Shown here one piece after another: positions 1 through 64,000 of a stretch of DNA of 64,000 nt. The stretch's first letter is position 1, and every line of letters begins with the position of its first letter. The position numbers were made by a program, and so were the translations under genes. The stretch comes from Thuidium tamariscinum (lineage: Eukaryota; Streptophyta; Bryopsida; Hypnales; Thuidiaceae), in contig OX344753.2 of assembly GCA_947034885.2 (NCBI GenBank), positions 2,418,001 through 2,482,000 on the forward strand. The letters run 5' to 3'. The notes beneath the pieces are model-generated. The model worked only from the letters and a program-made list of their open reading frames with translations, did no database searches and was not told where the DNA came from.

Positions 1-830
1 AAACAGTCGTTCAGTAAGAAGAAGATTAGAAGTGAATTTCATTCATGTTTTGCATTTGTACTCTTCGTTCAATGATATTGACAGTGGAAAACTCGGAAGT
101 GTCCTTCAGTATTGTAGGCTTCATGTATAATTGACCCTGCCATAGTAGGCCTTTTTTCCAAGCCATTCTGAGTCCTTCTCTACCAAAAATTATTGAGAAA
201 CTTATGTAATATACACTGAAGACACCGTAGGAGTGTTTTTGAGAATGAATTACAGCATTTGGTTTGAGAATCTGAAAAAAATTAAGCAATCAAGGCTAAT
301 TGGATCCAAGCTCTTTTGCAGTGTCATGTATGATTGAAATTTGTTTACAACTTCCTGGAATTCCTATTACCAAACATACTAAAAATGTCTACGGGTTCTG
401 GGTATAATCTTTCAGTTCATGTTCACCAAAAGCACTTATGAAGTGCATAAGCTTTCTCTTACAAATACGTAACGGGATTTCACAGTGTGTACTTTGAAAT
501 TTTGGTATCTAACTTTCGAAGTTCTGAATGTATCCCTTGAAGGCACGTAGAAGCTGTTTCGAAAACGTGGACGACAGTGAGGGAGATCGTGGAAGATACA
601 GAACGTCAATTTAATTGTGAGCATTTCAGAAAACTCTTAATCTTAACATTGTCTAACACAGTGGACACAATGACGTCCATGTCAGTCTTCGGAGGGGAAG
701 CTATGTAAAATACCAATGTCCAGAATGTTTGGTTTCACTATGAATATCGAAAGAAGTCTTTGAGAGTACAAGGTGAGGTTCCTAGTTTTTTCTCTGTCTC
801 CGTAATTTGTAATTATGGAGGGTTAAATAT
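1..830. other. Left-edge non-coding stretch, probably inside the CACTA element
   Basis: I see no convincing coding exon here. The short open frames have no recognisable domain. Because the transposase gene to the right is oriented rightwards and no CACTA terminus is visible between here and it, this is probably the 5' part of the + strand CACTA element. That is inference; the left terminus would lie outside the window. Confidence 0.35.
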
Positions 831-1262
831 GTGACAGAAATGGGGCCCAAAAGGAAGTCTGAAGTATCCGCCTCTCACCTTTCTAACACGCAATTCATAC
901 GTTGCAACTTCTTTTTCGTGAAGGTCCAGGACAACATGGATTCTGTGCACAAGAACATCACTAAAGAAAGCAGTAATATTGAGAGTATCGAGCAGGATAC
1001 AACTGAGTGCATGGTAGATGAGAGTAGATGTGCAAATTGCAAAGACACTTCACATTTTGAAGATATGTGTCTTCTGCCTAGTCCTCCCAGATTGACAGTT
1101 GGTAGTGGCGAAATAAGAAAGCGTCCTCGTAGACATCAGACTAGGAAGGTTCGAATGAGGAATCAGTTGCTTCAAATGCTGGGTGATTCATGTGTGCTTC
1201 TGGAGAAGGTTACTTTATTGGAAGAGCAGGCTAGACTTCTGCTAGAAGGCATTACAGAGTAG
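831..1262 (+). CDS. Hypothetical small basic protein with a C-terminal leucine-rich helix
   Basis: This 143-codon open frame is not a family I recognise. Around residues 65-80 it has a small Cys/His cluster (C-x2-C, H, C). At about 95-110 there is a strongly basic stretch (KRPRRHQTRKVRMR) that could be a nuclear localisation or DNA-contact region. The last 30 residues are leucine-rich with coiled-coil spacing. It lies upstream of, and on the same strand as, the CACTA transposase. It could be an accessory protein of that element, comparable in role to TNPA, or a fragment of its first exons. That role is inferred from position and composition only. It may also be non-coding. Confidence 0.3.
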   Translation: MTEMGPKRKSEVSASHLSNTQFIRCNFFFVKVQDNMDSVHKNITKESSNIESIEQDTTECMVDESRCANCKDTSHFEDMCLLPSPPRLTVGSGEIRKRPRRHQTRKVRMRNQLLQMLGDSCVLLEKVTLLEEQARLLLEGITE

Positions 1263-2534
1263 ACGAAGTTCTTCCATTACTATTGTGAAGGAATATACCT
1301 ACATCCGAAACTGTACTCCTATTCCAGTTCTCAATACAATATCCTGCAATTTTGTGCTCTAATACTGTCTTCACTGTCTACCACTGCCATGTTTGCATTT
1401 TCCATGTGATTGTGAAGTCACATTTCTGTAAACCTGGCTTCAGTAAATGATGACTTGCTCTTTCTTCACTCTGTCATGTTCAGGTAGTGTAAGAGTAGTC
1501 TGTGGGAGTTTTTGGGAGTCATTGCTCTCTCATTGCGTATCGCGTTCACTGAGGATAAGGTATGGGCTCTTCATCTTCTACTTTCTGTTTTCCAAAAACT
1601 TCGTTTCTGGATGAGTGACATTTACAAGTGCTGCATTTTTTGCATTCTGAATCATACGGACTACGTTGGTGTTCATAAAGTAGAAGTGAATTGAAAGAAG
1701 TCAACTTCTGGTAGGTAAGCACTGTTGGGTTCACCTTGAAATTTATCCCGACTCTGTTTGTACGTACTTATACTTCCTAGCAAATGTATCACTACAGAAC
1801 TACTTAAATTAAATTAAAGAACTTTGTTGGGACCATCTTGAATGGAAATAATTTACATTAATTACATGTATAGGAGTCTAAATTTTGATTCCTCTCCTTT
1901 AATTATGTCAGCAGAGAACTCAAACGTCGAAGGTGATAAAAACAAGTATGGCAATTTGATTCTTTAAGATTAGGTGGACATGGTCTTGTTTCAGACTTGC
2001 AGGTGAATGTGAAAAGTAAACTATCAAGAAGTAAAGCCATCCCATGATGAAACGAGAGTGAACAGTAAGCAATTTTGTAATTGTATGAATTCATATGGCA
2101 ATATTCGATGGTACTGAGTACTTTGTGCATCTGTTTTCACAGTGGAAATTTATGACTAAGAATAACATTTCGGTACTAGGTGAAGAATAAATTGATTTCA
2201 GTGGGATTTTGGAATAATTCTTTAATTCCATGTGAAGGACAATATCTTGCAAGGCTCTATTCTCATGAACTATTTCATTAACCCTAACCCTCTAAGGTCT
2301 GTGAGGTTCCTCATGTTTCAGTTCAGAGACGAATATATTCGTAAAGTTCTCCTTGTCATATAAGGTAGACAGGCAAAAATTAATTTAATTAAGTTCTTCC
2401 CATATAATACTAAGTCCAGTTTAATGCATGAAGTATGTATTGTATCTTAAAAATACACCTAGTAATTGAGGGCTCAGCTTTCAAGTTTCACACTGTAATG
2501 TTGTACTATAAAATGCAATTGGACTACTATGTAG
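1263..2534. other. Non-coding stretch before the first recognised transposase exon
   Basis: No domain-bearing frame is visible. A CACTACAGAA string occurs at 1790, but it has no matching right end and no subterminal repeats, so I do not call it a terminus. The 3' end of this stretch serves as the intron or leader preceding the exon at 2535; the acceptor is TAG at 2532-2534. Confidence 0.35.
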
Positions 2535-2715
2535 GATGCGTCGAAGACTTTGTGCTGCATATCATATAGAGCGATCAATAGCTAATAGGCTGGGATTACC
2601 AGAATATCCATGTGCGTGCAACCGATGCAGAGGTGCTTGCATAAAGAAAATTGAGACTGTGGCAAGGCACCATGCTACTCATGGACGTGATCCTTATTTG
2701 ATATATCCAGTCATG
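2535..2715 (+). CDS. CACTA transposase exon 1 (Transposase-associated domain)
   Basis: This exon encodes about 60 residues with the Cys pattern of the plant Transposase-associated domain: PCACNRCRG followed by a V-x-RHH-x-THG block that corresponds to the usual 'V..HL...GF' block. It opens after a TAG acceptor, has an ATG at 2536 and ends at a clean donor (ATG|GTGAGT at 2716). It joins in phase 0 to the TNP2 exon at 9962. Between the two lies a 7.2-kb intron, nearly all of it hAT sequence. In this family the domain is the N-terminal, probably zinc-binding part of the TNP2 protein. A further upstream exon is possible. Confidence 0.65.
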
Positions 2716-2835
2716 GTGAGTTCTTTATGCCAATCCTGAGCATGTAAACAGTAGAATGTATGTAGTCTTTAATAAAAATTGCTAGTAGTTACATAATAAG
2801 GAAATATGTAGACAGTTTCTTATTTTAATTATATG

Positions 2836-2843
2836 CATTTTGC
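2836..2843 (+). repeat. hAT target-site duplication, left copy
   Basis: The 8-bp sequence CATTTTGC lies immediately outside the left terminus and is repeated exactly at 9799-9806. An 8-bp duplication is diagnostic of the hAT superfamily. Confidence 0.92.
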
Positions 2844-3150
2844 CAGGGTTGTCATAACGGACGAGTCAGGGTCACCGGACGTCCCGGACGGACGGACGGA
2901 CGTGTCTGGACGGACCAGACGGCTCCATTTTTCAAAGTAGTGGGATTTTTTTGGGTTGACACGTCAGCTTCGAAACAAGATCCAGGGCGCGGACGTCTCC
3001 GTCAGGGCGCGGACTTCACCGTAATAGTGTCAAGGCGTGGACGCGTATAGGAAGGGCGTGGACTTCAACGTCAACTTCAGGGCGGGGACGTGAGACAGGG
3101 CGGGGACGTGAAAAATGACAGGGCGCAGACGTCAACTTCTTTCTGCTTTT

Positions 3151-3261
3151 GCAATTGGAGTTCTCAGAATTTGGAGGCATGCAATATACCATTGGAAAGG
3201 TATTCAAAATACCTTTCCAATGGTATATTACAAGCCTCTAAATTCTCAAAACTCCAATCAC
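3151..3261. repeat. 111-bp hairpin, hAT copy A1
   Basis: Two arms of about 53 nt are inverted around a short AT centre. The core ATACCATTGGAAAGGTATT pairs with AATACCTTTCCAATGGTAT. It is the first of five related hairpins in the element. Confidence 0.8.
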
Positions 3262-3426
3262 AAATTGGAAAACAAATCTACTACTAAAATCCACTATGCA
3301 GAGAGTCCATGAGCAGGCGCGGACGCAAGGCCGGGCGGGGACGTCAGGGCGGGGACGCAAGTCTGGGCGGGGACGCAAAGACGGGCGCGGACGTTGGGGC
3401 GCAGACGTCAACTTTCTTCTGCTTTT

Positions 3427-3537
3427 GCGATTGGAGTTTTGGGAATCTGGGGGCGTGTAATATACCATTGGAAAGATATTTTGAATACCTTTCCAATGGT
3501 ATATTACACGCCCCCAGATTCTCAAAACTCCAATCGC
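3427..3537. repeat. 111-bp hairpin, hAT copy A2
   Basis: This has the same core palindrome as copy A1 and GC-richer outer arms (GGGGGCGTGTAATATACC). It is flanked by GGGCGCGGACG units on both sides. Confidence 0.8.
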
Positions 3538-3566
3538 AAATTGAAAAACAAATCTGCTGCCAACAT

Positions 3567-3760
3567 CCAGGGCGTGGACGCGAGGCAGGGCGGGGACGTC
3601 AGGGCGCGGACGTGAGGCAGGGCGGGGACGTCAGGGCGCGGACGCGAGGCAGGGCGAGGACATTAGGGCGCGGACGCGAGGCAGGGCGGGGACGTCAGGG
3701 CGCGGACGCGAGGCAGGGCGCGGACTTCAGGGCGCGGACGCGAGGCAAGGCGGGACCACA
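3567..3760. repeat. GC-rich minisatellite (GGGCGCGGACG type)
   Basis: Tandem units of 14-18 bp alternate between AGGGCGGGGACGTC and AGGGCGCGGACGCGAGGC. The same unit is scattered at about 2985-3130, 3309-3405, 6073-6170, 9057-9150, 9318-9385 and 9570-9620, and again at 22843-22945. It stands out sharply from the AT-rich surroundings and marks the ends of this hAT family. Confidence 0.85.
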
Positions 3761-5520
3761 AACTGCGTGGGTGTTTTCAAATGGCCTTGGCCTTGGGATT
3801 CCTCTTCTTCACTAAACCCGCCCCCCCAAAAGGCCACATTAATTACTGTCAACTCATTTGTGCACGGTTGACTAAATCTCCAAGTACATGGAGGTCAAAT
3901 GGACACATTAAGAACTCCACCTACCAACTACAACTTGCACAAGGGTGGAGGCCTTTGAGAGCTAAGTGCATTTCTCTTTCTTGTGGCCTAATTCCTCAAA
4001 TCTTCTTTCTCACAAGACCATGGATTCTTCATTCTTGAATTGAATCTTTGGGAACTTGGAGGGTAAAATAGTTCTTTTGTTTGTATTTGTTTTCCTCAAT
4101 TTGATTCTTGAAGGCTTTGGATGGGGTTATTAGAGGGTGATGTAGCCCTTGCTATTTATTTATACCAAAGCTTGGATATGTAGGTTATTTTTTGACTTTC
4201 TCTTATAGTAGTTTTACTTAATTATTTATTGTGTAAATTCTAAAGAAGGGATTTAGTGAAGGGTGCGTCTTTTTCCATTGCTTTTTTAAGTAATTTGAAT
4301 GAATGGTTTTTTTTCCCTTACCATTTCTTTATTTTACTTTAGAAAGTGTGAAGAATTAATTAATAATAGTGGAGGCCCTTGTTCTTCATTTATTTTAGGG
4401 CGGTGTACAATTGAGTTCCCCTAGGGATTGTTCATTTAGTTATTGAATGCATGAAGGAGGGATTTGGAAGAGAGGAGGAGGTGACTTTGTTGTATTTCTT
4501 AAAATCTTGAAGTAGAGTTTTTAGTTCTTGAGGAATTTTTGTGTTTTTGGATGAATGTCTTAAAAAATGATACAATGGGGACCAAGGGCACTCTCTCCCC
4601 ATTTTTCTTTCCATATAGCATTTATATTGTTGAAGGGAATTTAGAATTTAATTTTTTAATGATTGAATGAAGGATTAATCACACAATTTTATTATCTCAA
4701 TCCTTGAAGGTCACAATGGATATAATTTTTTTTCCAAATTTTCAAAGGAAAGTCTTAGATACTCTTAACTTAAATTCAATAGCTCTTTTCTTTCTTTTCA
4801 ATAAAATTCTATTGAGAGTTGAGTTTAGCTTGAATAAAAGACAACCTTTCTCCCAATTGCAAGAAGAAAGATAAAAATTAGGTAAAACTAATATTTTCCA
4901 TTTATCCTATTGACACAATTAATTGTATAGTTATCTAGAATATGAAATAACATTGATTTCTATGATACAAAGAAATAAATTTAAATGATTAAAATGCCTC
5001 CACTTTAGTTTCATCCTTTTTATATTCACAATTAGATGTTGAACCAAACTTAGGCAACATATAATCTTTCTTTCCATTCAAAGAAAAATTTAAATGAATT
5101 CAATCCATTAAATAAAATAATTCAAGTGCCTCTCGTCTTGTTCCTTCTTTTCTATTCAAACAATAACTTGAATCAAGCAAAGCTAGGTATAAGCTTCAGC
5201 ATTAATGGATAAAAGTATAGAAGAAACCTTCACAATCCTTTTCAATGGACTTGGGGCAATGAGATTCTTCTTCTCCCTAAAATCAAAAAATTACTTTCAT
5301 GTTGCGAGGTAATATTTGTACTAGAGACCAAATCTAGAAGTCCATGATGTTGAAATGGCCATATTAAATAATTCGCCTACCTCAATCTTTAAAAGGATTG
5401 GAAAAGGCATGCATTCTTAATTTTGGGGCCTACCTTTCTATGTCTTATTTCTATCCAAGCACCTTGCTACTTCAATATTCAACTCAATACCAAAACTTTT
5501 AAAGGGACACTTTAAAAAAA

Positions 5521-6340
5521 ACCATTCATTCAAATTACTTAAAAAAGCAATGGAAAAAGTCGCGCCCTTCACTAAATCCCTTCTTTAGAATTTACACAAT
5601 AAATAATTAAGTAAAACTACTATAAGAGAAAGTCAAAAAATAACCTACATATCCAAGCTTTGGTATAAATAAATAGCAAGGGCTACATCACCCTCTAATA
5701 ACCCCATCCAAAGCCTTCAAGAATCAAATTGAGGAAAACAAATACAAACAAAAGAACTATTTTACCCTCCAAGTTCCCAAAGATTCAATTCAAGAATGAA
5801 GAATCCATGGTCTTGTGAGAAAGAAGATTTGAGGAATTAGGCCACAAGAAAGAGAAATGCACTTAGCTCTCAAAGGCCTCCACCCTTGTGCAAGTTGTAG
5901 TTGGTAGGTGGAGTTCTTAATGTGTCCATTTGACCTCCATGTACTTGGAGATTTAGTCAACCGTGCACAAATGAGTTGACAGTAATTAATGTGGCCTTTT
6001 GGGGGGGTGGGTTTAGTGAAGAAGAGGAATCCCAAGGCCAAGGCCATTTGAAAACACCCACGCAGTTTGTGGTCCCGCCTTGCCTCGCGTCCGCGCCCTG
6101 AAGTCCGCGCCCTGCCTCGCGTCCACGCCCTGACGTCCCCGCCCTGCCTCGCGTCCACGCCCTGGATGTTGGCAGCAGATTTGTTTTTCAATTTGCGATT
6201 GGAGTTTTGAGAATCTGGGGGCGTGTAATATACCATTGGAAAGGTATTCAAAATATCTTTCCAATGGTATATTACACGCCCCCAGATTCCCAAAACTCCA
6301 ATCGCAAAAGCAGAAGAAAGTTGACGTCTGCGCCCCAACG
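5521..6340 (-). repeat. Internal third copy of the hAT arm segment
   Basis: This 820-bp block is a near-identical direct copy of 8505-9324, at a constant offset of 2,984 bp, and is inverted relative to about 3395-4325. It includes one 111-bp hairpin (6195-6305) and GC-rich units. It points to an internal segmental duplication or a nested deletion derivative inside the hAT element. Confidence 0.75.
6195..6305. repeat. 111-bp hairpin, hAT copy B
   Basis: This hairpin lies in the internal duplicate. Its sequence is almost identical to the hairpin at 9179-9289. Confidence 0.8.
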
Positions 6341-6714
6341 TCCGCGACAGGGCGTGGACGCTATGGTGTGGACATTACAGCTTGGACAAGAATGGAGAGG
6401 GAACCTTGGCGGGCCTTTCAAATGATCTTGGGGTCATAGGATTCTTCTTCTCCCTAAAATTGGGGGATCACTTGAATGTTGTCAACTCATTTTTGTACTA
6501 TGAACCAAATCCACAAGTACATGATGGTCAAATGGCTACATTAAATACTTCACGTACCCCAATTTGTAAAGGAGTTGAAGAAGGAATGCATTCTTATTTT
6601 TAGAGGCCTACCTTTCTATGTCTTGTTTCCTCTCAAGGCACCTTGCCACTTCAACCTTCAATTAAACACCAAAAATTTTAAAGAGACACTTTGAATAATA
6701 AAAAATTTTGTCCA

Positions 6715-7730
6715 TTGGAGGTTGAGGTTATTTCTTGCTTAGTTTGGTTCAAGTTATTGTTGGAATAGGAAAGAAGGAACAAAAGGGGAGGCACTTGAAT
6801 TATTTTATTTTATTTTCCTACAATAGAAATCAAGTTTTTTTTGCCTAAGTTTGGTCTAACATTTAATTGTGGGAATTATAGAAAGAGGGAATTCCAAGAA
6901 AGCATTTGATTCATTGAATTTTTTCTTACAATATAAGTCAAGGTTATTTCTTGCCCAAACTTGGATCATTGAATTGTGGTAATGGAAAAGAACGGAGAAC
7001 ACTTGAATATTTTTTTTCTCTTTTAAAATACCAGTCAATGTTATGTTTTGTGTGAAGTTGATTCAACATTTTATTATAGGAATAGGAATGAAAGGGAACT
7101 CTTAAATCATTTTATTTTATTTTATTTAAAATAAGAGTCAAGGTTGTTTCCTTACCCAAGTTTGGATCATTTAATTGTAAAAATGGAAAAAGAAGGGGGA
7201 CACTTGAATCCTTTACACTTCTTTTCACCATAGGAGTAAAGGTTAGTTTTTGAATCTTGACTAAGCTAGGATTGTGGAATTGTAGAAATTGAAAAGAAGA
7301 AGAGGTACTTGAATCATTGAAAAAAATTCTCTAATAAAGAGAAAGATTATTTTTAGCCTAATATTGGTTTAATATTTGATTGTGAAAATAGCATAAATGG
7401 AATTAAAAAGGAGGGTTTTGATTTGTTAATATTTCTATTTGCCTAATAGATAGAAAGGCTATTTCTTTCCTAAACTTGTTTTAACATTTAGTTGTTGCAA
7501 TAGAAAAGAAAGGATTAAAAGGGAGGCACTTGAACCATTTAATTTTTTTTTATCTATGATAGAAGCCAAGGATATTCCTTGCCTAAGTTTGGATCAACAT
7601 TTAGTTGTACAAATACAAAAGCAACAAAGGTATTTGATTTATTATGATTTCTTTTTCCCAATAGAGACAAAGGTTATTTTTTGCCTAAGCAATTAAATGT
7701 AGGAATATTGAAAAAGAAAATAAATGAGTA
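6715..7730. repeat. Degenerate tandem repeat in the hAT core
   Basis: A unit of roughly 100-120 bp recurs about nine times with many differences. Landmarks are 'TCAAGGTTATTTCTTGCC', 'AAGTTTGGATCA' and 'GACACTTGAAT'. No coding frame runs through it. Confidence 0.6.
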
Positions 7731-9178
7731 ATGTTCATATATAACTATATATGCACTTCATTTTCATATTCTTTTGGACGAATCTAAAAAGGTTACGACT
7801 CCTCAATCATTTGTTCTATTAAATGTAGGCCCCCAAAAATAAGAATGCATTCATTCTTCAACTCTTTTGCAAATTGAGGTAGGTGAAGTAATTAATGTGA
7901 CCATTTCACCATTATGAACTTGTAGATTTAGTTTGTAGTACAAAAATGGGTTGACAACATTGAGGTAATCCCTCAATTTTAGAGAGAAGAATAATCATAT
8001 GACCCCAAGTCCATTTGAAAGGCCTACCAAGGTTCCACTCCATTGTTGTTCTAGCCGTAAGGCCCCCGCCCTAGCGTCCCTACCAATTATATCCATTGTG
8101 ATCTTCAAGGATTGAGATAATAAAATTGTGTGATTAATCCTTCATTCAATCATTAAAAAATTAAATTCTAAATTCCCTTCAACAATATAAATGCTACATG
8201 GAAAGAAAAATGGGGAGAGAGTGCCCTTGGTCCCCATTGTATCATTTTTTAAGACATTCATCCAAAAACACAAAAATTCCTCAAGAACTAAAAACTCTAC
8301 TTCAAGATTTTAAGAAATACAACAAAGTCACCTCCTCCTCTCTTCCAAATCCCTCCTTCATGCATTCAATAACTAAATGAACAATCCCTAGGGGAACTCA
8401 ATTGTACACCGCCCTAAAATAAATGAAGAACAAGGGCCTCCACTATTATTAATTAATTCTTCACACTTTCTAAAGTAAAATAAAGAAATGGTAAGGGAAA
8501 AAAAACCATTCATTCAAATTACTTAAAAAAGCAATGGAAAAAGTCGCGCCCTTCACTAAATCCCTTCTTTAGAATTTACACAATAAATAATTAAGTAAAA
8601 CTACTATAAGAGAAAGTCAAAAAATAACCTACATATCCAAGCTTTGGTATAAATAAATAGCAAGGGCTACATCACCCTCTAATAACCCCATCCAAAGCCT
8701 TCAAGAATCAAATTGAGGAAAACAAATACAAACAAAAGAACTATTTTACCCTCCAAGTTCCCAAAGATTCAATTCAAGAATGAAGAATCCATGGTCTTGT
8801 GAGAAAGAAGATTTGAGGAATTAGGCCACAAGAAAGAGAAATGCACTTAGCTCTCAAAGGCCTCCACCCTTGTGCAAGTTGTAGTTGGTAGGTGGAGTTC
8901 TTAATGTGTCCATTTGACCTCCATGTACTTGGAGATTTAGTCAACCGTGCACAAATGAGTTGACAGTAATTAATGTGGCCTTTTGGGGGGGTGGGTTTAG
9001 TGAAGAAGAGGAATCCCAAGGCCAAGGCCATTTGAAAACACCCACGCAGTTTGTGGTCCCGCCTTGCCTCGCGTCCGCGCCCTGAAGTCCGCGCCCTGCC
9101 TCGCGTCCACGCCCTGACGTCCCCGCCCTGCCTCGCGTCCACGCCCTGGATGTTGGCAGCAGATTTGTTTTTCAATTT

Positions 9179-9289
9179 GCGATTGGAGTTTTGAGAATCT
9201 GGGGGCGTGTAATATACCATTGGAAAGGTATTCAAAATATCTTTCCAATGGTATATTACACGCCCCCAGATTCCCAAAACTCCAATCGC
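9179..9289. repeat. 111-bp hairpin, hAT copy C1
   Basis: This is the inverted counterpart of copy A2, in the right arm. Confidence 0.8.
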
Positions 9290-9436
9290 AAAAGCAGAAG
9301 AAAGTTGACGTCTGCGCCCTAGCGTCCGCGCCCAGACTTGCGTCCCCGCCCTGACGTCCCCGCCCGGCCTTGCGTCCGCGCCTGCTCATGGACTCTCTGC
9401 ATAGTGGATTTTAGTAGTAGATTTGTTTTCCAATTT

Positions 9437-9547
9437 GTGATTGGAGTTTTGAGAATTTAGAGGCGTGTAATATACCATTGGAAAGGTATTTTGAATACCT
9501 TTCCAATGGTATATTGCATGCCTCCAAATTCTCAAAACTCCAATTGC
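9437..9547. repeat. 111-bp hairpin, hAT copy C2
   Basis: This is the inverted counterpart of copy A1, in the right arm, nearer the terminus. Confidence 0.8.
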
Positions 9548-9798
9548 AAAAGCAGAAAGAAGTTGACGTCCGCGCCCTGTCATTTTTCACGTCCCCGCCC
9601 TGTCTCACGTCCCCGCCTTGTTTAGTTGTGTCCGTGCCCGTGGTGTCTAGGTGGCATGAATTTAAATCCACGTGGATTTTTTATTACCTTTTAAAAAAGT
9701 CAACTATGTGTTGACCCTATCGGACGGGCGAGAGCTCTATCGGACGTCCCGGACGGACGGATGGGCAAACCGGACGTCCGCCCGGTATGACAACCCTG

Positions 9799-9806
9799 CA
9801 TTTTGC
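9799..9806 (+). repeat. hAT target-site duplication, right copy
   Basis: CATTTTGC is identical to 2836-2843 and lies directly outside the right terminus ATGACAACCCTG. Confidence 0.92.
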
Positions 9807-9961
9807 AAGAGCAGAGGCACTTTAGTTTTCAAAGTAACCAGAGTAATGTATGCAAGCTTTGGAGAAATTTGTGGAGGGGCTGAAATTGCATTTTTGAACT
9901 TCGTTTGATCGTATGTGGGAATTCAAACTCCACCTCCTACTTATGCATTGGCAATGTCTAG

Positions 9962-11419
9962 ACTGTGGATGGTAGGAATGTGAGGGGGCTAGCTCATGAT
10001 CGTGGTGGAGGAGTGGAGGACTACCGTACACCACAGGAAGACAATGCAGGGGGTGGGTTTACATGGCCTGAGAGGACATCAATTGACATAGAAAACATGG
10101 CTAGACATGCTTTCAATCGAGTGGATGATATTCACAATGGCATTTTCAACGAAGAAGGTCAAGCAGCACACAACGACTATAACCTTGATGGGGACGGAGA
10201 ATGGAATGAAGTTAATTTTGAGAACCTTTCCAGGGATTTCACAAGTAAAGTATATGAGGGAAGCAATCTCAATCGTCTTCAGTGCAGCATCATTATATTT
10301 TCTTTGTGTAGTCTGTACTTAGTACCACATACTTTTGTGGACGCTCTGCTGACATGGATAGCAGGAGATTTATTGCCAACGTCTAATTGTTTTCCAAGAA
10401 CTTCATACGAGGTGAAGAATATGTTGATGAAGTGGGGCCTTCAACACAAACAAGTGCATTGCTGTCCTGATGGACACATACTGTATGAAGAAGAAAATGA
10501 GGATATGGAGGACTGCCCTAAATGTGGACACGCACGATATATTGAAGGTATAAATAAAGTTCCTTACCGGGTAGTGCGGTACTTTGATATCATCAAGCAC
10601 TTATTGAGGATGTTCAAATGTCCAGAAATCGCAAAACACATGACTTGGTATCATAGTCACAAATCAAGGGATCGCATAATGCGTTCAGTGGTTGACAGTG
10701 AGCATTGGAAGGCTATAGATACAAGATACCCTGATTTTGCTGAAGTTTTAACTAATTTACGTCTGGGTTTAGTAGGAGATGGCATTATTCCTTACAAGAA
10801 TAACGCATTGAAGCACTCAACATTTGTTTTGATGATAACCATTTACAATCTCCCACCATGGCTATTGACTAAAAAATTTTTCATTTCACTAGCTATCCTT
10901 ATTCCAGGTCCAAAATCACCCGTAGCTCATAATATAGATGTCTTCTTACGACCTCTAGTCCGAGACTTGTTGAAGCTTTGGGTTGGGGTGCCTGCTATAA
11001 ATATGTCAAGACTTGTTGGCGAACAGCAATTTACACTTCGAGCTATGCTAATATGGACAGTGAATGATTTTCCGGCATATGGACTCTTATCAGGACAACA
11101 AGTTCATGGATATAAAGGATGTCCTTTGTGTGGTCCTGAAACTTGTGCAGAATATGCCATGCTTCTAGGAAAAATGATATATTTGGGAGGCAGACGATAT
11201 TTGCCCGAAGATCATAGATTTCGAAGAGAGAGGGCCTCTTTTAATAATCAACAGGAGTGGCAGTTGGCTCCACAGAGACCAACCGGGACGGAAGTTCTAC
11301 AGTGGGGTATGCAGAGATCACAATTTCTAGAAGGTGGGGTGGAGAACTCTGATGATGACCTAGTGAAGCTCCATGGTGTGAAGCGTCCGAGTGTTCTGAA
11401 TGAACTTCCTTATTGGACG
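9962..11419 (+). CDS. CACTA transposase exon 2 (TNP2 catalytic region)
   Basis: This 486-codon exon carries the TNP2 (Transposase_21) domain of plant CACTA elements, which cuts and joins transposon ends through a DDE/RNase-H-type active site. Visible hallmarks in order: an H-x-C-x2-DGHILY...C-x2-CG zinc-like pair, LGLVGDGI (probable first catalytic Asp), YNLPPWL, LIPGPKSP, IDVFLRPLV, LRAMLIWTVNDFPAYG (probable second Asp), and GCPLCG. It opens after TAG|ACT in phase 0 with exon 1; an in-frame stop directly precedes the acceptor, so splicing is required. It ends at TGGACG|GTAATT in phase 0. No nonsense codon or frameshift is seen in this exon. Confidence 0.85.
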
Positions 11420-12572
11420 GTAATTTTCTGAACCCATATCTCAGTAGGCTTGGATTTTCACTTGAATTGAAAATGAATATTAAAAATTGAAAAGTTTCTA
11501 GGATTAACAAATCTTATACTGGTCCATCTTAGAATTGCATTGCTAATGGGTACCTGCTCATAATTAATGTATTTAGTTAGGATCTTCTGGGAATGTATAT
11601 TCTGTGAATATGACTGTAGGGTGGGACCATTGTTATCTTCAAAGGCAGATGCGCAATCCATGTCATGGGGCTCCAAGCTTAATTATGCTCTTGTGAGCAT
11701 AATCTAGAAATCCCCATATGCTCTTGTCACTCATGTCATAAACTACAGAACCTAAGGAATGAGTTGGAGTAATGAAAAAGAAAAGAAGATCATAGTTATT
11801 TAGTAGAATTGAATGTGAAAGGGTTATTGTTTTGGTAAACAGTATTGGTGGATGGCTTGTCAACTTTTGTGGGAGTCACTGCTGGTTCAGAGTTCACACT
11901 GTGGTATGGGCAGACGGTCAAAACTGGGAGTAATGAAATGTTAAACATTCATTTTAAAAAAGAATTGAATGTGAAAGTCCGAATTCCTTTATAGAATTCA
12001 TGAATTGTTGTTTACATGTATAAGACTTTCAGTGCCACATACGAAGTTAGAAGAATGTTGCTAAATTATGAATTATTTACAAATGGTTGTAGTCGGAACA
12101 AAAAAATGAAAGGCATGTGTCAATGTTCTTTTTTATTATGGGTGCTGTTGAATTGTATATTAGACTTCCTTCTATAACACTATTTCTTGTGACCTTATTA
12201 ATTTCCTGGAACTCATGATACCGAATTCATAGAATGAGGGGCATATATATGATTCTATTTAGTCAGAGTTTGAAACCTATGTCAATTACTTCTTGCAGCT
12301 GCATGTGGTCACCATGAAATGAAATTGATGTAACACGTTCCTGTAATTAAATTTACATCTGCACAGTGAACTGTGGATAATATTTTCATGAGAATATTTT
12401 CATGAGCGATAAAGAAAGTTTAATGTCTGAGCATATGGTGGTTGATGTGACTATGAAATGGCAATGCAGATATGACTTTCAAAGTATTTATTGCATTAGT
12501 AGACATGTTATATAATTTTGAACTAAATATAAGTGGGTCTAATTTAATTTTGATGTTGCATTGTGTTGACAG
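11420..12572 (+). other. Transposase intron 2
   Basis: The donor is GTAATT at 11420 and the acceptor ACAG ends at 12572. Joining the flanks restores the family motif LPYW-x-DNLVRHGLDVMH in phase 0. I see no further gene in these 1,153 bp. Confidence 0.75.
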
Positions 12573-13471
12573 GATAATTTAGTACGTCATGGTCTGGATG
12601 TAATGCATTGTGAGAAGAACTTGGCGGAAAACTTCCTGAAGACAACATTTGGTGAGAAAGACACACCAGCTGTAAGAGTAGATATGCAAGCGCGCAACAT
12701 TCGACCACACTTGCACCTACAGCCAATTGGTCCAAACCGAGACAGATTGCATATGCCAGTAGCATCTTATGTGCTTTCTGCTGAAGATAAAGCAAAGGTT
12801 CTGTGTGTCCTAAAGAATCTGAGGACACCAACACATTATGTGTCTGCTCTTCATACCAAAATCAGCAAAGGTAAACTGAGCGGTTTGAAATCCCATGACT
12901 TCCATATCCTTTTACAGCAAATCTTGCCATTGTGTTATAGGAAGATCTCCAACAAGTCTTTGGCAAGGGTTCTCATACGACTGAGTCGTGTATTTCAAAA
13001 AATTTGCGCTAAAACAATAAACCTTGATGATAAAGACCATTTGATGGTTGATTCAGCGGAGACAATGTGTATGTTGGAAAAAGAAATGCCTCCTTCATTT
13101 TTTGACATCATGACACATTTGCCACATCACTTAGTGGAAGAGATTTTTCTATGCGGACCTGTTCATAGCAGATGGATGTATCCATTTGAACGTTATTTCA
13201 AAACATTGAAAGGTTATGTGAGAAACTTAGCAAAACCCGAAGGCTGCATAGCACAAGGCTACCAAGTAGAAGAAGCTCTGGGGTTCATTACAGAGTACAT
13301 GGCAGATTACAACATTACATCACGTAGAGTATGGGACGACAAGGAAGAGCCAGCAATGGTGGATGAAATTTTGGAAGGGAAGGGGAAGAAGAAATTGTTG
13401 CCAGAAGCATTGCGGAATGCAATGCATGATTTTGTTTTGGATAATGCATCACATATTGAACCTCTCCGAGA
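12573..13471 (+). CDS. CACTA transposase exon 3 (end of TNP2 plus DUF4218)
   Basis: The exon starts with DNLVRHGLDVMHCEKN, the conserved C-terminal edge of the TNP2 core. It continues into a DUF4218 region with LSGLKSHDFHILLQQILP, HLPHHLVEEIFLCGPVHSRWMYPFER and YVRNLAKPEGCIAQGYQVEEAL, all hallmarks of plant CACTA transposases. About 299 codons are intact. It ends CCGAGA|GTAAGT in phase 2. The same splice position is kept in the inverted second copy at 18849, which supports the model. The role of DUF4218 is unknown; it always accompanies TNP2. Confidence 0.85.
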
Positions 13472-15293
13472 GTAAGTTTCTAGCCATTGAATTGCTCATG
13501 GATAACGTACAGTACTTCTTATTGAAATTTTGTTTCGTCGTGTTGGTCTAAGAAGGTCTATAATTTTGAAGTAGTAATTCTGAATGCCAGTATAATGATT
13601 TGAGGTAGGAGACCCGTCAAGTCAGGTCTTGAATAGCATACGTAATTTTGTCGGGAAATTGAGGTCCCAGGAACAGTCTCGATGAGCAGTGTGTATGGGG
13701 AGAAGTGGAGTTTAGTCTGCTTAAAAAAAAATCATTTTGCAGTGTATTAAACTTTGTTGAATTAGTTATGTACTTACATAAATTACAGTAGGTGGTCATC
13801 AGAGGTCAGTAGTTTTTGAACAGGGTAGAATAGGAATGTTGAAGGAAGCCAAATTTGAAAGTATGTCATCTGCAGTGCATGCTTGAGTGATAGTGTTTTT
13901 AGAAGAGAATTTGTCTTGCAATTGGCTTTATGGTGTTTGTGAATGAATAGAGGGACACAGCATAGAGGCCAATATATGGTTCTGTGAGTGAGCAGTAACT
14001 TCTGCCAATTAGAAGGTTATTGAGGTCCTTAACTTGAACTCTGGTAAAATGTTTTCTTGAGTTACCTCTGTGAATGTCAGCTTGTCTTTGGTAAAATGAA
14101 GATGAAGAGGACAGTGGAAGAGATCCCAGTAGTAGATAGATATTGCACATCTTGAACCTGAATTCTTTATAGCCTTAGTGTAAATTGCAAAGAAGAACTT
14201 CAGGAAATTAAGGTGGGTCTAAAAATATTTGGAATGTTCTACAGTTTTGAGTTAGTACTCTGGGAACAGAGGAAAGATTGGAAAATACGGTAGTCAGTTG
14301 AGTGTAGTCATTTTAAGCAGTACTGAATTGTGAAAGTGGAGAAGACAATGTGGGTCAGGGAGTTCATCTTAGTGGTTGTCAGATGTAGTTCTTGATGATA
14401 GCGAGCCTAATAAAGAACAGTCCAATATGTTATGTTCAATGTTTCGGGGTAAGGCATAAGGTAGAATTTTAAACATGGCCGGAAACTGTGATATCTCGTT
14501 GTGCAGACTGAAACGCTGCATTATTTATTTGAAGTGTACATATAGTTTGGATGTCTGTGAGTGGATACATTGCTAGTTTATGAAGTGGGAGTTAGGACTG
14601 CCAGCAGAACAAGTATATCAAACTTGTAAGACCTTTGTAAGAATGAAAACAAGAGTGCAGGATCTTATTGATGAGTATTTGGAAGGAGGTCCCTGTTTGT
14701 TGAAATGCTATAGGTTGTTGTTTCAGTATGAGTACTCTTGAGGTCCAAATATATCAAAAATGAATTCAATGAAATAAAGAATTATCCAATTGGAATCTTC
14801 TCTTGTACTTGTTAGTTTTGTGTACAGTCAAACGTAGTAGGTATCTTTAAAAAAATGAAGTGGATGGTAAATTGGAGTGCTCATGAGAAGCAGGGCTGTA
14901 CCTAAGAAGTGCTTGCATGGAAGAGTCTTAAGATGTGCATGCTTCTGTACTGTACCGCAGTGAAGATGATTTCAATATTCAAGGGGGTAGTTGATGATAT
15001 TTATTATTTTGCACCTTCACAGAATTTTAGTGACAGCCTTGTTAGATATATGTTAGCAGTGGACATTAAATCCTGTTTCTCTTTTTTTTTTTCTTTCATT
15101 GAAACAAATGAAACGAGATTTTCTGGCAGAGAAGAATATGCGAGCCCACTGGGCAGCAGGGCCTAGTAATGGGACAGCAGATGTGCTTGTTCTTTGAGTG
15201 TTGGACTGATAAAATAGAATGTTGTGGAATATGAAGGCTTGTTTTGTTAATGAATTGGAAATATTGAATTACTAAGTTTGGTTTGCATTGCAG
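13472..15293 (+). other. Transposase intron 3
   Basis: The donor is GTAAGT at 13472 and the acceptor TTGCAG ends at 15293. The equivalent intron in the inverted copy (18523-18848) is only 326 bp, so this one has gained about 1.5 kb. I could not identify a discrete inserted element in it, and no convincing coding frame is present. Confidence 0.7.
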
Positions 15294-16173
15294 GAGGTAT
15301 CAAGTCATATGGCAGGAGAGGACGAATGCAAGAGCAGAGTTCCGTAGGAGTCATCCGCACAGGAATGGAAAGAGAGGTGCACCCTATCCTGGAGGATTGG
15401 AAGAAATTCCATCGTTTGTAGAATGGATTCAACAAGATGTTGCAAACTGTCAATCCCAAGGATTGCATATTCCTAAAGATGTAGAAGACTCATCAAAACT
15501 CCCATCCTTGGAAGCACGAAGTTTTAAAAGTATGTATGCATATGGATACCATTTCAGAGTGAAGAGTGCAGAGCAAAGCGTGAGGAGTACCTGCGACTCA
15601 GGTGTAGCAGCGATGTTTCGACAACCTTGCCGATCAGGGAGGCGAGATCAAAACATAGTGAATGCTGACTTGGAGTACATAGGTCAAATAGTAGATATTG
15701 TGGAATTAAACTATGGGAGACATTGCACAGTTCTTTTGGTGTGTGAGTGGGTGAAAGCCAACTACAGAGGAAGAAATGCAACAGTGAAGAAAGATGAATG
15801 GGGATTTACTATGGCAAATTTTGGAGCTCTTGTACCGTTTGGTTATGAATCACTGGCTTTTCCAATTCATTGTCAACAAGTTTTCTTCTCAGATGATGAA
15901 GACAAGCCCGGTTGGAAGGTGGTGTTATAGACAGAGGTAAGAGGTCGTCGAATAGACAGTGAGGGCCAAGAAGGGGAGGATCCAAATATGTTTGCAATGG
16001 GCAGGGATGGCGATTTTGAAGGCTTGCGAGTGCCAAATGAAGCTAGAGAGTCCTCTGCAAATGAAGGTTATGGAGGAAGAGATATTGAAGTGAATGAAAT
16101 ATTGAACAATTCAGTAGAAGAAGGCGACTTGATGTTTGACAGAGACATAGGCGAATCATCGGACGAGGAGTGA
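15294..16173 (+). pseudogene. CACTA transposase exon 4 (DUF4216), interrupted by an in-frame TAG
   Basis: The exon encodes a DUF4216 region: FRRSHPHRNG, LPSLEARSFKSMYAYGYHFRVKS, YIGQIVDIVELNYGRHCTVLLVCEWV and FGYESLAFPIHCQQVFFSDD. It begins RYQVIWQ after a phase-2 junction with exon 3. At 15928-15930 a TAG follows KVVL. The same frame then stays open for 81 codons (TEVRGRRID... to SSDEE, stop 16171-16173), including an acidic C-terminus like that of related transposases. The simplest reading is a single nonsense mutation truncating the protein; readthrough or a sequencing error are alternatives. The rest of the gene is open, so this copy died recently or is still near-functional. Confidence 0.75.
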
Positions 16174-17936
16174 TAGATTTTGACAATGGGAGCAGGTAAG
16201 CTTTCATACTTCTGGTTCATATGTTGTGGTACCTAGGCTTTGTAGGTTGAGATTGGATTTGAGGAAAATAATGTACCTGCAAAATGGAGTGAAAATGTGA
16301 AGTTTTTGACAAAGAATATGAAAGAAGAGAGAAACTGAAAAAGAAGTTGTCAAATTGTGGGTGAAAACGGAATTAGAGGCATTAATTACATTTTAAAGTG
16401 AACATTTTATATCACGAGTGCAGATGAATTTTGAACATGAAAGCGCAACTATGAGTGTTTGAATCAGCAGGCAATTAAAGGTACTAAGTACTTTGCTGAG
16501 GTCCTTAGTCACAGAGAGTAAGTAGATCTGCCATCTCCATATTCAAAAATGCATCAGAAGATAAGGAACTGTTGGAATAGAAGGTTACAGAGAGTATTAT
16601 GGAGGGGGATGTCCTCTAATTATTTAGCACCCTAAACTAGAGCTTGAGCTTTAAACCCATCATAAGAAGGCAAAACATTTTGAGTTCCAGTGTGGAAGAA
16701 GAAACAAAGTGGAGCATGGTTTATGAAGGAAGCTTTCATATTCCCTGCTAGAAATTGCAAATATCTAAATATCTGTAAATATAGGAAAACATCTGAAGCA
16801 GGTATAATGTATTATCCCAAATTTGAAAGAGTGCTCCCAGTTAATGTGACAGTAACAAGTACTGATAAATTATGGGAGTCTCATGTGTATGTGTAATGTA
16901 ATATTGGCTGGAAGCATGTACGTGTGAGCTCTGATGTAAAAATTTTTGAAAGTTGGAGATGAACTATAGTGCGAATGCTAAGGTGGAAGAGATTTCTTGG
17001 GACCACATTATATGTATTGAGTAGAGACCCCTACACTATCAGCAGTCATAGCTTTCAGTGACTTTTCCAGATACGAATTTTCAATAAGTAATGTGATGTG
17101 CAGGTCAAGTAGTAGGGATGCTCTTTGAATTAGGGACGAGGTGAAGGCAGAAAAGAAGAAAGGAAGAAGAGCTGTAGGAGTACTTCACATTTGTTTTAAA
17201 GTGGTGTGTTTCTTTAATTGCTAAATGTTTGTTTAATTCTTCTTTTGTGATGATTTCAGTGAGAATTGATATATTGCATTTTTTTTTCAACAATTTGTGT
17301 GATCAAGTAGAGGTAGGATGTTTGCAGAAACAAATGTGATAGTAATAGTCCACAGTAGTTGTTGGCAGCAGGTTTTCTCTGAACGAAAAGAGGTATCAGT
17401 AGGAGATGGCTCCATATGAGCAGCCAGGTAGTTATGCAGAACGCAATGGCATTGACCATTAGTAGTCAGTGGATGAAGGAAGGCTGCCAAGGTAGTTTAT
17501 TTGATAATGTGGCTTTCACCTTTGTCATGTATTTTATTGTGACCTTGACAGCAATTGAATATGATTCAGCAAGTGAAGAAGAGCCATTTTTCTATAATAT
17601 GATCTCTTGTATCCATGTGTTTGTGGAATGAGGTATGAGTCTTAATTCAATACTGTTGAAAAAAGTACATTACATGGTCGACATGCAGGGAAGGACATGG
17701 CATCCTGAATAGAGTTCCAGGGAATGAGGAAGTCAAACACATTATCTCAAAGGGAACAGTTCTTCGAAACTGTAACTGGAATCACACTTCTGAACATTAA
17801 ATCATGAATCTAGATGTGCCTATGACTCTTTTTCTTACAAAAGAGATCACTGAAAACAGCATTTAAAAAAAATGAACAATTAATATTTCGAAAGTAAAAT
17901 CCAGAACCCAAACAACAAATGACCTGAGGTACATGA
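16174..17936. other. 3' non-coding region of the CACTA element
   Basis: This AT-rich sequence lies between the transposase stop and the subterminal repeats. I see no recognisable gene. The short open frames (for example at 16690-16896) have no known domain. Confidence 0.5.
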
Positions 17937-18084
17937 ATGCAGTACCGAAATCAACAGAGAACTGTTGTCCCTTCCACGGTAATTAACAGAACGTTTGATA
18001 AAGTGTTAAAATGGTCAATGCACTACCGAGATCAACAAAAAACTGTTAATTTTTTGTTGATCTGGACCACAATTTCTAGTAGTG
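17937..18084 (-). repeat. CACTA right terminus and subterminal repeats
   Basis: Reading inward on the minus strand from 18084 the sequence begins CACTACTAGAAATTGTGG. Two 31-bp near-copies of a subterminal motif follow, each ending CGGTA(G/C)TGCATT, at about 18017-18047 and 17937-17965. An inverted third piece makes a hairpin (GATCAACAAAAAA / TTTTTTGTTGATC) at 18031-18064. Subterminal motif clusters of this type are where CACTA proteins bind. Confidence 0.75.
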
Positions 18085-18522
18085 ATAGTGGTGCAGTGAT
18101 TCCGGTAGTCCAACTCAAGAATCTCTTCAATGTACCCTACGTAGTCATCAATTCTCTCTATAGGTTGCCCGTTACGTAAACCCCACCGTAGTTGTCGAGT
18201 GAATGAGGCTACAACACAAGAGTCTCGTGTGACCAAGCTTCTTTCAACACTACGAACACGCAAGTGCATGCCAAAGGCATGCATTTGACGATGTGATATA
18301 GCATAGCGCTGAGGAGGCTGTGCGTACTGTATGACATCTTCATGGACATGTTCACCTGCAGCTCGGAGAGTTTGCACACGGTTAGCCACCCACGATGCAA
18401 AAGGAGGCAAATCATTCAGCTCCGGTGGATAACAAGGTGCTGTTGTTGGATGCCGACGGCGAAATCGTCTCCGGAAAGCCTCCCTCTCTTCCCAGCGCTG
18501 CCCTCTAAGTATGGAATATTCC
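18085..18522 (-). pseudogene. Second CACTA copy: DUF4216 exon, cut by the CACTA insertion
   Basis: On the minus strand the exon reads REYSILRGQRWEE, FRRRFRRRHP, QRYAISHRQMHAFGMHLRVRS, SCVVASFTRQ and YVGYIEEILELDYRNHCT. These align with exon 4 of the + strand element (RYQVIWQER, FRRSHPH, EARSFKSMYAYGYHFRVKS, SGVAAMFRQ, YIGQIVDIVELNYGRHCT). The match stops where the CACTACTAG terminus begins at 18084. The remainder of DUF4216 is therefore presumably beyond the left end of the inserted element, outside the window. The exon opens after a TGTAG acceptor at the same position as in the other copy. Confidence 0.8.
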
Positions 18523-18848
18523 CTACAGAGAAGATTACATAAAGTGTTGTCAGGGCGAACCAGCAATATGCAGACTTTAACATCGACACAGACGTTGCTT
18601 TTGATGTCTACATGGACGTTCACATGTACAGAGTCCCGTCAAGTACAATGTCAAAGTAAACATCGAGACGAATGCATGATGAACGTCTTTAGACTTTTAC
18701 AAGTCACTATAGTCTGAACCTCCACAAACTGCTGGTGCTCTGTTAGTCTCCTAGAAGGAATAATGTAGACACATCCTAGAAACAATAGAATAGTGTGCGT
18801 CTTCCGTGATGACCATTAGTGCAAAGGGTTTAGGTCAAGGGCACTTAC

Positions 18849-18999
18849 TGTCGCCATTGCTCCAAGCATGCTGCATTGTCGAGGACAAAAGCATGGGCAT
18901 AGTTTCAGAACTCATCAGACATTTTCCGCTTTCTTTGATAGTTGGAACGAAGAATCTCATCATTCATGGTTGGTTCTTCCTCTGGATCCCACACACGAT
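18849..18999 (-). pseudogene. Second CACTA copy: remnant of the DUF4218 exon with a nonsense codon
   Basis: The minus strand encodes RVWDPEEEPTMNDEIL and then, past a TGA at 18905-18907, AHAFVLDNAA. These match RVWDDKEEPAMVDEIL and MHDFVLDNAS near the end of exon 3 in the + strand copy. The exon ends CGACA|GTAAGT, the same splice position. Upstream of RVWD (beyond 18999) the similarity stops, so most of DUF4218 and all of TNP2 are missing or unrecognisable. Confidence 0.7.
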
Positions 19000-19079
19000 G
19001 CAATGGAAGAACCCGTTGGTGGTTGTTGGGGTCCTTGTGTACCCAATCCTTGTCGCACTCCTTCACCTCCTCTTCCTCA

Positions 19080-20244
19080 AAATGAAGGGGTCGTAGAAGT
19101 CCAAGCTCTGTCGTCTTCTTCAAAAGCCGCCAATCCAAATGACGATAACGTGGATGATGGTATCTCCCATAACAACAACGACGATGATGACGACCTCCCT
19201 CCAGGAAATGGCGGCGGAAACATAGGGAGGACTGCAAATCCAAATTGTGGAGGATCTTCTCACAATCAAGATGGCAATGCAGGGCCTACAAGAATGGGGG
19301 CATCAGTTCGTAGCAATAGAGTTGTCGAACGACACCATGATAGAAACGTTAGAAATGCAAGAATGGCACGTCCTATTGCAAGAAATCAATCGACAAGTAA
19401 TGTGAGAAGGCGTTTTGACCCAGAGCATGTAGACTACAATGATGTTTTTGCATTTATTGACGCACTAGAAGACCTTGCCCGTGAACCCACTCCAGTTGCG
19501 AGCCGTCCTGTTGGTTCTAACCGAACTACCCAAGCGCCACATTCCCTAGACCCATCTTCACCAGCAACTTCCAATGCCATCCAAAGCCCTTTTGAAGAAA
19601 GGTTAGGCTCTGTGAGAAATGTTGATATGACTCCTCAAAACATTTCCCGTGTACTGTTGGTGGTAGACCACCTACGGCACCTCGGCCTTCCATTCATCAT
19701 GAAGTGGGTCAATATCAACAAGGTCGTGGAAGGACGGGAGGCCGTAGAAGGGCTGGAGGCCGAGGAGGGACTAGAGGTCGTGGAGGAACAGAAGGTCCAC
19801 ATATTAGAGAAGCATCATCGTCAAGGCCTACTCATTGTCCACTCCTTGGAATAGGGGCAAGAGACTCAAATAAGGTGGTAGAACCATTCTTGAATACATA
19901 CGTACCAAGACCTAGTAGGTCAACCCCGGCATTTGTTGTTCTTTGAGTTTCAAGTGGGGCCCACTATAAATTCTAATGCAGAAGACCCCAACGCACTGCG
20001 ACATAAGAGGTTCAAGCGCAAACGTAGTCAAGGTCAAACTATTGTAAAGCTTCGAAATGAAAACTCAGAGATTCAGGGACATTGGACCACAGATAGTGGT
20101 GAAGCAAAAGATGAAGATGCCAATGACGAGGATGATCCAAACTGCGATGAGGCACCACAGGATGATGATGTTGTTGTTCAAGATGCTAATGTAGTGGATC
20201 CAAGTGCCCAAGAAGTTCGTAGGTCGAGTCGTTTCAATAACTGA
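19080..20244 (+). pseudogene. Broken acidic/RGG-type coding sequence of unknown family
   Basis: Three consecutive + strand frames look like pieces of one protein. The first (about 19080-19650) is Asn/Asp-rich, with a run of aspartates and then RRFDPEHVDYNDVFAFIDALEDLAREP. The second (about 19655-19946) is Pro-rich and then RGG-rich (GRGRTGGRRRAGGRGGTRGR) and continues through RDSNKVVEPFLNTYVPRPSR. The third (19933-20244) has a basic patch (KRFKRKRSQ), a long acidic tail and ends QEVRRSSRFNN before a stop. Frame changes near 19650 and 19940 could be frameshifts or unrecognised introns. I do not recognise the family. Acidic plus RGG composition suggests a nucleic-acid-binding protein, perhaps from a transposon, but this is inference. 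Confidence 0.35.
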
Positions 20245-20625
20245 GTTGCACCAATGGTAGATCTCATGTCTTTAAGAGTTGAAGAGAATTGTAGCAATTA
20301 AAAGAAAGATGGATGAGAAGCCAAAGGAATGTCTTAGATAACCGATGAGAAAGTGGGCATATTTTCGAAGTATAGATTTATTATATTGTTATTGTACTTT
20401 GCAATGCATGAATTTTATAAATACTTTTGGTTATCATAAAGATTGAAGCCTACTAATATGTCTATAATGTTTTTGTATTTGACATTTTGACGTGCATGTT
20501 GGAAACATTGGTGAGTGCAATCATGTAATATATTTTGTAGGCTAATTCTATTTAATATGAGAGGCACTTTGACTTCAATGATGAATTGGGTTTGATAGTT
20601 GAATTTCATTTCAAGGTCTGTGATG
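20245..20625. other. Non-coding gap
   Basis: This is AT-rich sequence between the broken coding region and the foldback element; I see no features. Confidence 0.5.
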
Positions 20626-22492
20626 TGGCTATTTTATTTTGTACAATGGGGTACCAATAAAAAAAAGTCTTTTTCGAATTCGCGGTGAGAATTTTTTGGT
20701 ATGGCCAACTTTGAAAGCCTCCCGAGAGCTCAAAAATTAGTATTTAACCACAAAATTTTTACCACAGCATAACCTTGAAGTTAATTATATGTATGAGAAA
20801 TTTCAAGCCCAAAAGATTCAGGAAAGAAAAGTTATTCAAAATCTACCAACATGGGTAGTGGTGAGAAACATTTCACTACTTTCAACTTTGACACCTTCCT
20901 AAGGAGTAAGGATTGAGTCTTGGTTCTTTTTCCGTGAAATTTTTGTCATGAAATAATCTCTATGTTCTTAATATGTATAAAAAATTTCAAGGTAAAGGAA
21001 GTTTTGATGAAGAAGATATTTGAAATCTCTCAACAGGTGTAGTTCTCTGAAACTTTTGACAATTACCAATTTTGACACCCTACCAAGGGCTAAAAAATTG
21101 GTTTCTTACCATGAATTTTTTTTGGTGAAGTCATCTCTATGTTCATAATATATGCTACAAATTTCAAGTTAAAATGAATTACCAAAAAAAAGATATACAA
21201 AATCTCACAAGTCACAACATGTGTGGTTATGAGAAATTTTTTACTATTGCCAACTTTGACACCCTCCCAAGGGCTGAAAATTTGTCTATTTAATATGGAA
21301 TTATTTGAATAAAATCAACTTTATGTTGATGTTCCAAATTTCAAGTTCAAAACACATACCCAGAAAAAGATATTCAAAATCTCTCAACATGTGTAGTTGT
21401 GAGGTTGAGTTTCTACATTCGTGTCAAACTTGGCTCCACAAAATAATACTATACTAAGAGTATCCCCATGCCACAGCCTTCAAACAGGGGCGTCAAATGA
21501 GTTTTGACATGGGCTCATGGTTGGTGCAAGTGCTTCATGTCCCATGCCAACACTCCAAATAGACTCACTAAACACATCCCCCAAGTAAAAAAACTACCTT
21601 TATCAAGCCAGTGCAAGGTGTCAGGCCAAGTGTTGAGCCTCCAAGCTCACAATGGCTGAAAATTCTCTAAAGGTGTGCCAGATTGAGGAAATCGAGATTT
21701 AGTGAGCCACGTTGAAGAAACACAATAGTAGAGTGTGGTTGTTACTTTGAAGTTTTTGCTGGGTAAATATTTGCTTTGAAGTGCCTGGCATGGGGCAGTT
21801 CACAGGGCAAACACTCCATATAATCAATTTCGAGCCCTTTGAAGAGCAGGCATGGGGATGCTCTAAGGACTCAAGAACTTAATCTCATAACCACACATGT
21901 TGTGACTTGTGAGATTTTGTATATCTTTTTTTTTGGAATTCATTTTAACTTGAAATTTGTAGCATATATTATGAACATAGAGATGACTTCACCAAAAAAA
22001 ATTCATGGTAAGAAACCAATTTTTTAGCCCTTGGTAGGGTGTCAAAATTGGTAATTGTCAAAAGTTTCAGAGAACTACACCTGTTGAGAGATTTCAAATA
22101 TCTTCTTCATCAAAACTTCCTTTACCTTGAAATTTTTTATACATATTAAGAACATAGAGATTATTTCATGACAAAAATTTCACGGAAAAAGAACCAAGAC
22201 TCAATCCTTACTCCTTAGGAAGGTGTCAAAGTTGAAAGTAGTGAAATGTTTCTCACCACTACCCATGTTGGTAGATTTTGAATAACTTTTCTTTCCTGAA
22301 TCTTTTGGGCTTGAAATTTCTCATACATATAATTAACTTCAAGGTTATGCTGTGGTAAAAATTTTGTGGTTAAATACTAATTTTTGAGCTCTCGGGAGGC
22401 TTTCAAAGTTGGCCATACCAAAAAATTTCTCACCGTGAATTCGAAAAAGACTTTTTTATATTGGTACCCCATTGTACAAAATAAAATAACCA
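20626..22492. mobile_element. Foldback element with ~608-bp inverted arms
   Basis: The sequence 20626-21233 recurs almost exactly in reverse complement at 21884-22492; both outer ends carry TATTTTATTTTGTACAATGG. Each arm contains about three diverged copies of a ~185-bp unit, recognisable by 'CCAACTTTGACACCCT' followed by 'AAATTTCAAG' and 'ATATTCAAAATCTC'. A fourth copy lies in the loop. There is no transposase. I could not see a clean target duplication at the outer ends. The long arms built of subrepeats fit a Foldback or TIR-MULE type element, but the superfamily is not settled. A MITE sits in the loop. Confidence 0.8.
21458..21863. mobile_element. Harbinger-like MITE (406 bp) in the foldback loop
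   Basis: The termini GAGTATCCCCATGCC and GGCATGGGGATGCTC are inverted with one mismatch in 15. They are flanked by TAA on both sides (21455-21457 and 21864-21866). A TAA/TTA 3-bp duplication is typical of PIF/Harbinger elements and their MITEs. There is no coding capacity. Confidence 0.75.
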
Positions 22493-22828
22493 ATTGAAAA
22501 TTTTGCATGCTAAGCCCCATGACTAATTTTACTTCCCAAGGTAATTTCAAATAATTTGGATTGATTTTTCTATTTGTACTCATTTGTATTCATTTTTTGC
22601 ACCAAAAATTATAACAATTAGAAAATTGGTACAAAACAGACTGTAATTTCTCATGGTGATATAGAATTAAGAGTTTGAATTAGAATAAATTTCAGATTGT
22701 TATTTGAACACTACCCGTATTCAAAAGGCTAAAATTAGTTCACATAAGAAGTTTGACCACTTCACAATTGACAAAGTCCTTAAAGGGTTACGGACCTTCT
22801 ACCCTATAGAACCCATAAATGAAATCCG
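22493..22828. other. Non-coding gap, possibly inner part of a hAT fragment
   Basis: This is AT-rich sequence without genes. The inner limit of the adjoining hAT end is unclear and could reach into this stretch. Confidence 0.4.
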
Positions 22829-23073
22829 CACACTACCCATCCGCGCCCTGACCCTCATGTTGAGGTCCGCGCCCTAACATTGACGGTGAAGTCCGCGCCC
22901 TACCTGTACGAGTCCGCACCCTAACGGACACATCCGCGCCCTGGATCTCGCGTTCTAAGTTGACATGTCAACCCTCCAAAAACCCACTACTTTGAAAAAT
23001 AAAGCCGTTTGGTTCGTCCAGACCATCCGTCCGGGACGTCGAGTGACCCTAACAACTCGCACGTTATGACAAC
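22829..23073 (-). mobile_element. Terminal fragment of the same hAT family
   Basis: Read on the minus strand from 23073 the fragment begins CATGGTTGTCATAAC, then CCCGGACGGA, TTTTTCAAAGTAGTGGG, GGTTGACATGTCA and GGGCGCGGA units. This is the same order as the first 150 bp of the hAT element at 2844. The terminal trinucleotide is CAT rather than CAG. No opposite terminus is visible between here and 20 kb, so this is a truncated or solo end. Its outer edge abuts leftover LRR-unit sequence. Confidence 0.8.
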
Positions 23074-23149
23074 CATGATGGATGCCCAACCTACAACTTC
23101 TTCCAACCTCCAAAGCCAAGCCATTGCAAACATGACATGTTGGCAATGG
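23074..23149 (-). pseudogene. Dead fiftieth LRR unit fragment
   Basis: This stretch aligns with the array block that normally encodes GHASF-to-IPLAIANMS, with scattered substitutions (for example CCAACCTACAACTTCTTCC in place of CCCACCCGTAGCTTCTTGC). A net 28-bp deletion at its junction with unit 49 shifts the frame and creates the TAG that ends the protein. The array therefore once continued further. Confidence 0.7.
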
Positions 23150-26100
23150 CTAGCGGAAACTCAATGTAGTAAATGATGTCAAGGATGCAAGTGCAGAATC
23201 AATAGTCTTCAACTGCTTGCAATCATTCAAGTTCAGCTCTTCTAGCGTTACCACATTCTCCAATCCTTGGGGCAAGGCTTCCAACACCTCACATCCTGTA
23301 AAGACCAAAACCTTCAAAGCCTTGAGGTTCTCAAATGATGCATGCCCCACCCGTAGCTTCTTGCAACCTTCAAAACCAAGCCACCGCAAACATGACATGT
23401 TGGCAATGGCTAGCGGAATCTCTTCCAATAGTTCACATCCCTTGAAATCTAATGTAGTAAGTGACGTCAAAGATGCAAGCGCGGAATTCACAATCTTTAG
23501 TTGCTTGCAATCAATAAAGTCAAGCTTTTCTAGCGATACCACATTCTCCAATCCTTGGGGCAAGGCTTCCAACACCTCACATCCTGTAAAGATCAATTTC
23601 CTCAAAGCCTTGAGGTTCTCAAATGATGCATGCCCCACCCGTAGCTTCTTGCAACCTTTAAAACCAAGCTCTTGCAAACATGACATGTTTGCAATGGCTA
23701 GCGGAATCTCTTCCAATAGTTCACATCCCTTGAAATCTAATGTAGTAAGTGACGTCAAAGATGCAAGCGCGGAATCGATAGTCTTCAACTGCTTGCAATC
23801 ATTCAAGTACAGCTCTTCTAGCGATACCACATTCTCCAATCCTTGGGGCAAGGCTTCCAACACCTCACATCCTGTAAAGATCAATTTCCTCAAAGCCTTG
23901 AGGTTCTCAAATGATGCATGCCCCACCCGTAGCTTCTTGCAACCTTCAAAACCAAGCGACCGCAAACATGACATGTTTGCAATGGCTAGCGGAATCTCTT
24001 CCAATAGTTCACATCCCTTGAAATCTAATGTAGTAAGTGACGTCAAAGATGCAAGCGCGGAATCGATAGTCTTCAACTGCTTGCAATCACTCAAGTACAA
24101 CCTTTCTAGCGATACCACATTCTCCAATCCTTGGGGCAAGGCTTCCAACACCTCACATCCTGTAAAGACCAAAACCTTCAAAGCCTTGAGGTTCTCAAAT
24201 GATGCATGCCCCACCCGTAGCTTCTTGCAACCTTTAAAACCAAGCCACCGCAAACATGACATGTTTGCAATGGCTAGCGGAATCTCTTCCAATAGTTCAC
24301 ATCCCTTGAAATCTAATGTAGTAAGTGACGTCAAAGATGCAAGCGCGGAATCGATAGTCTTCAACTGCTTGCAATCACTCAAGTTCAGCTCTTCTAGCGA
24401 TACCACATTCTCCAATCCTTGGGGCAAGGCTTCCAACACCTCACATCCTGTAAAGACCAAAACCTTCAAAGCCTTGAGGTTCTCAAATGATGCATGCCCC
24501 ACCCGTAGCTTCTTGCAACCTTTAAAACCAAGCCACCGCAAACATGACATGTTGGCAATGGCTAGCGGAATCTCTTCCAATAGTTCACATCCCTTGAAAT
24601 CTAATGTAGTAAGTGACGTCAAAGATGCAAGCGCGGAATCGATAGTCTTCAACTGCTTGCAATCATTCAAGTACAGCTCTTCTAGCGATACCACATTCTC
24701 CAATCCTTGGGGCAAGGCTTCCAACACCTCACATCCTGTAAAGATCAATTTCCTCAAAGCCTTGAGGTTCTCAAATGATACATGCCCCACCCGTAGCTTC
24801 TTGCAACCTTCAAAACCAAGCGACCGCAAACATGACATGTTGGCAATGGCTAGCGGAATCTCTTCCAATAGTTCACATCCCTTGAAATCTAATGTAGTAA
24901 GTGACGTCAAAGATGCAAGCGCGGAATCGATAGTCTTCAACTGCTTGCAATCACTCAAGTACAGCTTTTCTAGCGATACCACATTCTCCAATCCTTGGGG
25001 CAAGGCTTCCAACACCTCACATCCTGTAAAGACCAAAACCTTCAAAGCCTTGAGGTTCTCAAATGATGCATGCCCCACCCGTAGCTTCTTGCAACCTTCA
25101 AAACCAAGCTCTTGCAAACATGACATGTTGGCAATGGCTAGCGGAATCTCTTCCAATAGTTCACATCCCTTCAAATCTAATGTAGTAAGTGACGTCAAAG
25201 ATGCAAGCGCGGAATCGATAGTCTTCAACTGCTTGCAATCACTCAAGTACAACCTTTCTAGCGATACCACATTCTCCAATCCTTGGGGCAAGGCTTCCAA
25301 CACCTCACATCCTGTAAAGACCAAAACCTTCAAAGCCTTGAGGTTCTCAAATGATGCATGCCCCACCCGTAGCTTCTTGCAACCTTCAAAACCAAGCGAC
25401 CGCAAACATGACATGTTGGCAATGGCTAGCGGAATCTCTTCCAATAGTTCACATCCCTTGAAATCTAATGTAGTAAGTGACGTCAAAGATGCAAGCGCGG
25501 AATTCACAATCTTTAGTTGCTTGCAATCAATAAAGTCAAGCTTTTCTAGCGATACCACATTCTCCAATCCTTGGGGCAAGGCTTCCAACACCTCACATCC
25601 TGTAAAGACCAAAACCTTCAAAGCCTTGAGGTTCTCAAATGATGCATGCCCCACCCGTAGCTTCTTGCAACCTTTAAAACCAAGCCACCGCAAACATGAC
25701 ATGTTGGCAATGGCTAGCGGAATCTCTTCCAATAGTTCACATCCCTTCAAATCTAATGTAGTAAGTGATGTCAAAGATGCAAGCGCGGAATCGATAGTCT
25801 TCAACTGCTTGCAATCATTCAAGTTCAGCTCTTCTAGCGTTACCACATTCTCCAATCCTTGGGGCAAGGCTTCCAACACCTCACATCCTGTAAAGACCAA
25901 AACCTTCAAAGCCTTGAGGTTCTCAAATGATGCATGCCCCACCCGTAGCTTCTTGCAACCTTTAAAACCAAGCCACCGCAAACATGACATGTTGGCAATG
26001 GCTAGCGGAATCTCTTCCAATAGTTCACATCCCTTGAAATCTAATGTAGTAAGTGACGTCAAAGATGCAAGCGCGGAATCGATAGTCTTCAACTGCTTGC

Positions 26101-29100
26101 AATCATTCAAGTACAGCTCTTCTAGCGATACCACATTCTCCAATCCTTGGGGCAAGGCTTCCAACACCTCACATCCTGTAAAGATCAATTTCCTCAAAGC
26201 CTTGAGGTTCTCAAATGATGCATGCCCCACCCGTAGCTTCTTGCAACCTTTAAAACCAAGCGACCGCAAACATGACATGTTTGCAATGGCTAGCGGAATC
26301 TCTTCCAATAGTTCACATCCCTTGAAATCTAATGTAGTAAGTGACGTCAAAGATGCAAGCGCGGAATTCACAATCTTTAGTTGCTTGCAATCAATAAAGT
26401 CAAGCTTTTCTAGCGATACCACATTCTCCAATCCTTGGGGCAAGGCTTCCAACACCTCACATCCTGTAAAGACCAAAACCTTCAAAGCCTTGAGGTTCTC
26501 AAATGATGCATGCCCCACCCGTAGCTTCTTGCAACCTTTAAAACCAAGCCACCGCAAACATGACATGTTGGCAATGGCTAGCGGAATCTCTTCCAATAGT
26601 TCACATCCCTTCAAATCTAATGTAGTAAGTGATGTCAAAGATGCAAGCGCGGAATCGATAGTCTTCAACTGCTTGCAATCACTCAAGTTCAGCTCTTCTA
26701 GCGTTACCACATTCTCCAATCCTTGGGGCAAGGCTTCCAACACCTCACATCCTGTAAAGACCAAAACCTTCAAAGCCTTGAGGTTCTCAAATGATGCATG
26801 CCCCACCCGTAGCTTCTTGCAACCTTTAAAACCAAGCCACCGCAAACATGACATGTTTGCAATGGCTAGCGGAATCTCTTCCAATAGTTCACATCCCTTG
26901 AAATCTAATGTAGTAAGTGACGTCAAAGATGCAAGCGCGGAATCGATAGTCTTCAACTGCTTGCAATCATTCAAGTACAGCTCTTCTAGCGATACCACAT
27001 TCTCCAATCCTTGGGGCAAGGCTTCCAACACCTCACATCCTGTAAAGATCAGTTTCCTCAAAGCCTTGAGGTTCTCAAATGATGCATGCCCCACCCGTAG
27101 CTTCTTGCAACCTTGAAAACCAAGCGACCGCAAACATGACATGTTTGCAATGGCTAGCGGAATCTCTTCCAATAGTTCACATCCCTTGAAATCTAATGTA
27201 GTAAGTGACGTCAAAGATGCAAGCGCGGAATTCACAATCTTTAGTTGCTTGCAATCAATAAAGTCAAGCTTTTCTAGCGATACCACATTCTCCAATCCTT
27301 GGGGCAAGGCTTCCAACACCTCACATCCTGTAAAGATCAATTTCCTCAAAGCCTTGAGGTTCTCAAATGATGCATGCCCCACCCGTAGCTTCTTGCAACC
27401 TTTAAAACCAAGCCACCGCAAACATGACATGTTGGCAATGGCTAGCGGAATCTCTTCCAATAGTTCACATCCCTTGAAATCTAATGTAGTAAGTGACGTC
27501 AAAGATGCAAGCGCGGAATCGATAGTCTTCAACTGCTTGCAATCACTCAAGTTCAGCTCTTCTAGCGTTACCACATTCTCCAATCCTTGGGGCAAGGCTT
27601 CCAACACCTCACATCCTGTAAAGACCAAAACCTTCAAAGCCTTGAGGTTCTCAAATGATGCATGCCCCACCCGTAGCTTCTTGCAACCTTGAAAACCAAG
27701 CCACCGCAAACATGACATGTTGGCAATGGCTAGCGGAATCTCTTCCAATAGTTCACATCCCTTGAAATCTAATGTAGTAAGTGACGTCAAAGATGCAAGC
27801 GCGGAATCGATAGTCTTCAACTGCTTGCAATCATTCAAGTACAGCTCTTCTAGCGATACCACATTCTCCAATCCTTGGGGCAAGGCTTCCAACACCTCAC
27901 ATCCTGTAAAGATCAGTTTCCTCAAAGCCTTGAGGTTCTCAAATGATGCATGCCCCACCCGTAGCTTCTTGCAACCTTGAAAACCAAGCGACCGCAAACA
28001 TGACATGTTTGCAATGGCTAGCGGAATCTCTTCCAATAGTTCACATCCCTTGAAATCTAATGCAGTAAGTGACGTCAAAGATGCAAGCGCGGAATTCACA
28101 ATCTTTAGTTGCTTGCAATCAATAAAGTCAAGCTTTTCTAGCGATACCACATTCTCCAATCCTTGGGGCAAGGCTTCCAACACCTCACATCCTGTAAAGA
28201 CCAAAACCTTCAAAGCCTTGAGGTTCTCAAATGATGCATGCCCCACCCGTAGCTTCTTGCAACCTTTAAAACCAAGCCACCGCAAACATGACATGTTGGC
28301 AATGGCTAGCGGAATCTCTTCCAATAGTTCACATCCCTTGAAATCTAATGTAGTAAGTGACGTCAAAGATGCAAGCGCGGAATCGATAGTCTTCAACTGC
28401 TTGCAATCATTCAAGTACAGCTCTTCTAGCGATACCACATTCTCCAATCCTTGGGGCAAGGCTTCCAACACCTCACATCCTGTAAAGATCAATTTCCTCA
28501 AAGCCTTGAGGTTCTCAAATGATGCATGCCCCACCCGTAGCTTCTTGCAACCTTGAAAACCAAGCCACCGCAAACATGACATGTTTGCAATGGCTAGCGG
28601 AATCTCTTCCAATAGTTCACATCCCTTGAAATCTAATGTAGTAAGTGACGTCAAAGATGCAAGCGCGGAATTCACAATCTTTAGTTGCTTGCAATCAATA
28701 AAGTCAAGCTTTTCTAGCGATACCACATTCTCCAATCCTTGGGGCAAGGCTTCCAACACCTCACATCCTGTAAAGACCAAAACCTTCAAAGCCTTGAGGT
28801 TCTCAAATGATGCATGCCCCACCCGTAGCTTCTTGCAACCTTTAAAACCAAGCCACCGCAAACATGACATGTTGGCAATGGCTAGCGGAATCTCTTCCAA
28901 TAGTTCACATCCCTTCAAATCTAATGTAGTAAGTGACGTCAAAGATGCAAGCGCGGAATCGATAGTCTTCAACTGCTTGCAATCATTCAAGTACAGCTCT
29001 TCTAGCGATACCACATTCTCCAATCCTTGGGGCAAGGCTTCCAACACCTCACATCCTGTAAAGATCAGTTTCCTCAAAGCCTTGAGGTTCTCAAATGATG

Positions 29101-32100
29101 CATGCCCCACCCGTAGCTTCTTGCAACCTTGAAAACCAAGCGACCGCAAACATGACATGTTTGCAATGGCTAGCGGAATCTCTTCCAATAGTTCACATCC
29201 CTTGAAATCTAATGTAGTAAGTGACGTCAAAGATGCAAGCGCGGAATTCACAATCTTTAGTTGCTTGCAATCAATAAAGTCAAGCTTTTCTAGCGATACC
29301 ACATTCTCCAATCCTTGGGGCAAGGCTTCCAACACCTCACATCCTGTAAAGACCAAAACCTTCAAAGCCTTGAGGTTCTCAAATGATGCATGCCCCACCC
29401 GTAGCTTCTTGCAACCTTTAAAACCAAGCCACCGCAAACATGACATGTTGGCAATGGCTAGCGGAATCTCTTCCAATAGTTCACATCCCTTCAAATCTAA
29501 TGTAGTAAGTGACGTCAAAGATGCAAGCGCGGAATCGATAGTCTTCAACTGCTTGCAATCATTCAAGTACAGCTCTTCTAGCGATACCACATTCTCCAAT
29601 CCTTGGGGCAAGGCTTCCAACACCTCACATCCTGTAAAGATCAGTTTCCTCAAAGCCTTGAGGTTCTCAAATGATGCATGCCCCACCCGTAGCTTCTTGC
29701 AACCTTTAAAACCAAGCGACCGCAAACATGACATGTTTGCAATGGCTAGCGGAATCTCTTCCAATAGTTCACATCCCTTGAAATCTAATGTAGTAAGTGA
29801 CGTCAAAGATGCAAGCGCGGAATTCACAATCTTTAGTTGCTTGCAATCAATAAAGTCAAGCTTTTCTAGCGATACCACATTCTCCAATCCTTGGGGCAAG
29901 GCTTCCAACACCTCACATCCTGTAAAGACCAAAACCTTCAAAGCCTTGAGGTTCTCAAATGATGCATGCCCCACCCGTAGCTTCTTGCAACCTTTAAAAC
30001 CAAGCCACCGCAAACATGACATGTTGGCAATGGCTAGCGGAATCTCTTCCAATAGTTCACATCCCTTCAAATCTAATGTAGTAAGTGATGTCAAAGATGC
30101 AAGCGCGGAATCGATAGTCTTCAACTGCTTGCAATCACTCAAGTTCAGCTCTTCTAGCGTTACCACATTCTCCAATCCTTGGGGCAAGGCTTCCAACACC
30201 TCACATCCTGTAAAGACCAAAACCTTCAAAGCCTTGAGGTTCTCAAATGATGCATGCCCCACCCGTAGCTTCTTGCAACCTTTAAAACCAAGCCACCGCA
30301 AACATGACATGTTGGCAATGGCTAGCGGAATCTCTTCCAATAGTTCACATCCCTTGAAATCTAATGTAGTAAGTGACGTCAAAGATGCAAGCGCGGAATC
30401 GATAGTCTTCAACTGCTTGCAATCATTCAAGTACAGCTCTTCTAGCGATACCACATTCTCCAATCCTTGGGGCAAGGCTTCCAACACCTCACATCCTGTA
30501 AAGATCAGTTTCCTCAAAGCCTTGAGGTTCTCAAATGATGCATGCCCCACCCGTAGCTTCTTGCAACCTTTAAAACCAAGCGACCGCAAACATGACATGT
30601 TTGCAATGGCTAGCGGAATCTCTTCCAATAGTTCACATCCCTTGAAATCTAATGTAGTAAGTGACGTCAAAGATGCAAGCGCGGAATTCACAATCTTTAG
30701 TTGCTTGCAATCAATAAAGTCAAGCTTTTCTAGCGATACCACATTCTCCAATCCTTGGGGCAAGGCTTCCAACACCTCACATCCTGTAAAGATCAATTTC
30801 CTCAAAGCCTTGAGGTTCTCAAATGATGCATGCCCCACCCGTAGCTTCTTGCAACCTTTAAAACCAAGCCACCGCAAACATGACATGTTGGCAATGGCTA
30901 GCGGAATCTCTTCCAATAGTTCACATCCCTTGAAATCTAATGTAGTAAGTGACGTCAAAGATGCAAGCGCGGAATCGATAGTCTTCAACTGCTTGCAATC
31001 ATTCAAGTACAGCTCTTCTAGCGATACCACATTCTCCAATCCTTGGGGCAAGGCTTCCAACACCTCACATCCTGTAAAGATCAATTTCCTCAAAGCCTTG
31101 AGGTTCTCAAATGATGCATGCCCCACCCGTAGCTTCTTGCAACCTTGAAAACCAAGCGACCGCAAACATGACATGTTTGCAATGGCTAGCGGAATCTCTT
31201 CCAATAGTTCACATCCCTTGAAATCTAATGTAGTAAGTGACGTCAAAGATGCAAGCGCGGAATTCACAATCTTTAGTTGCTTGCAATCAATAAAGTCAAG
31301 CTTTTCTAGCGATACCACATTCTCCAATCCTTGGGGCAAGGCTTCCAACACCTCACATCCTGTAAAGACCAAAACCTTCAAAGCCTTGAGGTTCTCAAAT
31401 GATGCATGCCCCACCCGTAGCTTCTTGCAACCTTTAAAACCAAGCCACCGCAAACATGACATGTTTGCAATGGCTAGCGGAATCTCTTCCAATAGTTCAC
31501 ATCCCTTCAAATCTAATGTAGTAAGTGATGTCAAAGATGCAAGCGCGGAATCGATAGTCTTCAACTGCTTGCAATCACTCAAGTTCAGCTCTTCTAGCGT
31601 TACCACATTCTCCAATCCTTGGGGCAAGGCTTCCAACACCTCACATCCTGTAAAGACCAAAACCTTCAAAGCCTTGAGGTTCTCAAATGATGCATGCCCC
31701 ACCCGTAGCTTCTTGCAACCTTTAAAACCAAGCCACCGCAAACATGACATGTTGGCAATGGCTAGCGGAATCTCTTCCAATAGTTCACATCCCTTGAAAT
31801 CTAATGTAGTAAGTGACGTCAAAGATGCAAGCGCGGAATCGATAGTCTTCAACTGCTTGCAATCATTCAAGTACAGCTCTTCTAGCGATACCACATTCTC
31901 CAATCCTTGGGGCAAGGCTTCCAACACCTCACATCCTGTAAAGATCAGTTTCCTCAAAGCCTTGAGGTTCTCAAATGATGCATGCCCCACCCGTAGCTTC
32001 TTGCAACCTTTAAAACCAAGCGACCGCAAGCATGACATGTTTGCAATGGCTAGCGGAATCTCTTCCAATAGTTCACATCCCTTGAAATCTAATGTAGTAA

Positions 32101-35100
32101 GTGACGTCAAAGATGCAAGCGCGGAATTCACAATCTTTAGTTGCTTGCAATCAATAAAGTCAAGCTTTTCTAGCGATACCACATTCTCCAATCCTTGGGG
32201 CAAGGCTTCCAACACCTCACATCCTGTAAAGATCAATTTCCTCAAAGCCTTGAGGTTCTCAAATGATGCATGCCCCACCCGTAGCTTCTTGCAACCTTTA
32301 AAACCAAGCCACCGCAAACATGACATGTTGGCAATGGCTAGCGGAATCTCTTCCAATAGTTCACATCCCTTGAAATCTAATGTAGTAAGTGACGTCAAAG
32401 ATGCAAGCGCGGAATCGATAGTCTTCAACTGCTTGCAATCATTCAAGTACAGCTCTTCTAGCGATACCACATTCTCCAATCCTTGGGGCAAGGCTTCCAA
32501 CACCTCACATCCTGTAAAGATCAATTTCCTCAAAGCCTTGAGGTTCTCAAATGATGCATGCCCCACCCGTAGCTTCTTGCAACCTTGAAAACCAAGCGAC
32601 CGCAAACATGACATGTTTGCAATGGCTAGCGGAATCTCTTCCAATAGTTCACATCCCTTGAAATCTAATGTAGTAAGTGACGTCAAAGATGCAAGCGCGG
32701 AATTCACAATCTTTAGTTGCTTGCAATCAATAAAGTCAAGCTTTTCTAGCGATACCACATTCTCCAATCCTTGGGGCAAGGCTTCCAACACCTCACATCC
32801 TGTAAAGACCAAAACCTTCAAAGCCTTGAGGTTCTCAAATGATGCATGCCCCACCCGTAGCTTCTTGCAACCTTTAAAACCAAGCTCTTGCAAACATGAC
32901 ATGTTGGCAATGGCTAGCGGAATCTCTTCCAATAGTTCACATCCCTTCAAATCTAATGTAGTAAGTGATGTCAAAGATGCAAGCGCGGAATCGATAGTCT
33001 TCAACTGCTTGCAATCACTCAAGTTCAGCTCTTCTAGCGTTACCACATTCTCCAATCCTTGGGGCAAGGCTTCCAACACCTCACATCCTGTAAAGACCAA
33101 AACCTTCAAAGCCTTGAGGTTCTCAAATGATGCATGCCCCACCCGTAGCTTCTTGCAACCTTTAAAACCAAGCCACCGCAAACATGACATGTTTGCAATG
33201 GCTAGCGGAATCTCTTCCAATAGTTCACATCCCTTGAAATCTAATGTAGTAAGTGACGTCAAAGATGCAAGCGCGGAATCGATAGTCTTCAACTGCTTGC
33301 AATCATTCAAGTACAGCTCTTCTAGCGATACCACATTCTCCAATCCTTGGGGCAAGGCTTCCAACACCTCACATCCTGTAAAGATCAGTTTCCTCAAAGC
33401 CTTGAGGTTCTCAAATGATGCATGCCCCACCCGTAGCTTCTTGCAACCTTTAAAACCAAGCGACCGCAAACATGACATGTTTGCAATGGCTAGCGGAATC
33501 TCTTCCAATAGTTCACATCCCTTGAAATCTAATGTAGTAAGTGACGTCAAAGATGCAAGCGCGGAATTCACAATCTTTAGTTGCTTGCAATCAATAAAGT
33601 CAAGCTTTTCTAGCGATACCACATTCTCCAATCCTTGGGGCAAGGCTTCCAACACCTCACATCCTGTAAAGATCAATTTCCTCAAAGCCTTGAGGTTCTC
33701 AAATGATGCATGCCCCACCCGTAGCTTCTTGCAACCTTTAAAACCAAGCCACCGCAAACATGACATGTTGGCAATGGCTAGCGGAATCTCTTCCAATAGT
33801 TCACATCCCTTGAAATCTAATGTAGTAAGTGACGTCAAAGATGCAAGCGCGGAATCGATAGTCTTCAACTGCTTGCAATCATTCAAGTACAGCTCTTCTA
33901 GCGATACCACATTCTCCAATCCTTGGGGCAAGGCTTCCAACACCTCACATCCTGTAAAGATCAATTTCCTCAAAGCCTTGAGGTTCTCAAATGATGCATG
34001 CCCCACCCGTAGCTTCTTGCAACCTTGAAAACCAAGCGACCGCAAACATGACATGTTTGCAATGGCTAGCGGAATCTCTTCCAATAGTTCACATCCCTTG
34101 AAATCTAATGTAGTAAGTGACGTCAAAGATGCAAGCGCGGAATTCACAATCTTTAGTTGCTTGCAATCAATAAAGTCAAGCTTTTCTAGCGATACCACAT
34201 TCTCCAATCCTTGGGGCAAGGCTTCCAACACCTCACATCCTGTAAAGACCAAAACCTTCAAAGCCTTGAGGTTCTCAAATGATGCATGCCCCACCCGTAG
34301 CTTCTTGCAACCTTTAAAACCAAGCCACCGCAAACATGACATGTTGGCAATGGCTAGCGGAATCTCTTCCAATAGTTCACATCCCTTCAAATCTAATGTA
34401 GTAAGTGATGTCAAAGATGCAAGCGCGGAATCGATAGTCTTCAACTGCTTGCAATCACTCAAGTTCAGCTCTTCTAGCGTTACCACATTCTCCAATCCTT
34501 GGGGCAAGGCTTCCAACACCTCACATCCTGTAAAGACCAAAACCTTCAAAGCCTTGAGGTTCTCAAATGATGCATGCCCCACCCGTAGCTTCTTGCAACC
34601 TTTAAAACCAAGCCACCGCAAACATGACATGTTGGCAATGGCTAGCGGAATCTCTTCCAATAGTTCACATCCCTTGAAATCTAATGTAGTAAGTGACGTC
34701 AAAGATGCAAGCGCGGAATCGATAGTCTTCAACTGCTTGCAATCACTCAAGTTCAGCTCTTCTAGCGTTACCACATTCTCCAATCCTTGGGGCAAGGCTT
34801 CCAACACCTCACATCCTGTAAAGACCAAAACCTTCAAAGCCTTGAGGTTCTCAAATGATGCATGCCCCACCCGTAGCTTCTTGCAACCTTGAAAACCAAG
34901 CCACCGCAAACATGACATGTTGGCAATGGCTAGCGGAATCTCTTCCAATAGTTCACATCCCTTGAAATCTAATGTAGTAAGTGACGTCAAAGATGCAAGC
35001 GCGGAATCGATAGTCTTCAACTGCTTGCAATCATTCAAGTACAGCTCTTCTAGCGATACCACATTCTCCAATCCTTGGGGCAAGGCTTCCAACACCTCAC

Positions 35101-37915
35101 ATCCTGTAAAGACCAAAACCTTCAAAGCCTTGAGGTTCTCAAATGATGCATGCCCCACCCGTAGCTTCTTGCAACCTTTAAAACCAAGCCACCGCAAACA
35201 TGACATGTTGGCAATGGCTAGCGGAATCTCTTCCAATAGTTCACATCCCTTCAAATCTAATGTAGTAAGTGATGTCAAAGATGCAAGCGCGGAATCGATA
35301 GTCTTCAACTGCTTGCAATCACTCAAGTTCAGCTCTTCTAGCGTTACCACATTCTCCAATCCTTGGGGCAAGGCTTCCAACACCTCACATCCTGTAAAGA
35401 CCAAAACCTTCAAAGCCTTGAGGTTCTCAAATGATGCATGCCCCACCCGTAGCTTCTTGCAACCTTTAAAACCAAGCCACCGCAAACATGACATGTTGGC
35501 AATGGCTAGCGGAATCTCTTCCAATAGTTCACATCCCTTGAAATCTAATGTAGTAAGTGACGTCAAAGATGCAAGCGCGGAATCGATAGTCTTCAACTGC
35601 TTGCAATCATTCAAGTACAGCTCTTCTAGCGATACCACATTCTCCAATCCTTGGGGCAAGGCTTCCAACACCTCACATCCTGTAAAGATCAGTTTCCTCA
35701 AAGCCTTGAGGTTCTCAAATGATTCATGCCCCACCCGTAGCTTCTTGCAACCTTTAAAACCAAGCGACCGCAAGCATGACATGTTTGCAATGGCTAGCGG
35801 AATCTCTTCCAATAGTTCACATCCCTTGAAATCTAATGTAGTAAGTGACGTCAAAGATGCAAGCGCGGAATTCACAATCTTTAGTTGCTTGCAATCAATA
35901 AAGTCAAGCTTTTCTAGCGATACCACATTCTCCAATCCTTGGGGCAAGGCTTCCAACACCTCACATCCTGTAAAGATCAATTTCCTCAAAGCCTTGAGGT
36001 TCTCAAATGATGCATGCCCCACCCGTAGCTTCTTGCAACCTTTAAAACCAAGCCACCGCAAACATGACATGTTGGCAATGGCTAGCGGAATCTCTTCCAA
36101 TAGTTCACATCCCTTGAAATCTAATGTAGTAAGTGACGTCAAAGATGCAAGCGCGGAATCGATAGTCTTCAACTGCTTGCAATCATTCAAGTACAGCTCT
36201 TCTAGCGATACCACATTCTCCAATCCTTGGGGCAAGGCTTCCAACACCTCACATCCTGTAAAGATCAATTTCCTCAAAGCCTTGAGGTTCTCAAATGATA
36301 CATGCCCCACCCGTAGCTTCTTGCAACCTTCAAAACCAAGCGACCGCAAACATGACATGTTGGCAATGGCTAGCGGAATCTCTTCCAATAGTTCACATCC
36401 CTTGAAATCTAATGTAGTAAGTGACGTCAAAGATGCAAGCGCGGAATCGATAGTCTTCAACTGCTTGCAATCACTCAAGTACAGCTTTTCTAGCGATACC
36501 ACATTCTCCAATCCTTGGGGCAAGGCTTCCAACACCTCACATCCTGTAAAGACCAAAACCTTCAAAGCCTTGAGGTTCTCAAATGATGCATGCCCCACCC
36601 GTAGCTTCTTGCAACCTTCAAAACCAAGCTCTTGCAAACATGACATGTTGGCAATGGCTAGCGGAATCTCTTCCAATAGTTCACATCCCTTCAAATCTAA
36701 TGTAGTAAGTGACGTCAAAGATGCAAGCGCGGAATCGATAGTCTTCAACTGCTTGCAATCACTCAAGTACAACCTTTCTAGCGATACCACATTCTCCAAT
36801 CCTTGGGGCAAGGCTTCCAACACCTCACATCCTGTAAAGACCAAAACCTTCAAAGCCTTGAGGTTCTCAAATGATGCATGCCCCACCCGTAGCTTCTTGC
36901 AACCTTCAAAACCAAGCTCTTGCAAACATGACATGTTGGCAATGGCTAGCGGAATCTCTTCCAATAGTTCACATCCCTTGAAATCTAATGTAGTAAGTGA
37001 CGTCAAAGATGCAAGCGCGGAATCGATAGTCTTCAACTGCTTGCAATCATTCAAGTACAGCTCTTCTAGCGATACCACATTCTTCAATCCTTGGGGCAAG
37101 GCTTCCAACACCTCACATCCTGTAAAGATCAGTTTCCTCAAAGCCTTGAGGTTCTCAAATGATGCATGCCCCACCCGTAGCTTCTTGCAACCTTCAAAAC
37201 CAAGCGACCGCAAACATGACATGTTGGCAATGGCTAGCGGAATCTCTTCCAATAGTTCACATCCCTTGAAATCTAATGTAGTAAGTGATGTCAAGGATAC
37301 AAGCTCGGAATTCACAATCTTTAGTTGCTTGCAATCAATAAAGTCAAGCTTTTCTAAAGATGGCAATTGATCCAATCCATGGGGGATATTTTTCAATGCC
37401 TTACATCCTTTGAAACTTATCAATTTAAGAGCTTTAAGATTTTTAAATGTTACATGAACTTGGGCCAAGTTTTTGCATCTTTGGATGAACAATGATTTCA
37501 ATGATGTCATGTTTTGAAAACCCTCTGATATGTTTGTAAGGTTGTCACAATCTCTTAAGCACAATGTCTTCAACGGAATGTGGTCAATTGTTGTGTTCGG
37601 AAAAATCTTCAACGATGGAAAATTTTGCAATTCTAATACTGTAAGTTGTCGAAGTTCTTGGAGCAAGAAGAGGTCTATGAGTTGATTGGTGCAATATAAA
37701 GAGATATTTCCATAATCAATATCATTTGTTTTATATGTAATTCGAAGAAATTTGAGTTGATGAGTTTTCTTAATCAACTTTGTAACATTGCTCAAATCAT
37801 TGAGTACTTCAATATATAGAAGCAACATTTCTGAGAATTCTCCGTTTGCAATTGTAGTCAAATCCATTTCTTTATTCACACCTGTAATGCAAATGCCTCT
37901 GGCATTTTGAAACTC
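23150..37915 (-). CDS. Exon 3: single 14.8-kb LRR exon
   Basis: The exon encodes 4,921 residues without a stop. The first about 120 residues hold irregular LRRs. Four 24-residue LRRs follow (CDNLTNIS, CKNLAQVH, CKALKNIP, CKQLKIVN starts) and form a diverged version of the repeating unit. Then come 49 units of 96 residues, each with four LRRs beginning CELLEEIP, CKKLRVGH, CEVLEALP and CKQLK(T/I), all with a Cys at position 1 and the plant CxxLxxLPxxLxxLxxLxxLxLxx rhythm. That is 196 LRRs in the array and about 200 in all. The protein ends SFTTLSFR* because of the 28-bp deletion described for the dead unit. Confidence 0.9.
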   Translation of the reverse strand, partial: EFQNARGICITGVNKEMDLTTIANGEFSEMLLLYIEVLNDLSNVTKLIKKTHQLKFLRITYKTNDIDYGNISLYCTNQLIDLFLLQELRQLTVLELQNFPSLKIFPNTTIDHIPLKTLCLRDCDNLTNISEGFQNMTSLKSLFIQRCKNLAQVHVTFKNLKALKLISFKGCKALKNIPHGLDQLPSLEKLDFIDCKQLKIVNSELVSLTSLTTLDFKGCELLEEIPLAIANMSCLRSLGFEGCKKLRVGHASFENLKALRKLIFTGCEVLEALPQGLKNVVSLEELYLNDCKQLKTIDSALASLTSLTTLDFKGCELLEEIPLAIANMSCLQELGFEGCKKLRVGHASFENLKALKVLVFTGCEVLEALPQGLENVVSLERLYLSDCKQLKTIDSALASLTSLTTLDLKGCELLEEIPLAIANMSCLQELGFEGCKKLRVGHASFENLKALKVLVFTGCEVLEALPQGLENVVSLEKLYLSDCKQLKTIDSALASLTSLTTLDFKGCELLEEIPLAIANMSCLRSLGFEGCKKLRVGHVSFENLKALRKLIFTGCEVLEALPQGLENVVSLEELYLNDCKQLKTIDSALASLTSLTTLDFKGCELLEEIPLAIANMSCLRWLGFKGCKKLRVGHASFENLKALRKLIFTGCEVLEALPQGLENVVSLEKLDFIDCKQLKIVNSALASLTSLTTLDFKGCELLEEIPLAIANMSCLRSLGFKGCKKLRVGHESFENLKALRKLIFTGCEVLEALPQGLENVVSLEELYLNDCKQLKTIDSALASLTSLTTLDFKGCELLEEIPLAIANMSCLRWLGFKGCKKLRVGHASFENLKALKVLVFTGCEVLEALPQGLENVVTLEELNLSDCKQLKTIDSALASLTSLTTLDLKGCELLEEIPLAIANMSCLRWLGFKGCKKLRVGHASFENLKALKVLVFTGCEVLEALPQGLENVVSLEELYLNDCKQLKTIDSALASLTSLTTLDFKGCELLEEIPLAIANMSCLRWLGFQGCKKLRVGHASFENLKALKVLVFTGCEVLEALPQGLENVVTLEELNLSDCKQLKTIDSALASLTSLTTLDFKGCELLEEIPLAIANMSCLRWLGFKGCKKLRVGHASFENLKALKVLVFTGCEVLEALPQGLENVVTLEELNLSDCKQLKTIDSALASLTSLTTLDLKGCELLEEIPLAIANMSCLRWLGFKGCKKLRVGHASFENLKALKVLVFTGCEVLEALPQGLENVVSLEKLDFIDCKQLKIVNSALASLTSLTTLDFKGCELLEEIPLAIANMSCLRSLGFQGCKKLRVGHASFENLKALRKLIFTGCEVLEALPQGLENVVSLEELYLNDCKQLKTIDSALASLTSLTTLDFKGCELLEEIPLAIANMSCLRWLGFKGCKKLRVGHASFENLKALRKLIFTGCEVLEALPQGLENVVSLEKLDFIDCKQLKIVNSALASLTSLTTLDFKGCELLEEIPLAIANMSCLRSLGFKGCKKLRVGHASFENLKALRKLIFTGCEVLEALPQGLENVVSLEELYLNDCKQLKTIDSALASLTSLTTLDFKGCELLEEIPLAIANMSCLRWLGFKGCKKLRVGHASFENLKALKVLVFTGCEVLEALPQGLENVVTLEELNLSDCKQLKTIDSALASLTSLTTLDLKGCELLEEIPLAIANMSCLQELGFKGCKKLRVGHASFENLKALKVLVFTGCEVLEALPQGLENVVSLEKLDFIDCKQLKIVNSALASLTSLTTLDFKGCELLEEIPLAIANMSCLRSLGFQGCKKLRVGHASFENLKALRKLIFTGCEVLEALPQGLENVVSLEELYLNDCKQLKTIDSALASLTSLTTLDFKGCELLEEIPLAIANMSCLRWLGFKGCKKLRVGHASFENLKALRKLIFTGCEVLEALPQGLENVVSLEKLDFIDCKQLKIVNSALASLTSLTTLDFKGCELLEEIPLAIANMSCLRSLGFKGCKKLRVGHASFENLKALRKLIFTGCEVLEALPQGLENVVSLEELYLNDCKQLKTIDSALASLTSLTTLDFKGCELLEEIPLAIANMSCLRWLGFKGCKKLRVGHASFENLKALKVLVFTGCEVLEALPQGLENVVTLEELNLSDCKQLKTIDSALASLTSLTTLDLKGCELLEEIPLAIANMSCLRWLGFKGCKKLRVGHASFENLKALKVLVFTGCEVLEALPQGLENVVSLEKLDFIDCKQLKIVNSALASLTSLTTLDFKGCELLEEIPLAIANMSCLRSLGFQGCKKLRVGHASFENLKALRKLIFTGCEVLEALPQGLENVVSLEELYLNDCKQLKTIDSALASLTSLTTLDFKGCELLEEIPLAIANMSCLRWLGFKGCKKLRVGHASFENLKALRKLIFTGCEVLEALPQGLENVVSLEKLDFIDCKQLKIVNSALASLTSLTTLDFKGCELLEEIPLAIANMSCLRSLGFKGCKKLRVGHASFENLKALRKLIFTGCEVLEALPQGLENVVSLEELYLNDCKQLKTIDSALASLTSLTTLDFKGCELLEEIPLAIANMSCLRWLGFKGCKKLRVGHASFENLKALKVLVFTGCEVLEALPQGLENVVTLEELNLSDCKQLKTIDSALASLTSLTTLDLKGCELLEEIPLAIANMSCLRWLGFKGCKKLRVGHASFENLKALKVLVFTGCEVLEALPQGLENVVSLEKLDFIDCKQLKIVNSALASLTSLTTLDFKGCELLEEIPLAIANMSCLRSLGFKGCKKLRVGHASFENLKALRKLIFTGCEVLEALPQGLENVVSLEELYLNDCKQLKTIDSALASLTSLTTLDLKGCELLEEIPLAIANMSCLRWLGFKGCKKLRVGHASFENLKALKVLVFTGCEVLEALPQGLENVVSLEKLDFIDCKQLKIVNSALASLTSLTTLDFKGCELLEEIPLAIANMSCLRSLGFQGCKKLRVGHASFENLKALRKLIFTGCEVLEALPQGLENVVSLEELYLNDCKQLKTIDSALASLTSLTTLDLKGCELLEEIPLAIANMSCLRWLGFKGCKKLRVGHASFENLKALKVLVFTGCEVLEALPQGLENVVSLEKLDFIDCKQLKIVNSALASLTSLTTLDFKGCELLEEIPLAIANMSCLRWLGFQGCKKLRVGHASFENLKALRKLIFTGCEVLEALPQGLENVVSLEELYLNDCKQLKTIDSALASLTSLTTLDFKGCELLEEIPLAIANMSCLRWLGFKGCKKLRVGHASFENLKALKVLVFTGCEVLEALPQGLENVVSLEKLDFIDCKQLKIVNSALASLTSLTALDFKGCELLEEIPLAIANMSCLRSLGFQGCKKLRVGHASFENLKALRKLIFTGCEVLEALPQGLENVVSLEELYLNDCKQLKTIDSALASLTSLTTLDFKGCELLEEIPLAIANMSCLRWLGFQGCKKLRVGHASFENLKALKVLVFTGCEVLEALPQGLENVVTLEELNLSDCKQLKTIDSALASLTSLTTLDFKGCELLEEIPLAIANMSCLRWLGFKGCKKLRVGHASFENLKALRKLIFTGCEVLEALPQGLENVVSLEKLDFIDCKQLKIVNSALASLTSLTTLDFKGCELLEEIPLAIANMSCLRSLGFQGCKKLRVGHASFENLKALRKLIFTGCEVLEALPQGLENVVSLEELYLNDCKQLKTIDSALASLTSLTTLDFKGCELLEEIPLAIANMSCLRWLGFKGCKKLRVGHASFENLKALKVLVFTGCEVLEALPQGLENVVTLEELNLSDCKQLKTIDSALASLTSLTTLDLKGCELLEEIPLAIANMSCLRWLGFKGCKKLRVGHASFENLKALKVLVFTGCEVLEALPQGLENVVSLEKLDFIDCKQLKIVNSALASLTSLTTLDFKGCELLEEIPLAIANMSCLRSLGFKGCKKLRVGHASFENLKALRKLIFTGCEVLEALPQGLENVVSLEELYLNDCKQLKTIDSALASLTSLTTLDFKGCELLEEIPLAIANMSCLRWLGFKGCKKLRVGHASFENLKALKVLVFTGCEVLEALPQGLENVVTLEELNLNDCKQLKTIDSALASLTSLTTLDLKGCELLEEIPLAIANMSCLRWLGFKGCKKLRVGHASFENLKALKVLVFTGCEVLEALPQGLENVVSLEKLDFIDCKQLKIVNSALASLTSLTTLDFKGCELLEEIPLAIANMSCLRSLGFEGCKKLRVGHASFENLKALKVLVFTGCEVLEALPQGLENVVSLERLYLSDCKQLKTIDSALASLTSLTTLDLKGCELLEEIPLAIANMSCLQELGFEGCKKLRVGHASFENLKALKVLVFTGCEVLEALPQGLENVVSLEKLYLSDCKQLKTIDSALASLTSLTTLDFKGCELLEEIPLAIANMSCLRSLGFEGCKKLRVGHVSFENLKALRKLIFTGCEVLEALPQGLENVVSLEELYLNDCKQLKTIDSALASLTSLTTLDFKGCELLEEIPLAIANMSCLRWLGFKGCKKLRVGHASFENLKALKVLVFTGCEVLEALPQGLENVVSLEELNLSDCKQLKTIDSALASLTSLTTLDFKGCELLEEIPLAIANMSCLRWLGFKGCKKLRVGHASFENLKALKVLVFTGCEVLEALPQGLENVVSLERLYLSDCKQLKTIDSALASLTSLTTLDFKGCELLEEIPLAIANMSCLRSLGFEGCKKLRVGHASFENLKALRKLIFTGCEVLEALPQGLENVVSLEELYLNDCKQLKTIDSALASLTSLTTLDFKGCELLEEIPLAIANMSCLQELGFKGCKKLRVGHASFENLKALRKLIFTGCEVLEALPQGLENVVSLEKLDFIDCKQLKIVNSALASLTSLTTLDFKGCELLEEIPLAIANMSCLRWLGFEGCKKLRVGHASFENLKALKVLVFTGCEVLEALPQGLENVVTLEELNLNDCKQLKTIDSALASLTSFTTLSFR

Positions 37916-40900
37916 CTGAATCACAAAGTTTCATTGTTAAATGGTTACAAGTTGATGGGCATTAATGAAATTGAAAAGGACATTGATTATCATAAAAAAC
38001 AAAATTTTCTCAACAAAGATGACCACTTTCAAATCTAGAACTGAACCAAGATATTTGTAATAAATGAATCATTCAAAACATTTTTCTATTAAATAAAACA
38101 TACCTCTTTTGTCAATGTTTCTAGTGAATAGAAAGGTTGCTTCCACTTTCTTCGACCTCCAAATCTTCTCCTTGAGATTCTACGTCCCATATCACGTATT
38201 GAATCATGCATATTTATATATCCATTGTCATTGATTTTGATGAGTGACTTTTCACTTAGACTTGCAATTATTGTTTTAGTATTTTCATTCAAATAGTCAA
38301 CTATTGTATCTTCTTGAATGTCTTCAAACCGTACATCTTTACAAAAGAAACACGATATGTCTAGAAACACATCTTGCTCTTCATTGTTAAGTATATCAAA
38401 ACTAATCTCCAATCTTCTCCCCACATCCTCATAGGCATCATATTCTCCTTTCTTCAATCTTTGTAAAGCTCGCTCCCATACACGAAGGCGTGTTTGTCCA
38501 TTTAAACAAGAGCCCATAACTTCTAAGCTTAATGGATGGCCACCATAAGTGTTAACAATCTCCTTGTTGAATTGTTTCATGTGTGGTATCATTGCACTAC
38601 CATTCTTGAAAGCATATTTCAAGAATATTTCTTCAGATTGGTCATAATTTAGCATTGGAACTTCAAATTTGCTATCTTCATTGATTAAGCCTTTCAAGAT
38701 TTTCCAATCACGGCTAGTAACAATCAATTTGCTACCCTCTATATTGAACATTTTTGCTTCCAAAAACACATCCAATTGATGTTCTTCAGTGACATCATCT
38801 AAGATGAAGAAGACTTTTTTTTGTTGGAGCACCAATTCCAATATGAGTTTACCCTCAACAAGATCTTTTGCTTCTTCTTTTTGTCCCAATTCCTTCAAGA
38901 TTCGATTCATTTCCATCAAATAATCATTTTTTAGATCACACATGATTGTAGTCCACTTAGATGAGTCATTAAATAACAATGCCTTCTTCAAGTGATCCTT
39001 CAAAGCCTTCACCAATGTTGTTTTTCCAATGCCACTCATTCCAACAACACCAACCATAGACTTATTCTGGAGAAACTTTTCTAAGGTCTTGATTTTGAAA
39101 TCAAGACCATGACATTTCGGAAGTATTAATGCACCAATGATCCCCTATACACATAAAAAGTCACCACAAATCAACAAATTGAGAAATTACAACAATTAAC
39201 AAAGATTGATGATCTCATTCAAATAAGTTCAAAATCAAAAACCAATGATGCTTTTAAAATGGGCTTGAATCTACAATGGTAAAAACATATTAAGCTCAAA
39301 ACATTCTTGAAATAAGTTCTTACCTTGGTACGTTCGTCATTTATTTTTGGAATATACAATCTCCTTACGTGTTGAAGGATAAATATCCATACAAAATTGA
39401 CAATCAATTTCCATACATATGACCACCATTGTCTAATCGTTCCAATAGAAGATGAAAGTTGTGTAAATGGATTCAAATGTGAATATGTTTGATCTTCTTT
39501 CATCAATGTCTTGTTAATACATTGAGTCTTGAAAGCCTTCATCTTTATCTCCATCAAACTTGTATATATCTTTTCAAAAGATGGTCTTCCATTTGGATCC
39601 ACAGACAAACAATCTTCAATTAAAGATTGTAATTCTTGACAAAGTGGAATCTTCATTAAGGCAAATTTTTGCCTTTTTGCAATTTCAAAAGGACTAGATC
39701 TAAAGTCTTTAAACTGATTTTCAATCAATATGTCACAACAAATCAATCCAAAACTAAACACATCAGTTTTCAATGGATCCAACTTTGTGTTGGACTTTGC
39801 TACTTCAGGAGCCATATATCCACGAGTCCCACGAATACCACTTGGAACGACAAGAATATTGTCCTTCACTTCATTCTTGGAAATACCAAAATCAATTAAT
39901 TTAGCACATACATAACCATCTTGTTTTAACTCCGGATATTGCATTGAATTCACTACAACATTGGCTGGCTTCAAATCACGATGTGCAATTTTCATATCAT
40001 GAAGGTACAACATTCCGCTTGCAACTTGGTGCATTAAATCCAACTTGGCATGGAATGAAATCTTTTGATTTGAATCTTCAAATAGCAATTCGTGAAGACT
40101 CTTTTCACCTCTTTCCATTCCAAATTGAAGATAATTGTTTTCCTTTTTATCAAAATCCTTGAAAGAACCACAATAGAATAACTTGACAATGTTTGGATGA
40201 TTCAATTGAGCCATAATCCGCACTTCTTTCTCCAATGCAGTAATACCAGATTCATTCCAACCAGCCAAATCTATTTTCTTTGTGACATTCTCAATGCCCA
40301 ACCACTTTGTCAAAAATACATCTCTTGCAAGACATTTAGGAGGAAGTCCAAAATCTGGTAATGGAACATTTGGAAGAAACTGAATTACATCACTTTCACC
40401 ACTTTCTACCTTCAAGATGCACTCCCTCCAGTGTAGCAAATACTTCGCTAGTTCATAATCATGTGATCCAAGTGGCAAATTGTGCAAGTTGTTTTCCAAT
40501 ATTTTGCATAATTCATCTTGATCTTCTTCAACTTCCTTTAAATCACATGGGAGGAAAGTAGTGACATGTGATTGAAAATCCACAATAGTCTCCATTCCTT
40601 TCAAATATGAATCAATGTTTGATGCTATGTCCAAGCAAGATGTCATTTCCAAAAGCAATTCTCGAAATGCTTCTTTGTTTTGCATTTGAATTAGAGGCGC
40701 AATAGACAAAGTTTGAGAACAACTTTGCACCAACATCTCAGCCTTTGAACAAATTTTACAAACATCTTTCAATAAAGGTTGAAAGGCTCTTGTATCCAAT
40801 TCAAATATCTTTAGAAATCTTTGCACAAAATGGCGCAAATGATGTACCAAATTCTTGCATTGATTAGCATTAAATACTTGATTTGAATCAAAAAATTCTT

Positions 40901-40949
40901 CACAATTTTTCCAAGCTTTGATAGTCTCCATTTTCTTGAAAATATCCAT
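23150..40949 (-). CDS. Giant protein kinase-NB-ARC-LRR receptor (moss PNL type), ~5,810 aa
   Basis: Three exons join in phase 0: 40949-39324, 39144-38104 and 37915-23150. The predicted product is about 5,810 residues: helical N-terminal region (1-190), protein kinase (about 205-465), a hydrophobic segment (about 507-528), NB-ARC (about 550-860) and LRRs (about 960-5810). It belongs to the plant intracellular immune receptor (NLR) superfamily. The kinase-NB-ARC-LRR order is the PNL class described from mosses. The expected role is ATP-dependent switching after ligand sensing by the LRR, with the kinase part as signalling module; this is family inference. An in-frame TAA lies nine nucleotides upstream of the ATG, fixing the start. 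A TTTGCAG about 50 bp upstream suggests a 5'-UTR intron. The LRR part is many times longer than in ordinary NLRs. Confidence 0.85.
25454..27181 (-). repeat. Higher-order repeat: two copies of a three-unit (864-bp) block
   Basis: Units 36-38 and 39-41 both run YLND-type, NLSD/NLND-type, DFID-type. Units 24-26 show the same triplet. Confidence 0.8.
28046..29773 (-). repeat. Higher-order repeat: three copies of a two-unit (576-bp) block
   Basis: Units 27-28, 29-30 and 31-32 alternate a YLND-type and a DFID-type unit. They differ only in the RS/RW-LGF-K/Q spelling and DLKG versus DFKG. Confidence 0.8.
29774..34093 (-). repeat. Higher-order repeat: three copies of a five-unit (1,440-bp) block
   Basis: Units 12-16, 17-21 and 22-26 repeat the same series of LRR variants: RSLGFQ/YLND, RWLGFK/DFID, RSLGFK/YLND, RWLGFK/NLSD and RWLGFK (QELGFK in unit 16)/DFID. 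The spacing is exactly 1,440 bp. Units 5-7 and 10-11 carry parts of the same series. Confidence 0.85.
37916..38103 (-). other. Receptor intron 2 (188 bp)
   Basis: The donor is GTATGT and the acceptor TTCAG on the minus strand. It joins TLTKE to EFQNARGICITG in phase 0, between the NB-ARC tail and the first LRRs. Confidence 0.85.
38104..39144 (-). CDS. Exon 2: NB-ARC nucleotide-binding switch
   Basis: The exon encodes 347 residues with the NB-ARC motifs in order: P-loop GMSGIGKTT (577-585 of the full protein), kinase-2 FILDDVT (655-661), RNBS-B KLIVTSRDW, a GLPL-like GGHPLSLEVMGS (from 743), FLDISCFF (RNBS-D type), and MHDSIRDMG (MHD at 854-856). All residues needed for nucleotide binding are present, so the switch looks functional. 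The FLDISCFF and MHDxIRDMG spellings resemble the TIR-NLR-like side of the family rather than coiled-coil NLRs. The exon begins before the first Met of the open frame; the phase-0 acceptor at 39144 supplies the missing 29 residues. It ends ACAAAAGAG|GTATGT. Confidence 0.9.
39145..39323 (-). other. Receptor intron 1 (179 bp)
   Basis: On the minus strand the donor is GTAAGA and the acceptor TATAG. Splicing joins NDERTK to GIIGALILPKCHGLDF in phase 0, restoring a normal NB-ARC lead-in. Confidence 0.85.
39324..40949 (-). CDS. Exon 1: helical N-terminus, protein kinase, hydrophobic tail
   Basis: The exon encodes 542 residues. Residues 1-190 look all-helical with no known motif. The kinase has αC Glu candidates in LEKEVRIM (240/242), the catalytic loop HRDLKPAN (323-330), DFG (353-355), GTRGYMAPE (374-382), DVFSFG (396-401) and a terminal GRPSF. 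The Gly-rich loop is not recognisable (VFLTKWLGIENVTKKIDL), and the ATP-binding Lys is probably K224 or K225. Catalytic-loop residues are thus kept while the nucleotide loop is degenerate. A hydrophobic stretch around WWSYVWKLIVNFVWIFIL (508-525) might contact membrane. The exon ends ACCAAG|GTAAGA. Helical bundle plus kinase resembles MLKL-type layouts, but that is only a resemblance. Confidence 0.85.
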
Positions 40950-43499
40950 ATTGATGTCTTACATCACAAGCTTATTCAAAGCACAATTCAAAGATTTCTG
41001 CAAATGACAATTAGAGGCATAAAAATCCCACATTCTCATAATTACAATAGATCCATAGTGAAAATTGAATAATTTAACAAAGATAACATCATTAATCCAT
41101 CAAACTCAAATAAGTTGATTACTTAGTAAGATTGCAAATCAACCAACACCTTGCATATTACCACTAGAAAAATAAGGAATAAGGAATATTCATTGGTGCA
41201 AAGAATAAGTCAATATGCATATAATATGTATCCATGATATACATTGTCTTTAATCAAGAGGTGAAGTTTTTTTCCTAGATTTACATTGTACAATTGTACA
41301 AATATAACAAAAAACAAGAAAAGAGTTGCCATTCAAAAAGAAAGAATTTTTTTTTATTTTTTTTATTTTTTACAATTGTACAATGTAAATAAATAAAAAT
41401 TCATGTTAAAAAAAAAGAAGCAAAATCTTTTGTTGAATAACATCAAGTTGCATAAATTACAAGGTAGCCTACTTTAAACAAACCCATTGAAGGCCTCAAC
41501 TAGTAGTTCTAGCACTCAATTTTCAATAAAATAATCTCAATACAACTTTAATTCATTAATTTGAGACAAAAATTGATATAGAAAAAGACAAGAAGTTTGT
41601 TTTAGATGAAAAGATGTATCGACCTCAAGTAGATTTGAGATTGGTAAAAAGTGGACAATTGGTTATCCATAATTAATGCATGTAGTAACAAACTATACAC
41701 AAATGCACCTACCGCTATTACCAAAATTATATCTTCTCACCATGAAACCATTTTCAAGTATAGTAGAAATTCAAGGCATTGAGTTCATTTTTGATGTTGT
41801 TGTAGACATTTTAAATGCAATGGTTCCTACCTTATACATTGTCTTCATTAAGATATTCTAGAAGTTTTTACTCATACTTTTAAGTAAAGTTATAAAATAT
41901 AAAATTGATTTGTGTGGACAACATGTCAACAAGGGATATCTACAACAAACAAGGGTCAATACTACTTAATATTGTGAACAAATTAATCTTTAAAATCAAA
42001 TATGTAATCCAAGACACTCTACATTCTAATTTGATTCTATTTATCAAACTCTATTTTCCAAAGAAGAATCACATTTCTTCCATAAGTCAAAAAGCTTTGA
42101 GATTTACTAGTGTTAATTTGAGATTACTTTGATTTTGTCAATAAAATGCAAGCATAATGCAAAATTAGTTCATAAAATCTAAAGCATTCAATATAGGTGT
42201 ATATCATAATAACAAATATTGTAATGAATACAAAATTTCATTTTCCATTGGGAAATAGAACAAGGACTTGAAAGTTGTCAAAGCACACTTGCAAAAAACA
42301 TCTTGGATGATTCATGAATTAAATCACTCTTTTCACACAAATGTCTTGAATAATCATCAATATTTCAATGCAAGAATTTCAACTCCATTAAAAACAAATT
42401 AATTCTAGAATCTATTTTCAAAGTAATCTAAGACTAAAATCCTTCACCACATAACACATTTTAGCCACTTATAGCTTTTTACAAAAATTTAGACTGCAAA
42501 AGTACACACTATAATTCATATGTATTTCATTCTTCTCATTTTATACCCCTTAACAAGATCATTTAGCTTTGGATTTTCTAAATTGAGTTGAAAACTTGCC
42601 ATTGTATTTATAAAAGGTTTTAAAAACATGTTAAACTAAATCTTTTCCTACAAAAAATTTCTTCAAAAGATTCTTAATAGACTAAACAATTAAGAATCCT
42701 AATAACAAAAGGGAGACAATTTCTTAAAGAACGAAGAATGGCTTTGGTTGCTACACCCTAAACTATGAACTCTCATAGGTCAACTAGCTAGGAATCTAAC
42801 TTTAATGATACATCCAAAAACAAAGAATCCAAATCCTTCTTGTTGTGAATCCCAAAATGCAAATTTAAAGCTTGAAACACACCTAAATCCAAATACTACC
42901 TAAATTAATAAAGTAAAACAAAATAGTATGCAAAAATAAAATGAAAAACAACAATGTATGAAATGGTTCAAGACCATTCTTGTAGCAACAAAAATTAATG
43001 AAACAAAATATGGGTTCAAATGCATTCCAATACCTCATATTTCTTACATCACTGCTTGGAATCAATATAATTGTAGAATGAATTGATGGCATTGCTTAGG
43101 ATCAATAAAATTGTAGAGTAAACTAATGGCATGAATTGGCCCACAAAAGGGGGTGACAACCTTAATCATGTACCCATTGGACAAGGTGGCAAAGCAAGGC
43201 ATCCAAATAATTGAACGCAAACTTCTGAAAACTCAATGGCCTTGCAAATAAAACCTTGTGGAATCATAAAATCAAAATAAAACATGAGACTAGGATAGAT
43301 TAGATAAAAGCTTGAGAGCAGAAAGACTTGAAAGTCATCAAATAATATTTTTAAATTCATTAGAATTGGCACAATCTAGTGCCAAAATTTGAGACTTACA
43401 TGTATAAAATATGGCAAAATAGGACTAGAAGGACACACCACATGTTGAGACACATGGACAGAAGCTAGCTTGAAACCAATCACTCCAACAAGCAATATA
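40950..43499. other. Upstream region of the receptor gene, no gene seen
   Basis: The 5' leader of the receptor and a probable 5'-UTR intron acceptor (minus TTTGCAG near 41000) lie at the left edge. Further out it is AT-rich. A ~20-bp inverted repeat (TTTACATTGTACAATTGTA) occurs at about 41279 and 41373, and a 40-bp tandem duplication at about 43054-43133. I can support no promoter element. Confidence 0.5.
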
Positions 43500-43932
43500 A
43501 GGTAGACCAACCTAATTCTGTTTACAACCCATCTCCGTCACCCTATATTTGGTCCCATTTCCACCCATGCCTCCATCCAAGTCAGACAAAAAATAAGCCA
43601 TTTCTGACTAAAAATCTAACAAAATTAGTGCACTTATGTCATTTAGGGTAATGTGGCAATAGCTGATTGGTGAATATCTAGATACTTATAGGGACATAAG
43701 GTGGTTGTGGGTGGTTATTAGGGTGTTCATGACCCAATCTTGGGCACTTTTGAAATTTAGGACTGCACACTTCAAAAATTCACAGAAATTACAATTTTGA
43801 TCAGATAATTATAATTCCACTTGGGTTTGATTTGTGAAACATGTACAAATCTCTGAAAAACATGTGTCCCTCTTGGAATTGGCCCCAAGATAGTCAGATT
43901 ACAAATCAGGATGGTAATAGGTTGGTCTACCT
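43500..43932. mobile_element. Tc1/mariner-like MITE (433 bp)
   Basis: The termini AGGTAGACCAACCTA and TAGGTTGGTCTACCT are exact inverses and are flanked by TA on both sides (43498-43499, 43933-43934). There is no coding frame. The TA duplication suggests Tc1/mariner mobilisation. Confidence 0.75.
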
Positions 43933-44192
43933 TAGTCACTATCTAGAGGCCATTCTTTTTGTTGGTGTACCCTGAGTGTCAGTATCTACAAAATTGCAAA
44001 AAAATAAAAATTGCAACACGAAGACCCACAATATAATAGGGCCATGTTCTCTCTCTCGAAGGTCTTTTACATTCCATAAACCGCGACAAGGGGAAGTGAG
44101 CTGATACAATCTGAACATTCTCCTGCTACCCACTCTCTTACGAAAACATGATAATGCAAGTTCTCCATAGCACATTCATGTAATAAGAGAGT

Positions 44193-44387
44193 TTAGGAAC
44201 TACGTACAGAGCAGTTTATCTGAACGCCCCACAGTCGTAAAGCACTGTCAGTGGAAGCTGATGCTAGCTCATTTGGAGATAAAAATTTCACATAAGACAC
44301 GGCTTTGTGGTAACCCTTGAATACAAAAAGCGGGTTGCTTGAATTCCGCAAGTCGAAACAATGAGTGCTATGATCGGCTGAATCAGT
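44193..44387 (-). pseudogene. COP1-like WD40 exon fragment
   Basis: The minus strand reads [49 protein letters not shown]. This matches the WD40 blades of the plant light-signalling E3 ligase COP1 (family form: [33 protein letters not shown]). The exon opens after a good acceptor (GGTTGCAG|ACT at 44387). At the expected 3' end CAG is followed by ATAAAC, not GTAAAC, so the donor may have been lost by one change, and the frame stops shortly after. I found no neighbouring COP1 exons (RING, coiled coil, other blades). It is therefore most likely a stranded gene fragment carried by rearrangement or a transposon. A highly split functional gene is less likely. Confidence 0.6.
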
Positions 44388-44460
44388 CTGCAACCAACAG
44401 GACATACATCGTGACGCGTGAATCTCAGTGGCAGAAGATGAGCCGACACACCACAACTAG

Positions 44461-44893
44461 AGATCAACGGGCACGAGATTGAAATGGATATGGAAACATG
44501 GAATGGGACCAGACAAACCACTCAACATAGCTTAGCTTGAGAAACATGCCCAGAAGATTCAGATCGATACAGCAAAACTGGACTAACAAAACCACTCACC
44601 ATAGCCGGTTTAAAAGACATGGACAGGAGCTTCAAATAGATACGGCAAAACAAGCCTAGCAAAACCACTCACCATAGCTAGTTTGAGGGACATGGATAGA
44701 AGCTTGAGATCAACACGGCAAAACAGGACCAGCCAAGCCACTCGCTACAGCTTAAGATAAATGGACAGAACCTTGAGACTGAAATGGAAAAACAGGACGA
44801 GCCAAACCTCACCATAGTTTGAGATACATGGACAAACTTGAAACTGAAACGGTAAAACAGGACAAGCAAAATCACTCACCACAGCTTGAGATC
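44461..44893. repeat. 73-bp minisatellite, ~6 copies
   Basis: The unit is about 73 bp and is marked by CTCACCATAG, GACATGGA, GAGATCAA and GGCAAAACAGG. Clear starts are at 44521, 44595 and 44668. Outer copies are diverged or shortened. It directly adjoins the WD40 fragment. Confidence 0.8.
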
Positions 44894-45788
44894 GATAAGG
44901 CAGCAGGGCGGGCCAGAAGACAGAGACGAGAGCAACGTCCGAGAGTGTCACAAGTCACAACAAGCGCAGCTGCACCCAAACTCGGAGCAAAGCAGCAAAC
45001 CCTGGCGCTTGCTTGAGCTTCTGGGGTTTCACTGTATAAGGACTGCCAGCCCATCTCTGACTTCGTCTACTGTAGGGTCCTACATGCTGAGCTCCGGTAG
45101 ACTTGTCTGCAAAGACACAGAGCCACTCGTTGCTTTCAGATTGGGTGCCTTCGAATGGATTCCAGGTTGACTGGAGATGCGTGGTTATCCTCTCGTGGGA
45201 AGCAAAAGTACACGACAAAGTCACGTTCACAATGAATATCTAATTTTGGGTCAAGGGTAAGTGGTCTTCATGCAATCATGCCCCACCAATAATTCAAGGA
45301 TGCCAGTCGGAAGCCTATGCTACATGAACAGTGCGATAGGTTTGTCTGCAATGAGCAGACGTGGGGTTTTGGGTGCAATGCTCGGGGGGAATCCCCAGTT
45401 AGTTCATACTGCAGCCGGTGGAATTGAGAGAAAGAACTGGTTCTGTATGAAGACATCTGGAAATGAACAGGTGAAAACTCTGAAAAATTTCTATTTGAAG
45501 TAAAAACCGGACGCCGTAATTGATCAAAGGTTCAATACGAGAATCGGAGAAAAATAGCTGGTAAGTCTCAAAGAATATCCCGAACGCATCCTCAAGTTCT
45601 TGATTTGGACAAGTTATGCCCGGCCAACAATGCAATATTCGGTCATAACATGAACTTGAGCACCTGTCTTTCGTCGACTTGCAACATACCCCAAATACTC
45701 AGTTTGTACTAGAAGCTCTCAAAATCACGGATTCAAGATATTCACACAGAATCTCTTTGACGGCAGCTGCTTTCTAAAGCTACAAGCA
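44894..45788. other. Gene-like but unassigned stretch
   Basis: Base composition is less AT-rich than the surroundings, and both strands have open frames of 60-95 codons (44886-45170 plus, 44955-45230 minus, 45261-45503 plus). None shows a domain I recognise, and splice signals do not decide the strand. It may be the remains of a gene. Confidence 0.25.
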
Positions 45789-46399
45789 TGATCGCATTCG
45801 CAATCCCAGGGATGGACTCGAGGTATCTTCAAGAACTCGTTCTCATATCGTTTCTTGTTAAGCATGTATATCTTTTGAGTGATTAGTTAGCATTAAGTGA
45901 ATACTATCTCGACATTAATTTAACATTATCTACTACTCACCGAATGTTCTATTAGGTTAGTGTTTAGTCATCATTTATAACTTCGTGAATCTAGTTTACA
46001 TGTGTTAAGCTCAGGTTTGAAGAACTGGAGTCATGGGATTCTTTTATTTTCCTACAAACTTTTGTCATTCTCTAATCATTTTTTTTGTGGGGAATTTTCT
46101 TGAGGGCTTCAAGGTATTGAAGCATTTGCAGATGCAGTCAAGGGAGGAGCACGAGATCAGAGAGTCGATGATCAAGTAAAAATTACCTCATTGCACCTTA
46201 TCTGGGTTTCTTATGAGCAAAACGTTTCTTTGCGACCCAAACTAAAACCATCGTTGCACTCTACGTTGTGTCCATTATTGATCTATTTCTGCAAACTATT
46301 GCTAATTGATTGTGACTCCAAACTCTTTGGGCAGGAATACAACTGAGAAGGAGCGTGAAACGATCTTGCTTCGTGTCTGCATGCGCTTTCGGATGTAGA
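45789..46399 (+). CDS. Candidate small spliced gene of unknown function
   Basis: A possible model has a start ATG at 45789 (MIAFAIPGMDS), an intron and an exon near 46104-46168 reading GFKVLKHLQMQSREEHEIRESMIK that ends ATCAA|GTAAAA. A last exon from 46336 then reads NTTEKERETILLRVCMRFRM and stops at about 46399. The last two pieces join in frame across good splice sites (TTTGGGCAG|G). The product would be about 55-60 residues, Glu/Arg-rich and probably helical. I do not recognise it, and the first exon is a guess. Confidence 0.22.
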
Positions 46400-47676
46400 G
46401 CTCTCCGTTTAGTGTCTTCTTTTTGAGTAATGTATGCTTGTGTTTTGAGAAAAATGTGTTATTGACCTCAGAAATCAGTTCTAGTATATTCAGTGAGCTC
46501 CAGAACTGACTAATGGCACCAATGATTGCAAGATATCCTGAAGTTTTTTTTACCATTCGGTCCAGTCGTTATATATCATGAATTTGGATGATTGGATCAC
46601 CAGTATTTCCGTTACGTCTCTGGCCATGAATTTGTTGTGAATGATTGGTGAACTGATCGATTACCAATACAGTCAGTCCGGGCCACACCGAAGAGAGAGC
46701 ATCTGAGGTTTCATTTGAAACCATCACCTTCACGATCACGACGTCACAACTGTGGCAGACTTATACAAACTTCATGGTCCTGCAGGACGTTGCAACACAG
46801 AGGAGTGAGGATCACAGGATGAACGCATGTTTGTTTCGTGTTTTCTTCATTGAAATGGGCGTTGTAGCGATGAAATGTAATTCGAGTTTTTATTGCAGCT
46901 CGTCATGTTCTCTCTGTAGATTCTTATGCAAATTATTCAATATTTCAGAGTTACACTTGTGAAGGACAAAAGTATGGTTGAGAGCGTATATCCAGCAGAT
47001 ACCCAGGTCGAATGTCAAGGTAATTGAAGGAAAATGGCAATTTTTGTGACCCTTTTGAAGATAGTGTCTTGAAATCTCAAAACATGCCACTTTTGATCTT
47101 TTCCTTATCATGTTTTTTTTGGTGTGGGTTTAAAGAGTACATCAATTATACCATGATATTTGCCACTCTTATTCTCATTTTTTTTTTAAATTTTACATTA
47201 CTTCAAGCATTTTTGTAATTGCTATGATTTTTATTTTGGAATACTCTTGAAGAAATTATATAATAAAAACTAAATTGGATGTTTTACATATAAAACATTC
47301 AATTGAATTTTAGGCATATTTAAATATCAAAAAAATTTACATGTTTAGAGTAGCTGTCATTTTGGGCACTTATTGTCATTAGGATTAATTGAATAGAGTG
47401 AACTAACCAACCACAATTTAAGGTTTCAACACCTAGCTTGTGTCTTTTCTTCAATACTAGACCTACTAATTTGAGTACAAAGTGCACCTCATCAAATAAT
47501 CAAGGGTTTAAATTTGACACTAATCCACACTTAGACTTGATGCAAACCTTTTGATTCAAAAACATTATTTTTTGCCATCCATGACAACAATAAAATATTG
47601 TAGAGTTGTTCAAAAGCTCTACCAAGGGTGAAAATATGACATTGGAAGAGGGGGGGGGGGGGGGGGGTTCATAGAA
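46400..47676. other. Non-coding stretch with an 18-G run
   Basis: No gene is seen. A homopolymer of 18 G occurs at 47650-47667, a few bases outside the inverted-repeat element that starts at 47677. Confidence 0.5.
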
Positions 47677-48403
47677 GGGTCGTTGCAAGAAACACTTACC
47701 ACTTTTGGCTCAAAATGACTCAAAATCAATGAGTCCTGTGAGTCCTATGACCCTTTGAAATAATTTTTTTTTTAATTGAAAAAATATGTATAATTTGAAG
47801 AGCAATGAGAATATTATGTCTTTTGAAATTCAGACCTAAGAAAATTATTCTCTAAATATTATAGACAATGGAAAATACAATGAAAATAGCTCTTTTTTCA
47901 CTAATTTGGTAAAAATAGTAAAAAATTCAAAAAATAAAAATGAAAAATCCGGGTTTTTTTCAAGTAAAGGTCTTTCTTTTCCAACAAATTTCATCTTTGG
48001 AAAAAATAAATTCTATTCTCTACACTTGCGCAAAGTCAGCCACTTTGATGACATATGGAAGTTGAACAGTATAGTATTTTCAAAAAATCTCATCGTGGTC
48101 TTGTGTAACTCTAGGTGAGGTCCTTGCATGCCAATTTTCAGCTCAAAATTTGCATTTTTGGGTCAAAAATAGGACTAAAAATCCCCAAAATGGCCAAGGT
48201 AGACAGCCAATTGGGGGCAGTTTAAAAATAGTAAACTAATTTTTTTTAAATTGAAGAAATTACAAAACATATAAAACTTTTGTGTGAACCTTCATTCCAA
48301 ATTTCAAGTTGATAGGGCAAACTATGCAAAAGTTATGAGCAAAAAACTACCTATTGGAGGTCAAGGGGACAAAAAATAGGACAAGTGTTTCTTGCAATCA
48401 CCC
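47677..48403. mobile_element. Inverted-terminus element (727 bp), superfamily uncertain
   Basis: The left end GGGTCGTTGCAAGAAACACT and the right end, read inward as GGGTGATTGCAAGAAACACT, form inverted termini with two differences in 20. AGAA flanks both sides (47673-47676, 48404-48407) and could be a 4-bp target duplication or chance. No coding frame of note is present. Confidence 0.65.
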
Positions 48404-48529
48404 AGAAATTAAATATAAAAATCTATGGTATATGCAAGTTCAAAAGGTTTGGGCAATTACTTCATTGGCTACAAGAATATGATTCTTATATATGAGATTC
48501 CTACAACACATTATGGTGATGATGTAGTA

Positions 48530-48801
48530 AGGTAGGTACACCCAAAATGGCTCCTGACCTTAAAGCGCTCTGTACAACATGCATAGATTTTCAAAATCAG
48601 TCATGTACCCAGACTGTAGATGGCCCTTTCAGAAACACACTTTAACTGTTAATAACTTTTGCATACGGTATCCAAATCCACTGTTCTTTGGTACGTTGGA
48701 ACATGCTTTCACTCACCAACAAGACTGTAAAAAAATTTGAACAACATAATAACAGGAACTAGGCACAGTAGAGAAACTGGCGCTTTGGGGTGTACCTACC
48801 T
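48530..48801. mobile_element. Tc1/mariner-like MITE (272 bp)
   Basis: The termini AGGTAGGTACACCC and GGGTGTACCTACCT are exact inverses and have TA on both sides (48528-48529, 48802-48803). The AGGTAG start is shared with the element at 43500-43932, suggesting related mobilising enzymes. Confidence 0.75.
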
Positions 48802-50197
48802 TAATCCATTCATTGGTAGAATTGCCACGTCAAAATATTGGATTAAATTTTTTACAAACTCTATATACTTCAACAATGACTTGGTAGGCCTACAATGATA
48901 TTATATACAAATCTTTTACCTCATGTAGACAATACCTTGGTCCTATACAATTAAATGTTGAAATTCAACTTACCATCTATTCTATTTTGCTTCTTATTCT
49001 AGATTGATTTTCTATAGATGAAATCACATTTCTTCTTAATTAAAGTCATATGCTTATTAGATTTATTGGTGATTACATTGATAATTAATTGAAAACAAGT
49101 GATGATAATGGAGATTATTTGAAATTAGTTTGTAAAATTTAAAGCTATCAATTCAACATAGTTGTTTATTATATATAATAGAGAACATTATAATCTGCAC
49201 AATTTTTTGCACCATTCTAGGTTTAAAGAAAGGAAGTAGAAGTTGTCATAATCTACTTGAATAAAATCTTATATAATTCAGAAACTAAAGATAGTTTTCT
49301 TTAACAAGAACAATCATCAATATCTCGATGGAGCTTAATTAACCACCATCAAATGCAAATAAAATCTAGAATTACCATTCAAACTAGTTTTGAATGAATT
49401 TTTTTATTCTATATAAAGCCTTATTCCAAAGTAATGGTTGAAAATTAATTATCATATTGCATATTTAGCAATTCATAGCTTCATGTTGTTCATTTCAATT
49501 TTGACCATCAAATTTGAGCTTTGATCTTGCACCTTTACTTTCGAAATTTGAACTTAGCTTATAAAATAAAGCTTTTTAAGTCAAAGTTCCTCATTCAATT
49601 CAATATTTTGAAAAATTCTTGAAATTAAACATTTTATATCAATACAAAACTTGAGTTGGACCTATAACCATGGACAATTGATGTTTCAAATATATAAAGA
49701 GATAAAAATGTAGTTTCAAATAAAACCCTCTCAACACCCATCTTCAAACTTGTCACTAATACTCTACTTCAATCTTCAATCTATTACAACATCAATTTGG
49801 CAACATACCTATGATAAATCATAAACACTAAATACTTCCCTCATTTGGCTATCTAATACACAATCTAAACCTTTGATATCAAATATACATGAGATTCTAT
49901 TAATTACAATTTGGCACTTTCAAATTGGCAAACACTCTTGACAACAATATTTCACATGCTCAAACAAATACACCCAAAACAATCTTTCCTAAACCAATTT
50001 GGCTTTGAAATTCATTATATCAATCCAACCTAGAAGTAAAAACTACCAAATATACACTGTCTTCAACATTCCATGGCTCCTCCATCTATAATTACATGAA
50101 CTTTCCAATAGATTTAGCATTAAAACCACAAGACAATACAAATCTAAGTTATTTTTTGCAAAATATAAAAAATACACAACCAACTTGGGTTGGAATT
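48802..50197. other. AT-rich intergenic sequence
   Basis: No gene or clear repeat is recognised. Confidence 0.5.
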
Positions 50198-50433
50198 TAA
50201 TAGTGCTAGTATATGTGCATGAAAGTGTGAGCTTTAAGCATATACTATCATGTAAGTACATATCATACAACCATTGAAGGTGTTTATAACATAAACACCT
50301 ATAATATAGGTACTTATAGTATATATGCACTATTAACATAGAAGGTTACTATAACATAGACACTTACATGATAGGTGTATAGTCTTCTAAGCTCATAAGC
50401 TCACACTTTTATGCTCACATAATAGCAATCCTC
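50198..50433. mobile_element. Hairpin MITE, copy 1
   Basis: The ends are inverted (left GTGCTAGTATATGTGC..GTGTGAGC; right GCTCACAC..GCTCACATAATAGCAA). The interior carries palindromic ACCTATA-type motifs (CACCTATAATATAGGTA). The same family recurs at 53014 and 53455. Confidence 0.6.
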
Positions 50434-52224
50434 GGATGGAACTCTCATGCTCAATTCAATAGTGTTTCAATACACAAAAGAGCTCCAAAACATAAGCTAA
50501 AAAGATAGTTGCCAAACCAATTTTTTACTTCACCTTCAATTCTCACAAACTCTTCTTTTCAATACAGTTTTCCAGATCCAAACTAGCATTCACCCACATT
50601 CAAATTCACATAAAACAGTTTATATGGATAAACTCTCTCTTTTATACTACTTTGCATCTAATTGGATAATTACCCAATCTAAATAGGAAAAACAAAATTT
50701 GAAACTCAAGATTTCAAAGAGTCAAGACAAACTAATAAATTTGTAGTGCCAAAAATAAATATTTTTCAAATCTATTATAGACCAAGGCATACATTTGATC
50801 AATAACATACAAATTATCATTTGAAGTAATTGTTGTCCCTTTTCAATCATTTTGTAGAGAATTCGTCTTTTGTAACAACCAAAAATTTATGGAGGTTTTC
50901 ACTTAAACAACTAAGATTATTTGAAATTGTCCTTATTATAGTTCTAAATGAATTAATTACTCAAATGCCGGTTATCTTATTGCTATATACGTCAATCTTT
51001 CTAAACATCTCAATAGGTGGTAAAATCAACTATCAAATCATATTAGGATTGTATATTTACATCACCTTCTTTAAAGAATATTGCTTCATGCAATAGTTTT
51101 TTTGTAGTTATAATTCTTTTAATGTCAATACAAAATTATTTGTTTTAACACATGTCAATAAGGTTATTGAATCATTGCACACATAATTCCTAGTATAAAA
51201 AGTAGTTAACACCTCCAAATTATTTTGTTGATTTTGTTTCTAGAATGATTTTCTCTTACTTTATATAAATGCCCAATTGTTGCTTTAATTTTGATTACTT
51301 TTGTGGGAATGGATCAATATAATCCATACTCCTAAGTTGAAATCTAAACCTTAGTTTTTTGTGATCATGATTCAAATCTCTTGTGAAGGTTTGAAAATAC
51401 ACTTGGCTTAGATGGTTTACTCACCTAATTTGAACTATAACATGTTCTTTCTTCACATAAAAAGATATTATTCTAAAAGGCACGCTCAATATTCAAGGTA
51501 ACGTACTATTTTTAATTAAAAATTCTTCTCAATACAAAATTGTATTAAATCATTGAAGTAACTTGAACTCATCAAAATTTGGAGGCACAAATGAAAACTA
51601 CAATGTCAAATTTTGCAATTCTCCTTGAAGTTTGAAAAACTACAGATAAAGTGGTTTGATATAGAAGGAGGTGCTTTCAAAATTCATTTATATTAGTTAG
51701 GAATTTTTCACTTCTAAAGTGCAAAATTCATGTATGGATACATCAATGTTAAGCTTATAATATTCTATAGGTCTTTTGGTTTATAATTAAAATTTTCAAA
51801 TAAAATAAAGTCTTCAAAGAAAAAATATGACTTAAATAACCACAAATTTTAGAGGTTGCAAATCTCAACAATCAAAAAAATTGGAAAACATGTCAGTTTG
51901 ATGGCCAAAAATTAGAATAATTTGGCTTTTAAATTTCTAGCAAGTTGTTAAATTGTTGCCCTACCCTAGAGTCTCTTGAATAGAAGGAAGAAATTCCATA
52001 AAGAATTATTGAGGATTCTATTTTGGAAAGGAATTATAACTATGCGCAATTACCTTACCTACATGTTGGAATCCTATATTGTTTTATTTTGTATAAAAAT
52101 AATGTAGCCCCCTAGCTTCATTCAATCTAAATTATCACAAACTTCTATAAATATTAGAATAACTTGTACATGGAAGAATTCTTACATGAACTAACATGAT
52201 TGAACATTGGTACTAACTTGGGAC
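50434..52224. other. AT-rich intergenic sequence
   Basis: Several short open frames are present (longest 50830-51096) but none has a recognisable domain or exon context. Confidence 0.5.
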
Positions 52225-52985
52225 AAACTAATATGCCTTGTGCCATAGCCACACTATAATAAAATTAAAATTAAAATAATTTTATATTTTTACTAACTTA
52301 TGAAAACTTCAAAATTCAATAACTTTTATATTGTACATGCAAATGCTACAAAACAAAGCCCACACATCCCTCCTTATAGAAGGCTTTCCAACAATACCAA
52401 AAATGCAATTAGGGGTGCATTATTCTAGAGATCTCAACATAACAAACAAAACAAAAAAACATAATTCAAGGTATAGGACTAGTGTGCCTTATGCCATTGC
52501 CACAAAATAATAATAAAGTAAAAGTAATTTTCTAGAATTTAATTTACAAAAGCTTTAAAATTCAATAACTTTTACACAATAGGTCCAAAAGTGCAATGAA
52601 GCAAAGCCCATGCACTCCTCTTTGCTAAAAGCTTTTTGACACTACTATGACTATGATTTCAACTAAAAAAAGAAGGTCCAAAAAATCTCACTATCATTGT
52701 AAGAAACAATTAAAATTAAAAAAATAGCCTTAATCAATATATGGACTAGACTACCCTATGTTGTTGCTACAATATAAAAAAATAATAAAAAAATAAATTT
52801 AATCCATAAAAACTTCAAATTCTAATATCTTTTTGTTTGTGAGTCAAAATGCTACAAAATAAAGTTTGTGCACCTCTCAAAAGAGAGAGCTCCATAATAG
52901 TACTAAGTATATAATTGGGAGATATACAACTTTGAGATCTCACTATAACAAAAATAAATAAAATAAAATAAAATAAACAAACAAC
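52225..52985. repeat. Diverged tandem repeat, ~250-265 bp, three copies
   Basis: Copies begin near 52235, 52480 and 52745. Shared landmarks are GCCATAGCCACA-type starts, 'AAAATTCAATAACTTTTA', 'AAAGCCCA.GCACTCC' and 'GAGATCTCA.TATAACAA'. Confidence 0.6.
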
Positions 52986-53013
52986 CTCATTCAAGGTATA
53001 TAGATTTAAAGGA

Positions 53014-53170
53014 AGGTTGCTATAATGTAAGCCTAAGAGTGTGAGCCTATGAGCATAAAAGACTATACACCTATGGTATAAGTGTCTATAATATAGAGAT
53101 ATTTTATAATTATAATGCATTTATATTGTAAATACCTATAGTATAGGTTTTATTTTATAAGCACATTTTA
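53014..53170. mobile_element. Hairpin MITE, copy 2 (truncated)
   Basis: This has the same left-end and internal motifs as the copies at 50198 and 53455 (AGGTTGCTATAATGTAAGC, TACACCTATGGTATAAGTG), but the right end is not recognisable. Confidence 0.45.
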
Positions 53171-53454
53171 TGGTTGTTGGAGATTTACTTATATATGTAC
53201 ACTCAAAGCTTACATTTGCACATACTAACATTGTTGGATTTGAGGTACTATACATTGAAGTCAAATTTGATAGGCCCCACATAAAATCATTTCTTTTTTG
53301 TTTGAATCTTTATATATTAATTCAATTTACAATTTTTAGAAGTGCAAGGTTTAGAATATTTTGTGTCTTTAAGTGTAGTCAAAGTATTCCGTGTCCTTTA
53401 GTAAGATTAAAGCACCAATTGTCGACCACATCCAATAGCTAACCTATAGGGCAA

Positions 53455-53688
53455 CGATGCTAGTGTGTGAGTATGAACATGCGAGCATGTGAACTTCTAA
53501 TATGTATATATTAAGTAGATATACTACCACCTTTGAAGGTGTTTATGATTAAAAAAAATACCTATAATATAGGTACCAATAGTATGAATATACTCTTATC
53601 ATAAAAGGTTTCTATAGCATAAGAACCTATACTATAAGTGCATCATCTTTGAGGCTCATAAGCTCACATACTAGCAACCGTGACCTAT
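53455..53688. mobile_element. Hairpin MITE, copy 3
   Basis: Inverted ends (GATGCTAGTGTGTGAG / CTCACATACTAGCAAC) flank an AT-rich interior with ACCTATAATATAGGTA palindromes. It is non-coding. Confidence 0.65.
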
Positions 53689-54474
53689 AGGGGTGCTTGC
53701 TACTAGTGAAGGCCAAAACGTATTTCCAACTAGACCTTGAATTGTGTGTTTTTGGTCTTTTTTTAGGCCAAGACTAATAAGCTAATGACATATGTCCAAA
53801 TTAGTGAGCGGAAGAAGTAAATGGAAATGAGTTATGGCATTATTGAAATTAGGAGACTAGACATTGGCTATTGGTTTGGAGTACTTTTTGCTTCCCAAAA
53901 TTCACTATAAATTCAATTTTGGGAATAAAATTCTGAAAATTTTGCTATCTCCATATTTCTTATCTTCCCCACATGGGAAAAATTCCCACCACCTCATATT
54001 GTGCAAAATCTACTCTAAAATTGTTTAAATGGTCAGCTATTGGTGCCTCAACCTTAGTGTTCAAAGCTTTATTGTTACTCATGGTTTTATTGATACTTAC
54101 AGCTTGACTAGTATTTGTGACTTCATGACTTTTTTTTAGGGGTTAAGATTATTTTCATGATTTTTTAATACTGTTTTAAACATGCCATGTCATAATTTTA
54201 GAAATTTCATTGGATGATATTTTGAATTATTTTTCAACGAATTTGACGCTAGTGGCTCCAATTGCTTCCCCCTGCTCCGCTTTGTTCAAATTCCGGAAAA
54301 TTCCTTTGCTGCACTAATCGAATGACCTTCGACGGCGCTCAGAATTCGAAGTTGTGTTGGTTTCAAATCCTATGGTTTCGTGACTGAGGAGTCATGGTCT
54401 GTTGTTCCCAAAATTTTTGCAAGTCACACAGTGAAATCGTTTTTCTGAGACCGCAATGGGATTTTCTCTCAGAA
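53689..54474. other. Intergenic sequence
   Basis: No gene is recognised. The last 250 bp are somewhat less AT-rich, but no exon can be supported. Confidence 0.45.
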
Positions 54475-55425
54475 TTAACCCCTCAAGCCGTGAACTGCAT
54501 TTTTCGGCAACATAGAAATTTTGGGCAGCTCACTACGAATGGAGTTTTTATTTATTTTTTCTTTGAAACTTTTATAGAACATGTGTTCGAGGAGTAGCTT
54601 TAAGGCGCAACAATTTTCATAACTTTTGACTACATGGTTTAAAAGTTATGGGATGATAATTATGTTGTTTCCTTTGAACTGCGGGCAGCCTGGGCAGCGA
54701 AAAAGTGTCTTTAAAATTTATTTTCTTAAGAAATAAAAATTTGAAACAAGTTTATTAGATTTTTATCTATGTGGAAAGCTTTGAATCATTCCATTTCCAT
54801 AAGTGAGTCAAAAGTTATAAGGAATCTTAGTTTGGGGTAGTTTGTGGGTAGTTATAGAACTTCAATTCCACAAAAAAGTTTGAAATTATTTATTTAATTC
54901 AATTTTTAATATTTTTGAATAAAAACTAAAACATTGGATGAAGATTGTTTATTACAATTTTTCAACCTTTGGAATTGTCATTATTCATTTTTATAAATAA
55001 ATTGTTCACAATTTAGTATTTTTCAAGCATTTTCTACTTCTTTCTACTTATTATTTTTTTCCCATATGTTGCACAATTCCAAATGATTTGAAATTTTTTG
55101 ACCATATAATCAACTTGAATTGTAAAATTAATTCAAAGAGTAACCATCATTTTGAGTATTTTTTCATACAAATGTGACCTTGTGCAGTGCAGCTTCTCGA
55201 ATTTTTGCAAGGATAAAAAAAGGATTTTTGCTAGTTCAAATGTAAATATCTTGCAATCTACACAGTGAAATTTTTTGAAATTTTTACCACATCTTTTCAA
55301 ACCGCCTAACTACAAGATCCTACGGTTAAATATGTCAAAAAATTTCAAAAAAAATGCACTTATACTAGAAATCACAATTTGTAGTGATTTTGGTGGAAAC
55401 ATAGTCAAAAACCTGTAGGGGTTAA
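54475..55425. mobile_element. piggyBac-like non-autonomous element, copy 1 (951 bp)
   Basis: TTAA stands at both edges (54475-54478, 55422-55425). Inside them are inverted ends CCCCTCAAG.. and ..CCTGTAGGGG. A related full-length copy, with its own TTAA edges, lies at 56029-56977 in the same orientation. TTAA targets with CCC-starting termini are the signature of piggyBac elements. No transposase is present. Confidence 0.55.
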
Positions 55426-56028
55426 TTTGGTACAAACAAGTAAATAATCTTATATCATTAGGGATTGATCGAAGTCGGAGAAGAGCATCATCGTATTTGA
55501 ATTGTGAGTCCTAAATCAATCGGCTCTGTTGGAGCGCTAATCTGGCTCTGGTGATTATAACTATTTCAAGTGTGGGAATAGGTGACTAGTTGTCGTTGTA
55601 GAATCGTTGGTTGGATGGTGTGAGCTAAGAGAATTCGGGACATTCTCGTACAATTTTAATCTACTGATCCTAGATGGTGATCAGAAATCGAAATATTATC
55701 GGTTTCCAGTGATCTGTTTTCGTGTCTAAGAAAAATTAATGTTGGGAGCTATCGTCTCTTGTTCCGAAGCCGCACCACAAATCACATTGTAAAGTCTTTG
55801 TTTCTGTCAAAGATAGTTCAAGTTGAAATTGGAACTTCAAATGCATTCCAGATGTCCACATGTTGCAATGTACTTCATTTGCATTGTATTTATTTACATA
55901 TATTATAATTGATAAGTTTTGAAGTCTATGAAATTAAAAAATGTTTATACATTCATGGAGGATGGAATCATATGTCATTACTCAAATGTTATGAACTAAA
56001 TACATAGAAAAGATTACAATCTTGAATA
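55426..56028. other. Spacer between the two TTAA elements
   Basis: These 603 bp contain no gene I can support. The sequence is less AT-rich than the elements. Confidence 0.5.
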
Positions 56029-56977
56029 TTAACCCCTAAAGCCTTGAACAACGTTTTTTGAGATTATAAATTTTTGGGGCAGCTCACTACGGATGGAGTT
56101 TTTATTTTTTATCTTTGAAATTTTGATACAATGTGTGCCCAAGGAGTAGCTTTAAAGCCCAACAATTTTCATAACTTTTGACTTCACGGTTAAAAAGTTA
56201 TGGGAGGATATGTTGTTTTCTTTACTCGGCGGGCAGACCAGGCAGCTGAAAAAACTTCTTCAAAAAAACTTTTTTTTAAAGTGAAATTTCAAATTGGTTA
56301 TTTAGGTTTATACATACATGGGAAGCTTTGAATCAATCCATTCCAATCAATGAGTCAAAAGTTATGAAGATTTTGAGTTTGGGATAGTTTGTGGCCAGTT
56401 ACAGAATCTCTACAATACAAAAAAAGTTTGAAATTCTTCATTTAATTCAATTTTTCATATTTTTGGAAAAAAATAAAAACAAAAGGTGAAGATTGTTTAT
56501 TACAACATTTTAACCATCGGGATTGAAAATTTTCAATTCCATGGATAAAATGTTCACAATTTAGTATTTTGGCTCATTTTTTACTTCTTTCTACTTACTT
56601 TTTTTTCCTATATGTTGTACAATTCTAAATGGTTTGAATTTTTTTGAGAATGTAGCCAACTTGCATTGAAGTATGAACTCAAAGAGTTACCACCATTTTG
56701 AATTTTTTTCACACAGATGTGACCTTGTGAAGTGTAGCTGCCCAAATTTTTGCAGGGATAAAAAAACAATTTCTGTCAATTCAAATGCTTATATCTTGCA
56801 ATCTACACGTTGTAAATTTTTGAAATTTTTTCCATGTGTTTACAAACTACCTTACTACAAGATCCTATGGTCACATGAGTCAAAAATGCGTTTTAAGAAA
56901 AAAATTGTACTTGTATTAGAAATGGCAGTTTTGGAGCATTTTTGGTGAAAACATAGTCATAATCCTTTACGGGTTAA
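56029..56977. mobile_element. piggyBac-like non-autonomous element, copy 2 (949 bp)
   Basis: TTAA edges are at 56029-56032 and 56974-56977, with inverted ends CCCCTAAAG.. and ..CTTTACGGG. It aligns throughout with copy 1 (landmarks GGGCAGCTCACTACG, GGAGTAGCTTTAA, CTACAAGATCCTA). Divergence between copies is appreciable, so both are old. Confidence 0.55.
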
Positions 56978-58104
56978 ACTATACTTTAATAATGCACATA
57001 TGAATTTGGAATTGATTTTGGTTATTTTTTCTAGCCTTTTTCCCATTTTTTTCTTACTTCATGTTCTTTTGAATTTGATTGCGTTTCCTTTCCTTTCCCA
57101 TTTTTCAAATTTTATTTTTCTATCTTTCTTGTTTTCTTTTGTTGTACATTTTTTTCAAATTTCTTTTTCTTTTCTTTTACATTGTTATTTTTGTATTTTT
57201 CATTTCTATTTCCATTTTCTTTTCATAATCCTCCATTTTTTTCTTTCCCATTCCATTTTTTTCATTGTTTTTATTCATTAATCCCTACAGGCCCAAGCTC
57301 ATTTGTCAATCAAAAAATACTCAAGACTACCATTTTTGCTACTTTCACCCAAGAAAACAAAACAAAAGTATTTTTTAGATTCTAATTGTAGGATCTTATA
57401 CTTTATTTGTTTGAGATCATTAAATAAGAATTTTATGAAGTTTGAGCATATAAATTGGAAGATATTTGCGTTCAAAGTTAGAAAAAAGAGTTTTTTTAAA
57501 CGTTGTGGATGACTTTGATTTCCATCTATTGAAAATTTTTGCACTATGGACTTTGAATTTAAAAAATTGTATTGAAGAGTTGAGTTGAAAGTTAAGAAAA
57601 AAAAATCTTAAAAAAAAGGCTTCATTTTCATTCTTTAAGAAAATATTAAGTAGAAGTACATCCAAGATTGAGTAAAAAACTTAATTGTTAATAGCTCTAC
57701 GGTGGGATCAAAACACAATAATTCCATTAGTGGGACTATTCTAGAAAATCGTTTTAACCTTATCAAGCAATTTTTTTCAAAAATTGTAAAAACTACATTT
57801 AAAAATGATTCCTATAAGTTATTTTTGCAATGCTCTAACTACCCAAAAAACAAGATTGTTCATAACTTTTAGATAACTAATCCCAAATGTAATGAATTAA
57901 AGCTTTTCATATAGACAAAAATACAATTTATAAGATTAAAAAAATTTAATTTTGATTTTGATTTTTTTATGGATTTATTTTTCTGCCTTCCAAGTTGAAA
58001 TTTTGATTTTTTGTTGTATAACTTTTGTTCTTGGGCACCGATTGAAATAAAAATTATATTCCTCACAACTATACCTATTTAATATTTATTTTGTTTGTTA
58101 CGCA
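56978..58104. other. Intergenic, including a pyrimidine-rich tract
   Basis: About 57000-57290 is strongly T/C-rich on the + strand and gives a spurious Phe/Leu/Ser open frame. Nothing else is recognised. Confidence 0.5.
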
Positions 58105-58431
58105 AAGACATTAGATGAAATTTGAGGCCTTGGGAGGGCCATTTTTATACTCTTCCTGAAATAGTTCTTGTATTGTTGGCCACTGTTAGGCCAGCATTAC
58201 CAAAAAATTTAAAAAATTTAAAAGTTAATTGGGGGGGTCTTGAAATATGAAAAAAAGTCCAAAATTTTATTTTTTTTGAAAAAAAAATTGATGACGTAGC
58301 ATGGTCTTGGCCATGTCAGAATCCTCTGATTTCGGGTTCATGCAACAGATTATGCATTTCTAGAGTAGATTATGTATTCCCCCAATTTGCGCATCGACCC
58401 TCCCAAGGCCTCAAATTTCAACTAATGTCTT
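58105..58431. mobile_element. Small inverted-repeat element (327 bp)
   Basis: The left end AAGACATTAGATGAAATTTG continues GAGGCCTTGGGAGGG. It recurs inverted at 58398-58431 with one mismatch in the first 33 bp. It is non-coding; no clear target duplication was seen. Confidence 0.65.
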
Positions 58432-59480
58432 CTAGACTATGCATCTTCCAGTGGCACCCTTGGTATCGTTAAAAAGCTCTTATTGAGAAGGGGTACATGA
58501 CTTTTTTACTTTGGTGTTTGGATCTATGAGGTAGAAGTTATGAAATTTTGAAGTTATTTTTTAATTAAAAAATTAGAAAAATTACTTTTACTTTTATTTT
58601 GGACCCATGATGTTTTTGATAGTGAATTTTTGAGAGATTTTTTGAATTAAAAATGTTCTTATTAATTTTTTAATAAAATTAGTTTAAATTTGAATTTAAT
58701 TTAAAATTTGATTGTTTGTTTGTCCCATTGTCATCTAATAAATTGTGCCTTCCCTAGATGCATTTTTGGTAAGAAGAATGCCCTACTATAGTTTGAGTTG
58801 CTTTGCATTTGCCGAGATGTATAGTATAGTGTTTAGTTTTGAAGATGATGCTCCAAAAGTTCTTTAAGGAATAGAAGGCAAGACTATTAAGTTGAAATGT
58901 TTTTTTTACATAAAAACTATTGTAAAACTTTTGAATTAAAAAGTTTAATGAAATACTAAATTAGAAATGAATTATTTTTTCTTTTTACTTAACCTTTGGA
59001 AATGGTATATGGCATACATTATTTATTTTGTTTGTTTATGTGAATTAAAAAAAAAAATTTAAATGATTTGTACACTTATTTTGATTGTGGAATTGCCACA
59101 AGGCCACACATGTTCTCTATTGATATTATAAACTACCATTAATAAAATATTTAAAAAATTAAATTAAATGCTTTAATTCTTATTGGTTGTTTGAAAAGAA
59201 CTCTTCATATTCCATTGGTTGTTTTGTAGATAATAGTGTTGACTAAAGAAAAAAAAAATTGTTCAAATTTAGTCAATAGACTAGCTTTGAACACCACTAA
59301 TTTAAATGTCTCTAAAGGGACAATGTTTTAGAACTTAGAAGTGTTTGCCTATGTGAGAGGTTCTTACAAATCCTCTTTGTCTTTTTGACACATTGTGATA
59401 TGCCTTTTTATACTTATCTACTTTCAATTTTTTATTCATTTAAAAATCAAACCAATGTGAAATATAAAATATTTTGATAT
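58432..59480. other. AT-rich intergenic sequence
   Basis: No gene or clear repeat is recognised. Confidence 0.5.
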
Positions 59481-59610
59481 TTTGATATGTTGTGACAATG
59501 AACTTATTTTGACATGGTGTAACAATCAAATTCTTTCACATGTTGTGACAATCAAATTCTTTCACATGTTGTGACAATCAATTTATTTGACATATTGTGA
59601 TAATCAATAT
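59481..59610. repeat. 26-bp minisatellite, five copies
   Basis: The unit is close to TTTCACATGTTGTGACAATCAA plus four more bases. Two central copies are nearly identical and the outer three have a few changes. Confidence 0.8.
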
Positions 59611-60226
59611 TGTTAGTGATTGCAATTTGCAATATCTTTTCATTATTATAATAAAAGAATCAAAATATTTTGTCATAATCTTCAACAAATAGGTGAATTG
59701 ATATAGATAAAATATAGAAGCTCCCTAACATTATACCAATCTAAAATGCAAATCATTTTGCTATTGTCAAAGGTCAAATATTATACAAATAGTTCAATTA
59801 AAAAATTCACATTGATAAGGCACAAAAATTGACAAGTTATAAAAAAAATTCAACTTAGACTAGTTAATTGGCCTCTCAATCTCTTTCAAGCTTAGTATAT
59901 ATATATTTTTAGGATGGTACAAAGTTTTCTACCATTCATAACTCCACATTACTTACATCAAAAATAATTTCTTTTCCAAATCAAACTCAATCCCTAGCCA
60001 CCTATAAATTATACAACAATAGTTTCAAATTGGCACCAATTCATCACTTCATATTTTTTTTCATTCCTATAGTAATAATTCAAGGTTTAATAGAGTGGGT
60101 AGTTCTTTGAACATGGGTATAGACAAGCTATTGTTACTTTATAAGCAATTATAATTGGCAAGTGTTAATGCCAACCACAACACACCTACCTTGAAGATTT
60201 GATGATCATAAGTGATCAACATTGCT
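59611..60226. other. AT-rich intergenic sequence
   Basis: Nothing recognised. Confidence 0.5.
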
Positions 60227-60456
60227 TTAATCCTTGAAGGCTGGATTGGTGGCTGTGGAAATCATACATTTTTTATTTTGTGTGCATCATCTACTTTGAA
60301 TAAGCCAAATATATTCATTGGAAGTCAAAGTATTGTAAAAGATCTCCCCTTTCCACCCCTATTACTAGGGATGAGTAGTTGCACTTTTGTCCTACAAGGA
60401 AAGATTCTTCGTCATTCATTGGACACAAAACATTTGCCTCAACATTTAAGGGTTAA
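60227..60456 (+). mobile_element. TTAA MITE, copy A (230 bp)
   Basis: The edges are TTAATCCTTGAAGG and ..TTTAAGGGTTAA. It aligns in reverse complement with 60514-60739 (shared GGTGGC.GTGGAA, AAGATCT, TTTCCACCCCTA and AGGATGAT/AGGGATGAG blocks). It is more diverged at the left terminus. Confidence 0.6.
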
Positions 60457-60513
60457 AATGTGATGGTATCACCTTCCACCTAACATCATGTAGGTTTTGG
60501 GTCAATTGCTTCT

Positions 60514-60739
60514 TTAACCCTTAAACGACGCCGAAGCCATTTTCTGATCGATGAACTTCAGGGAATCTTTCTATGTAGGACAGAATTGCAATCATTCATC
60601 CTTGGAATTAGGGGTGGAAAAGGAAGATCTTCGGTGCTTTGGCTTCCAACATGTGTTTTTAGATTTTTTTGAACCAATGATTCCCATGGTATCAAAATTC
60701 CTCAATTCCACGGCCACCAACTCGTCGTTTAGGGGTTAA
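60514..60739 (-). mobile_element. TTAA MITE, copy B (226 bp)
   Basis: The ends TTAACCCTTAAACGACG and CGTCGTTTAGGGGTTAA are inverted with one mismatch in 17, and TTAA stands at both edges. The terminus resembles that of the two larger TTAA elements (TTAACCCCTAAAG). It could be piggyBac-like with a TTAA target, or Tc1/mariner-like if the duplication is only TA. Confidence 0.65.
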
Positions 60740-61386
60740 GTCAGAGTGATAGAAGTCACCAAGATCTTTTCTGCAACTTCTAGCTTAAGTCTTACTAAAC
60801 ATTACACAACATAACAAGCATTGAAGTTCCCAATAGTAAAATCCCAAGAGGGAAGAATACATTGTTGCTGCAAATGTGCTGCAAATTTGACAACACAAGC
60901 CAAGAATGAACAAGGAACCAACCAACATTGACAAGTTCATAAAACTAAGAAGAAATCAATCAAAAGAGAATCCCGATACAGTAGTAAGTTCGATCATACT
61001 CTGAATTAATTTGTGTTGAACACAGGGCCAAAATACATCGTCTTTTTCTGAACTGAAGCCGACAGGCTCCATTAAAATGTGGAAGGGAAAAAACTGATGA
61101 TACACTTTAAAAGAACATATCTACAGTGAAAATTTGGTGGTGATGCTCGGCGAGCTTCAAACACAAGTTCCTCGGTGGCTGGCCTGGGTGATTCTTGGAA
61201 AAGGATTACTCTCTCCTCAGCCTGGTACCCAAAACCCTGCGCATCTTCCTGACGCTCAATTGAAAGAGTTACGAATTTCCAAGCAAAACCCAATCAATCG
61301 GAGATTCAATCGTGGGACTGCAACCACCACCATGCATCATCCGCCGCAGCATTGGCATTTTCCTGGCTAAGCTGATGAGTTTCGAG
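60740..61386. other. 3' flank of the GAUT gene
   Basis: This stretch holds the 3' untranslated and downstream sequence of the minus-strand GAUT gene. I could not identify a distinct polyadenylation signal with confidence. Confidence 0.45.
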
Positions 61387-61665
61387 TTAGTCGCTAACAA
61401 AATTACATTGCTGCAGCCAAGGATGATAGTACTTGACGTATTTCGACCAATAGGGCTTGAAAGAAGGAATGCCAATATCCAACCATGGCTTCATGTTGCC
61501 GTTGTAGTGGATCACCGCAGCCGAATCAATAGCCTTAATGCTAGTGTCTGGGTTGTATCCCAGCCCCAACACGTGCCATGACTTGGCCAGGGGGTGAGTC
61601 AGTTTGTAAAATGTGATCAAACCCGGTGGTAGAGTCCCCAGCTTCCACAAAGTTCGATCCGCGTT
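61387..61665 (-). CDS. GAUT: GAUT last exon
   Basis: This 92-codon exon opens after TTGTGCAG with NADRTLWKLGTLPPGL, carries HVLGLGYNP and HYNGNMKPW, and ends CNFVSD with a TAA at 61387-61389. The C-terminal HPWLQQCN block is the usual GAUT end. Confidence 0.92.
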   Translation of the reverse strand, partial: NADRTLWKLGTLPPGLITFYKLTHPLAKSWHVLGLGYNPDTSIKAIDSAAVIHYNGNMKPWLDIGIPSFKPYWSKYVKYYHPWLQQCNFVSD

Positions 61666-64000
61666 CTGCACAAAAAACACCAACACCAGAAAAAAAGAAT
61701 TTCAGTGGAACTGTAGAATCAAAATGAATCAAAACATTTCTACAGAATGCACACACTACTAAGTATAGAATTGATAATGTAAAGCTCAATAGCAAAGAAC
61801 TTGTAAAACGTCATAAAGAGACTGAATCTTTCTCCTGACTCACAAGGAGGTTCCCTAAGGTCATCTAATGATCATCCAAAGGCCTCCCTTCATCTAAAAA
61901 GGCCTTTAAGATATTTGATTTATGTGAGAAGATTCTCTTTGTGACGTCTATGAGAGCCTAGGGTGCTTTTTTTGGTAAATCTAGAGACAATCAACTTTGG
62001 AAATTCAGAACTTCTTCATACAATGTCCAAATAATGCATGTTGAAGCTCATGATGATCATCCAAAGGCCTCTCTTCCTTCATCTAGAAAGACTTTTTTAA
62101 GAGATTTGAGTTGTATGAGAAAATTCTCTTTATGATGTTTATGAGAGCCCAGTGTTTATCTTTTTGGTCACCAAGAGACACTTGACTTGACTAATTGTTG
62201 ACTTTTCAACACTAACGTGGCACCATCCCTTTGGCAATCCCTCACAAGTTGCAACTCATAACCTTCTTTCCTCTCAACTTGCTTCCTGTACCCTTGGATT
62301 ATGAAGATCAAAGGTTGAGATTGAAAAATGTACAATTGGTTATGTACAACAACCTATTCACCGCTAGTGTGGCTCATGGGTTGTCTAATACATCAGTTAT
62401 TCATACAATGTCCAAATAATGCATGTTGAAGTGCATTGGAATTCTCACTTCCTATTGCCAGTAAGATCCAATAAATAAAGACCATTTACGTTTTAAAGGA
62501 GCAACTATGCTCAGTTGTAATTAGTGACGATTTAGAGAAGCACACATCCCTGATATGATCAATTCATAAACGTAAAATTCGAAAAGCAGGGGAAATATTG
62601 CTTACCAGATTCTGCCACTTGTGATAGATCCCAGTGATGTCACGTTGCTTCCACTCCTTGAGATCGAATATATTCATCCCATAAGCCCACCCACAGTCGC
62701 GAGGGCTGAAGTTTTGCTGGATATGAGGATTAGAGAAGTTCAAGTATCTGTCGAACCGATGAAACGCCTTGCCACAAGTCTCCACCGCTCCATTCACTTT
62801 GCCTTGGAGGTTCACCTTCCACAGCGGCGTGAGGTCCTTCATAACAACAACATCGTCGTCGAGGAACAGAATCTTGTCCAGTTTGGGGAAAACCTCCGGT
62901 AAGTAGAACCGCAAGTGGTTCAGCATGGACAAGTACTTGGGGTTCCGGTACTTCAAGTTGGCGGACACTCGCTCCTTGCTGCCCGACTTGAAGAAATACG
63001 TCTTCATGGACTCGGTCTCCAGCTGCTGCAGCACGGGGCAATAGGAGGAGTTCAGCCACTGGAAAGTGTCGACGTTTTGGACGTGGAGGGTGGCATGCCC
63101 AGCAGGAGGATTGGCGTGGAACCACATGATCATGGCCCCGAAATTCAAACTGTCGGTGACGATGTGGAACACATGCTTTTCCGGGTCCTGCGAGCAAAAC
63201 ACGCAAAATCGGTCGCCAAAGTCAACAAAACAAAAACAGAAACTGGGTCCCAAGTGGGTCCCCAAGAAGATTGAGTAAGATCACAAAACTCTTACCCAAA
63301 AGAGAAATCAACCCTGAAGAATGTGTTATTGTTACCACTGTCGAATGGCTGACATAAAAACTTACCTCTTATTCAATTCAAAATATCATCTCAATCAAAT
63401 AGGTCATTTTGAAACTGTGAAATGTCAGTCGTCTAGAAGCTCAGCCCTACTCCACTGATCCTGGCGATACAGAATATAGCCCTGTCTAAATCATAATGAT
63501 TAAAACATGATCAATCGACTCGGTCATTTTTAAAACCATGCGATCTCAGTCCTTTGGGGTTTAGGGTTAAACTGCTAACTCGTGATTACCTGTGCAGTTG
63601 CAGTTGCAGTTCAGGATTTAAGGTTAAGCTGTTAATTCGTGATTACTTGTGTAGTTGCAATTGCAGTTTAGGAATTAGGGTTAAGCTGTTATAATTCGTG
63701 ATTTACCTGAGCATTAAGGACAGTCGAGTTCACCACCACAGAAACAGCCAGGACGTTGTCAGAAAAGATGGCGTAGTGGTAAAGGGAGTTATCCTCCAGC
63801 TTCGGCGTCTCCGGAAAAACTTGGTGCTCGAGGGGAAGCGCGTGGTAGTCAACAGTCAGTCGCATGGACAGACAATGAAGACCCTTGGGTACAGTTTTGG
63901 CAGCCAGCTGGCTCAAGAAGTTGCTCTGCTTTTTCTGGCTGCGGAGCTGCTGCTCGGTAGCCTCCAGCATGGTCTTCAGCTTCTTGACAAGCACTTTGTC
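61387..64000 (-). CDS. GAUT: GAUT-family galacturonosyltransferase (GT8), 3' part
   Basis: Three minus-strand exons are visible: from the window edge (64000) to 63707, 63187-62606 and 61665-61387. All joins are phase 0. Hallmarks in order: QLAAKTVPKGLHCL, DNSLYHYAIFSDNVLAVSVVVNST, EKHVFHIVTDSLNFGAM, FQWLNSSYCPVL, NLKYRNPKYLSMLNHLRFYLPE, ILFLDDDVVV (DxD metal/UDP-sugar site), NGAVETCGKAFHRFDRYLNFSNP, CGWAYGMNIFDLKEWK, LWKLGTLPPGL, HVLGLGYNP and HYNGNMKPW. GAUTs are Golgi type II membrane enzymes that transfer galacturonic acid in pectin synthesis. The spelling is closest to the GAUT8/QUA1-GAUT9 side of the family as I know it. The signal anchor and stem lie outside the window. Confidence 0.93.
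61666..62605 (-). repeat. GAUT intron with internal direct repeats
   Basis: A ~110-bp block starting GATCATCCAAAGGCCTC occurs at about 61868-61976 and again at 62056-62168. A 30-bp string around ATACAATGTCCAAATAATGC occurs at 62018 and 62404. These are local duplications inside a 940-bp intron; no gene lies within it. Confidence 0.75.
62606..63187 (-). CDS. GAUT: GAUT exon with the catalytic DxD core
   Basis: This 194-codon exon starts DPEKHVFHIVTD after CTCGCAG and ends GIYHKWQNL|GTAAGC. It contains the LDDD metal-binding motif and the conserved NGAVETCG and CGWAYGMN blocks, with no missing key residue. It is clearly less AT-rich than its surroundings, as expected for a conserved gene. Confidence 0.92.
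63553..63706 (-). repeat. Tandem duplication at a GAUT splice donor
   Basis: A ~60-65-bp unit (TTAGGGTTAA..GCTGTTAATTCGTGATTACCTG) occurs about 2.5 times directly next to the exon ending at 63707. Each copy carries a donor-like site on the minus strand: CAG|GTAAAT (used), AAG-TAATC and CAG|GTAATC. Confidence 0.7.
63707..64000 (-). CDS. GAUT: GAUT exon (stem end and start of the catalytic domain), cut by the window edge
   Basis: It reads DKVLVKKLKTMLEATEQQLRSQ (split here for length: a Lys/Glu-rich helical stem), then SNFLSQLAAKTVPKG and SDNVLAVSVVVNSTVLNAQ. The donor is CTCAG|GTAAAT at 63706. The frame is open to the window edge, so the true exon start is not seen. Confidence 0.88.

Follow-up and report, generated by a model that had tools for sequence, protein, structure and literature searches.

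How could a plant immune receptor gene come to carry about 200 leucine-rich repeats (LRRs), and would such a gene still encode a working receptor? The question is raised by a locus of the moss Thuidium tamariscinum on contig OX344753.2, lying within a window of 64,000 nucleotides, which is the whole stretch of DNA that we analysed and whose positions are used throughout. We propose that the locus is a moss PNL-class NLR in which rounds of unequal exchange enlarged the LRR domain from an inherited four-LRR module, and that it acts as a diversifying receptor, a reading to which we give about an even chance.

The gene is predicted on the minus strand as three exons, with the following parts:

39324..40949, minus strand: exon 1, 542 aa, helical bundle and kinase, with a phase-0 GT donor
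40404..40868, minus strand: predicted helical bundle, MLKL/HeLo-like, residues about 28-182
39564..40286, minus strand: protein kinase domain PF00069, Lys/HRD/DFG/APE present, glycine-rich loop unrecognisable
39145..39323, no strand assigned: intron 1, 179 bp, phase 0, separating the kinase from the NB-ARC, GTAAGA...TATAG
38104..39144, minus strand: exon 2, 347 aa, with the NB-ARC at 39069-38398 and the winged helix at 38397-38167
37916..38103, no strand assigned: intron 2, 188 bp, phase 0, GTATGT...TTCAG
23150..37915, minus strand: exon 3, comprising the lead-in, the LRR array and a partial 50th unit
37358..37915, minus strand: exon 3 lead-in, 186 aa of divergent LRRs
23246..37357, minus strand: LRR array, 49 full 288-bp units of four 24-aa LRRs (A-D) each

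Both introns are GT-AG, and the predicted spliced frame encodes 5,810 aa (643 kDa). A preliminary description of the locus had claimed three exons joined in phase 0 and about 5,810 residues, and splice sites, phase and length are exactly as it stated. Across the array, the sense frame contains no stops in 14,112 bases, against 9, 253, 313, 398 and 408 in the other five frames. Antisense coding, considered for the plus-strand frames opposite the array (one of 1,320 aa, and others), was rejected, the best antisense frame having 9 stops. No RNA or tRNA genes were found. A plasmid megablast of positions 50000-58000 returned no match, a result that carries no information.

The product was first described as a kinase-NB-ARC-LRR receptor, and Pfam bears this out, with a kinase (PF00069, E = 3.6e-35), an NB-ARC domain (1.5e-29) together with WHD_ROQ1 (9.1e-13) on exon 2, and several LRR models. 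The best PDB match of exon 2 is ROQ1 (E = 1.6e-31). Inspection of the translation by eye finds GMSGIGKTT, FFILDDV, GGHPLSL and MHD, which we take to be the P-loop, kinase-2, GLPL-type and MHD-type motifs; the P-loop, kinase-2 and MHD had been reported as retained, and all three are intact. Xue et al. 2012 (PMC3352924) describe the moss PNL class as having the order kinase-NBS-LRR and, where the kinase gives way to the NBS, a conserved phase-0 intron. The present gene has the kinase, the NB-ARC motifs, a predicted phase-0 intron at the kinase/NBS boundary, full-length similarity to PNL-type proteins of P. patens and a C-terminal LRR region and, judged by its sequence, it is an extreme variant of this class. 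Among the best 120 of 235 matches, the nearest that have a name come from P. patens: P0004 (900 aa, kinase-NB-ARC), which matches residues 1-889 at 40% over 97% of their length, and P0005 (1,360 aa), which does so at 38% over 99%. A remoter relative, P0009, matches at 33% over 53% of the query. P0005 and P0009 share with this gene the order kinase, NB-ARC, WHD and LRR, as well as LRRs of 24 residues.

The N-terminus probably comprises not a kinase alone but an MLKL-like bundle-plus-kinase module. In a structure model of exon 1 whose confidence is intermediate (mean pLDDT 69.9, with a range of 54.8-69.9 over five models), the bundle and kinase together match full-length plant MLKL (6ka4) over 424 residues in VIA-align; that no other fold appears for the bundle in this comparison carries no meaning. 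The arrangement, an N-terminal helical bundle followed by a kinase fold, is that of AtMLKL3 (6ka4), which unlike this gene is not fused to an NB-ARC-LRR. At the level of sequence, an MLKL_N profile matched three of nine members (E up to 1, best 8.8e-4) and gave no match in this gene's own sequence, and a search of PDB with the bundle alone gave six weak matches, none of them an MLKL chain. The residues K224, H323-R324-D325, D353-F354-G355 and A380-P381-E382, which we presume to have their standard roles as kinase catalytic motifs, are invariant in all nine aligned sequences. MLKL pseudokinases lack those catalytic residues, whereas this gene keeps them. In the alignment the region of the glycine-rich loop is shortened and has no GxGxxG, and kinase activity of the exon 1 product is, from the sequence, doubtful. 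A fusion of MLKL and NLR may have been published before, since one review mentions, without detail, that NLRs of charophytes or early land plants include some with a mixed lineage kinase domain; a full-text literature search that took in few subscription papers found no MLKL reading of moss PNLs.

The most striking feature of the gene is its array. Tandem Repeats Finder (TRF) reports a period of 288 with 49.3 copies (score 25,091), and translation gives 49 in-frame units with no indels and no stops, followed by 31 aa and a stop codon. A 20-mer from the unit, searched with up to 3 mismatches permitted, occurs 49 times, every time exactly, against none expected from 100 shuffles. Motif chaining counts 204 LRRs, compared with at most 11 in three shuffles of the same protein, and a stricter motif has 204 matches across the whole protein, a few of them outside LRRs, with a longest run of 199. 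Unit count, TRF and motif chains thus agree with the 49 uninterrupted four-LRR modules, divergent lead-in and roughly 200 LRRs of the preliminary description, the copy number of 49 being that of one assembly. The last two LRRs of the lead-in resemble unit LRRs C and D (11/24 and 10/24 identical; 6 and 9 for the next-best letters).

Does the module belong to this gene only? The same 96-residue period is present in P. patens P0005, whose self-identity is 86% at an offset of 96 aa versus 25-32% at offsets of 24, 48, 72, 120 and 144. Compared with the unit described here, P0005 fits best in one register (40/96, versus 34, 27 and 25 in the others). Because P0005 shares both period and register, the four-LRR module looks inherited. 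The periodic part of P0005 comprises 10 LRRs, about 2.5 modules, and in P0009 the 24-residue LRRs are homogenised, with an identity of 70-75% at every one of six offsets that are multiples of 24. LRR homogenisation occurs, then, in other moss PNLs, and scale is what is new here: this gene has 49 complete modules, part of another and 204 LRRs in one motif chain, whereas P0005 has its two and a half modules and the longest chain in P0009 is 26.

The scale can also be set against plant NLRs at large. The statement that these usually carry 10-40 LRRs needs the qualification that larger domains are a known minority: passages of PMC9585916 place about 10% of about 39,469 plant NLR LRR domains at 1,000-3,400 aa, and the domain described here falls under that paper's definition of a large LRR domain (at least 1,000 aa and at least 30 repeats). 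The same passages describe functional Tsw, with 57 predicted LRRs made of a core of 15 and seven quasi-identical six-LRR blocks. Like this gene, Tsw has core LRRs followed by consecutive quasi-identical multi-LRR blocks (PMC9585916, in the passages available); it is, however, a CNL with seven six-LRR blocks, while the present gene belongs to the PNL class and strings 49 blocks of four LRRs into an array some 4,735 aa long. The full-text literature search, again with few subscription papers, turned up no LRR domain of a plant NLR longer than 3,400 aa. Protein database searches, limited by words and length, were made in a database that may contain few mosses. With LRR words and a length of about 2.7-8.6 kaa, 64 proteins were obtained among the 1,122 scored candidates listed, and the longest motif chain in these and P0005, P0007 and P0009 is 26 (among the best 25 of 68), versus 204 here, with a motif that suits plant-type LRRs and may undercount other types, such as bacterial BspA-like ones. 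With kinase/NB-ARC words and about 1.6-5.0 kaa, six proteins were obtained from 3,193 candidates, of which the longest combining kinase, NB-ARC and LRR, by listed Pfam domains, is P0009 (1,817 aa). P0189 is longer (2,223 aa), but its models are kinase, NB-ARC and TPR, without LRR.

The units themselves record how the array may have grown. At the DNA level the 49 units are of 29 types, and at the protein level of 24; 35 variant alleles are shared between units and seven are singletons, five in unit 1 and two in the other 48 units (13,824 bases). Variant blocks recur across these near-identical units in differing combinations, as in an HNWD-like process, and 144 of the 325 pairs of biallelic sites fail the four-gamete test. 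Shuffling is incomplete, because linkage persists between several of the blocks. Higher-order repeats are visible as well, five units long over about units 10-30 and two units long over units 26-34, and how alike two units are does not depend on how far apart they lie (Mantel P = 0.29); two units of the KLDFID type are nowhere neighbours (0 such pairs, with 4.9 expected; P = 0.0012). At fourfold sites, of which one unit has only 43, GC reaches 41% in the array versus 18-23% in the rest of the gene, a difference that GC-biased conversion would give. At the 3' edge, the 50th unit as a whole carries 14 differences of its own over 168 aligned bases. Unequal exchange would be expected to leave an array in this state, uniform inside and decayed at its edges.

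Where the variants fall within the unit is informative too. The x residues of LxxLxLxx are the standard exposed positions of an LRR and amount here to 20 of 96 codons; this test was picked after the list of variable codons had already been seen. In units 2-49, 10 of the 17 nonsynonymous-variable codons are exposed (hypergeometric P = 1.4e-4), as are 9 of 16 when singletons are left out (P = 6e-4). Over all 49 units, exposed codons carry 17.5 nonsynonymous and 1.5 synonymous changes, versus 11.5 and 11.5 at the others (Fisher P = 0.008, or 0.0045 with unit 1 omitted). With synonymous sites pooled, omega is 1.93 at exposed codons, an excess over 1 that is only marginal (binomial P = 0.042), and 0.34 at the others. 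Nonsynonymous change is thus elevated at the positions of the interaction surface. Three of the five exposed positions are variable in each of LRRs A, C and D, and in LRR B a singleton is the only variation; the 49 units present 19 distinct exposed surfaces. The variants may predate the expansion. As for the earlier opinion that the gene does not look dead, the intact motifs speak for it; the open frame partly reflects recent homogenisation and, because the interior units are near-copies, is weak evidence of selection taken alone, the substitution pattern being the better evidence.

A diversifying receptor is the best but unproven reading of this substitution and recombination pattern. The gene structure and class, the array with its recombined blocks, the decay at the edge and the exposed-site pattern are observed; that the protein is expressed, folds as one solenoid, binds a ligand and has an output is what we infer. 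In such a receptor, the lead-in LRRs and the NB-ARC would form the usual ADP/ATP switch, and the array would be a recognition surface, very long and multivalent, with LRR B staying constant and LRRs A, C and D presenting interchangeable exposed residues. Recombination within the array would generate new unit combinations and lengths, and specificity would diversify more by reshuffling than by point mutation. Activation would be passed to the MLKL-like bundle-plus-kinase module, which would execute the response. It had been argued that a solenoid of this length could not follow the standard resistosome geometry. That does not follow: PMC9585916 locates the contacts of the LRRs with other domains chiefly in the opening repeats (4-8 according to one passage, 10 according to the abstract), so the extra repeats could simply extend outward.

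It is tempting to compare this gene with the receptors of fungal allorecognition. Among 143 spontaneous Podospora specificity mutants in two hnwd genes, the vast majority were repeat-array rearrangements (PMC2873952), and selection has been reported at the surface positions of ANK and TPR repeats in fungi (PMC4986451). HNWD genes (het-d/e/r) and other fungal NLRs resemble this gene in their near-identical, reshuffled repeats and in variation or selection at the interaction surface (PMC2873952, PMC4986451). Fungal STAND receptors differ in having WD40, ANK or TPR repeats with NACHT, and a 2014 survey reported fungal NLRs to be without LRR motifs; moreover, repeat instability was measured in fungi and is only inferred for this moss gene. 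That the gene works in full fungal style, with 49 interchangeable cassettes continually reshuffled, an NB-ARC switch and an MLKL-like executor, is a tentative idea that we hold to be possible and rather unlikely. The LRR exon-shuffling genes of Tetrahymena are also alike in LRR growth through proposed unequal crossing-over, but their unit is a 90-bp exon with introns, whereas here the array lies within a single exon (passages of PMC6564038).

The expansion could instead be non-adaptive, a runaway of unequal crossing-over in a gene that is already losing its 3' end, with the array tolerated and the giant protein useless or not made. We consider this unlikely. It bears on the following features at the end of the gene:

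23150..23245, minus strand: partial 50th unit, 31 aa and a stop codon just beyond a 28-bp gap relative to the unit
23078..23149, minus strand: decayed, untranslated rest of the 50th unit
22840..23077, no strand assigned: end of a repeat or transposon family, adjoining the array, 79% over 176 bases to 2844-3015

A stop inside a partial unit, after a gap and beside the edge of a repeat or transposon, is what a gene in decay might show; near-copy units would be expected to keep an open frame without selection, and the exposed-site signal could date from before the expansion. Against this, all 49 units keep exactly 288 bp and the frame, the non-exposed codons are constrained (omega as given above) with elevation only at the exposed ones, and exons 1 and 2 are intact with conserved motifs. 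P. patens P0005 and P0009 likewise end inside their LRRs, so a gene ending in mid-unit need not mean damage. The idea that the array continues past the flanking repeat was rejected, as tblastn of the first 1,300 and last 300 residues against the window, with exon 3 masked, found no such continuation, returning the remnant at 23147-23073 and a weak match at 47078 (E = 0.22).

We regard as improbable that assembly or polishing inflated the copy number or homogenised the units. Short-read polishing can also remove private mutations from repeats, and the interior is nearly free of them. A looped assembly path, however, should by our reasoning leave exact copies of read length, and the longest exact repeat in the array is only 1,151 bp, which, with the uniform interior and decayed edges, argues against an assembler loop. 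The 29 unit types, the two different higher-order periods and the decay at both edges also speak against an artefact.

Finally, there is a slim chance that the working product is a short kinase-NB-ARC (PN-type) protein, most transcripts stopping short of exon 3 or soon after entering it, and the array being a reservoir that is seldom drawn on: 18 of 45 P. patens PNL-class genes are PN without LRR (Table 1 of PMC3352924), the relative P0004 is itself of this kind, and with intron 2 retained the exon 2 frame would stop within 15 bases of the splice donor, but the constraint at the array's non-exposed codons suggests translation for much of its history.

To return to the diversifying receptor, the gene may encode an unusually changeable one, provided that it is made as one protein. 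If the array is real and expressed, it takes the length of an NLR solenoid well beyond the published range and offers one gene for testing how recombination among repeats, diversification of the surface and immune recognition are connected. Should the fungal-style reading be true, this would be the longest plant NLR LRR domain known to us, and a plant case of receptor specificity made by recombination within one gene. Our results also suggest that the N-terminus of the moss 'kinase-NLR' merits re-examination as an MLKL-like executor. Moreover, the purpose of very large LRR domains could then be tested directly, in haploid plants that are genetically tractable.

The intervals 2844-3015 and 22911-23077 carry the same repeat end in inverted orientation (79% over 176 bases), its first bases being GGTTGTCATAAC, and they could represent both termini of one 20-kb element. 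No matching target-site duplication was seen at these two sites on inspection by eye.

Three transposon-type frames share the plus strand:

9962-11431, plus strand, Transposase_21 (tnp2) frame, transposon-type
12570-13475, plus strand, DUF4218 frame, transposon-type
15268-15927, plus strand, DUF4216 frame, transposon-type

Together, these frames (9962-15927) probably belong to a single element that is CACTA-like.

Nested inverted repeats occupy 3078-9620, the longest measuring 1,063 nt at 99%, and contain GC-rich subrepeats of 14, 18 and 32 bp of the CAGGGCGCGGACG type, to which other subrepeats near 22840-22970 are related. Another inverted repeat, of 545 nt with a 648-nt spacer, lies at 20690-22427; since its arms are 100% complementary, it is probably young.

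Elsewhere, a direct repeat at 54474-56886 has its two copies spaced by about 1.55 kb (70-84% identity in ungapped pieces), and an array with 67- and 73-bp periods and matches of 74-79% spans 44515-44892. A minus-strand frame at 62567-63280 matches the glycosyltransferase family 8 domain with an E value of 5.5e-53.

Among related database proteins, the Pfam domains listed for P0008 and P0010 do not include NB-ARC, and the MLKL_N match in P0008 is weak. Both proteins carry, twice in tandem, a bundle-plus-kinase stretch related to the N-terminus of the moss PK-NBS-LRR (PNL) receptors.
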